Shown here: piece by piece, positions 1 to 40,284 of the stretch
Layout of the letters: each line of letters opens with the position of its first letter
How positions within the stretch are numbered: position 1 is the stretch's first letter
Assembly: GCA_031292555.1 (NCBI GenBank)
Contig: JARLGV010000135.1
Coordinates: 1 to 40,284 of the forward strand
From: Fimbriimonas sp.
GTDB taxonomy: Bacteria; Armatimonadota; Fimbriimonadia; Fimbriimonadales; Fimbriimonadaceae
Length of the DNA stretch: 40,284 nucleotides
Direction of reading: 5' to 3'
Notes under the pieces: model-generated
What the model saw: the letters and a program-made list of their open reading frames with translations, nothing else
Told to the model about the DNA's origin: nothing
The model's database searches: none
Made by a program: the position numbers and the translations under genes

Positions 1-51
1 CCCTGTCGAATTGTCGATGTCGTCCCAACGAAGATCCATGCTAGCACATTA

Positions 52-69
52 CTGGAACGACCATTCCAG
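52..69. promoter_or_regulatory. Inverted repeat upstream of the STAND ATPase gene
   Basis: CTGGAA (52-57) and TTCCAG (64-69) form a perfect 6-bp dyad with a 6-bp spacer, about 105 bases before the ATPase start. It could be an operator, but no regulator can be named. I see no gene and no convincing promoter elsewhere in positions 1-172. Confidence 0.3.
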
Positions 70-172
70 AAAAGAATCCTCTTAACCTGGCGTTCCTCTA
101 AGTTCTTTACCGAATATTAATGCGAAGGACATGTTCTGACGGGGGCCGGTACTCCCGAAAGGGCAGTAGAAG

Positions 173-2338
173 ATGGTCGAGGCGAGGTCGCTAGCGCAGG
201 TCAACGGTCCGGTTCACCGAAAGTGGCCGTACTGTCGTAAACTCGCCTCGGAGGTTTGTCGATTGTCAGGGCGATTGGAAGACCGGATCAGGGCTGAGCG
301 TGGCCGTCAGTTTGTCGGGCGTGCCGAAGAGATCGATTTGTTCACCTCGGTGATCGGCAGCCGACCGATGCCGCACGTGGTGTTGGCAGTGTACGGACCG
401 GGCGGCGTCGGCAAAACGACGTTGCTTCGGCAGTTCGAGTCGATCTGTCGTGCTAAGGGTGTCTCGTCATGTACGCTGGACGGTCGCTACTTGCAGCCGA
501 ATCCGGACCTGTTTGTGGATGCTCTCTGTCGCGCAACCGGGCAAAGCGGACAAGCCGAGGCGATGGCCGCATTGGCAGCGGAGGGGCGTGGCGTTCTTTT
601 CGTCGATACCTATGAAGCGATCGAGCCCTTGGATGGATGGCTTCGGGAGACGTTCATCCCACAGCTTCCGGAGAATGTGCTCGTCGTGCTCTTGGGAAGA
701 AAGCGGCCTTCGGTGGGCTGGAGGTCGGACGTTTGGCAGAGTCTTTGCCGTGCGGCGCCCTTACGGAACTTGAGCGCGGTGGAGTCTCGCTCCTACCTCT
801 CCGCGCAGACCGTTCCGCCCTCGGTGCATGACCAGATCGTCCACATGACGCACGGCTTTCCCCTCGCACTATCGTTGGTGGCTGAGAACTACGCTCAGAC
901 GGGCGCCGTCGGTTTGGGCCCCGACCCGTCGCTGGACATCGTTTCGGCACTTCTCGACCGTTTCGTGGAAAACGTGGAGGAGCCGGTTCAACGGGACCTC
1001 CTCGAGATCTGTTCGCTCGTGCGGATGACGACCGAAGCTCTCATCGCCGACGTTCTGCGGTCGTCTAGAACTCCAGAACTCTTTGCCTGGCTGAAGTCGC
1101 TGTCCTTCATGGAGGTCACGCCCTTTGGTTTGATGCCTCACGATCTCGCCCGTGAGGCAATCGCAACTGACCTTCGATGGCGCAATGCAGATCGTTATTC
1201 TGAATTCCACCATCGAGTGCGGGCCTATTATGCTGATCGGCTGGAGCGAGCGACTGGTCCCGCACAACAGCTCATCCTATTCGACTACATCTATCTTCAC
1301 CGGGACAATCCGGTGATGGAGCCGTTCTTTCGGTGGCACTCCCACGACGAGGCTTTCGCCGACTCCGCCCGCATCGAGGATCTATCCGAAATCGTGCGGA
1401 TTGTCGAAAAGCACGAGGGATCGGAGTCGGCGGGGTGGGCACGGTACTGGTTTGAACGGCAACCCGAGGGGTTTCTCGTCATGCGCGATTCGTTCAACCC
1501 GCATCGCCTAAAGGGCCTCCTCGCCTCCCTGAATCTAACTCCTATCGAAGCTGTCAGTCGAGATCCGGCCACGTCGGCTGCGTTGAGGCACCTGGAGGCC
1601 ACTTCCGCGTTGACAAACGGGGAGCGAGCAACTTACTTCCGGTTTTGGATGGCCGATGACGACTACCAAAACGTCTCCTCGATCCAAAGCACGCTCTTCG
1701 TCTCGATCGTCCAGCACTACCTGACGACGCAGAATCTGGCGATGACTTACTTGCCCTGCGCAGATGCGGGGTTCTGGGCGCCGATGTTCCACTATGCCAT
1801 GCATGAGCTGGTCGAACCGGCCGCGTTCGACTTGGATGGCAGACGCTATGGTGTCTATGGCTTCGATTGGCGGGCACTCCCGCCCAAGCCTTGGCTCGAG
1901 CGTCTGAGCGAACAGGAGGTCCCGATCAAAGCGTCGGCGGAGCGTCCAAAGGCAGCGGCGGACCTCGTCGTTCTGTCGCGCGAGGGTTTCGAGGAGAGCG
2001 TGTCGGAGGCGTTGAAGAGCTACACTAACCCACCGAAACTGGCCCTGAATCCCTTGTTGAAATCGAGACTGATCGTCGAACGCGTCTCCCCCGACGCTGA
2101 TACCAAGGAACGCATCCTGCGACTGCGCGAACTCCTCAAGGAAGCCGGTGAATCACTTAGGGAGAGCTCTAAGGAGGAAAAGCTCTATTTGGCACTCGAT
2201 ACCTGCTATTTTCGGCCGATGAGATCACAGGAGGTTGCGGCAGAGAAGGTCGATGTGTCTATAGCGACGTTTAGGCGTCACCTGAAGGCGGGCACGGCTA
2301 GGGTGACCGAATTGCTGTGGCAGCAGGAAACCGGCTAG
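173..2338 (+). CDS. STAND/AAA-type P-loop ATPase with C-terminal HTH-like segment
   Basis: This is a 721-residue cytoplasmic P-loop NTPase, probably a regulatory or signalling switch of the STAND type. The N-terminal part has FVGR around residue 47, the usual lead-in to such ATPase domains. A Walker A GPGGVGKT lies at 75-82 and a Walker B-like GVLFVDTYE at about 140-148, with a possible sensor region (LLGRK) further on. The middle is mostly helical without a clear repeat. The last 50 residues contain SQEVAAEKVDVSIATFRRHL, which looks like a helix-turn-helix of the kind ending some regulatory ATPases. Its effector and target are unknown. The ATG at 173 has only a weak upstream purine stretch (GGGCAG). 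It is followed closely by a lipoprotein gene on the same strand. Confidence 0.75.
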   Translation: MVEARSLAQVNGPVHRKWPYCRKLASEVCRLSGRLEDRIRAERGRQFVGRAEEIDLFTSVIGSRPMPHVVLAVYGPGGVGKTTLLRQFESICRAKGVSSCTLDGRYLQPNPDLFVDALCRATGQSGQAEAMAALAAEGRGVLFVDTYEAIEPLDGWLRETFIPQLPENVLVVLLGRKRPSVGWRSDVWQSLCRAAPLRNLSAVESRSYLSAQTVPPSVHDQIVHMTHGFPLALSLVAENYAQTGAVGLGPDPSLDIVSALLDRFVENVEEPVQRDLLEICSLVRMTTEALIADVLRSSRTPELFAWLKSLSFMEVTPFGLMPHDLAREAIATDLRWRNADRYSEFHHRVRAYYADRLERATGPAQQLILFDYIYLHRDNPVMEPFFRWHSHDEAFADSARIEDLSEIVRIVEKHEGSESAGWARYWFERQPEGFLVMRDSFNPHRLKGLLASLNLTPIEAVSRDPATSAALRHLEATSALTNGERATYFRFWMADDDYQNVSSIQSTLFVSIVQHYLTTQNLAMTYLPCADAGFWAPMFHYAMHELVEPAAFDLDGRRYGVYGFDWRALPPKPWLERLSEQEVPIKASAERPKAAADLVVLSREGFEESVSEALKSYTNPPKLALNPLLKSRLIVERVSPDADTKERILRLRELLKEAGESLRESSKEEKLYLALDTCYFRPMRSQEVAAEKVDVSIATFRRHLKAGTARVTELLWQQETG

Positions 2339-2377
2339 AAGGACAGAGCACCCAATGTCGTGCTGCCTGACACTGAG

Positions 2378-3097
2378 ATGAAGCCTAGAATGGGAGCAAT
2401 GAAGCAGATCTTGTGGTTCGGTGTCGCGGCGTTGCTTTCGGCCTGTGGCGGCGGGGGATCGGCTCCGGCAGGATTGCGGACGTATTCCACTGCGTTTCCT
2501 GCCACCGAGAACCCGGTCGATCAGCACGGAGTTTGGATCAATGGCCATCGGGAGGGCCTGGACTGGTGCGACGTTGCCACGACGCACGGGCTGGCTCGTG
2601 GGACGGAGTCGGGGAATGTTCAATACGACGATTCGACCGCCCTTTTGGCAGGAGTCTGGAAGCCTGATCAGGGAGCGGAGGCGACCGTCCATTCCGTCAA
2701 TCAGACGTCAACGGCCTATGAGGAGGTGGAGCTACGGCTTCGAAGCGCGATCTCGGCCCATGAAGCGACCGGGTACGAAATCAACTTCCGGTGCCTCAAG
2801 ACTGGCGACGCCTATTGCCAGATCGTTCGCTGGAATGGGCCGCTTGGCAAATTTACCTATCTGAATGCGGCGGGCGGAGCGTCGTTTGGCGTTTCCAACG
2901 GCGATGTCGTCAAGGCGACCGTGGTAGGACATGTGATTACCGCCTTTATCAATGGCAAGCAGGTGCTTCAGGCGACCGATCCGACCTATGCCACCGGCAA
3001 TCCGGGCATAGGACTCTACTTGGCGGGGCCATCGGGCTTGAATAGGGATTACGGGTTCACTCGGTTCTCCGCTTGGGAAATGAAAGCAGGAAGTTAG
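2378..3097 (+). CDS. Lipoprotein with LamG/DUF1080-like beta-sandwich domain
   Basis: A secreted lipoprotein of about 239 residues. The N-terminus has basic residues, a hydrophobic stretch (ILWFGVAALL) and the lipobox LSAC followed by GGGG, so it should be lipid-anchored after SPase II cleavage. The mature part resembles concanavalin-fold domains of the LamG or DUF1080 kind: alternating beta strands, a segment with a GYEINFRC core, and late motifs INGKQVLQATD and NPGIGLYL that are typical of that fold. Such domains often bind glycans. The frame opens with a GTG at 2360 and also has ATGs at 2378, 2390 and 2399. I chose 2378 because it gives a basic n-region; 2399 would also fit a short lipoprotein signal. 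It lies between the ATPase and a glycosidase-like gene, so a role in carbohydrate handling is possible but unproven. Confidence 0.7.
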   Translation: MKPRMGAMKQILWFGVAALLSACGGGGSAPAGLRTYSTAFPATENPVDQHGVWINGHREGLDWCDVATTHGLARGTESGNVQYDDSTALLAGVWKPDQGAEATVHSVNQTSTAYEEVELRLRSAISAHEATGYEINFRCLKTGDAYCQIVRWNGPLGKFTYLNAAGGASFGVSNGDVVKATVVGHVITAFINGKQVLQATDPTYATGNPGIGLYLAGPSGLNRDYGFTRFSAWEMKAGS

Positions 3098-3109
3098 CAC
3101 GCTGTTCTG

Positions 3110-3117
3110 CCCCCCCC
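3110..3117 (+). repeat. Homopolymer tract of eight C in a short intergenic gap
   Basis: Eight consecutive C lie in the 60-base gap between the lipoprotein and the glycosidase-like gene, followed by a small AGCC-TTC-GGCT hairpin (near 3123-3133). The tract could slip, but being outside coding frames it would only alter spacing. Confidence 0.4.
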
Positions 3118-3157
3118 TTGCTAGCCTTCGGCTTCGGCGCTTGGTAACCTGTGCGAC

Positions 3158-5860
3158 ATGACGATCTCGCTCTTGGTAGTGGCAACGGCGCTGGGGACCA
3201 TGGCGTGCGTCCACCATCGAGTGGACCGTGCAGGAGAACTGGCTTTGCTCCCTGGACGACATGAGGGAGATGCCGTCGACATTGGCCCATGGTGCTACGA
3301 GTTCCGGGCCGACCGGAAGATCCAGCCGCAGCCGGAGGCATCGTTCATACCTCGGCGTCTCGATCGCTTGGAGGGCGTCTATCGCGCTGCGTCGGTCTCC
3401 GTCCCAAAGGACGATCTGAAGAGCATCGCTTATGACATGCCGGACATGCTCAAGACGTTTCCACCCAAACCCAAGGGGCAACTGAAAGCCGGGTTGTTGT
3501 GGACGGGTGGTTTGGTCGACTACCGCGTCGAGTTGCACTGGCCGGGCGATCCCCCGCCCGTCGACTCGATCGAAGTCCGGTCCTATCCGACTTCCTTTGG
3601 TTGGTTTGGGTGGACCGTCGACAAGGTTCTTACTGATCCGGAGATGTCTGCCGATCGACGGACCTGGATCTACCGCAGCGATCCATCGGAAAAGATGGAC
3701 TCGTCCTACAACAACCGAGTCCCTGCGGCAGCCGAGATGGTCGCCGTGTTCGGACCGGAGAATCCGTCCTCGATCCCCTCTCTACGAATTGTCGGTCCTG
3801 ACTTGGGCAAATGGAAGCGCTCGGATATTGAAATCGAGTGGGGATATGGCGCCAGCGCTACTGTTGGCGAATTCGCAGCCAGCCTGGAGCCGTATGTCGC
3901 CCAGGTCAAAGCCATCAAGCCGCTGGACGGCGACTCAGGTACGACGGTAACCGGGCTCACTTTAAGATCATCGCCGTCCATATCTGATCGCCGGGGAGTG
4001 GCGGTTTCCCTCCTGTATGCGCCAGATATCCGACCAGGACTCGACAGCCGCTTGACCGTGCGATCGAAGATGGGGGAGAGCTTCACCTTTAGCCTCAAAG
4101 ACCTCGACCGTGGGCCGATGTTGATTCCGAGGCTAGGGATCTTCGTAGTTCGCGCAGGATCTGGGATGACGGCCCGCCAGTTTGCAAATGGGTTGTCGGC
4201 TGCCAAGGGTAAAGGGCTGCGAGAAATGGTCCGCGACCATCCAGAGGCTTCGTCCTGGGAGCAAGTCATGCATGAGGTCCGGCTTTGGACGTGCCCGAAG
4301 GGAACCACGCTCAAGGTCATGCCGGATCTCCCCATTCCGCCGATGGAGGTGAAGGTCCCCGATCCCGGTTGGGAGGGCGCTTGGAGAGCCGTTACGAATC
4401 AGCTAAGAGGCAAGAACATGTGGGGTTCACTTGCCTTTGAGGTTGGGCGCGTTGCCCACGAGATGGACATGATCGGTCTCCACCAAGAGGCGGATCGCAT
4501 TTACGAGCACTTCCTATCTGCGCCGGGAGCCAAATCAGATGGGGACTATTCAGACGGCAAGGGTGCCCTTGAGTGGGCTACTGCCATCAAGCACGACATG
4601 GGCTATAGCCACGATGGGACCCATGCCTCGACTGGAAGGCTCCTCTTCGCGATGGCCGAGCGGTATTTCCTCACCGGCGACCGGGCCTGGTTCGTACGAA
4701 ACCGTACGCGTCTACAAGCCGCCGCCGACTGGATCGTGCGGCAGCGCACCGGCTATTTGGCCAATCTGCCCAACCGCAAAGACCTCTTCGTCGCCGGACT
4801 CATGCCTCCCCAGATGCTCGGCGATTATGCGATGCCAGCGTGCGACTGGCACTGGTACTACGTGGACAACGCCCTCTCTTTGCAGGGGCTTCAGCGGTTC
4901 GCGGATGCATTATCTGAGGTCGATCCGGCGGAGGGAAAGCGGTACAAACGAGAGGCGACGAGCTTTCGCCGGGACCTGCGGCGGGCCATCGAACGCGAAG
5001 CTGCCCTCGCTCCCGTTAGGCTCGGCCAGGATGGGGCCTATCACAGCTATCTGCCAAGAATGGCCTACTCGCGTGGTTTGACCGGTCCCGAAATCGGGGC
5101 GCCACAGTTTCCCGATTGCGACAAGTTCATGGGGCCGCTCCCTCTATCAGAGCCATTCGGCGCAATCGCGGCCACCGATCCCAGGATGGTGGAGACGATC
5201 GAAGACATGGCGGAGATGGGAACGTCTCACGAGGCGATTCGAAAGGACGAAGCCTCCAGGGCGGAGAAGGGCGCACCGGTCGACGATGCCTGGTTCTGGA
5301 ATTGCTTCGTGATTTTGCCGAAGGCATCGCACAACGCGAATATCTACTTGCTCCAGGACGACGTGCCGAGCTTCTTGCGCTTCTGGATGAATGCCTACGC
5401 GTCGGTCGTCGGGGCTGACGGGAAGCTTTGGGAGCATTGGCACCTTGGCAACTTCGACGACTGTGCCGCTCCCGACAACGGCACGGCTGGCTGGTTCATG
5501 GAGAACTATCGGGACCTCCTCGTCATGGAAAAGGGACCTGATTTGTGCCTTGCCTTTGCCACTCCCCGCACGTGGCTGGAACAAGGTAAAGAGATTGCGG
5601 TCCGCGGAGCGCCGACGTATTTCGGCGAACTCGCCTATTCGATCAAGTCGGACGTGCTGAACGGCTCGATCGCCGTTAGGATTGCCGTGCCGTCTAGAGA
5701 TCCGGCTAAAAGCGTCTACCTGCGGCTTCGGCACCCCAAGTCCCTGCCGATCAAATCGGTTACTGTCAACGGCAAGGCATGGCACGACTTCGATCACGGG
5801 AAGGAGACGATACGGCTTCGGGGTGTGCATGGAGAAGTCACCGTAGTGGCTCGATTCTAG
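3158..5860 (+). CDS. Exported six-hairpin glycosidase-like protein
   Basis: A 900-residue protein with an N-terminal hydrophobic export signal (ISLLVVATALGTMAC); the Cys at position 17 could make it a lipoprotein, though the lipobox is poor. The first 400 residues look like beta-sandwich material. The central part, about 400-740, is helical with patterns seen in (alpha/alpha)6 six-hairpin glycosidases: HDMGYSHDGTHAS, a segment around TGDRAWFVRNR, CDWHWYYVDNALSLQGLQRF, and GTAGWFMENYRDLLV. The C-terminal 120 residues form a beta-rich cap with SVTVNGKAWHDFD, a common ending of such enzymes. I infer a polysaccharide-active enzyme in the periplasm or on the outer surface. The catalytic acid cannot be assigned by eye and no CAZy family is claimed. 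A TAACCT sequence ends 8 bases before the ATG and is only a weak promoter candidate. Confidence 0.65.
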   Translation: MTISLLVVATALGTMACVHHRVDRAGELALLPGRHEGDAVDIGPWCYEFRADRKIQPQPEASFIPRRLDRLEGVYRAASVSVPKDDLKSIAYDMPDMLKTFPPKPKGQLKAGLLWTGGLVDYRVELHWPGDPPPVDSIEVRSYPTSFGWFGWTVDKVLTDPEMSADRRTWIYRSDPSEKMDSSYNNRVPAAAEMVAVFGPENPSSIPSLRIVGPDLGKWKRSDIEIEWGYGASATVGEFAASLEPYVAQVKAIKPLDGDSGTTVTGLTLRSSPSISDRRGVAVSLLYAPDIRPGLDSRLTVRSKMGESFTFSLKDLDRGPMLIPRLGIFVVRAGSGMTARQFANGLSAAKGKGLREMVRDHPEASSWEQVMHEVRLWTCPKGTTLKVMPDLPIPPMEVKVPDPGWEGAWRAVTNQLRGKNMWGSLAFEVGRVAHEMDMIGLHQEADRIYEHFLSAPGAKSDGDYSDGKGALEWATAIKHDMGYSHDGTHASTGRLLFAMAERYFLTGDRAWFVRNRTRLQAAADWIVRQRTGYLANLPNRKDLFVAGLMPPQMLGDYAMPACDWHWYYVDNALSLQGLQRFADALSEVDPAEGKRYKREATSFRRDLRRAIEREAALAPVRLGQDGAYHSYLPRMAYSRGLTGPEIGAPQFPDCDKFMGPLPLSEPFGAIAATDPRMVETIEDMAEMGTSHEAIRKDEASRAEKGAPVDDAWFWNCFVILPKASHNANIYLLQDDVPSFLRFWMNAYASVVGADGKLWEHWHLGNFDDCAAPDNGTAGWFMENYRDLLVMEKGPDLCLAFATPRTWLEQGKEIAVRGAPTYFGELAYSIKSDVLNGSIAVRIAVPSRDPAKSVYLRLRHPKSLPIKSVTVNGKAWHDFDHGKETIRLRGVHGEVTVVARF

Positions 5861-5916
5861 TTCATACGAGTCGGATTGCTGGTTTTCTGGGATTTGGGTG
5901 AACTTTTAGTCGATCA

Positions 5917-5938
5917 AACCATATCTAAAGATATGTTT
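5917..5938. promoter_or_regulatory. Operator-like palindrome at the start of the PadR-nitroreductase gene
   Basis: CATATCT-AA-AGATATG (5920-5935) is a perfect 7-bp dyad. The flanks add three more pairs per side with one mismatch (arms 5917-5927 and 5928-5938). PadR-family repressors bind palindromes of this size and commonly repress their own gene. The ATG at 5933 lies inside the right arm. I infer autoregulation by the downstream PadR domain. Confidence 0.6.
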
Positions 5939-7144
5939 TACGATATAGATCGAGGATGCTCACGTCATGGCCGCCATCATCACGAGGGTCGTGGCGTGTT
6001 CGGAGGGCGTCATCGCCATGAACGGCATGGTCTTCATTCCGGCCGTAAGCTGTCGTCTGAGAACCTCCAATTGGTCATCCTGGCCCTTCTGGAGAAAGGC
6101 GGTTCGCACGGGTACGAACTCATTAAGTCCTTGGAGGACCTTTCCGACGGCTTCTACGTTCCCAGCCCGGGAATGATCTACCCTGCGCTTACGTACCTCG
6201 AGGAACTGGGGTATGCCGAGGTCGAGGTGGACGGTTCGAAAAAGCGCTACCGGTTGACTTCACCGGGATTGCAGCATCTCAACGAAAATCGAACGCAGAC
6301 CGAACAGGTGCTCCGTGACCTCGAACAAATTGGTTCGAGGATGGCGGATGCCAGGCGCGCTCTCGAAGGAGAGGAGCAGGAAGACGGCGAAGGGCCCGAT
6401 GTGGACGGACTTAGAGGGATTCGGAACGAGTTGAGAGGCATTCTGCGAGGTCGCCGACCCGATCGTCCCGAAGAGTCCGATCGGATTGCCGGCATTTTGA
6501 GGAGTGCGATCTCCGCTATTCGTGAAGGACGGCCTGCCCGATTCGAGTCCGACGTGGACGTGCTCTTTCACGCAATCCAGAATCGTCGAAGCATGGGCCT
6601 TTCCAAGCTACGAAGCGATCCCGTCGATCGGAACCTCATCGAGCGAATGCTCGAATCGGCGAATTGGGCGCCAAGCAACGAAGACACCGAGCCTTGGCGG
6701 TTCGCCGTCTTTTCCGGCGAGGGTCGAAAGGTCTTGGCTGACTTGTTTGCCGATGCTGTTCAGTCGAAATCCGGCGGTGACGATGCAGCTCTTGCCCGGG
6801 AAGGCGCTACCAAGAGAGCTTACGCCTCACCGGTCTGGATCGCCATTGGCATGACGCCTAAGCTAAAGGAGGACGGATCCCTCTTGATGACCGAGGAAGA
6901 GGAGCTAATGGCCGTCGCTTGCGCAGTACAGAACCTGCATTTGATGGCATCGGCGATGGGACTTGCCGGGATGTGGCACTCCAAAGGTTTGTCAGTGAAT
7001 AAAGCGGTTGCAGAGGGCCTCGGCTGGTCGGCGCCTTCGAGGTTGGTGGGCTTCTTCATGTGCGGCTGGCCATCAACGGCGTGGCCCGCCGGTGAGCGGG
7101 GACCTTTGGCGGAAAAGGTGCGTTGGATCGACTCCTGCCGGTAG
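5933..7144 (+). CDS. PadR-family (YqjI-like) repressor fused to a nitroreductase domain
   Basis: The frame is about 403 residues from ATG 5933. After a short lead it has a His-rich arm (HGRHHHEG, GRHRHERHGLH). A PadR winged helix follows, with NLQLVILALLEKGGSHGYEL, PSPGMIYPALTYLEELGY and KKRYRLTSPG. A charged linker of about 95 residues leads to a nitroreductase domain with QNRRSMGLSKL, WAPSNEDTEPWRFAVF and GLAGMWHSKG, which match the FMN-contact region and late core of the family. The arm plus PadR half resembles E. coli YqjI, a nickel-responsive repressor. The nitroreductase half should bind FMN and use NAD(P)H. The frame opens at TTG 5876, but that start would place the operator inside coding sequence, so I prefer 5933; a GTG near 5993 is another option. 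The fusion may couple metal sensing to a flavin enzyme; this is inference. Confidence 0.8.
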   Translation: MFYDIDRGCSRHGRHHHEGRGVFGGRHRHERHGLHSGRKLSSENLQLVILALLEKGGSHGYELIKSLEDLSDGFYVPSPGMIYPALTYLEELGYAEVEVDGSKKRYRLTSPGLQHLNENRTQTEQVLRDLEQIGSRMADARRALEGEEQEDGEGPDVDGLRGIRNELRGILRGRRPDRPEESDRIAGILRSAISAIREGRPARFESDVDVLFHAIQNRRSMGLSKLRSDPVDRNLIERMLESANWAPSNEDTEPWRFAVFSGEGRKVLADLFADAVQSKSGGDDAALAREGATKRAYASPVWIAIGMTPKLKEDGSLLMTEEEELMAVACAVQNLHLMASAMGLAGMWHSKGLSVNKAVAEGLGWSAPSRLVGFFMCGWPSTAWPAGERGPLAEKVRWIDSCR

Positions 7145-7211
7145 GCATAGCGATTCATATCTGCCCTCTAGCGGTAAAACAAGCAAATACCAAGATTAGG
7201 ATCTACAGGTA

Positions 7212-7240
7212 TTCGACAAAAGAGAACTAACGACTACAAT
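7212..7240 (+). promoter_or_regulatory. Candidate promoter of the BNR protein gene
   Basis: TTCGAC (7212-7217), a 17-base spacer, and TACAAT (7235-7240) fit a housekeeping promoter with a weak -35 element. A Shine-Dalgarno-like GAGGAA near 7271-7276 precedes the GTG start at 7282 by about 5 bases and decides that start. Confidence 0.4.
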
Positions 7241-7281
7241 GGCCGTCGAAACTAAATATTCCTCTTCAGCGAGGAAGTTAG

Positions 7282-10200
7282 GTGTTGTTATTGAGTTGTT
7301 TATTAGCCGCCCTTGCCCTTCTGGTCCATGCTTCGTCTTCCGCAAAGTCCCCCGGACCAGAGATCTTCGTTCGTACTGAACCTTCGGTTTCGGTCGAGTC
7401 CTTGGCCCATGCGGTGCAACCGCTTGGAATGATAGAGTCCCGCACTCGTGGTTCGCGATGCTACTTGATTCAATTGAACAGTGGGGTCGGCGAGGACCAA
7501 GCGAAGCGGCGTCTTGCCCATCTGAAGGGCGTTCGCGTCCTCGATCCAGATGAGGAGCCGTTCGACATGAACTCGGTTCGCTCGCTCGACCGGAAGATCG
7601 ATCATCTGACCAAGGGCGACGAGGTCCGGGGAGGTGACAACGAGGGTGGCGTCGATTACCTGGGCTTTTACCGGGACTTCCTTAAGAAGCACGCGTTTCC
7701 GAATGACACATACAATTGGCGTTCACTCGAACGCGCTCAGGCTCATGCGAACCTTATGCCGAAGGCGAAGTTGCGCAACGTCGGACCGTTCTCGCCAATG
7801 GACTCGCAGTCGTGGCAGTTCGTCGGCCCGACAAATCTCCAGGCAGCAAACGCGATCTGCTTTGGAATCGGCCCGGTGAACGGCCGCATCAACGCAGTCG
7901 CGTTCGACCCGAAGACGCCGACCACCATTTACGCCGGAGCCGCTCAAGGTGGGCTGTGGAGGAGCACGAACGCCGGCGCGACGTGGACGTGGCTCTCAAG
8001 TACATGGAGCCAGTTGGCAGTCAACTGTATCGCGATCGATCCCATGAACTCCAACATAATTTTCGTCGGGTTGGGCGACTATCACGGGCACCTCTGGGGG
8101 TGTCATGGGATCGAATGGTCAACCGACGGAGGACAAACCTGGAGTCTGATCGATCCCGCGATATTCAGGAAGAACGGGGTTGCTAGCTTGTTGATCGATC
8201 CGACTAACGATCAGACGATCATTGCGGGGACCGGGGACTATGCGGCAGGGGATGACCTATACCGCTCGACAGACGGTGGCGTTTCTTGGACCGAACTTAA
8301 CCAAAACACCTACAACTGCCGCTTCTCGACGCTAGCAGCAACCGCCCCCGTCAATGGAAACACTCGGTTCTATGCACTCGCTGCCGGAATACCTGACAGC
8401 TCAATCAGCACCTTGAGCAGGCTGATCTACTCGGACGACCATGGAAAGTCATGGCAATCTCAAGCCTGTCCAATTCAGGATTCGGCGAATGGGTATTGGG
8501 CTTATTCCGTCGCGACCTCTCCCACTAATTCGCAGAATGTGTACATCTTGGATTCACAAAACATGAAGTTGTACACAAGTGTGAACCAGGGCAAGAATTG
8601 GACGGATCAGAGCGCCAATCTGCCCACGGGAGGGAAGCTCCATGGATCCGACAATTACAATTTCAGCCAGAGTTGGTACGACTTCAATCTCGGATGTGGT
8701 AACCGGGTCGTAAAGTCCAGCAACACCGATATCTTGTACTTAAGTGAGATCGATATCCAAGAGTCGGATGATCAGGGGAAGACTTGGAACTCGGTAGGCG
8801 GTCCGTCATGGCTGACCCAATCGCAGGGGGCCATCACTCACAACGATCAACATGCCTTTGCCATGTGCCTGACCAATCCGAACCTCATGCTCTTCAGCAA
8901 TGACGGCGGCATTTACCAGTTGTCATGGGATTCGAACAAGCAGAAGAACTCGATTACGTCGCTTAACAAGTACCTGGCCAACTCGATGTTCTACAAGATC
9001 GCATGCCATCCTACCGATCCCAACTACCTCATTGGGGGCGCTCAGGACAACGCCACGCCGTTCGCGACCGGCGACTTGGGTAACTGGGGCAACACGTGCG
9101 CCGGCGACGGCGGGGGATGCGCCATCAATCAGCAGAACCCGCTGATTAGTTACGCGACGGACGAGAATCTCGGCATGATTCGCACGGACGATGGGTGGAA
9201 AACCTGGAAAGACATCTCTCCTCCAGTACCGGCCGGCGAGAACCTGCCATTCGTAGCCACCGTTGTTCTCAACCCATTCGACCAGACAAAGTTGTATACC
9301 GGGACCAATCACTTTTGGATCTACGACGACACTTCCAACCAGTGGACGGAAGGACCCGAGGTCGGGCTCTCCGACGGAACTGTAACCGCCATTGCGGTTG
9401 CGCCATCGGATCAGAACCGTATCTACTGCGGAGCGTCGAACGGTGTACTCACTACATCCGCCGACGGCGGGACGACTTTCCGCTTCGTGCCACCGCCGAT
9501 CACGGCGGGGATCACTTCGATCAGCGTCAATCCGACCAATCCAAACGATATCGTCATCGGCTTTTCGTCTTCCGGGATAAAGCACCTATGGCGTTGCACG
9601 AATACTGCTGGTCCGTTCCAATACCCATGGACTCCCGTGACGGGATCGGGGACGACTTCTCTTCCCGATTCTTCGCTCAACTCGTTCGCCCGAGATCTGG
9701 ACGATCCCCAAAACACATGGTATGTGGCGATGGATGCGGGAGTTTTTCAAACGACCGATGGCGGAACCACATGGGCAAATATGGGCACGGCCTTTGGATT
9801 GCCGCCTGTGCTCGCCCACGATCTTGTGGCCGTTCCAGGAACGCGTTATCTCAACCTGGGAACGTTTGGGCGGGGATGGTGGCGGATCTACCTCCCGGCG
9901 GGCGGAGCCAACCTCAACGGCTTGACTATTTCGCCCAACCCGGTCGTCGGCGGCCTTACGACGGTAGGCTCGGTCACCTTGTCGAAACCAGCGCCTTCGT
10001 CCGGGACGACCATTCAACTCAAGGTGGATTCGTCGATATCGGCGCCCTCATCGATCACGGTTCCGTCGGGGGCGACGACAGCGAGTTTCCAGATTTCCAC
10101 CAGCGTCGTCAGTTCTGACGCGACGGCAACGATCACTGCCACCGAAATATCGATCTCGAAATCGCAAACGCTGACGATCAAGGCGCCGGTGCTGCAGTCG

Positions 10201-11346
10201 GTTGGCGCCGTGACCAATCCGGTCGTCGGAGGCATGTCGGCAACCGGCGAAGTACTTCTGACCGGCAATGCTCCAACAGGAGGCATCAAAGTCACCCTGA
10301 GCTCTAGTCAGGCGAATGTCAAGGTACCGGCCACCGTAACCGTGGCAGCCGGTTCGTCGGTCGCAGCTTTCACAATCACAGCTTCGACGGTTGGCGCCGA
10401 CTTGTCGACGATGATCACGGCAAAGGCGGGAAGCGTAACACAGACGGGGACATTCTATGTGAGGGCGGCATCCTTGCAGGGAATGACGCTCTCGAGCTCG
10501 CCTGTCGTAGGCGGTTCCGAAATGGCATGCACCGGAATACTGACATTCAACGGTCCGACGCCATCAGCGGGTTTGGCAGTCCAGCTTTCGAGCACCGACA
10601 AGACCGTGGTAGTCCTTCCGACCTCGATTACCGCCAAGCCGACAAGCAGCCAACTGACCGTTTCGTTCGCGGTGAAACATCTCCTCGTAAGATCGAGTCA
10701 GACCGTCACGATCACTGCGACCGCGAACCACCACTCCGTTTTCGCCAATCTTCAAGTGGATCCATTTGCAATCGCGAGTATTTCGCTCAATCCCAGTTCG
10801 GTTGCCGGCGGAGATAAGTCGACCGGCACGATCATCCTCAATGCAATGCCTGGCCCCAACAGCGGGGCAATTACCGTCACCCTCACGCAAAGCGGGGCGA
10901 AAGTAGCTCTGCCGGCAAACGCGAAAGTCCCTGTAGATATCGGCTCGGGCTCTTTCACCGTGACGACGTCGGCCGTTCCGTCGGATACTCTGAGCTTCAT
11001 CAAGGGAGCCGTTGGAACTAGCAGCCAGCATGCGACTCTGTCGATTAAGGCGCCAGTGCTCGTGCGAGTTACGGTTAAGCCAACCACCGTCAAAGGCAGT
11101 GCCTCGACCGTGGTCACGGGCACGGTAGGGATTGGCAGTCCTGCCCCGGCCGGAGGAGTGGTGATCTCTCTCGGCACTTCAGACACCAACGTTGCTACGA
11201 CTCCGGCGAACGTAACGATCCGCGCCGGGCAGAAGACGGCGACGTTTGCTGTGACCCACCATAAAGTCGGTTCAACCGTTACGCTAACCGTCGGAGCCAC
11301 TCTAGGTTCGGTAACAGTGACGACCCCCCTAACCGTGACCCGCTAG
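7282..11346 (+). CDS. Very large secreted BNR/sortilin-like protein with five Ig-like modules
   Basis: A 1354-residue exported protein. A signal peptide (MLLLSCLLAALALLVHASSSA) leads to a region of about 80 residues resembling a fervidolysin/I9-type propeptide (SRCYLIQLNSG, GVRVLDPDEEPF). Next come BNR or sortilin-type beta-propeller repeats with Asp-box signatures, for example STDGGQTW, STDGGVSW, SDDHGKSW, SDDQGKTW, TDDGWKTW and TTDGGTTW, covering about residues 170-870. The last 480 residues are five Ig-like modules. No sialidase catalytic triad (Arg triad, Tyr/Glu) is evident, so binding or adhesion is more likely than sialic acid cleavage. No C-terminal sorting tag is visible. The start is a GTG with a good Shine-Dalgarno. 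A URO-D superfamily gene follows after 65 bases. Confidence 0.8.
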   Translation: MLLLSCLLAALALLVHASSSAKSPGPEIFVRTEPSVSVESLAHAVQPLGMIESRTRGSRCYLIQLNSGVGEDQAKRRLAHLKGVRVLDPDEEPFDMNSVRSLDRKIDHLTKGDEVRGGDNEGGVDYLGFYRDFLKKHAFPNDTYNWRSLERAQAHANLMPKAKLRNVGPFSPMDSQSWQFVGPTNLQAANAICFGIGPVNGRINAVAFDPKTPTTIYAGAAQGGLWRSTNAGATWTWLSSTWSQLAVNCIAIDPMNSNIIFVGLGDYHGHLWGCHGIEWSTDGGQTWSLIDPAIFRKNGVASLLIDPTNDQTIIAGTGDYAAGDDLYRSTDGGVSWTELNQNTYNCRFSTLAATAPVNGNTRFYALAAGIPDSSISTLSRLIYSDDHGKSWQSQACPIQDSANGYWAYSVATSPTNSQNVYILDSQNMKLYTSVNQGKNWTDQSANLPTGGKLHGSDNYNFSQSWYDFNLGCGNRVVKSSNTDILYLSEIDIQESDDQGKTWNSVGGPSWLTQSQGAITHNDQHAFAMCLTNPNLMLFSNDGGIYQLSWDSNKQKNSITSLNKYLANSMFYKIACHPTDPNYLIGGAQDNATPFATGDLGNWGNTCAGDGGGCAINQQNPLISYATDENLGMIRTDDGWKTWKDISPPVPAGENLPFVATVVLNPFDQTKLYTGTNHFWIYDDTSNQWTEGPEVGLSDGTVTAIAVAPSDQNRIYCGASNGVLTTSADGGTTFRFVPPPITAGITSISVNPTNPNDIVIGFSSSGIKHLWRCTNTAGPFQYPWTPVTGSGTTSLPDSSLNSFARDLDDPQNTWYVAMDAGVFQTTDGGTTWANMGTAFGLPPVLAHDLVAVPGTRYLNLGTFGRGWWRIYLPAGGANLNGLTISPNPVVGGLTTVGSVTLSKPAPSSGTTIQLKVDSSISAPSSITVPSGATTASFQISTSVVSSDATATITATEISISKSQTLTIKAPVLQSVGAVTNPVVGGMSATGEVLLTGNAPTGGIKVTLSSSQANVKVPATVTVAAGSSVAAFTITASTVGADLSTMITAKAGSVTQTGTFYVRAASLQGMTLSSSPVVGGSEMACTGILTFNGPTPSAGLAVQLSSTDKTVVVLPTSITAKPTSSQLTVSFAVKHLLVRSSQTVTITATANHHSVFANLQVDPFAIASISLNPSSVAGGDKSTGTIILNAMPGPNSGAITVTLTQSGAKVALPANAKVPVDIGSGSFTVTTSAVPSDTLSFIKGAVGTSSQHATLSIKAPVLVRVTVKPTTVKGSASTVVTGTVGIGSPAPAGGVVISLGTSDTNVATTPANVTIRAGQKTATFAVTHHKVGSTVTLTVGATLGSVTVTTPLTVTR
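9912..11346 (+). repeat. Five tandem Ig-like modules of about 92-97 residues
   Basis: Modules begin near 9912, 10189, 10465, 10758 and 11050. Each has the pattern (S/N)PVVGG...TG.V.L...AP..G..V.LSS, then a P..VTV.AG segment and an F.I..S.V strand. The repeats have diverged at DNA level, so this is protein-level duplication and not a direct DNA repeat. Confidence 0.75.
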
Positions 11347-11359
11347 CTAAATGCATCCA

Positions 11360-11390
11360 CTCCCCTTGTCTGCAGTGCGGGCGGGGGGAG
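11360..11390 (+). terminator. Stem-loop after the BNR gene
   Basis: CTCCCC (11360-11365) pairs with GGGGAG (11385-11390) across a 19-base loop, 14 bases after the BNR stop codon. No U-tract follows, so it is at best a weak or atypical terminator. Confidence 0.3.
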
Positions 11391-11399
11391 CAACGCGGG

Positions 11400-11405
11400 C
11401 ATACT
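11400..11405 (+). promoter_or_regulatory. -10-like box directly before the URO-D gene
   Basis: CATACT ends 7 bases before the GTG at 11412, so transcription could begin at the start codon. It differs by one base from TATACT. No Shine-Dalgarno site is visible, in line with a leaderless message. Confidence 0.35.
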
Positions 11406-11411
11406 GACAAT

Positions 11412-12479
11412 GTGAGTCCGAAAGAACGACTCGTCAACCAGACGCTGCGGCAGTCCGCCGACCGTGTTCCGACCATCGGCGGTTGGATCATGGGTGCAGC
11501 CAACCTGGCAAGCCTTGCCAATACGGGGATTGACGAGTTTCTTGCCGATCCGTATCGCGGGACCTTGGAGGCGCACTGGCATCTTGGTGTCGACGGAATG
11601 GTTTCTCCGGTCGTGCCTACATCGGCGGACCAGATTCGCACCGGACTCGTTGAAGAGGCAGTGTTCGAGGGCATTGAACCGGAGGCGCTTCTGGAAGCGG
11701 CAGCGAAGGTCCCTGATGAACGGGAGATCCTTTCTGGGTTCGACCGAGATGTCGAGACCGCCAGATTCCGAAACTACTTTGGCCGCGCATTCAGAGACTG
11801 GGGCGCGATCGAGCCCATGCCCAACTTCTGGGAACTGGGCGGACATTTCCCGCTCTACACCCAATACGGCTACACCGCGTTCCTGAGCGCGTGTGCCCTA
11901 TATCCGGAGGCGGTCGGTCGCATTTGGTGGGGGCGGTCTATCGCGTCGCGTGAGAGGGCCAAGATCTTGGTCGACCTCTATCGGGAATACGAGTTGATTC
12001 CGACGCTGTTCTGTGGCGAGGACCTTTGCTCGATGCAGGGACCGCTCTGTTCCGTGGAGTTTCTTAGGGCCCAATACTTTCCGACCGTTCGACTGATCAT
12101 CGAACCGCTCGTCAACGCGGGGGTTCGGCTCATCCATCACTGTGATGGCGACGTGCGCCCAATCGTTCCCGACATCCTTGGCTTGGGATTTCGAGGATTT
12201 CAGGGCTTTCAATATGAGTGTGGGGTTTCGATTCGCGAGTTACGCTCGCTGAAGACGGTGTTCGGCGAAGCACCGTTGATCTGGGCAGGAATGAGCGTTT
12301 CGAGAACGTTGCCTTTCGGCAGTGAGGACGACGTTAGAGCCGAAATCGATGGCTTTTACCGAGATACCGACGGAGGGCACGGATTGTATCTATTCACGAG
12401 CAATGTGAGCGGCGTGGATGTGCCTCCCCGGAATCTAGTTGCCGGCTACTCCTACGCTCAGACCCTGAAGGTCGATTGA
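11412..12479 (+). CDS. Uroporphyrinogen decarboxylase (URO-D) superfamily protein
   Basis: A 355-residue cytoplasmic protein of the URO-D/methyltransferase superfamily (HemE, MtaA, CmuA relatives). The fold signature is the late segment GVRLIHHCDGDVRPIVPDILGLG, which corresponds to the 'H.CG......l...G' strand-helix of these barrels, and GMSVSRTLPFG followed by an EIDGFYRDT helix. The N-terminus lacks the RQAGR substrate motif of true HemE, so heme synthesis is unlikely. A methyl-transfer or other decarboxylase-like role is possible, but the substrate is unknown. The start is GTG 11412; an overlapping ATG at 11410 is out of frame and hits a stop at once. No neighbouring corrinoid protein is present to support methyl transfer. 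Confidence 0.75.
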   Translation: MSPKERLVNQTLRQSADRVPTIGGWIMGAANLASLANTGIDEFLADPYRGTLEAHWHLGVDGMVSPVVPTSADQIRTGLVEEAVFEGIEPEALLEAAAKVPDEREILSGFDRDVETARFRNYFGRAFRDWGAIEPMPNFWELGGHFPLYTQYGYTAFLSACALYPEAVGRIWWGRSIASRERAKILVDLYREYELIPTLFCGEDLCSMQGPLCSVEFLRAQYFPTVRLIIEPLVNAGVRLIHHCDGDVRPIVPDILGLGFRGFQGFQYECGVSIRELRSLKTVFGEAPLIWAGMSVSRTLPFGSEDDVRAEIDGFYRDTDGGHGLYLFTSNVSGVDVPPRNLVAGYSYAQTLKVD

Positions 12480-12577
12480 CCGGGTGGTGGAATAAAAGTC
12501 CCAGTTGTTCGGTCCAGTGGAACATGCGGCGTCCTCAAGTGATCGCTAAATGATCGGGTTCTGATCTTGCCGCCTGC

Positions 12578-12961
12578 ATGAATGCGAGCTACAACGTATA
12601 CGTCATTCCAACCCACCCGGGAGTCGAGCGACCCCTCATAAGTATCCAACCGACTCGGCCCCGGGCTTTTTTAAACGACCTGAGTTCATACATGCAGATC
12701 AACAAATTGGAAGCCTCAGTTCTGCATGCCGGAGAACGGCAATCGGATTCATTTCTGCACGAGCCCACTGCAGCGATCCGTTATTTGTTGGTCCTGCACG
12801 GAGTGGCGCGTTCCGTCGGGCCCAACTTACCTCCCGAGATCTTCAACCAGCGTGCGGGACATGTCACTTCGTTCACCGACGTCTATGCGTTTCTCGCGTT
12901 GCATGCGTCGGAATCGCTTCCTGGTTCGCAAGGACCGATCACGGTCGCGATCATTCTGTAG
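12578..12961 (+). CDS. Hypothetical protein, tail-to-tail overlap with lpxC
   Basis: A 127-residue frame of balanced composition with no recognised domain, signal peptide or membrane segment. The sequence looks alpha/beta, with a hydrophobic strand IRYLLVLHGVARSV in the middle and ITVAIIL at the end. It begins at ATG 12578 without a clear Shine-Dalgarno site and ends 11 bases inside the 3' end of lpxC on the other strand. The 98 bases before it hold no clear promoter or terminator. It is probably real because a frame of this length with ordinary composition covers space otherwise empty, but no function can be given. Confidence 0.5.
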   Translation: MNASYNVYVIPTHPGVERPLISIQPTRPRAFLNDLSSYMQINKLEASVLHAGERQSDSFLHEPTAAIRYLLVLHGVARSVGPNLPPEIFNQRAGHVTSFTDVYAFLALHASESLPGSQGPITVAIIL

Positions 12962-13757
12962 GCTGAATCGCCTGGCGCAGCATGGCGGCGGCCTTCACGT
13001 TGGCGGTGTGTCCGCTCTTTGCGGACACTACGTTCAGTGCCCGGATGGGGACTCCGGCGAGGTAAAGGTCGCCGATGAGGTCCAAGAGTTTGTGCCTTGC
13101 CGGTTCATCGGCAAAACGTGCTGGATTCTCGTAATCGGATTCGCCGAGGATGAGAGCTGAATCCTTGTCCAGACCCTTTCCAAGTCCGTATTTCATGATC
13201 ATCGGGAGTTCTTCAACAAAAGCAAACGTCCGTGCCGGCGCGACATGCTCCTTGTAGCCCTCGACTATTTCGGTCAACTCGAATCCTTGACTACCGGGCC
13301 ACCGATCTCCGGTTAGGAAGTCGTAGCGCCAGTGACCGGCGCCTCTTGCAATTGCGATTTCGTAATGGTCGTCCTGAATGAAAAGGCGGCGGTAGAGGTC
13401 CGGAACCGTTTGCCCGCCGATGTCTATGAGCCCGGCGCAAGTCAGTGCTTCTACGAAGAGCTTGGCGCTGCCGTCCAAGCCTGGGAGTTCCGGGGACGTG
13501 AGTTCGACTTCGGCATCGGTGATCTCGAGACCGGCAAAGGCGCTCATCAGATGCTCGATGGTTCCGATTCCACCGAGGCGAGTGCATCGAGTCGTGTCGG
13601 TTACGTTCTCAGGGGCCGCGACCACCCGATCGCCGCCCAATCGAAATGCGATGCCTTGGTCAGATGGATGGATGGTCACCTCGACAGGTGTGCCCGTATG
13701 CAGGCCAATGCCGTCGAGGTGGGCCGGACTCGCCAAAGTTCGACGAGTCACTTGCAT
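12951..13757 (-). CDS. lpxC: UDP-3-O-acyl-N-acetylglucosamine deacetylase
   Basis: LpxC removes the acetyl group from UDP-3-O-acyl-GlcNAc, the committed step of lipid A synthesis in the cytoplasm. At 268 residues it is somewhat shorter than the E. coli enzyme (305). GIGLHTG near residue 16 is the family's opening motif. The zinc site is complete: His69 (in TIEHLMSAF), His222 and Asp226 (in RHKLLDLIGDL). Glu68 is the likely general base and His250 (in SGHTAN) completes the active site. It is not fused to FabZ, as happens in some phyla. Its start overlaps the end of lpxD by 10 bases, so it is probably translationally coupled. It is the last gene of the outer-membrane cluster. Confidence 0.95.
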   Translation of the reverse strand: MQVTRRTLASPAHLDGIGLHTGTPVEVTIHPSDQGIAFRLGGDRVVAAPENVTDTTRCTRLGGIGTIEHLMSAFAGLEITDAEVELTSPELPGLDGSAKLFVEALTCAGLIDIGGQTVPDLYRRLFIQDDHYEIAIARGAGHWRYDFLTGDRWPGSQGFELTEIVEGYKEHVAPARTFAFVEELPMIMKYGLGKGLDKDSALILGESDYENPARFADEPARHKLLDLIGDLYLAGVPIRALNVVSAKSGHTANVKAAAMLRQAIQPTE

Positions 13758-14821
13758 GGTTGCTCCGAATCGCTCGCCTTCTGCTCGAGTTTCGCCAGGC
13801 GGTTCTCCAAGTCACGAATCGTCCGGTGCATTTCTGGAAGCCTCTGCATGACCGCGATGATTCGCTTTGCCATCCCCATCGGTCTGGCCGGCGTTCCCCA
13901 GTAAGGTCCGGGTTCGTCGATATCGTTGGTGACGCCAGTTCTGCCGGCCAGGATCACATTGTCTCCGACCTTTACGTGATCAGTGATTGCTACGTGTCCG
14001 CCAATGTCATTTCTTCGGCCGGCCTCCGAACTTCCGCCCATCGCGGTTTGGCCGGCAATCACGGTGTGTTCGCCGATTTTGCAGTTATGGCCTATCTGTA
14101 CAAGGTTGTCCAGCTTGACTCCCTGCCCAAGCACCGTGCTCCCTGCCGTGGCTCGGTCGACCGCCGTCAGCGCGCCTATTTCGACGTCTGAGCCGATTTC
14201 AACGGTGCCGACTTGGGGAACCTTTACACGGAAGGCCCGATCGGGGCCGTTCCAAACAAAGCCGAATCCATCTGCTCCGACAATCGCTCCGGCATGGATG
14301 ATGCTTCGATCACCGACAGTGACATCCTGATAGAGGACTGCATGCGGATTGATGGTTACGTTCTTGCCGATACTGCACCCTTCCCCAACGTAGGCGAAGG
14401 AATAGATCTTGGTTCCATCGCCTATCGTTGCGTGTCGCTCCACCACAGCATACGGCCCGACCATAGCAGTCGGCGAAATGATGGCATCAGGGCTGATCAC
14501 GGCGGTGGGATGGATACCTGGCGCAAGAGGCAGAGGTCGCTGAAACATGGCGAGCACGCGACCGAAGGCGGCACGAGGGTGGTCGGTTTGGATCGTGGCG
14601 ACGCCCGGTGACGTCGTTCCGCGTGCAACCAACACGGCGCCGACATCGGCCCTAATTGCACGGGAGAGGTACTCCGGCGATTCGGCGAATGTGATGCCCG
14701 CAGGGTCGCTAATGCCCGCTGGAACCGGGCGAACGATGAGTCGGTCGGCAGGGCCGTCCAACGTGCCGTTCAATAACTGCGCTAGTTGTCCTAGGGTCCA
14801 AGCCCTTTTTGTTGTCTCCAT
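13748..14821 (-). CDS. lpxD: UDP-3-O-acylglucosamine N-acyltransferase
   Basis: LpxD adds the N-linked acyl chain to the LpxC product in lipid A synthesis. The 357-residue sequence has the usual N-terminal uridine-binding domain (about 1-100), then a left-handed beta-helix of hexapeptide repeats (about 100-310; for example IGDGTKIYSFAYVGEGCSIG). The catalytic His is His245 in VQIGHNCKIGEH. VGADGFGFVW is the conserved LpxD segment before it. A C-terminal helical tail (about 320-357) includes MHRTIRDLENRLAKLEQKA, likely part of the trimeric coiled coil. It overlaps the upstream lipoprotein gene by 31 bases and lpxC by 10 bases, so the three are tightly co-transcribed. Confidence 0.95.
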   Translation of the reverse strand: METTKRAWTLGQLAQLLNGTLDGPADRLIVRPVPAGISDPAGITFAESPEYLSRAIRADVGAVLVARGTTSPGVATIQTDHPRAAFGRVLAMFQRPLPLAPGIHPTAVISPDAIISPTAMVGPYAVVERHATIGDGTKIYSFAYVGEGCSIGKNVTINPHAVLYQDVTVGDRSIIHAGAIVGADGFGFVWNGPDRAFRVKVPQVGTVEIGSDVEIGALTAVDRATAGSTVLGQGVKLDNLVQIGHNCKIGEHTVIAGQTAMGGSSEAGRRNDIGGHVAITDHVKVGDNVILAGRTGVTNDIDEPGPYWGTPARPMGMAKRIIAVMQRLPEMHRTIRDLENRLAKLEQKASDSEQPCK

Positions 14822-15804
14822 AGCTGGAACTCTTGCGTGGCATCTTTGACGCCTCTAGACGATTGGACCGCTCGGTACCGATTGAGGGCTAGCCAGATGC
14901 GCAATTCACCCTCCAGCATTTTTCGGTGGTCGGCGGTTCCCTCGACTAATCCTTCAGAAGGTACCACTGGCGAGGGGTCCAAAGGGGAGTCGGTGGAAAT
15001 CCGGACAGAGTGAGATGGAGATCCAGGAAATGCCACCGGCGTTGGATCGGCCAGTCGGAACTCAAGTTGAGAATCCACGTTTCTGATCTGTGCCCGTGCT
15101 TCGCGCTCGGCCCTCCGGTCCAACTCGTTCGCGAATGCCTCGATTCGCCGTTGCAGATCTGCTTGCGAAGCGCTAGATTTGTCGAACATGACGGCAAAAA
15201 TCTTGGCACAATCGGCCGAGAACCGATCGTCGATGGTCTTAAGATCCGTCCGCAGCCTGTCTGCCGTCTCAAGCCTTTGACGCTGAATCGGATTCGGCGC
15301 GCGTGCAGGTGGTTGAGATGTCGGGTTGGGATCTGGGAACCCCGCCAAAAGCGTGAGCTTGGCAAAAACCGGGGCACGTTCGGTTGCCCACGCTTCGAAA
15401 CGTACACGTATTCGATCATTTGCCTCTCGAAAAGCGACTTGGTCCAAATTCCCGAGCGCCAATGCTTGCTCCATCCGGAATCGGTTTGCTTCGCTGCCGT
15501 AATACTGCCGTAGCCGCCTTTGAAGCGTATCCACCGCCTTTGACTGCTCCTGTTGGAACATCTCTCGCACATTCAGGCGAGGCGTGTTGGAGGGGTCTCG
15601 GATCGCGATGGCCCCACTGCCCGGCACTTGCTCTATGACGTTGCCGAGGGGCCTTGGCACGGTCGGAAGTGGAACGCCTACCGGAGCAACCCGCGTACCT
15701 TGAGCGAGCAGGCGATCCAGGTTGACGTACACCGCCGTTGTGGTCGGCTTTTGACATCCGCCGGCAATCGCGACGGCGAACAGAACGATTCTAGCTCTTC
15801 GCAT
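14791..15804 (-). CDS. OmpH-like helical lipoprotein of the lpx cluster
   Basis: A 337-residue predicted lipoprotein: a basic start (MRRAR), a hydrophobic stretch (IVLFAVAIA) and a lipobox-like AGGC with Cys17. The mature protein begins with VYVNLDRLLAQG, which resembles the first strand of Skp/OmpH (compare GTVDIVRLLDQ in the neighbour). It then has long charged helices likely to form coiled coil (about residues 80-165 and 190-270) separated by a Pro-rich break (PNPTSQPPARAPNP). I infer a periplasmic, membrane-tethered, chaperone-like or scaffold protein; I do not recognise a named family. It overlaps the upstream skp paralogue by 14 bases and lpxD by 31 bases. Confidence 0.6.
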   Translation of the reverse strand: MRRARIVLFAVAIAGGCQKPTTTAVYVNLDRLLAQGTRVAPVGVPLPTVPRPLGNVIEQVPGSGAIAIRDPSNTPRLNVREMFQQEQSKAVDTLQRRLRQYYGSEANRFRMEQALALGNLDQVAFREANDRIRVRFEAWATERAPVFAKLTLLAGFPDPNPTSQPPARAPNPIQRQRLETADRLRTDLKTIDDRFSADCAKIFAVMFDKSSASQADLQRRIEAFANELDRRAEREARAQIRNVDSQLEFRLADPTPVAFPGSPSHSVRISTDSPLDPSPVVPSEGLVEGTADHRKMLEGELRIWLALNRYRAVQSSRGVKDATQEFQLWRQQKGLGP

Positions 15805-16438
15805 TCATCGCGGACAGCGCGGCGTCGGTGACATCGTTCGCCCCATAGGGAGCGGTCGTCTCGTCGAAGACAACGGTGTAGCCTTGGGTCTTGGCCACGT
15901 CGTTGATCGCCTTGCGGGCCTTCGTAAGGCCCACGAGTTTGCGCTTGTCGGCAAAGTCGGCCATATCGTTGTTGAATTCCTTGAACCAGCGCTGGACGGC
16001 ATCGTTCATCTGCTGGCTACGTCGAGCGTACTCTTCGACGAGGGTTCGTTCTTCGGGCGTCATATTCGGCTTTGTTGCCAGTTCAGTGGATCGCTTGCTC
16101 GTAGCTACGACGTCGGCTTTGATTCGATCGAGCTCTGCTTTGTCTTCGGTGGTGGGACTTTCCTTAAGACTTAACTCCTTGATGCGCTGCGCTTGCTCGG
16201 CCGTCAAGATCCGGTACGTGTCGACGAACTCAAGCAGCCCCTCACGTGTCGTCTTCATCTTTTTGAAGAGGTCCTGGCCCTCTTTGCCGTAATCACTTTG
16301 ATCCAGCAGCCGAACGATATCGACGGTTCCGATCTTGATGTCGTTGGTCTGGAAGCCGCCTGCCAAGGCAACGCCAATTAGGACGGCAGCCAGCACCCAT
16401 CCAAACTGAAGAAAGCGCGTCATACGCATCGAGTCCAT
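15791..16438 (-). CDS. Periplasmic chaperone Skp/OmpH family, copy 2
   Basis: A 215-residue OmpH/Skp-type protein. A signal peptide (FGWVLAAVLIGVALAGG) precedes the family's beta strand IGTVDIVRLLDQSDYGKEG. Long charged helices follow, forming the 'tentacle' coiled coil. The C-terminal GYTVVFDETTAPYGANDVTDAAL corresponds to the closing strand and helix of Skp. It should hold unfolded outer-membrane proteins in the periplasm for BamA. It is a clear paralogue of the gene just upstream (shared GTVD, SDY.K, and an ending of S.MNAK). The start could also be an internal Met four codons downstream. It is separated from copy 1 by 135 bases with strong inverted repeats, and overlaps the lipoprotein gene after it. 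Confidence 0.8.
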   Translation of the reverse strand: MDSMRMTRFLQFGWVLAAVLIGVALAGGFQTNDIKIGTVDIVRLLDQSDYGKEGQDLFKKMKTTREGLLEFVDTYRILTAEQAQRIKELSLKESPTTEDKAELDRIKADVVATSKRSTELATKPNMTPEERTLVEEYARRSQQMNDAVQRWFKEFNNDMADFADKRKLVGLTKARKAINDVAKTQGYTVVFDETTAPYGANDVTDAALSAMNAKS

Positions 16439-16482
16439 CTCCCAATCATCTGCCTGCTATTTCGCATTATCGAATCCGGATT

Positions 16483-16548
16483 GGCGCGTGCCAAAAAATG
16501 ACGCGCCGCCGGAACGCCTTGTCTTGTCGACGACTTGGCCCCGGCGGC
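16483..16548. repeat. Two abutting inverted repeats between the skp paralogues
   Basis: GGCGCGT (16483-16489) pairs perfectly with ACGCGCC (16501-16507) over an 11-base loop. GCCGCCGG (16505-16512) pairs perfectly with CCGGCGGC (16541-16548) over a 28-base loop. The second repeat starts in the last bases of the first, so the two could be alternative structures. There is no U-tract on either strand, so an attenuator or RNA-processing or stability element is more likely than a plain intrinsic terminator. Confidence 0.5.
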
Positions 16549-16573
16549 ACGAATCGAGCAATGAGTCGACGAC

Positions 16574-17203
16574 CTACTTCTTGGCGTTCATACCCTTTAG
16601 TGAATCGGCTGTCAGGTCGTTCGAACAATACGGAGCGATCTCCTGGGCAAACACGATCGAATATCCCTGATCGCGAGCAACCTGCTGGATCACCTGGCGA
16701 ACGCGAACCAGCGCATCGGCATTCATCTTCTCTTGCTGCTGGGTCAACTCGTCGTTGAACTCGGTTCTCCACTTTTCCAGTCGTTGGCCAGTGGCGTCCT
16801 TTCGTTTCGTGTAGTCCTCAATCTGCGTCAATTCGGCGGCAGTCGGCTTCTCCTTGGTTTGTAGCGCCTGGGCCTTCTGCTCGTCCGAGCCCGCATCGGT
16901 CTTTATTCGAGTGATGTCGTCTTTGTCGGCGGCGGTCGGCTTATCTTTCGTGCTAAGGATTCGAAGCTTGTCCGCATCTTCCGGCTTCATGTTCCGGTGC
17001 GTCTGGACGAATGTCACGACGTCGCGCCGCGCCGCGACCTGAGCTTGCAGGCCCTCGTTCTGAGTCTTCGCGTAGTCGCTGTCTTTGAACACCTTGATCA
17101 CGTCTACGGTGCCCGTTTTGTCGCCGGGGGCCCGGAAGCCCATTCCGATGACGGCGCCCGCCAAGGCTGCCGCTACCATCCATCCCAATCTCTCTGTTTT
17201 CAT
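16574..17203 (-). CDS. Periplasmic chaperone Skp/OmpH family, copy 1
   Basis: A 209-residue OmpH/Skp-like periplasmic chaperone. A signal peptide (LGWMVAAALAGAVIGMG) is followed by GTVDVIKVFKDSDYAKTQ, the first strand and turn of the family. The middle is charged and helical with two KPTAA-type segments. The end, GYSIVFAQEIAPYCSNDLT, is the closing strand and helix. Its likely job is to escort outer-membrane proteins to BamA, whose gene lies 13 bases upstream. The Shine-Dalgarno AAGGGA overlaps the bamA stop codon, which suggests coupled translation. The pair of copies may form homo- or heterotrimers; this is untested. Confidence 0.85.
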   Translation of the reverse strand: MKTERLGWMVAAALAGAVIGMGFRAPGDKTGTVDVIKVFKDSDYAKTQNEGLQAQVAARRDVVTFVQTHRNMKPEDADKLRILSTKDKPTAADKDDITRIKTDAGSDEQKAQALQTKEKPTAAELTQIEDYTKRKDATGQRLEKWRTEFNDELTQQQEKMNADALVRVRQVIQQVARDQGYSIVFAQEIAPYCSNDLTADSLKGMNAKK

Positions 17204-17216
17204 ACTTTATTGTCCC

Positions 17217-19016
17217 TTAGAAGCTGTTTCCTATTCGGAAGTCGGGCTGAGTTTTGCCATTCTCGTTGAAGCCCAGGTCTACGCAGATCTGGCCGAACGG
17301 AGTCTTGAAGCTTAGCCCCGGTCCATAGCCAAGGTGCATTTGGAATGTTCTCGACTGTGTGTAATCGTTAACCGTTCCGTAACCGCCCCAGGCGCCGCCA
17401 TAGTCGACAAAGAAGATCAAATCGAACGACTTCTGAATCGGGTGCCGGTACTCCGCCGAAAGGAGAATTGAATCTTTACCCCAAAATCGATCTGGGTCGT
17501 ATCCGCGCAACGAATCGGGACCGCCTGCGAAGAACTGATCGAAGTAGGGAACCTTTCCATTGATGAACCCATACTTCGCTCGAACGGCGATCACCCGGCG
17601 GGCAGCTTCGACATCGAGATCGCGCGGCTTCTGTCCGGGTGACCAGTACTTGCGGTATTCCATGGTCGTGCGAGTGAAGAAGTTGCTGCCGAGGATGTCG
17701 TTATTGGCGGTGGCGCCGCCAACACGGGTGATATCGGAGTATCCCGGCTCGAAAATGACGCGGGAGAAGTCGCCTCGAGAGGTGTCGATGATGGTGTCGC
17801 GGCGGTCACGTGTCGCAGAAAAGCTCAGCATGCCCATGTCGCCGTCCTGCTGCACAAAGCTGTTCAGGGGCGTGGCGCCGGTGTTCGCCGTCGTGACGTT
17901 CTCGACTCGTCCCGAAAATCCGAGGCTCACCTGATCCGTGATCGGTCGCTGCCAGCCCAGCGAGAGTCCACTGTGGCGCTCGTAGTACTGCGTCGAACTG
18001 TTGATCGGGCTGCTTGTGCCGAAGAACGACGTTCCGAATCGATAGACGAGGTGGCTATAGATTGATGTCTGGAAAACCGTGTCCTTGGCATCGTAGAACG
18101 GGTTCGTATAGCTGAGGTCGACGCTTGGCCCTCCGCCCGAGATCGCCTGGGTCAGGTTGAGCGCGACGCTCTTACCTGTTCCGTACAAGTTGTTCTCTGA
18201 GAGGCGGATCAAGCCTGCGAGCGAGGTGTCGGGATCCATTTGGACGCCGACGTTGAACTGACCGGTTTTGGCCTCTTTGACCTCGGCGATCAGGTTCCGG
18301 TTGACCTTGCCCGGTTCCGGCGAGATGTCTTCGCGCTTCGCTTGAACCGAGTCGAACCAGTTCGTGTTGTGGATGCGCGTAACGTCCTTGGCCCACTTGT
18401 CCTCGTTGTAGACGTCGCCCGCCCGGGTCTTGATCAGGCGGCGCATGACCCAGTCCTTGGTGCGGACGTTGCCTTGGGTCGATACCGTTCCGACCTTCAA
18501 CTCGACGATGACGATGTTAATGGTGCCGGGGGAATCGGTCAACGGTGCGAAATCGTCGATACCGGCGAGCGCATAGTGCTTTTTGTCGTAGGCTGCCGCG
18601 ATAGCGTCGACGCTCGAGTGGCGAGCGTTGAGATTAAAGACATCACCCACTTTCATGGTGAGCGCCTTAAGGATCTCCTCCCTGGTGACAACCGTGTTGC
18701 CGGTAATCTTGAACTCTTTGATGACCGGCCACTCTTGGAGATCGACCGTAACCTGGTACGCGTTGAGATCCGAAGGAGTCGCCTCAACGTCGACTGCGGA
18801 AAAGAATCCCAGGTCTTCCAGGCTCTTCTTGTCGCGGCCAAGGTCATCCTGTACCAACGGCTTGCCGGCCTTCGTCCGCATTGCGGCAAGAATGGCTTCC
18901 TTGGAAACGCGAACGTTGCCACGGATCAAGACGTCTTTCACAATGCTCGCCTGCTGGCCGTACGCAACGGCTGCAACCGTGCAAAGCGCTGCGAAAATGC
19001 ATATCCTTCTAATCAA
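17217..19016 (-). CDS. bamA: Outer-membrane protein assembly factor BamA
   Basis: BamA inserts beta-barrel proteins into the outer membrane. The 599-residue sequence has a signal peptide (ICIFAALCTVAAVAYG), then three POTRA domains (about 24-100, 101-180, 181-270) recognisable by VKDVLIRGNVRVSKEAI, IKEFKITGNTVVTREEIL and VSTQGNVRTKDWVMRRLI. E. coli BamA has five POTRAs and 810 residues, so this is a short form. A barrel of about 330 residues follows. It contains GGPDSLRGYD, equivalent to the (V/L)RGY motif of loop 6 found in all Omp85 proteins, and ends with Phe, as expected of a final barrel strand. It lies between the tamB-like gene and two skp genes, a partnership seen in many diderms. Confidence 0.92.
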   Translation of the reverse strand: MIRRICIFAALCTVAAVAYGQQASIVKDVLIRGNVRVSKEAILAAMRTKAGKPLVQDDLGRDKKSLEDLGFFSAVDVEATPSDLNAYQVTVDLQEWPVIKEFKITGNTVVTREEILKALTMKVGDVFNLNARHSSVDAIAAAYDKKHYALAGIDDFAPLTDSPGTINIVIVELKVGTVSTQGNVRTKDWVMRRLIKTRAGDVYNEDKWAKDVTRIHNTNWFDSVQAKREDISPEPGKVNRNLIAEVKEAKTGQFNVGVQMDPDTSLAGLIRLSENNLYGTGKSVALNLTQAISGGGPSVDLSYTNPFYDAKDTVFQTSIYSHLVYRFGTSFFGTSSPINSSTQYYERHSGLSLGWQRPITDQVSLGFSGRVENVTTANTGATPLNSFVQQDGDMGMLSFSATRDRRDTIIDTSRGDFSRVIFEPGYSDITRVGGATANNDILGSNFFTRTTMEYRKYWSPGQKPRDLDVEAARRVIAVRAKYGFINGKVPYFDQFFAGGPDSLRGYDPDRFWGKDSILLSAEYRHPIQKSFDLIFFVDYGGAWGGYGTVNDYTQSRTFQMHLGYGPGLSFKTPFGQICVDLGFNENGKTQPDFRIGNSF

Positions 19017-19103
19017 ACTTCTCTCCTACCGCCCACGGGCGAGGGGCTTCCGAAGTTGGCCGCCGGTGAACTTTACCCGTCGGGACTACTGAATGCCCTG
19101 AAC

Positions 19104-19136
19104 TTCTTGTTCCCGTATCTGAAGGATCAACAAGAA
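19104..19136 (-). promoter_or_regulatory. Hairpin in the leader between tamB-like and bamA
   Basis: TTCTTGTT (19104-19111) and AACAAGAA (19129-19136) form a perfect 8-bp stem with a 17-base loop in the 179-base gap before bamA. No U-tract follows on the minus strand. The gap is unusually long for this cluster and could hold a second promoter or a regulatory leader. A small GCCC-AC-GGGC dyad lies nearer the bamA start. No gene is seen in the gap. Confidence 0.4.
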
Positions 19137-19195
19137 ATCCGTTTCAACGATTGATTTTGGCATTTACATCTACCATCGAAAGATAGGTCATTCCA

Positions 19196-22100
19196 CTAAA
19201 ACCGAATTCCATAGTCCAGACCGAGCTTCCATGGGAAGTCTTGGTCGGCTCCAAAGAAGAATCGAATCTGCCTCAGTGCTCCTGGCAACCGCCTGGGGCG
19301 GTACACGATTCGGAGGTCGTATCGGGGGACGAGGCCCGGCGGGGGTTCGGAGAGCTGCCGCGATCCAACGACTGAAAAGCCGCTAACCAACTCCTTGCCA
19401 AACGTGACCGACGCCTGGTCGAACATGTTGTATTCCAGGCTCAGATAATCCAAACCGATCCCCTTCGCCACTTGGGCAGTGAGGGGATCAAGCAGGGAAG
19501 GAACGACGAATTGAGCGATTGCGCCCACCGTCTGGGTGCGATTTAGGCCACTTGACAGATCCTGTAGGAAGGCGCCCTGACCGAGTACGGCAAGAATCTG
19601 GTCCTGGGTCAAATCGGGAGGATCGCTGGATGCGGCAAGCTTAATGCCGTTCGGATCGAGAAGATCGCCCTTCATGCCGAGCGTGATGGCGTAACGTTGG
19701 ATTTCCGCTTCGCCGGCCCGAGACGTTGTCGCAGACGTCGTGCCCTCTAGGTCGACCTTTGCGGAGGCCGTTGTGCCAAGACGAGTCGACTGGTAGTCTA
19801 CGTTAACAGTCCCGCCCTGGTCGATTCTGAGTAGGGATGCGGGGAGGCGAATAGTGCCCCGGTCCACGTAGAGCGAGCTGCCAACTCGAGGAAAGCGAAG
19901 ACTTCCTTGGACGAAACCATCGCCAAGAAGATATAGGTTTGCCGTCGACGATTGAAGTCGACATGGATCGGTAAGGCTAAGTTTAAGGTCAAATCTTGGA
20001 TTAATCGCGAAATCATCCGGTGACGAACCCCCGCTCGGAACCCCCTTGAAAATGAAATCGCCAGATGAGATCCGGGTCTGGCCGGTGACAAGCGGAGCGC
20101 GAATCGTTCCACCTACATCGACCTGCGAGGAAACCGTTCCCGAAACGAGGCTGCCTTGAAGTATCTGCTGACGGAAGGGAATGTTGTTGAGTGCGGCATG
20201 CCCCGTTACGGCGCGATCCAATATCGAGTCCAGTCCCGTCTTGCCGAAGTCTTCGACAATTCGGTTCAGATCTCCGACGGGCGTGGACAGAGAAGCTGAA
20301 AGGTCGCCCCCTCGAATCGACTTGGCCCCGGCCTGAACATCGAGTTGGTTGTCGTGGATGGAGACGATCGCCTTGACGTCTCGGAACGAGTCGTCAAGGC
20401 CGTTGAATGCGAGCGCGTCTGCTGTCAAGTGAACCGAGCCGTTCACCTTGATTGCTGAAGAAGACCCGACTGCATCCAACTCACCGCCGAGCGTTCCCGA
20501 GGAACGTTTGGCGTCGATTCCTCCGATCAGTGGCGCGATGTCGTTCAATTTGCTTTCGGAGAACACGATCTTGACTTCGGTCGATCCACCGGTTCCGACC
20601 TCAAACGGATAGTTGAAAGGCGTCGTCGCATCTATCGAACCGCGAACGCCACGATAGAAGAAGTCGCCGGATGCCTGGATCGCCTTGGATACGCCGAGTG
20701 ACGGATCGATGACTATTTTGTCAAAGTTGAAGCGGAGATTCTTGTCTTCATTCGCAGGAGTCTGTGACGTTGCGGGTATAGCGAACACGTCGTTGGCCTT
20801 GAGCGAAGCAACGATTCTCGGGGACCTGGTGGGTCCATCGACCGAGAACCACAAGTGAGCGGTTCCGGTTAGGGAGCTTAGGCGGGGGTCTAGTTCGCCA
20901 AACCCTGAGAGGTCGATCTGGTTGTCTGTGTTGCCGTCGAGGTGTATCTCGCCCTGCTCCTGGAGAGTGCCCTTTAGCTTGAGCTTGATCGGACCGTTCG
21001 AAACCTGGCAATTCGAAATACTCCACCGGTGGCTCTTCAAGTCAAACGCCGCATCGAGGTCTCCGAGCGGTTGAGCGCGGAATGTTATTTTGTCCGCGGT
21101 CACGCGATGCACCTGCACCTCAGGGGCCTCCGTCGTGCCTTCGATCGAGGCCGAGAGGCTGACCTTCGCCTTGAGGTTGGAGAGATCGTCTCGAAGCGAT
21201 TCCGATAGATTCGGCAGGATTGGGACGATCGCAGACACAATGTTTTCTGCCGGAACGTTCAAAACTGTCAATTCGCCAGAAGCGCGTTTCGATTCGACAA
21301 TGTAGGAAAAATCGTCGAGTTCGAGAAACCGGTCGAGATACCCGACCGCAAGACTTCCATGAATGGCTTTGCCATCCGAATTCAATTGGATCGGGCCGTT
21401 TCCAATAGGGGTGTTATTGAAGGAGACGCCCTCCAGTTGACCAGTCGACTGGAGGTGGGAAATCTGGGACCCACGGAAATCTAGATCGGCGGTCGCTGTA
21501 ATCTTTCCGCCAACGACGATCGAGTCGCCGAGCTTTGGCATCAATTGATCTAGGGATAGCCCTTTTGCATCGACTTTAAGTTGACCAGAGCGCTCACCGA
21601 GGTCAATTTCGCCGTTGGCCGCTAGTGTGCCGTCCGCGCCGGCGCACTCCAGGTTGTGGAGATTGACCTTGGTTCCGTCAGATGACAGATCCATTGAAGC
21701 GGAGTCGATCTTGACGCCATGAACGATGAGACTCGATCCGTGAGCCTTTGCCGAAAAAAGCGGTTCCGACAGTGAACCCGTCAATCCGATGTCGGGAGCA
21801 TCGAGTGTGCCCACGACGTCGTCCCCAAGCCAGTCCCCTAACTGGATGCTTTTCGCCGAGAACCGGCCGGCAACGGCTTTGGATTTTAGGTCGAGCGAGG
21901 CGAATCCGGTGACGCTGGCTGTTCCCTTCGCCGATTCGATGTGGTCAAGTTCGAGGCGTCGTCTGTCGACCTTGAAGTTCGAGACCAACGCAGGGATTGT
22001 TTGATCCTGGTAACTCAAATCAAACCCCTCTACTCTACCGGCGCACTTTGGGGTCTTCAGTGTGCCAGTGACGGTGGCTGACAGATTGCTAGTCCCGGAC

Positions 22101-23731
22101 AAACGCGAATCCCACGACGATAACTGCAGCGCACGGCCCGAAATGGCGATACCGAGGTCACCAGCCTTGCCGAAGGCTCCGCGTGCAGAAACAAGGCCTG
22201 CGGGAGAATCTACATAGGCTCGGTCCAGTTGAATGTCTCCGTGTACGTATTTGCCGATACCCTCAAACCCGCGCACTGGAATGTGATGCTTATCGAAATC
22301 GGCTTGCCCTTTTCCCAGCACGTCGAAGGCAACCGTTGGATCGTTGGCCTTACCGGATACCGTGACGGATATGTTGGCGGATCCATCGACGTGGTCCACG
22401 CCAATGCGTTTGGCTATCGCCCCGAATTGAGTCAGTCTGGTCGATCCAACTCCGTCGATGGTTCCTGCCTGCCGGTTGAGGACTAGACCGGCTGACACGC
22501 CTTGGCCGCCAAAGGTTCCATGGCGCAGCTTCAAAGTCACCAGTTTGGGGCCTGCATCGATCCCGACCTCAGGATGGTCCAGTCGATCCTCCTTGTATGA
22601 GATCGAGATCGCGGTTAAGTCGCCTGCTAGACGGTAATCGCTAGCCGACCGTGCGGCGAGCCAGCCATGATACCTGCCACCTTTGAATTCCAGTCCGGCA
22701 GGGAGGTATGGGCGGGCCCAAGGAGGGAGTGTGGCACCGTCTACTGGACCCGCGTCGAGCATGCCGGCGAAATGAGTTCCCTGTGACCAAATTGCGCTGC
22801 CCCAAAACTTGGATGTCGTTTCGCCGACTTTCATGTCGAGCTTCCCCGCCGCGCCGCTTTGATTGACTATTCCATCGAATCGAATGGAGTTCGCATCGAA
22901 TCGGTCGTATGCGGGGCCGTCGATCGATGCCTGGATGCGTGCCTCGAAGGTTACGGCCCTTTGGGGAGACAGCCGAACCGCAAATGGGCCTTGGACGACC
23001 AGAGATCGACAATGAAAGGCCGCGAGGCGCTCCAGACGGCGACCCTCGGCAGATCCCCTCAAGTTGGACAAGAGCGTGCTCACCTCCGCTCGTTTTGTTG
23101 ATCCGTGAATATGAAGTCCGACTGCCGGTTGGTTGACAACGGCAACATCGACGTTGCCGACGCCCAACAGATTGACGGATGATCTTGCCGCCCACTCTTG
23201 ACCAACCCCCACAACCGACACGCGCGGGGTCTCGATCGTCTGCGACCAGTCCTTAGGCCCGCTACGGTCGTCGTACCGTAGCCGGCAGCGCTGGAGAGTC
23301 ACTTCGAACGGAATCTTGCCCGAGGGCCCGTGAGATTCGGGAAGCAGATCCTGGATGTCGAAGTGCCCATCTTTCTCACGGGTGAGACGTCCAACCAAGC
23401 CGGTCCCCTTGACGTGAATGATTTGATCTGGGCCATGGATAAGCGAAAGCCCAGTTGCCTGTACCGAAGCAAGGCTTGCAATTAGTTTGCCCTTCTGATC
23501 GAGGGCTCGAACGCGCTGGAGGACCAAGACACCCTGTCGAAGATCCATTGAATAGGAATCCGCCGAAATCCTTACTGAACCCGACCTAGTCTGATAGCCG
23601 TACTGGATCGGGACGCCAGGCGCCTCTAGAGTGTGAACGCACGCAACGACATAGGTCCCACCCCAAACAGCTATGGCTGCGAATGGGGAGACAGCGACCG
23701 CGAATTTGAGTGCCTCATACCCCAGCCGAAT
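19196..23731 (-). CDS. TamB-like (DUF490) translocation/assembly protein, apparent AUU start
   Basis: A very long beta-rich protein of the TamB/AsmA-like class, thought to span the periplasm as a hydrophobic groove that moves lipids or helps assembly factors. Most of it is repeated strand patterns of the G..L.A.G.I.L kind. The end (GLDYLSLEYNMFDQASVTFG, VYRPRRL, GLDYGIRF) is the typical DUF490 C-terminus. The first ATG, at 23548, gives 1450 residues with no membrane anchor. The frame stays open 61 codons further upstream and encodes FAVAVSPFAAIAVWGGTYVV, a convincing signal anchor. No ATG, GTG or TTG exists in that extension. A perfect GGAGGT (23742-23737) sits 5 bases before ATT 23731; CTG 23725 is the alternative. 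I therefore start at 23731, giving 1511 residues. It lies directly between lipA and bamA. Confidence 0.8.
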   Translation of the reverse strand: MRLGYEALKFAVAVSPFAAIAVWGGTYVVACVHTLEAPGVPIQYGYQTRSGSVRISADSYSMDLRQGVLVLQRVRALDQKGKLIASLASVQATGLSLIHGPDQIIHVKGTGLVGRLTREKDGHFDIQDLLPESHGPSGKIPFEVTLQRCRLRYDDRSGPKDWSQTIETPRVSVVGVGQEWAARSSVNLLGVGNVDVAVVNQPAVGLHIHGSTKRAEVSTLLSNLRGSAEGRRLERLAAFHCRSLVVQGPFAVRLSPQRAVTFEARIQASIDGPAYDRFDANSIRFDGIVNQSGAAGKLDMKVGETTSKFWGSAIWSQGTHFAGMLDAGPVDGATLPPWARPYLPAGLEFKGGRYHGWLAARSASDYRLAGDLTAISISYKEDRLDHPEVGIDAGPKLVTLKLRHGTFGGQGVSAGLVLNRQAGTIDGVGSTRLTQFGAIAKRIGVDHVDGSANISVTVSGKANDPTVAFDVLGKGQADFDKHHIPVRGFEGIGKYVHGDIQLDRAYVDSPAGLVSARGAFGKAGDLGIAISGRALQLSSWDSRLSGTSNLSATVTGTLKTPKCAGRVEGFDLSYQDQTIPALVSNFKVDRRRLELDHIESAKGTASVTGFASLDLKSKAVAGRFSAKSIQLGDWLGDDVVGTLDAPDIGLTGSLSEPLFSAKAHGSSLIVHGVKIDSASMDLSSDGTKVNLHNLECAGADGTLAANGEIDLGERSGQLKVDAKGLSLDQLMPKLGDSIVVGGKITATADLDFRGSQISHLQSTGQLEGVSFNNTPIGNGPIQLNSDGKAIHGSLAVGYLDRFLELDDFSYIVESKRASGELTVLNVPAENIVSAIVPILPNLSESLRDDLSNLKAKVSLSASIEGTTEAPEVQVHRVTADKITFRAQPLGDLDAAFDLKSHRWSISNCQVSNGPIKLKLKGTLQEQGEIHLDGNTDNQIDLSGFGELDPRLSSLTGTAHLWFSVDGPTRSPRIVASLKANDVFAIPATSQTPANEDKNLRFNFDKIVIDPSLGVSKAIQASGDFFYRGVRGSIDATTPFNYPFEVGTGGSTEVKIVFSESKLNDIAPLIGGIDAKRSSGTLGGELDAVGSSSAIKVNGSVHLTADALAFNGLDDSFRDVKAIVSIHDNQLDVQAGAKSIRGGDLSASLSTPVGDLNRIVEDFGKTGLDSILDRAVTGHAALNNIPFRQQILQGSLVSGTVSSQVDVGGTIRAPLVTGQTRISSGDFIFKGVPSGGSSPDDFAINPRFDLKLSLTDPCRLQSSTANLYLLGDGFVQGSLRFPRVGSSLYVDRGTIRLPASLLRIDQGGTVNVDYQSTRLGTTASAKVDLEGTTSATTSRAGEAEIQRYAITLGMKGDLLDPNGIKLAASSDPPDLTQDQILAVLGQGAFLQDLSSGLNRTQTVGAIAQFVVPSLLDPLTAQVAKGIGLDYLSLEYNMFDQASVTFGKELVSGFSVVGSRQLSEPPPGLVPRYDLRIVYRPRRLPGALRQIRFFFGADQDFPWKLGLDYGIRF

Positions 23732-23736
23732 GACCT

Positions 23737-23742
23737 ACCTCC
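23737..23742 (-). promoter_or_regulatory. Perfect Shine-Dalgarno in front of an AUU codon
   Basis: GGAGGT, read on the minus strand, has a 5-base spacer to ATT (23731-23729) and 11 bases to CTG (23725-23723). The in-frame stop TAG at 23737-23735 begins at the last base of the site, so translation cannot begin further upstream. This site decides the start of the tamB-like gene. Confidence 0.65.
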
Positions 23743-23757
23743 AATAGTGCCTGCGGA

Positions 23758-24666
23758 TTAGGCAGGATGAAGATTCGCTTGCTGAGCGTCGAGCTTGGCG
23801 ACCCGCTCTGCCATCACCTTTTTGCTAAAATCGATTGCGTTGTAGGAGCTTCGAATAAAGGGACCGCTTGCTACGAACGCGAAACCGATCTCTTGACCTA
23901 TCTGCTCATACTCCGTGAATACGTCGGGATGGACGAACTCGTTCACGGGGAGATGCCTCATCGTGGGCCTCAGATACTGTCCGATGGTGACGGCGTCGAC
24001 TCCTGCTTCGCGAAGATCGCGCAGAGTTTTGACGACCTCGGGCCTTGTCTCGCCAAGTCCGAGCATGATGCCGGATTTGGTGTAGATCGTGGGATCGAGC
24101 TCCTTGACGGTTCGGAGAACGGCCAAGGTCCGATCGTATTTGGCCTGGGGCCTAACGACCGTATGAAGTCGCTCGATTGTCTCGATGTTGTGGTTGTAAA
24201 TCTCGGGATGAGCGTCGGTGACGTTCTTGATGCACCACTTCTTGCCCTTGAAATCTGGCGTGAGGACCTCTACGATGGCGAGCGGGTTGGCTTCGTGAAG
24301 TGCGCGAATAGTGTCGGCAAACTGCATCGACCCTTCGTCGGCTAGATCGTCTCGAGCAACCGAGGTAACGACGATGTGCTTGAGGCCCAGATCTTGCGAG
24401 ACTTTGGCGATATCTGTTGGCTCATGGGGATTAACATCCAAGCCTCGCCCTACTTTGATCGCGCAAAAACCGCAACTGCGGGTGCACGTGTCACCAAGAA
24501 TCATGAAGGTGGCTGTCTTCTTGCTCCAACATTCGGGAAGGTTGGGACAGCGAGCGCTTTCGCAAACCGTGTGCAGGTTCTTGCCCCGCATCATCGCCTC
24601 GACATCTTTGATTGTGTCGGGCCGTGGCAACCGTATGGTCAACCACTCAGGCAGCCGCTGGGTCAT
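23758..24666 (-). CDS. lipA: Lipoyl synthase
   Basis: LipA inserts two sulfurs into protein-bound octanoyl groups to make the lipoyl cofactor of 2-oxoacid dehydrogenases and the glycine cleavage system. At 302 residues it is of normal length. The auxiliary iron-sulfur cluster ligands Cys35, Cys40 and Cys46 lie in CESARCPNLPEC. The radical SAM cysteines are Cys61, Cys65 and Cys68 (CTRSCGFC). The C-terminal RSSY at about 272-275 supplies the unusual serine ligand of the auxiliary cluster. It begins at ATG 24666, 5 bases after a perfect TATAAT, so it may be leaderless. It probably heads the transcript that continues into the tamB-like gene 26 bases later; a metabolic link to outer-membrane assembly is not evident. 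No lipB is seen in the window. Confidence 0.95.
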   Translation of the reverse strand: MTQRLPEWLTIRLPRPDTIKDVEAMMRGKNLHTVCESARCPNLPECWSKKTATFMILGDTCTRSCGFCAIKVGRGLDVNPHEPTDIAKVSQDLGLKHIVVTSVARDDLADEGSMQFADTIRALHEANPLAIVEVLTPDFKGKKWCIKNVTDAHPEIYNHNIETIERLHTVVRPQAKYDRTLAVLRTVKELDPTIYTKSGIMLGLGETRPEVVKTLRDLREAGVDAVTIGQYLRPTMRHLPVNEFVHPDVFTEYEQIGQEIGFAFVASGPFIRSSYNAIDFSKKVMAERVAKLDAQQANLHPA

Positions 24667-24671
24667 AACCC

Positions 24672-24677
24672 ATTATA
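24672..24677 (-). promoter_or_regulatory. Perfect -10 box immediately before lipA
   Basis: TATAAT, read on the minus strand, ends 6 bases before the A of the lipA ATG (24666). No -35 consensus is seen 16-18 bases upstream. The spacing implies transcription starting at or next to the start codon, giving a leaderless lipA message. Confidence 0.55.
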
Positions 24678-24694
24678 GCTGACCGAGGTTTGGG

Positions 24695-24717
24695 GAGAGG
24701 GCAGAGGCTGCCCTCTC
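24695..24717. terminator. Ten-bp perfect hairpin between the Ig-like gene and lipA
   Basis: GAGAGGGCAG (24695-24704) and CTGCCCTCTC (24708-24717) form a perfect 10-bp stem with a 3-base loop, 15 bases after the stop codon of the Ig-like gene. There is no U-tract on the minus strand. Its place between two genes on the same strand, just ahead of a new -10 box, suggests a terminator or transcript-end stabiliser. Confidence 0.55.
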
Positions 24718-24731
24718 AAAGTGTCTCGACA

Positions 24732-25220
24732 TTAGTTCTCTTCGTTGTGATAGTGAACGTGAACGTCGGTGGAAACCGATCCTCCGTTTGCCGTCGCCGT
24801 GAGAGTGACATCCTGGTGACGCCGATGGTGGCTGTAAGGAATCGTATAGGAGGCGGTGGCCGACGTGCTTCCCGCAGGAACGACGACATAGGCATCGACC
24901 GAAACCAACTCCGGATTGGATGAGGACAAGTTGACGACCTGATCGCTTGTCGTGACGTCGCTGATTGTGACCGTCACCGTGTACGTCTGATTGCCGTAGT
25001 GGCTTCCGTCGCCGGTTGGGTTCGGGTTAGAAGGATTGATGATAACAGGCAGCGAGCCGTTGTCCTTGACCTGATTGTTGAACCCATCTGTTTTGGGTCC
25101 GACGATTACGGGGAGGGTACCGGTGTTGCTAGCCAGTGCCTTCTGAGGAAGAGTACCGCCGGCGACTACGATGATCGCCGCTACCACGAGAGAGACCTTT
25201 GAGAGGGAGCTGTTATTCAC
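24732..25220 (-). CDS. Small secreted protein with a single Ig-like module
   Basis: About 162 residues from GTG 25220. A signal peptide (VSLVVAAIIVVAGG ... KALA) is followed by a low-complexity linker rich in Pro, Asn and Gly, then a single Ig-like module. That module shows the pattern V.LSSSNPELV, VVVPAGSTSA and VTLTATANGG, the same as each of the five modules of the 1354-residue BNR protein. The frame is open to 25400, but the extra N-terminal part (residues 1-60 of that version) looks non-coding and would bury the signal peptide, so I chose 25220. A TATATT ends 8 bases before this GTG. The protein ends HVHYHNEEN. Secretion is likely; function is unknown. Confidence 0.65.
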   Translation of the reverse strand: MNNSSLSKVSLVVAAIIVVAGGTLPQKALASNTGTLPVIVGPKTDGFNNQVKDNGSLPVIINPSNPNPTGDGSHYGNQTYTVTVTISDVTTSDQVVNLSSSNPELVSVDAYVVVPAGSTSATASYTIPYSHHRRHQDVTLTATANGGSVSTDVHVHYHNEEN

Positions 25221-25227
25221 GGTAGGA

Positions 25228-25233
25228 AATATA
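25228..25233 (-). promoter_or_regulatory. -10-like box before the Ig-like secreted protein
   Basis: TATATT, read on the minus strand, ends 8 bases before the GTG at 25220. It matches five of six consensus bases. It supports the downstream start and a leaderless or near-leaderless message. Confidence 0.35.
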
Positions 25234-25400
25234 CCATAGCCGAGAGGATTGTAAGTACTCTGAACCGTGGAATTGTCATGAATTTGTCGGCGAGTGAACA
25301 ATTTTCGCGTAGTTTGGTGGTTACTCAAGGCCCTTCGACCGGAATCGGCTGAATGTAGGTAGGCCCAAAAAACGCGCGATAAACGCATAAATGCTCTCAA

Positions 25401-25809
25401 ATACGAGTGAATTCGCCGTTACGGGCACTGTGCGTAACGCAGCAGAACACAAGTCACACACTAGTGTTTAACCGTTAATGACGGTTTTATGTTAACATTA
25501 CTTGTAGGCGATAAGCTTCTCCCGCTTGCCAACCCCGCTTAGTCTGCCTGTCAGACGGCAACCGTGCTGGCACCAAACAAGGCAACTAAGCGGTATCTGC
25601 ACTCGCTAAGTTATCCTAATCGTTGCGCGAAGTCCAGCAAGAATGGATAGCTTGGCATGGTTCTAGTATAAATACTAGCTACTTTTCCGTGACTTGGAAC
25701 GTAAGGTGGGGAGTTTAAGCGGTTAACTGAAGAGTGAGTTTAGGCCGGTTGCAAGGGCATAGGCGAACGAGCGCTACTCATATCGACGGCTTGAATCCCT
25801 TGCTAGCGG
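25401..25809. other. AT-rich, dyad-dense non-coding region
   Basis: No gene is seen here. Five separate dyads are present: CGTTACG/CGTAACG (25417-25439), AACCGT/ACGGTT (25470-25486), the palindrome ATGTTAACAT (25489-25498), CCGCTTAGT/ACTAAGCGG (25535-25543 with 25585-25593, enclosing small TGCC/GGCA and GTGC/GCAC hairpins), and CTAGTAT-AA-ATACTAG (25663-25678). The fourth could fold as a multibranched RNA on either strand. It matches no riboswitch class I can name. Candidate roles are a small RNA, a long regulated leader for the Ig-like gene, or clustered operators. Confidence 0.45.
25535..25593. ncRNA. Candidate structured RNA element, closing stem of 9 bp
   Basis: CCGCTTAGT (25535-25543) and ACTAAGCGG (25585-25593) pair perfectly. 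Inside, TGCC (25545-25548) can pair with GGCA at 25557-25560 or, alternatively, at 25581-25584. The choice between two partners for the same bases is typical of a switch, but could be chance. Strand and function are unknown. Confidence 0.25.
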
Positions 25810-28398
25810 CTACATCAGGCGGATTCGGTCGAGTTCTTGTGTAAGTTGCGCGATCGACATAAGCGAACCGATCAGAACTTGGCTACGGAAAATCTGCTCG
25901 CCGATCTGCCCGATCAGCCTCTGACTGAGGTCGTCCAACGACTCCACATCGTAGCTCCTAAGTTGCGATTCGACAGAAGCGCCTTGCTTACGTGCTGCCC
26001 CAAGAAAAAGTGCGGCCGACTCGAAACGTCCAAGCTGTTCAGCGGCATGGGCTACGGTGCGCCACGAGGTGGCTACTGCCGCGTGATTGCGAAGGCGCTC
26101 GAAGGTGGGAAGACACTCCAAAGTAAATGATATGGTTCGATACGGTAGGCCTTCGACCAAATAGAGATGGGCGGCGTTCTGGTGTAGGTAGGCCATCGCG
26201 GACGAGTCGTTTACCTCATCCTGAAAAGTGAAGGCTTCGTCGAGGTGAGCGTGCGCCGTCTCGAACTCCCCAAGGTCCGCCTCGACGCCGATCATGTTCG
26301 TCAGCGTAACAAATAACTTCTGGTAGCGCTTTAGGGCACGGAACGCAGCGATCGCGCGAAGGTTATAGCGGCGGCATCGGCGCAAGTAGCCCGACTCCTG
26401 GGCGTTGATAGCCAAACTCACCAAAGCTGAGCCGGTTCCCTCCAGATCGTTTCTCTGTCTTGCTAGGGAATAGCTCTGGATGGCGTATCGGCGTGCGCGG
26501 TCACTGTCCCCGAGGTAGCTTGAAAGGGCCCCTGCCAGGTTCACAATGCGGTGGAACTGTGAACTCTTGCCACATTCGTTGTTCGCAATCGCTTTCTCAA
26601 CGAGTCTCAGTCCCTCCGAGAGGTAGTTGCGGATGAAGAAAAAGCGATGGCATGCGATGATCGTGCGCACCGAGAACTCGGCGTCGCCACCTTTGTTCAG
26701 TCCCGCCTCAATCACCATGCGAATGTCTTCGTACGATGCGTCCATCCGTTCGATCCAAGCGAGTTGGTCTTGGCCAAGCAGAGCAGTATTTGCCGTTTCG
26801 GCAAACTCGGCGCACCATTCGCGATGGCGGCGGATTAACTGCTTGTCCTCCTTGACTTCCTTAAGCTTGGCGGCCGCATAGAGGCGCATCGTTTCGGACA
26901 GGTAGAACCGCTTGTCCACTGTCTGAACGCTGGATACGTTGAGGAATGAACTGTCGAATAGACGTTCGAAGGCGGAGAAGACCTGCGACTTTCGCAGAAC
27001 ATCGTCGAACGCGCAGACCTGTTCGGCTTGCTCGAGTGAGAAGGCTCCGGCGAAGACGGAGAGGCGTCGCAGCAGTGCTTTGTCGTGGGGTTCCAACAGG
27101 CCGTAGCTCCAGTCGATGGTTGCCCGCAATGTGTGGTGCCGGTCATTGGAGTCTCGCCGTTTGTCCTGTAGTAGGATGAAGCGGTGGTCCAGCCTATCCA
27201 GAATCTGCTTTGGATTCAAGATCGACGTCTTCGTCGCAGCAAGCTCGATGGCAAGAGGAATGCCATCGAGCCGCCGACAGAGGTTGGCCACTGACACTGC
27301 CACCGACTCATCGAAAGTGAACGAGTGGTTTGCCAACTGAGCTCGGTCAAGGAACAGTGCCACGGACTCGTATTCCCGGATGCTGCGCCAATCCTCCGCC
27401 GGAGAGGGAACATCCAGTCCGCCCAACATGAACCGATCTTCGCCCTCCGCTTTGATGCTTGTTTGGGTTCCGGTTACGATTGCCATATTCGGGCATTCGC
27501 TCAGCAGGGTGTCGACGACGCGCCGGACCGGCACTACAAGATGCTCGCAGCTATCGAATACGAGAAGGACGCGCTTCTCGCGGAAATAGGCGACAAGCGC
27601 ATTCAGATTCTCCTCGCCCGGCAACTTCGCAACGCCCAAAAGGCGGTTGATCGTTGGCAAGAGCATGCTCTCCCGCGCGACCGGAGCCAAATCGATGTAG
27701 TGAGTGCCGTCGACAAAATCGGATTCGATCTCGGGGATAAACCGTTGGATGAGCGCGGTCTTGCCGATTCCTGGAGGGCCAAGAATCGTAACGCAACGCG
27801 ATAGGTCGATCTGACGGCGAAGCGCGGCGATCTCCCGATCGCGTCCAACGAAAGTCGACGTTCGGAATAGTCCGCGGTGGGCATCCACCGGACGCTCCCG
27901 CTTCGGGAGCGAAGGATGTTGCACTAGGAGCAAGCGCTCGAATCCACCTTCCAGGCCGAGTTGGTAGTTACCAAGTTCGTCGAACGTGAAGTCGGCATCT
28001 AGGGCAGCCCGCGCCAACTCGTACGTGGACAGAGTGATGACGACTTGTCCCGATTCTGCGTTGGATACAGTTGCGCCGAGCCGGTGTTCCACATCTTCGG
28101 CCGAGGCGGCGCCGGGCCCGGTTTCACACATTACGACGCCCGCGACAACCCGTGACTTCATCCGTGCTACGAGTTGTACAGAGGCTTGCAGGGCTTGCGA
28201 CGGGCGAGCGAACGAGAGATACGTGTAACCGTTAGGGGCGTTTAGGAGGATCTTGCCGCTATACAGCTGCAAGAGCTCATGGAGGGCATTCTCAAGACTC
28301 ACCGGTCGCGATCCGGAGTCGACAAGCAACACGTAGGTGCCCACCCCATCGAGGGAGGTCAGAGTCAGATTCCTATGGGTTACTCCGAACGAATCCAT
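25810..28398 (-). CDS. AfsR/NB-ARC-type ATPase with degenerate cyclase domain and TPR-like tail
   Basis: An 862-residue predicted cytoplasmic regulator. Residues 1-160 follow the layout of the class III nucleotide cyclase domain that fronts many such ATPases, but the catalytic motifs are lost: the usual DIEGS is LVDSGS, the GDG turn is APNG, and HTGE is CETG. An NB-ARC/STAND ATPase follows with FVGR at 183-186, Walker A GPPGIGKT at 207-214, Walker B VLLVFD at 277-282, and a GLPL-like RLDGIPLAIELAA. The C-terminal 350 residues are helical, with TPR-like segments (for example GSALVSLAINAQESGYLRRCRRYN). No DNA-binding domain is seen. I infer a signal-sensing switch whose cyclase domain now serves in binding only. 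Two palindromes lie upstream of its start. Confidence 0.8.
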   Translation of the reverse strand: MDSFGVTHRNLTLTSLDGVGTYVLLVDSGSRPVSLENALHELLQLYSGKILLNAPNGYTYLSFARPSQALQASVQLVARMKSRVVAGVVMCETGPGAASAEDVEHRLGATVSNAESGQVVITLSTYELARAALDADFTFDELGNYQLGLEGGFERLLLVQHPSLPKRERPVDAHRGLFRTSTFVGRDREIAALRRQIDLSRCVTILGPPGIGKTALIQRFIPEIESDFVDGTHYIDLAPVARESMLLPTINRLLGVAKLPGEENLNALVAYFREKRVLLVFDSCEHLVVPVRRVVDTLLSECPNMAIVTGTQTSIKAEGEDRFMLGGLDVPSPAEDWRSIREYESVALFLDRAQLANHSFTFDESVAVSVANLCRRLDGIPLAIELAATKTSILNPKQILDRLDHRFILLQDKRRDSNDRHHTLRATIDWSYGLLEPHDKALLRRLSVFAGAFSLEQAEQVCAFDDVLRKSQVFSAFERLFDSSFLNVSSVQTVDKRFYLSETMRLYAAAKLKEVKEDKQLIRRHREWCAEFAETANTALLGQDQLAWIERMDASYEDIRMVIEAGLNKGGDAEFSVRTIIACHRFFFIRNYLSEGLRLVEKAIANNECGKSSQFHRIVNLAGALSSYLGDSDRARRYAIQSYSLARQRNDLEGTGSALVSLAINAQESGYLRRCRRYNLRAIAAFRALKRYQKLFVTLTNMIGVEADLGEFETAHAHLDEAFTFQDEVNDSSAMAYLHQNAAHLYLVEGLPYRTISFTLECLPTFERLRNHAAVATSWRTVAHAAEQLGRFESAALFLGAARKQGASVESQLRSYDVESLDDLSQRLIGQIGEQIFRSQVLIGSLMSIAQLTQELDRIRLM

Positions 28399-28478
28399 GA
28401 ACTTCTAGAGATCGTAACGCAAGAATCGCAAAAAACGGCATCCGGTTCGAGTTCTTTGCGGCAACTCCCACGATAAAC

Positions 28479-28502
28479 TTCGATCGAAAGGTCAAATGAC
28501 CT
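28479..28502. promoter_or_regulatory. Two adjoining palindromes upstream of the AfsR-like ATPase
   Basis: TTCGATCGAA (28479-28488) is directly followed by AGGTCA-AA-TGACCT (28489-28502). They lie about 80-105 bases before the ATPase start at 28398, a plausible operator position. The rest of the 240-base gap 28399-28638 holds no gene. No canonical promoter could be fixed by eye. Confidence 0.45.
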
Positions 28503-28638
28503 ATTCCACGGCCAATAACCTACACGGTTAACTACGATCGTAATCCCCATATGTTCGACATGAGATGCTCTTGACGGTCGCTAGGAACAACATTAGAACC
28601 TCTATGAGTACGACTGTGCGGAGTGGCGTTCCGTTCGA

Positions 28639-29871
28639 TCAGCAATGGACTTTCAAGGAGCGAAGAACTCGTGAGTTGCGCTTTTCAACATCCCAGTCCG
28701 GACGGTCGGAAACGGGTTGAAGACCAGGCAACCGACTGATAGCGGTTTGGATCGCGATCGGAGCCTCGGCGCGTGCCAAAAGCGCGCCCACGCAGAAGTG
28801 GATCCCGTGCCCAAATGCAATGTGCTTGTTGTTCGCTCGACGAATGTCAAACCGGTCCGAATCATCAAACCAAGCTGGGTCGCGATTGGCGGCATTGATC
28901 ATCTGGAAGACCATTTCGCCCTTCGACAGCCTCTTACTTCCGAGTTCGACGTCTTCCTTGACGAGACGAGGTTGTCGCGAAACGGGGGACTCAAACCGCA
29001 AACCCTCCTCAAGCGCGGGGGAGATCAGGCTAGGATCACGACGTAGAAGATCAAGTTGATCGGGGTGTCGAAGAAGCGTATCCATCGTGTTGGCGATGAA
29101 CGATAGGGTCGTCTCCTGTCCCGCTACGAAGAGGGTAACCAACGTGCTGATCAGTTCCGTTTCCGATATCTGCCCCGTCTCATGCTCCGCAGCAACGAAT
29201 TTGCTGACCAGGTCCGCACTCGGACGTTTGCGTCGTTCAATCACCATGTCTCGAATGTAAGGCCGAATCTCGCTGATCGCCCTTTCTGCTCGCAGCAGGT
29301 CCGATTCGCTCGGTTTGTTCACTCCCTGAAACGCCAGAATGTCGTCGGTCCAGATCTTGAAGAGGTGGCGATCGGATGGCGGTACACCAAGGATCTGAGC
29401 AATTACGCTTATCGGTAACGGCGCCGCAAGGTCCGTCACGATGTCACCTGCTCCCTTCGCGATCATCGCGTCAATAAGTCGGTCGACGGCATCCTGGATC
29501 GCCGGCTTCATCTGCTCGACCACTTTCGCATTGAACTCCTTGGCGATCAGCGAACGCATCCGCGTGTGATCGGGCGGATCGGAGTGAAGCAGACTCTTCG
29601 TGGCAAAGTGAGCGGCGAATGCCGGGTACAGATTCTGCCTTTCATCGCCGAGATAAGCGATCGCCTTTCCTAATCGGTTCTCGTTGGAGAAGTGAGCAGT
29701 GTCTTTGAAAGTGACCATCACGTCGTCGTAACGGGTTAGCAGCCATCCACCGATGGCATCGCTCCAATACACGGGCGCCTCTTCTCGCATCCGGCGAAGC
29801 ACTGGATACGGATCCGCCAAGAACCCTGGCGTGACGATAATTTCCTCGAAACTGGGGGACACAGCTTGCAT
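28639..29871 (-). CDS. Cytochrome P450 (bacterial, CYP107-like)
   Basis: A soluble heme-thiolate monooxygenase of about 410 residues. The conserved features are present: FLADPYPVLRRMREEAPVYW near the N-terminus, the I-helix LFVAGQETT (oxygen activation; A-G-x-E-T-T), the K-helix ExxR in EEGLRFES, and the heme loop FGHGIHFCVG, in which the Cys (residue 379 of the longer frame) is the iron ligand. The lack of a membrane anchor is normal for bacterial P450s. Its substrate is unknown, and no ferredoxin or reductase gene lies nearby, so redox partners must be elsewhere. The frame also opens at GTG 29928, adding 19 residues; I prefer ATG 29871 because it gives the usual N-terminal length. It follows the DinB-like gene on the same strand. 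Confidence 0.92.
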   Translation of the reverse strand: MQAVSPSFEEIIVTPGFLADPYPVLRRMREEAPVYWSDAIGGWLLTRYDDVMVTFKDTAHFSNENRLGKAIAYLGDERQNLYPAFAAHFATKSLLHSDPPDHTRMRSLIAKEFNAKVVEQMKPAIQDAVDRLIDAMIAKGAGDIVTDLAAPLPISVIAQILGVPPSDRHLFKIWTDDILAFQGVNKPSESDLLRAERAISEIRPYIRDMVIERRKRPSADLVSKFVAAEHETGQISETELISTLVTLFVAGQETTLSFIANTMDTLLRHPDQLDLLRRDPSLISPALEEGLRFESPVSRQPRLVKEDVELGSKRLSKGEMVFQMINAANRDPAWFDDSDRFDIRRANNKHIAFGHGIHFCVGALLARAEAPIAIQTAISRLPGLQPVSDRPDWDVEKRNSRVLRSLKVHC

Positions 29872-29970
29872 TGGCTGGCGCGAGTCTACACCTCGTCCGT
29901 CAGCTTCGTGGAGGGGGCAATCTGCCACGCTCCTACAATCTGTCTCACAAATCCAAAGCGCCTAGATGGA

Positions 29971-30459
29971 TCACTCGGTTCGCCATTCGCTCCATATGTT
30001 TGACTCCTCCCATTCTTCGGACGGCTCTTGGCCGGCAAGCCGTAGTCCGAGGAAGATCAGACCCACATGCCATCCCTCGTGCCAAATCATGTGTTGTAGG
30101 AAGAGGATCGGGTGGTCGTACCCGGCGACCGGCCCAACGTCGTTGGTCAGAAGGTGCCGCATCGTCTCGCGGACGGCTTCTCCACTGACGATCAAGAGTT
30201 CCTTGATGGCGTCAAGATCCGAGATCGGAGTTTGCCATCCGTCGACGAACCCGTCATCGAATCCCGCCGTCCGCTCCGGATCGACCTGGGACAGCCAATA
30301 ATGTCGAACTTTATGAATGTGCGCGAGTTGGTGGTCGAGCGCCATTCCATCCTCCGATGGCTTCACGCGCCGGTTCGACTCGTCGATGCGGGAAGCGGCC
30401 GCCATCACGATCCGGCACTGGCGATCCCATGAGTCGAGCAAAGGAGGGGTTAGGTTCAC
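29971..30459 (-). CDS. DinB-like putative metal-dependent protein
   Basis: A 162-residue four-helix-bundle protein of the DinB/YfiT type. Its metal-site pattern is visible: a His in LDHQLAHIHKVRHYWL, and HMIWHEGWHVGLIF near residue 125, which supplies the H-E-x-x-H pair typical of the family. Members include thiol-dependent S-transferases (bacillithiol, mycothiol) and damage-induced proteins, so a detoxification role is possible; the thiol substrate is unknown. The start is a GTG 7 bases after a TATAGT box with no Shine-Dalgarno site, so it is likely leaderless. The P450 gene lies downstream. Confidence 0.8.
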   Translation of the reverse strand: MNLTPPLLDSWDRQCRIVMAAASRIDESNRRVKPSEDGMALDHQLAHIHKVRHYWLSQVDPERTAGFDDGFVDGWQTPISDLDAIKELLIVSGEAVRETMRHLLTNDVGPVAGYDHPILFLQHMIWHEGWHVGLIFLGLRLAGQEPSEEWEESNIWSEWRTE

Positions 30460-30465
30460 CTAAAC

Positions 30466-30471
30466 ACTATA
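30466..30471 (-). promoter_or_regulatory. -10-like box directly before the DinB-like gene
   Basis: TATAGT, read on the minus strand, ends 7 bases before GTG 30459, placing transcription start on the start codon. It matches five of six consensus bases. Confidence 0.5.
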
Positions 30472-30544
30472 CGCCAGTCTGCTCTTCCTCCCTCCCCATG
30501 TTGCCATGGTAGTGAACGAGTCCGGGACCGAGCCGAGGCTAGGA

Positions 30545-31522
30545 TCACCGACTACGCGTCGCCCAAGCTTTCCAGTCCTCCGCCGGCCACGCCGAGTATT
30601 CACGGCCGAGGATGACCGTACTGAGCGCATCCCGCGCCAGGGCGCCAGGCGATGGATCGCCGTAGTCCCCGTGAAACTGTCCCGCAGGGTCATCCACGTG
30701 ACTCAACAACAGCGGAACGAACCGCCGGTTCATTGTGAAGGCAGCCTGGAACGTGGCGATGCGTATCCGAGTGCCGTCTGCCAGGGAAGCAACGACGGCG
30801 CCCGGTGCCGGCTGCACCTTTCCGCCCGAGTCTCGGTAATAGGGTTCTTCCGGTTTAGCGGCAACCGGCTCTAGAATGGCGCCTTCGATCGATCGAATCG
30901 CATCTAGATCGCCCAATCGCGCGGCTGCTGCCGTACATAGCCATGCGGTGTCCGCGTGTATGGCGGCGATCTTTTTGAGGAGCCCGATGTCGCGCCTCGA
31001 TCCGGTGAGGCCGATGCTCTGAATGATCTCCGCCTCCGAGTCTCGAGTCTCGTCGGATAGCGCCGCCCGAATCGCCGCGTCGTGAAGCTGACGTCGATAG
31101 GGGAAGGGTCGGGTGTTGCGAGACCATCTTGCAGTTGGATCCGGCTTCTTCTCTTTGGCGATAACGGATAATTCGTACTCCCGGATCATCCGGTTCGCGT
31201 TCCGAAACCCGTCACGCTGGACGTTGATGTCGCGATTCGGCAGGTTTTGGATGAGGTATGGGACCGCGCCGAATGCGTCGATCTCCGTCATCGCCGACTC
31301 TGTCACGTAACCAAGGTCTTTGTCGTTCAGGTACTTTGCAAGTTCCGGCAACCCGTGCCCAGGTCGTTCCCTTATCCTCGAGAGATCGCCGACCTCGATC
31401 AGATGGGTTTCGTTCCATCGGTTCAGATAATACGCGACGTCGTCGCCGCGGCTGCATGCGGCGAGGCCCACGCAAGATACCGTCGCAAAGATTGCCAAGG
31501 CGAGGGTAACGATTCGGCTCAT
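30545..31522 (-). CDS. HEAT-repeat-like lipoprotein
   Basis: A 325-residue predicted lipoprotein. The signal peptide (IVTLALAIFATVSCVG) ends in the lipobox LAAC at Cys23, followed by SRGDD. The mature part has helical pairs that resemble HEAT or Armadillo repeats: ELAKYLNDKDLGYVTESAMTEI, AVPYLIQNL, a block around ETRDSEAEIIQSIGLTG with LLKKIAAIH, and AAARLGDLDAI. Such arrays usually bind other proteins. No catalytic motif is seen. It sits after the TPR protein on the same strand, separated by 84 bases, so both may belong to one surface-associated process. That link is speculative. Confidence 0.6.
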   Translation of the reverse strand: MSRIVTLALAIFATVSCVGLAACSRGDDVAYYLNRWNETHLIEVGDLSRIRERPGHGLPELAKYLNDKDLGYVTESAMTEIDAFGAVPYLIQNLPNRDINVQRDGFRNANRMIREYELSVIAKEKKPDPTARWSRNTRPFPYRRQLHDAAIRAALSDETRDSEAEIIQSIGLTGSRRDIGLLKKIAAIHADTAWLCTAAAARLGDLDAIRSIEGAILEPVAAKPEEPYYRDSGGKVQPAPGAVVASLADGTRIRIATFQAAFTMNRRFVPLLLSHVDDPAGQFHGDYGDPSPGALARDALSTVILGREYSAWPAEDWKAWATRSR

Positions 31523-31606
31523 AGTCCGATTCGTAGGTGGCGAAGCAGTGCCGATCCGTTCACTCTATCGTCCTTCTTGAGTCGAGATGAGGTAAATCCG
31601 GCTTGG

Positions 31607-33742
31607 TCATCGTTTTGAAGGTCTCCCGTAATGCCGCAACCACGGATTGAGAAGGACGGCCACCGGACCGACCTCCTTTAGCAGGATGAGTCGATGGAGG
31701 ATAGCGCCCTGCTCCTGGCAATGCTCCAAAGCACGGCGCGCTTCGTCGGGGCGGCGTAGATGGGTTAGGACAGCGATGATCTGGACTGCCGAGTCTTTTC
31801 CCCTCAGTTCGGCAGACTGAAGATAGGAAAGCGCCCGCTCCAACTGACTTACTCGCTCGTTGCTCGTCGAAAGGGAAGCCATTGAACGGAGTGCTCTGCC
31901 GTACAAATAGTACGCATGTCCGTCCCGGTCGTCCAGTTCGATAGTCCGTTGGAATGCGGCCTCGGCTGACAGCAGGCACTGCCTCCGCAGTGCGCTACGC
32001 GACCTCATTGCCTGGCTGTAGAAGCAGTGGCCGAGGTCGCGATGGTGTTCGGCGATTTCGGGAGCCAGGGCGATGGCTGCTTCGATTTTCTCTTGTGCTC
32101 TTCGATAGAGGTCACCCCGTTCGGGTTTCTTCAGACACTCGGCAAGGCACCGAAGAGAGTGACCCAAGTTGGCAAGCAGATCATGGTCGTTCGGCCGCAG
32201 TGCTTCCGCTTCCTCATACTTGGCGACGGAGAGCCGGTACGGTCCCTGCCGTGCCTCGCCCAATGAAACCGATCCAAGCTTGCGGAGAACGAGCCCCCAC
32301 GATCGATGCGTCTTTACATCCTTGGGGCGCAACCGATCGGCCGACATGAACTTCGATGCAGCTTCTCGAAACGTGGCTGCGGCTTTCGCTCCATTCGATG
32401 CTGTGCCAAGACGGTCAAGGGCAAGGCCCCAGTTCAACTGGGTTGGCCATTGGTCTGGACGCAGGCGATCCGCTTGGGCGAACTTTTCGCAGGCAGACTT
32501 CAAATAGCGAATCTTCTCGTCTCCATCCTGACGTTTCCCCAAGTCATCGAGCACGGTGCCCCAGCAGAACAGATTGTCCTCGTTGTCGGGAGCCAATCGG
32601 TCGGATGCTGCACACTTCTGGTCGGCCAACCGAAAGCAGTCAAGTTGCTCCTCGCCAGTCAAAATCCGGCCAAGGTCGTCGAGGGTTTGGCCCCAAAAGT
32701 ACAAGGTCTGGGCGTGATTCGGATTCAGACGATCCGATTGTTCGAATCTCTCGGAGGCGACGCGTAAGGTCGCGATTCTCTCCTCGCCCACTTGCCGGCG
32801 CGAGAGAGTTTGCAGCGTGCCTCCCCAGTTGTTCAGTGTCTGCCATCGTTCTGGCTGGACGGCGTCTGCCTCGGCGAACTTCTCAATCGTCCGCTCCTCC
32901 ATGATTCTCCTCTCTTCGTCCGGAAGGCACTTGGACAGGTCGGATAGCACGAGGGCCCATCCGCTCAGAGTTGCGCCATCCTGTGGTCGCGTCCTATCGA
33001 GTGTTTCATAGATCTCGCTGGCCTTCTGCAGATAGACAGCCTGATCCGGGCCATCGGTGAATTTGGCTCTTTCGCGAAGTGCAATCGCCCAATTCATCAA
33101 GTTGCCAAACGAATCTGGTTTGGCTTCGTCGGCTCGCTCGTAGAGTCGGAGACTCATTTCGATCAGGTCGCGCTTCCCATTCCCGCCGTCCAGCCTTGCT
33201 ATCTCCATCAGTGCCAAGCCCAGATTCGAGAATACGTTCGCGTCGTTTGGCCGCAATTGGATCGCGAGTTCCAGCCCGCGTCGACATTCGGTTAGGGCTT
33301 CGTCCCTCGCCTCGCCCTCGGAGGCGCGCGCAATTCGAAGCCAAGTCGTCCCGTAGCCAAAGGCAGCCGCTGCCTGGTTTGGGGCGGCATCCATGGCTCG
33401 CCGATAGTGCTCCATAGCTGCATGCAGCCACCCTAGCGCGTCTTGGCCGGTAGCAATCCGGGCGAGATGCGAGTAGGCTCCGGCGAGTCCCTCAAGCGCA
33501 CCTGGATCGGCTGGCTTTAGTTCGCAAGCCTTCGCGAAGAGGTCGTGCACTCGGCTCAACTCGACGCTGTCCACCGCCGTTAGTCGTGGATAAAGGTCTT
33601 TGGCAAGCGTCTTCGCCAGCTTCAGGTAGGCGCAGAGCCCATCGTCCAAAGCAGCCGCTCGTTCGTTTTCGGAAAGCGACTCGAACGCGGCGATCGCGTC
33701 GACGTACCGACCCTCGTCGATCCATTCGGAAATCTGGGACAT
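31607..33742 (-). CDS. Large TPR-repeat protein
   Basis: About 711 residues with no signal peptide, made almost entirely of helical repeats of about 45-50 residues. The repeat motif is variations of ADRLRPDQWPTQLNWGLALD.LG. The longer-than-TPR spacing comes from an extra loop carrying GEE or DGDE-type residues in each unit. The pattern is very regular in the middle (about residues 190-540) and looser at the ends. TPR arrays are protein-binding scaffolds; no partner is obvious. The frame opens at GTG 33757, but ATG 33742 (MSQISEWIDEGRY) looks more natural. It precedes the HEAT-like lipoprotein. Confidence 0.7.
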   Translation of the reverse strand: MSQISEWIDEGRYVDAIAAFESLSENERAAALDDGLCAYLKLAKTLAKDLYPRLTAVDSVELSRVHDLFAKACELKPADPGALEGLAGAYSHLARIATGQDALGWLHAAMEHYRRAMDAAPNQAAAAFGYGTTWLRIARASEGEARDEALTECRRGLELAIQLRPNDANVFSNLGLALMEIARLDGGNGKRDLIEMSLRLYERADEAKPDSFGNLMNWAIALRERAKFTDGPDQAVYLQKASEIYETLDRTRPQDGATLSGWALVLSDLSKCLPDEERRIMEERTIEKFAEADAVQPERWQTLNNWGGTLQTLSRRQVGEERIATLRVASERFEQSDRLNPNHAQTLYFWGQTLDDLGRILTGEEQLDCFRLADQKCAASDRLAPDNEDNLFCWGTVLDDLGKRQDGDEKIRYLKSACEKFAQADRLRPDQWPTQLNWGLALDRLGTASNGAKAAATFREAASKFMSADRLRPKDVKTHRSWGLVLRKLGSVSLGEARQGPYRLSVAKYEEAEALRPNDHDLLANLGHSLRCLAECLKKPERGDLYRRAQEKIEAAIALAPEIAEHHRDLGHCFYSQAMRSRSALRRQCLLSAEAAFQRTIELDDRDGHAYYLYGRALRSMASLSTSNERVSQLERALSYLQSAELRGKDSAVQIIAVLTHLRRPDEARRALEHCQEQGAILHRLILLKEVGPVAVLLNPWLRHYGRPSKR

Positions 33743-33884
33743 GCACTCATCATGCACTATCTCGACTTGTGCTCTTTGCGATTGGGGACGACCCGGCTTC
33801 GCGACCCGCTACCCGGACAACAAAGTGCCGGGCAAGCCGACGCCTATGCCGTAATTTGAGGCAAAGGGGCTACCGCCAACCGGC

Positions 33885-34880
33885 CTAGAAACGCAGGTAG
33901 GTGCGGTAGATGGCGTCGCCGATTTTGTTGCAGCGGTCCTGAACGTCTTCCAGAAACTCGTGGAGGCCGGCGGTGATGATGTCTTCACCGCGCATGTAGT
34001 TCAGCTCGTTGTACAGGCGGCCGACTTGTCGCTCGGCTTCGTTGACGGGGGCGACGTCTCGGTTGCCGCTAATGCGGCGCAGACAGGTGTCGACGCGGCC
34101 GACGGAGTGTCGCACCGAGGCAGGGAACTGGGGATTCAGCAGTAGGAACTGGGTGACTCGGCTCGGGGTGACGCCCTGGTGGAACGTCTTGCGGAACGCT
34201 TCGAAGGCGCCGACCGACTTGAGCACCGCGATCCATCCGTGAACGTCCACCGGTCCTCCGACCGAACCCGCTTCCGACGTGGCATAGGGCGCGAGGTGCT
34301 TCGCCATATGGTCGGCGAAGTCGGGCAGGAGGTCGTGGTACTTGACGTCGAGGATTCGGGCCGTCTGATCGGCTCGCTCCAGGAACCGGCCAACATCGTG
34401 AAAATCACGCGCCTCGCCCATCATCAGCGTCCGGTTCGCCACTCCCTGAAAGAGCTGAGAACCCTCCTTAACCGTCTCGAAAAACGCGAACGGGGAGCCG
34501 GAGAGCACTCGTTCGAGATCCCAATCCTGGTACTGCAAGTACATCCGGTTGAGGCATTTCCACATCTCACTGGAGATCTGGTCTCGAATGCTGCGCCCGT
34601 TCTCTCGGGCCAGTCGAATACACGTGGCGATCGACGACGGGTTCTCCAAATCGAACGCGAAGAAGTACAGGATGCTGCGCTCGTCCTCCTCGTACCCTTT
34701 CTCGTGGTAGAGCTCTTCCTGACCCGAGATCGCAAGGATCGACGACCAGCGCATCGCCTCCCCGACAAGAGGGCTCTCCAATCCGAAGTGGTAGTGGACG
34801 TCGATCATCCGGGCGGTCGCCTCGGCGCGTTCGACGTACCGGCCAATCCAAAACGAGGCGTCGGCGTGGCGGGAGAGCAT
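33885..34880 (-). CDS. Alpha-E domain protein (DUF403)
   Basis: A 331-residue helical protein of the alpha-E family. It opens with LSRHADASFWIGRYVERAEATARMI, the hallmark of that family, and is Glu- and Arg-rich throughout, with WKCLNRMYLQYQDWDLE, MGEARDFHDVGRFLERADQTARILD and a C-terminal LNYMRGEDIITAGLHEFLEDVQ. Alpha-E proteins travel with circularly permuted ATP-grasp enzymes and often a transglutaminase; a role in making or processing peptides has been proposed. Its ATG shares one base with the stop of the ATP-grasp gene (TAATG), so the two are translationally coupled. No transglutaminase or protease partner is present within the window. Confidence 0.88.
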   Translation of the reverse strand: MLSRHADASFWIGRYVERAEATARMIDVHYHFGLESPLVGEAMRWSSILAISGQEELYHEKGYEEDERSILYFFAFDLENPSSIATCIRLARENGRSIRDQISSEMWKCLNRMYLQYQDWDLERVLSGSPFAFFETVKEGSQLFQGVANRTLMMGEARDFHDVGRFLERADQTARILDVKYHDLLPDFADHMAKHLAPYATSEAGSVGGPVDVHGWIAVLKSVGAFEAFRKTFHQGVTPSRVTQFLLLNPQFPASVRHSVGRVDTCLRRISGNRDVAPVNEAERQVGRLYNELNYMRGEDIITAGLHEFLEDVQDRCNKIGDAIYRTYLRF

Positions 34881-36436
34881 TACTGTTCACCCCCAACCGG
34901 CGCGGCAAAGCTCGTTTGGGTCTGCACCATCCGGCCCATCGTCTGAGTCTGGGTCGTTTCCACGGGCAGTTCTCCCGCGATCACCCACGTGTCCTTGCTT
35001 CCACCGCCCTGAGACGAGTTAACCACGTACGATCCCTTTCGCAGGGCTACGCGCGTGAGGCCGCCCGGTACGATCGTTACGTCGTCCCGGCCGCACAGAA
35101 TGTAGGGGCGCAAGTCGATGTGCCGTCCCTCGAACCCGCTGTCGAAAAAGCAGGGAGAGCGCGACAAGGAAATAAGCGGCTGTCCGATGTAGTTGCGCGG
35201 GTTCGAACGCACGTTTCGCACGAACTCGGCCAACTCCTGCCTGGCGGCCTGAGGGCCGATCAGCATTCCGTAGCCGCCGGACTCATTGGTCGCTTTGATC
35301 ACAAGCTCGTGGGCGTGGTCGCAGATGTACTCCAGGTCGTCCTGTTTCCAGCCCATGTAGGTCGGCACTTGCTCGAGGATCGGCTCTTGGTCTAGGTAGT
35401 AGCGGATCATCGCCGGCACGTACGGATAGACTGACTTGTCGTCGGCGACCCCGGTACCGATTCCGTTGGTCAGGGCAACGTTGCCGGCGCGGTGGGCGTT
35501 AACGAGGCCGGCCACTCCGAGGGCGCTGTCGCTTCGAAAAACGAGGGGATCCAGGAAGTCGTCGTCAATTCGGCGGTAGATAACGTCGACCCGGCGAGGG
35601 CCGCGCGTCGTCTTCATGAACACCACGTTGTCGTCGACGAAGAGGTCCCGCCCCTCGACGAGTTCGATGCCCATCTGCTGGGCGAGGAAACTGTGCTCGA
35701 AGTAGGCGGAGTTGTAGACGCCGGGAGTCAGGAGGACGACGTTCGGGTCTTCTCGGCCATGGGGAGCGAGGTCGCGCAAGTTGTGGAGAAGCTGCGCCGC
35801 ATAGTGGTCGATCGGCCTAACTCGGTTCTCGGAGAACAGGCTCGGAAAAACCCGCATCAGGATGAGCCGGTTCTCGAGCATGTACGAAACTCCGGAGGGG
35901 GTTCGGCAGTTGTCCTCGAGGACCCGGTAAGTTCCCTTTTCGTCGCGAATCAGGTCAGTTCCGCATATGTGAACGTACAAGTCGCCCGGCACGTCCGCGC
36001 CAACAAAGCTGCGCCGGTAGTTGGGGGCGTTCACGATCAGATCGCGCGGGACGATGCCATCCCGAAGAATCTTGCCGTCGTGATAGACGTCGTGGAGGAA
36101 TAGATTGAGGGCACGAACGCGCTGAGATAGCCCCTTTTCAACTAGGGCCCACTCATCGGATGGGATCACTCGGGGCACGAGGTCGACGGGGAACGGCTTC
36201 TCAACGCCTTTGGTGTCGCCGTAAACGGTGAAAGTGATGCCCTGATTAACGAGGGTGAGGTCGGCTAACTGGCAACGCGCCCGAAACTCCTCGGCGGTCA
36301 GACTTCCCAAGGTGCGAGCGAGCCGCGCATAGTGGGGCCGGGGGCCGGACGACTCGAACATCTCGTCGAAGAATCCGCCGGTGTCGTATCCGGCGAACAG
36401 GCCTGCTGGGGTCGAATTGTTCTGCTCCTGGTTCAT
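34880..36436 (-). CDS. Circularly permuted ATP-grasp type 2 protein (DUF404/DUF407)
   Basis: A 518-residue cytoplasmic enzyme. Family marks include [20 protein letters not shown], the segment [43 protein letters not shown] and [17 protein letters not shown], the last a glycine-rich ATP-binding loop. ATP-grasp enzymes join a carboxylate to an amine using ATP; in this group the substrate is unknown and peptide synthesis is suspected. It overlaps the alpha-E gene by one base. A TATACT box (36478-36483, minus) about 42 bases upstream of its ATG could be its promoter. The 136-base gap to the HIT gene contains nothing else recognisable. There is no clear Shine-Dalgarno site. Confidence 0.9.
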
Positions 36437-36572
36437 TGGGGAAGCCGACCATCGACGCTGATCCTGCGGCGATGATCAGTATAGAGGAGCATTCCTCCCG
36501 TGCCTAGTGTTAAGAATGCCCGTTTCATGCAAGGCGCTGATCCACCGAGTGAGGTTCGAGGCGAAAATCGCC

Positions 36573-37019
36573 CTACATTCGGCGCTCGATCTCTTCCCGG
36601 ATCTTCCTCATCAGGCCACCGTGCTTGCCCGTATCGAACAGGTTGGTGAACGCCTCTCGCACTTCAAGAGGGTAGTTGAAGGGAGGAAGGTGGTGGTAGT
36701 GGCGGTCTTCCCACGGATACCGAGGCCACACGTGGGCGTGAAGGAACGGGTCGAGATTGCCGTAGATCGAGTAGTTGATCCGCTCAGCGCCCGTCACCTC
36801 TTTGATCGCGTCACCCAGCACGCCCATGTCGTGCAGGAACTGATCGCGTGCGGCGCCGTAAAGATCGTTAAGTTGTCCGACCTCAGGGTAGGCGAGCAGT
36901 AGACAATAGCCCGGGAGAAACTGGGTGTCGCCGATGACGACGAATCCGCTCTTCATCTTCGCGATCATCTTCGGGTTCTCCCCGTGGGCAAGAATGGCGA
37001 GTCGTTCGGAACCAGTCAT
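36573..37019 (-). CDS. HIT-family (histidine triad-like) protein
   Basis: A 148-residue protein from ATG 37019. The triad-like motif HAHVWPR lies after the strand SIYGNLDPFL and is followed by PWEDRHYHHLPP. The N-terminal half has MKSGFVVIGDTQFLPGYCLLL, a typical HIT strand-turn. HIT proteins are nucleotide hydrolases or transferases that use a His. Here the motif is HxHxxxR and not the classical HxHxHxx, which suggests a divergent branch. The frame is open on to 37493, but that extra part is Pro- and Arg-rich and antisense to the MFS gene, so it is a shadow. It is divergent from the MFS gene with only 45 bases between the two starts. A TATGCT box ends 7 bases before its ATG. Confidence 0.75.
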   Translation of the reverse strand: MTGSERLAILAHGENPKMIAKMKSGFVVIGDTQFLPGYCLLLAYPEVGQLNDLYGAARDQFLHDMGVLGDAIKEVTGAERINYSIYGNLDPFLHAHVWPRYPWEDRHYHHLPPFNYPLEVREAFTNLFDTGKHGGLMRKIREEIERRM

Positions 37020-37025
37020 GTGCGA

Positions 37026-37058
37026 AGCATACCGGGCAAATCCCGAAACCCTTATAAT
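37026..37058. promoter_or_regulatory. Back-to-back -10 boxes in a 45-base divergent gap
   Basis: TATGCT (37026-37031, minus) ends 7 bases before the HIT ATG, and TATAAT (37053-37058, plus) ends 7 bases before GTG 37065 of the MFS gene. Any -35 contacts would have to lie near or inside the opposite gene. No Shine-Dalgarno site exists for either gene, so both messages may be leaderless. Confidence 0.5.
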
Positions 37059-37064
37059 CTCCGG

Positions 37065-38300
37065 GTGGCTGCTACAGAGGGCATTACTAAAGCACAGAGC
37101 CGTGCGTTCCTGGCTGCTTGGTTGGGCTGGGGCTTCGACGGTCTCGACGGTTATCTCTACACCCTGATCGCCGTACCCTTCGTTTCCGAACTGCTCGGAA
37201 AGATGGCGGACAAATCGGAGGTGGCGACGAGGGCCTCCCTGATTCAGGGGGTTTTCCTGGTCGGGTGGGCTCTGGGGGGCGCGGTGTTCGGACGGATCGG
37301 CGACCGGATCGGAAGGTCCCGAACACTGACGCTCACGATCATGATGTATGCGGTGTTTACCGGGATGGCGTTCTTTGTCCACGCCTGGTGGCAGCTTCTG
37401 ATCGTGCGGTTCATCGCCGCGCTTGGCATCGGCGGGGAGTGGGCGGCAGGATCCGCCCTCGTCTCGGAGACGCTTCCCAAGAAGTACACCCATTTTGCCA
37501 GCGCGACCCTTCAGAACGGGTACATCCTCGGCATGATGGCAGCCGCTCTGACGGTGGGCTGGCTGGGGGCGATGCCGTATCGGTACGTCTTTCTGATCGG
37601 AGTCGTCCCCGCCTTCGCGACGATCTGGATGCGCAAGGCAGTTCCGGAGACTGAGGAATGGGAGGGCGAGCGAAAGGCTAGCGAGTTGCCCAAGATCTCG
37701 GAACTCTTTCGGGGCGAGATCCGGAACACCACGATCATGATCCTGCTCCTAACGAGCATCTGCCTGGCGAGCGTGTGGGCGCTGCTGTACTTCAGCTCTC
37801 AGATCATTCGGGCGCTACCCGAGGTCAAGGCGATGTCGAAGGCGCAGGCTGCCGAACTGATCCGTAACGTCACGCTGATCTACTGCTGCTGGAACCTCGT
37901 CGGGTGCTACGCGTCGTCGGTGCTAGCCAAGTTCGTCGGCTACCGGTGGGCTTTCGCGCTCCTGATGGCGTGCTCCTTCCTTTCCTATTACTTCGGGTTC
38001 AAGGAGGTTCGCTCCCTTGCGGAGACCCGCATGTGGTTGAACATCGCCTTCTTCTTCAGTTCGGGCATTTTCGCCCTGTTCCCGATGTACATTCCGCCGC
38101 TCTTCCCGACCCTGATCCGAACGACTGGAGCGGGTTTCTCGTACAACATCGGCCGGCTCGTGGCGGGGGTGGCGACGTTCGTGTTCGGCATGGCGACCTC
38201 GACCGCCCTGTCTCCCGGCCTCGCGATCTGGTACGCCGGATTCCTCTACGTCCCCGGCGTCGTCCTCGCCCTGTTCGTGCCGGTGCCGAAGACGGAGTAG
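37065..38300 (+). CDS. MFS transporter (sialate/aromatic acid-type)
   Basis: A 12-helix major facilitator of about 411 residues in the inner membrane. Helix 1 contains GWGFDGLDGYLYTLI, with the membrane Asp pair typical of the SHS/AAHS proton-symporter group. Motif A is GRIGDRIGRSRTL between helices 2 and 3, and RFIAALGIGGEWAAGSALVSE is the conserved helix 4 signature. A charged central loop (MRKAVPETEEWEGERKASEL) divides the halves. The substrate is unknown; an organic acid is likely from family resemblance. The frame is open upstream to 36984, but that part overlaps the HIT gene and has no membrane character. GTG 37065 is chosen because a perfect TATAAT ends 7 bases before it. Confidence 0.85.
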   Translation: MAATEGITKAQSRAFLAAWLGWGFDGLDGYLYTLIAVPFVSELLGKMADKSEVATRASLIQGVFLVGWALGGAVFGRIGDRIGRSRTLTLTIMMYAVFTGMAFFVHAWWQLLIVRFIAALGIGGEWAAGSALVSETLPKKYTHFASATLQNGYILGMMAAALTVGWLGAMPYRYVFLIGVVPAFATIWMRKAVPETEEWEGERKASELPKISELFRGEIRNTTIMILLLTSICLASVWALLYFSSQIIRALPEVKAMSKAQAAELIRNVTLIYCCWNLVGCYASSVLAKFVGYRWAFALLMACSFLSYYFGFKEVRSLAETRMWLNIAFFFSSGIFALFPMYIPPLFPTLIRTTGAGFSYNIGRLVAGVATFVFGMATSTALSPGLAIWYAGFLYVPGVVLALFVPVPKTE

Positions 38301-38347
38301 GTCCGAGCGTTATGATACGACAAACTCCTGGAGACTATCCACGGAGA

Positions 38348-38368
38348 CGCCGGACGATCATCCCGGCG
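38348..38368. terminator. Hairpin after the MFS gene
   Basis: CGCCGG (38348-38353) and CCGGCG (38363-38368) form a 6-bp stem with a 9-base loop, 48 bases after the MFS stop. No U-tract follows. It may end the MFS transcript. Confidence 0.3.
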
Positions 38369-38428
38369 CATGGTCCGATCGGGGCCAGCGCCATGAGAAG
38401 GTAATCGCCCAGATCAAGGGGGCTCGCC

Positions 38429-38851
38429 ATGCCTAACGATCAAGTCGATCTCCTGCGCATCGCCCACGTTCTTAACCGGCACGGCGTCGATTGCGTGATC
38501 GTCGGCGGAATGGCGGTTGTGCTTCATGGCGGCAATGCCACGACGATGGACGTGGATGTGGCGTTCGATCGGTCGCCCGAAAACCTCGTGCGCCTTGCCG
38601 ACGCGCTTCGGGACCTGTGTGCAAAGCCCAAAGGGTGGATCGCAAGCAGCTTTAGGCTTGAAGACACCGATCTTGCCACGAAGTGGCTGCATCTAGAGTC
38701 GGAAGCCGGCGACATTACTCGCCTATCGCGGTACTTGATCTATGGCGTGAGGCTCGTTCTTGCTTTTCGCAAGGGTTGGCCAAGTGTATTGAGGACGCAA
38801 AGGAGACCGGATTCGGCCTATGATAGCCACGGAGGGAAAACGGGGCTATGA
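38429..38851 (+). pseudogene. Truncated or frameshifted nucleotidyltransferase-like gene
   Basis: The first 95 residues look like a small nucleotidyltransferase: HGVDCVIVGGMAVVLHGG, then NATTMDVDVAFDRSPENL, which holds the G-G-M and D-x-D type active site, and LHLESEAGDITRL. Beyond that, relatives would go on to a Gly-rich turn and helix, but here the frame reads into a Ser/Arg-rich tail (RKGWPSVLRTQRRPDSAYD). A neighbouring frame over the same DNA reads LDLWREARSCFSQGLAKCIE, which looks more like protein. I infer a frameshift or small deletion after about residue 98. The gene starts at ATG 38429 with a GGGGG purine run upstream, and its end overlaps the next MFS gene by 4 bases. A real short protein cannot be excluded. 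Confidence 0.5.
38819..38836 (+). promoter_or_regulatory. TATGAT box and GGAGGG ribosome site before the ACS transporter
   Basis: TATGAT (38819-38824) lies in the decayed end of the previous gene. GGAGGG (38831-38836) is a good ribosome site 11 bases before ATG 38848. This gene therefore looks conventionally initiated, unlike several neighbours. Confidence 0.4.
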
Positions 38852-40155
38852 CGGTTATGGAACGGGCTCGGAGGCGGATTACTAGGCGGCTGATGCCGTT
38901 CTTGCTGCTGCTCTATGTCGTGTCGTTTCTCGACCGGACGAACCTGGCGGTGGCGGCGCTCGGGATGAGGAAGGAACTCGGATTCACCGAGGCGATCATC
39001 GGTTCGGGCGCAGGGATCTTCTTCCTCGGCTATTTCTTGCTCGAAATTCCGGGGACGTTGCTCGTCGAGCGGTGGAGCGCCCGCAAGTGGATCGCGCGGA
39101 TACTGATCTCATGGGGGCTCGTGGCCGGGATCATGGGGCTAATCGGGCTCCCGATGATGGGAGCGCTTGCGCCGAAGTCGCAGTTCTTCTGGTTGCGGTT
39201 TCTCCTCGGCCTCGCGGAAGCCGGGTTCTTCCCGGGCGTAGTCGTGTATCTGACCCACTGGTTCCGGTACGAGGATCGGGCGCGCGCCAAATCACTGTTC
39301 ATGATCGGCATTCCGCTCGCAAGCGTCATCTCCACCCCGCTCTCGCAGATCATCATGCATCGAATTGAGTGGTTGGGGCTGGCCGGTTGGCGATGGGTAT
39401 TCATCCTGGAGGGAATTCCAGCCGTCGTACTTGGGTTCGTCACCCTCTTCTATCTAACCGATCGTCCGCATGATGCGAAATGGCTGCCGGACGACGAGAA
39501 GCAGTGGATCGTCGCCGAGATCGAGCAGGAGCGGCAGACCAAGACGGCGGAAGGCGGGGCGGGCGTCGTGCGTGGGTTGATCCACCCCCGCATAATGCTG
39601 CTGACGGCGATCTACTTCTTCGGGACGATGGGTTTGTATGGGCTGACGTTCTTCCTTCCCTCGATGATGGCCGCGATGAAGGGGAATTCGGTCGTCACTC
39701 AGACGGTCGTATCGACCCTGCCCTATGTCTTCGGCTGCGCGGCGATCCTGGTCAACGGGTGGCATTCGGATCGGACCGGGGAACGGCGGTGGCATACCTC
39801 GCTTCCACTGCTGCTGGGAGGGGTCGCGATGGGGCTCAGCGTGCTGTCGGGCGATCATTTGGCGTTGGCGGTTACCTTCCTCTGTTTCCTTGGGGCGGGG
39901 ATGCACGCCCACTACCCGGTTTTTTGGACGCACCCCGGCTCGTGGTTGACCGGATCTGCCTCGGCGGCGGCAGTCGGGCTGATCAACTCGTTCGGCAACC
40001 TCGGCGGCTTCTTTGGCCCGAAAATCGTCGGCGAACTAACGACGCGCACCGGCTCCTTCCAGTCCGGCATGTGGTTCCTAAGCGCGAGCCTGCTGGCCGC
40101 AGGCCTTCTCGCCGCGTTCTTGAAGCCGCGATCGAAGCTCGAATCCCCAGGTTAG
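38848..40155 (+). CDS. MFS transporter, anion:cation symporter (ACS) family
   Basis: A 435-residue, 12-helix inner-membrane transporter. The ACS signature is clear in the first helices: RLMPFLLLLYVVSFLDRTNL followed by AALGMRKELGFTEAIIGSGAGIFF and GYFLLEIPG. Helix 4 contains RFLLGLAEAGFFPGVVVYLTHWF, also typical. A long central loop (DRPHDAKWLPDDEKQWI) separates the halves. Family members take up organic acids such as phthalate, tartrate, hexuronates or nicotinate-type compounds; the exact substrate cannot be told. An internal ATG at codon 4 (38857) is also possible. It overlaps the truncated nucleotidyltransferase frame by 4 bases. A weak GGCG/CGCC hairpin (40169-40182) lies shortly after its stop. 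Confidence 0.88.
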   Translation: MTVMERARRRITRRLMPFLLLLYVVSFLDRTNLAVAALGMRKELGFTEAIIGSGAGIFFLGYFLLEIPGTLLVERWSARKWIARILISWGLVAGIMGLIGLPMMGALAPKSQFFWLRFLLGLAEAGFFPGVVVYLTHWFRYEDRARAKSLFMIGIPLASVISTPLSQIIMHRIEWLGLAGWRWVFILEGIPAVVLGFVTLFYLTDRPHDAKWLPDDEKQWIVAEIEQERQTKTAEGGAGVVRGLIHPRIMLLTAIYFFGTMGLYGLTFFLPSMMAAMKGNSVVTQTVVSTLPYVFGCAAILVNGWHSDRTGERRWHTSLPLLLGGVAMGLSVLSGDHLALAVTFLCFLGAGMHAHYPVFWTHPGSWLTGSASAAAVGLINSFGNLGGFFGPKIVGELTTRTGSFQSGMWFLSASLLAAGLLAAFLKPRSKLESPG

Positions 40156-40218
40156 CAACCCATATTAGGGCGAGAAAACGCCTGTAAATTGCTCATCCAA
40201 AACACGCTGAAACGGCGC

Positions 40219-40259
40219 TATGATAGGAGGTGAACATGGCGCCCAAATTGGGCATCTAG
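40219..40259 (+). other. Perfect ribosome site with a seven-codon frame
   Basis: AGGAGGTG (40225-40232) is a full Shine-Dalgarno, 5 bases (counted from its last GG) before ATG 40236. The frame reads MAPKLGI and stops at TAG 40257-40259. A TATGAT box lies at 40219-40224, directly before the ribosome site. The codons contain the dyad GCCCAA-A-TTGGGC. It may be a leader peptide, an upstream open reading frame, or a gene broken by mutation; the window ends 25 bases later. Confidence 0.35.
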
Positions 40260-40284
40260 TCGCTCCGAACCCACCCTCCGAAGG

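Follow-up and report, generated by a model that had tools for sequence, protein, structure and literature searches.

A YqjI-like PadR regulator fused to an FMN nitroreductase in Fimbriimonas, with a putative operator across its own start codon

Results

The locus and its product

The window (the whole stretch of 40,284 nucleotides analyzed here) derives from the 6.46-Mb genome of a Fimbriimonas sp. (G000) and holds one uninterrupted open frame at positions 5876-7144. The gene within it (5933..7144, plus strand; ATG at 5933, stop at 7142-7144) encodes 403 amino acids, and its domains all follow on the same strand: a Gly/Arg/His-rich N-terminal arm, MFYDIDRGCSRHGRHHHEGRGVFGGRHRHERHGLHSGRK (residues 1-39, 5933..6049, delimited by sequence and alignment), a PadR winged-helix domain (residues 49-117, 6077..6283; PF03551, E 1.5e-14), a YqjI-like C-terminal helical region (residues 118-205, 6284..6547) and an FMN nitroreductase domain (residues 215-379, 6575..7069; PF00881, E 1.7e-20). 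The PadR match reaches 54.2 bits against a curated Pfam cut-off of 27, which places this half in the PadR family, and the nitroreductase match spans the full profile (1-167 of 167) with 74.3 bits, also above its curated cut-off. The sequence-only reading, which had proposed a YqjI-like PadR and a nitroreductase in a single frame, is thus supported by the Pfam domain search. Among structures in the PDB, the N-terminal half is related to the PadR-like regulator 1xma (E 3.3e-7), and the C-terminal half to the nitroreductase-like protein 2i7h (E 1.2e-18) and to YdjA (3bm1, E 7.6e-15).

The start codon was placed by alignment. An earlier assignment to TTG 5876 had to be abandoned and is ruled out, as the 19 residues it would add are absent from the corresponding proteins of another species of the genus (G002) and of a member of another family (G061). 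Both the congener's fusion and the more distant G061 PadR begin with MFYD at an ATG equivalent to position 5933, and this ATG is therefore taken as the start. A possible -10 element, CATATC (5920..5925, plus strand), is suggested by the equivalent TATATC in G061 and TAGTAT in G002; a sigma-70 consensus promoter scan of positions 5800-6000 found nothing, and no Shine-Dalgarno sequence is evident upstream of ATG 5933. The layout points to an mRNA that is likely leaderless or nearly so.

Elsewhere in the window, the minus strand carries an outer-membrane biogenesis cluster (12951-23548) with LpxC, an LpxD/hexapeptide protein, an OmpH-like protein, an Omp85/POTRA (BamA-like) protein and a TamB-like protein. 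Genes at 173-2338 (plus strand) and 25810-28398 (minus strand) each encode a large protein with AAA_16/NB-ARC-like ATPase domains.

A second fusion in the genus

The fusion recurs in G002 (L067:4321-5547), where a protein of 408 amino acids carries both Pfam domains and is 55% identical to the window protein over residues 1-398, in a gene whose neighbours differ from those in the window. The predicted FMN-site motifs RRS, WAPS..TEPWRF and GMWHSKG are kept in both proteins, as judged by alignment. A frameshift or assembly error as the origin of the joint frame is ruled out by the same frame at this level of divergence in the congener, and no frameshift was found in the supposed linker (about 6300-6550). 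This stretch aligns with the PadR proteins of G002, G061 and G086 and with E. coli YqjI, and residues 118-205 are the normal C-terminal helical region of the YqjI type rather than a mere linker.

Only two PadR-nitroreductase fusions, those of G000 and G002, were seen in 291 Armatimonadota genomes, 20 of them from the same genus. A pattern scan of genome contigs for the architecture gave one weak, partial match, and 147 plasmid records match one half of the protein, with none covering 80%. A partial literature search returned no published description of such a fusion. The sequence-only reading had considered that relatives might have two separate genes; most indeed do, yet a second intact fusion exists, and the fusion is therefore best regarded as a derived state. 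A tree of the nitroreductase sequences gave no clear placement of the two fusions relative to each other, and a single fusion event is therefore not proven.

It is very unlikely that an internal translation start yields a separate nitroreductase alongside the fusion. In-frame GTG codons do lie just ahead of the nitroreductase domain, near the starts of the stand-alone homologues, but inspection by eye found no Shine-Dalgarno-like sequence before them, and the inter-domain region is retained in G002.

A putative operator at the gene's own start

The near-perfect dyad noted earlier at the start of the gene is confirmed as AAACCATATCT-AA-AGATATGTTTT (5916..5939; core CATATCTAAAGATATG, 5920-5935), with 11-bp arms and one mismatch, and it covers the corrected ATG 5933. 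A dyad as good arises in 13 of 5000 shuffles of positions 5860-5992. Since comparable dyads are present elsewhere in the window (seven entries), the dyad taken alone is modest evidence, and the strong evidence for an operator comes from conservation. The sequence GATATGTTTTACGATA (5930-5945) is shared without change by G000, G002 and G061 and is the sole exact match in each genome; it holds the start codon and codons 2-4, and its identity has been kept even though other codons could encode MFYD. The equivalent regions read CTATATCTTACGATATGTAGTATCTTAAGATATGTTTTACGATA in G002 and GTATATCTTAAGATATGTTTTACGATA in G061.

The putative operator seems to be longer than first proposed, with GATA-containing units reaching into the coding sequence. 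As read from the sequence, it would comprise ACCATATC-TAAA-GATATGTT-TTAC-GATATAGA (5918..5949), three units that follow one another at about 12 bp and extend into codons 1-6; the 12-bp spacing is found in both the window and G061. The element spans the start codon and, as comparison with G002 and G061 suggests, probably also the -10 element.

G000 (6.46 Mb) and G061 each contain a single perfect copy of ATATCTNNAGATAT; G002 has two perfect TATCTTANGATA sites, both located at its fusion gene. The G000 count covers perfect matches and would pass over degenerate operators at other places in the genome, and one-mismatch sites in G000 are about as frequent as for a reversed-pattern control; both points count against reading the gene's own start as the single target.

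All 16 Armatimonadota YqjI-like loci examined carry GATATATC, GATACATC or TATCN4GATA between -150 and +45 of their own start. Exact GATATATC occurs in this interval in 11 of the 16 (shuffled mean 0.07, maximum 1), GATACATC in two (L079 and L081) and TATCN4GATA in the window, G002 and G061. Exact GATATATC is not present in the window; it is found in the 11 relatives and in E. coli, where the nfeF-nfeR region carries AGATATATCT, a GATATATC-type element, at the same position at the start of nfeR (yqjI).

Relation to YqjI/NfeR and a possible role of metal

With E. coli YqjI as query, the top match in G000 is the fused gene (E 4.3e-23, against 1.3e-6 for the next PadR), with 51% identity over 83 amino acids of the PadR core, which upholds the YqjI-like assignment of the sequence-only reading. 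In G002, G061 and G086 the best match is likewise the fusion gene or the equivalent PadR. The fused protein nevertheless appears to be YqjI-like and not NfeR itself, because its partner is a fused nitroreductase and not a divergent ferric reductase; no gene for a siderophore-interacting ferric reductase was found in the flanking ORFs scanned.

According to PMC7981267, which cites Wang 2011 and 2014, NfeR/YqjI represses its neighbour nfeF, and nickel relieves the repression. By extension, nickel or iron on the His-rich arm could free the operator of the fusion, with the enzyme taking part in metal reduction like NfeF. The nickel response of YqjI/NfeR and the arm itself, with eight His in its first 45 residues, speak for such a sensor. 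The His-rich character of the arm noted earlier stands for the window protein but not for all of its relatives: the counts are eight in the window, seven in G002, eight in G086 and two in G061, where the operator is the same, and the His content seems not to be kept in this closest non-fused relative. The first 45 residues hold a single Cys in the window protein, against seven Cys (and 11 His) in E. coli YqjI, the arms of YqjI-like relatives are Gly/Arg-rich and variable, and the enzyme belongs to a family other than the siderophore-interacting ferric reductases. On balance, metal sensing by the fusion is rather unlikely.

Separate halves and neighbours in other genomes

Homologues of the nitroreductase half, within the family and in other families, are mostly 43-69% identical, stand alone at about 190-230 codons and mostly lack an adjoining PadR gene. 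Neither G000 nor G002 has a further member of this nitroreductase subfamily at E<=1e-3, and the fusion thus takes the place of the stand-alone gene; besides the fusion, G000 encodes five PF00881 proteins.

The closest PadR is that of G061, 48% identical over residues 1-206 and fused to an O-methyltransferase-like domain (PF13578/PF01596). Its nitroreductase gene, whose product is 67% identical to the enzyme half of the fusion, starts 14 bp past the end of the PadR-O-methyltransferase gene. With the latter (L059:2093-4023), this PadR lineage shows two kinds of regulator-enzyme fusion. G086 has a stand-alone YqjI-like PadR, upstream of whose gene GATATATC-like units are arrayed at a spacing of 12 bp; about 0.9 kb from this gene lies a degraded, divergent remnant of a nitroreductase that carries an internal deletion (L065:4300-4490). 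Five of 14 further YqjI-like loci (L073, L079, L080, L082 and L083) consist of a stand-alone PadR gene, with GATATATC or GATACATC at its start, followed directly by a gene for a PF01596 O-methyltransferase (E 1e-38 to 1e-41), a recurrent operon of which we found no description. In two others (L075 and L077, from G081 and G082) the gene directly downstream is ABC transporter-like, as named by eye, and AAAGATATATCTTT lies just upstream of the PadR gene. The YqjI-like regulator thus adjoins small enzymes and has fused with them in two forms. By family, these enzymes may act on quinone/catechol-like or nitro compounds.

Such arrangements make it quite possible, with a likelihood a little short of even, that operon neighbours were simply joined by a deletion and that the halves work without crosstalk, the gain being co-expression only. 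The operon-neighbour arrangement of G061, the fusion of its PadR to an O-methyltransferase and the five loci in which a stand-alone PadR precedes an O-methyltransferase all favour a passive union of this kind, but the halves have been kept as one chain in two species despite divergence to 55% identity. A passive union is compatible with an autorepressed regulator-enzyme, minus any coupling between the halves.

Discussion

The reading that we consider probable is that of an autorepressed YqjI/NfeR-type regulator, with its own promoter and start as the only strong target, fused to a nitroreductase that formerly belonged to its regulon. Outside the fusions, the association of PadR and nitroreductase is seen as adjoining genes in G061 and, with a remnant, as near-neighbours in G086; relatives mostly lack a YqjI-like PadR beside the nitroreductase, which counts against this reading. 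The fused parts are each of known type, and it is the combination that is new.

By analogy with the PadR family, the protein would act as a repressor and bind as a dimer. A PadR dimer would occupy the 12-bp-spaced GATA units over the start codon, and probably over the -10 element too, and so block transcription. An inducing signal would loosen the repressor and allow more of the same mRNA, and hence more enzyme, to be made; the enzyme would then remove the signal compound, be it a quinone, a nitro compound or a flavin/ferric electron acceptor, and the accumulated repressor half would shut the gene again. The inducer and the substrate named here are guesses. In a single chain the enzyme dose equals the repressor dose. 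PadR proteins and nitroreductases are both usually homodimers, and one dimer can therefore serve both halves.

A tighter coupling, the main proposal of the sequence-only reading, in which the nitroreductase half is itself the sensor and its FMN redox state or a bound quinone or nitro compound alters the grip of the PadR half on the operator in the manner of PutA, seems unlikely. The single chain, the conservation of the FMN-site motifs in both fusions and the precedent of PutA and other trigger enzymes (PMC8249747) are consistent with it, but the PadR half retains its own arm and C-terminal helices and may sense by itself, and an AlphaFold2 model built from one sequence alone, with a mean pLDDT of 41.6, is too poor for judging inter-domain contacts. 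Similarly improbable, to the same degree, is a one-gene redox switch in which the state of flavin or substrate would set the DNA affinity of the protein's own PadR domain, with autoregulation through the start-codon operator.

Returning to the autorepressed regulator-enzyme, one switch would set both the enzyme level and the regulator level. The locus offers a compact case of the merging of a repressor with its target enzyme, where separate genes, operon neighbours and a fused chain can be compared within one phylum, and the operator type is kept throughout the separate, neighbouring and fused arrangements.

Comparison with known systems

E. coli YqjI/NfeR shares with the fusion the PadR core, the His-rich arm, the C-terminal helices, a GATATATC-type element at its own start and the control of a redox enzyme. 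In E. coli, however, regulator and enzyme (YqjH/NfeF) are encoded by two divergent genes instead of one chain, the enzyme is a siderophore-interacting ferric reductase instead of a nitroreductase, and the arm is rich in Cys as well, whereas that of the fusion has one. The findings extend the YqjI/NfeR regulator type past ferric reductases to nitroreductases and O-methyltransferases. YdjA and other small FMN nitroreductases (PF00881; PDB 3bm1, 2i7h) have the same complete domain and conserved FMN-site motifs, but stand alone without a regulator domain. The G061 locus resembles the fusion in its PadR half, its operator and the nitroreductase next door, and differs in that its PadR is joined to a methyltransferase and the nitroreductase is a separate gene.

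The fusion is trigger-enzyme-like in that it combines an enzyme and a DNA-binding domain in one chain, as do PutA, BirA and NadR. Both the DNA-binding fold, which in PutA is ribbon-helix-helix, and the enzyme differ from those of the fusion, and the link between catalysis and DNA binding in these proteins would apply here by analogy only. PutA is at once an enzyme, the repressor of its own gene and a single-target regulator (PMC8249747). If DNA binding by the fusion depends on flavin, it would represent a PutA-like trigger enzyme assembled from entirely different parts.
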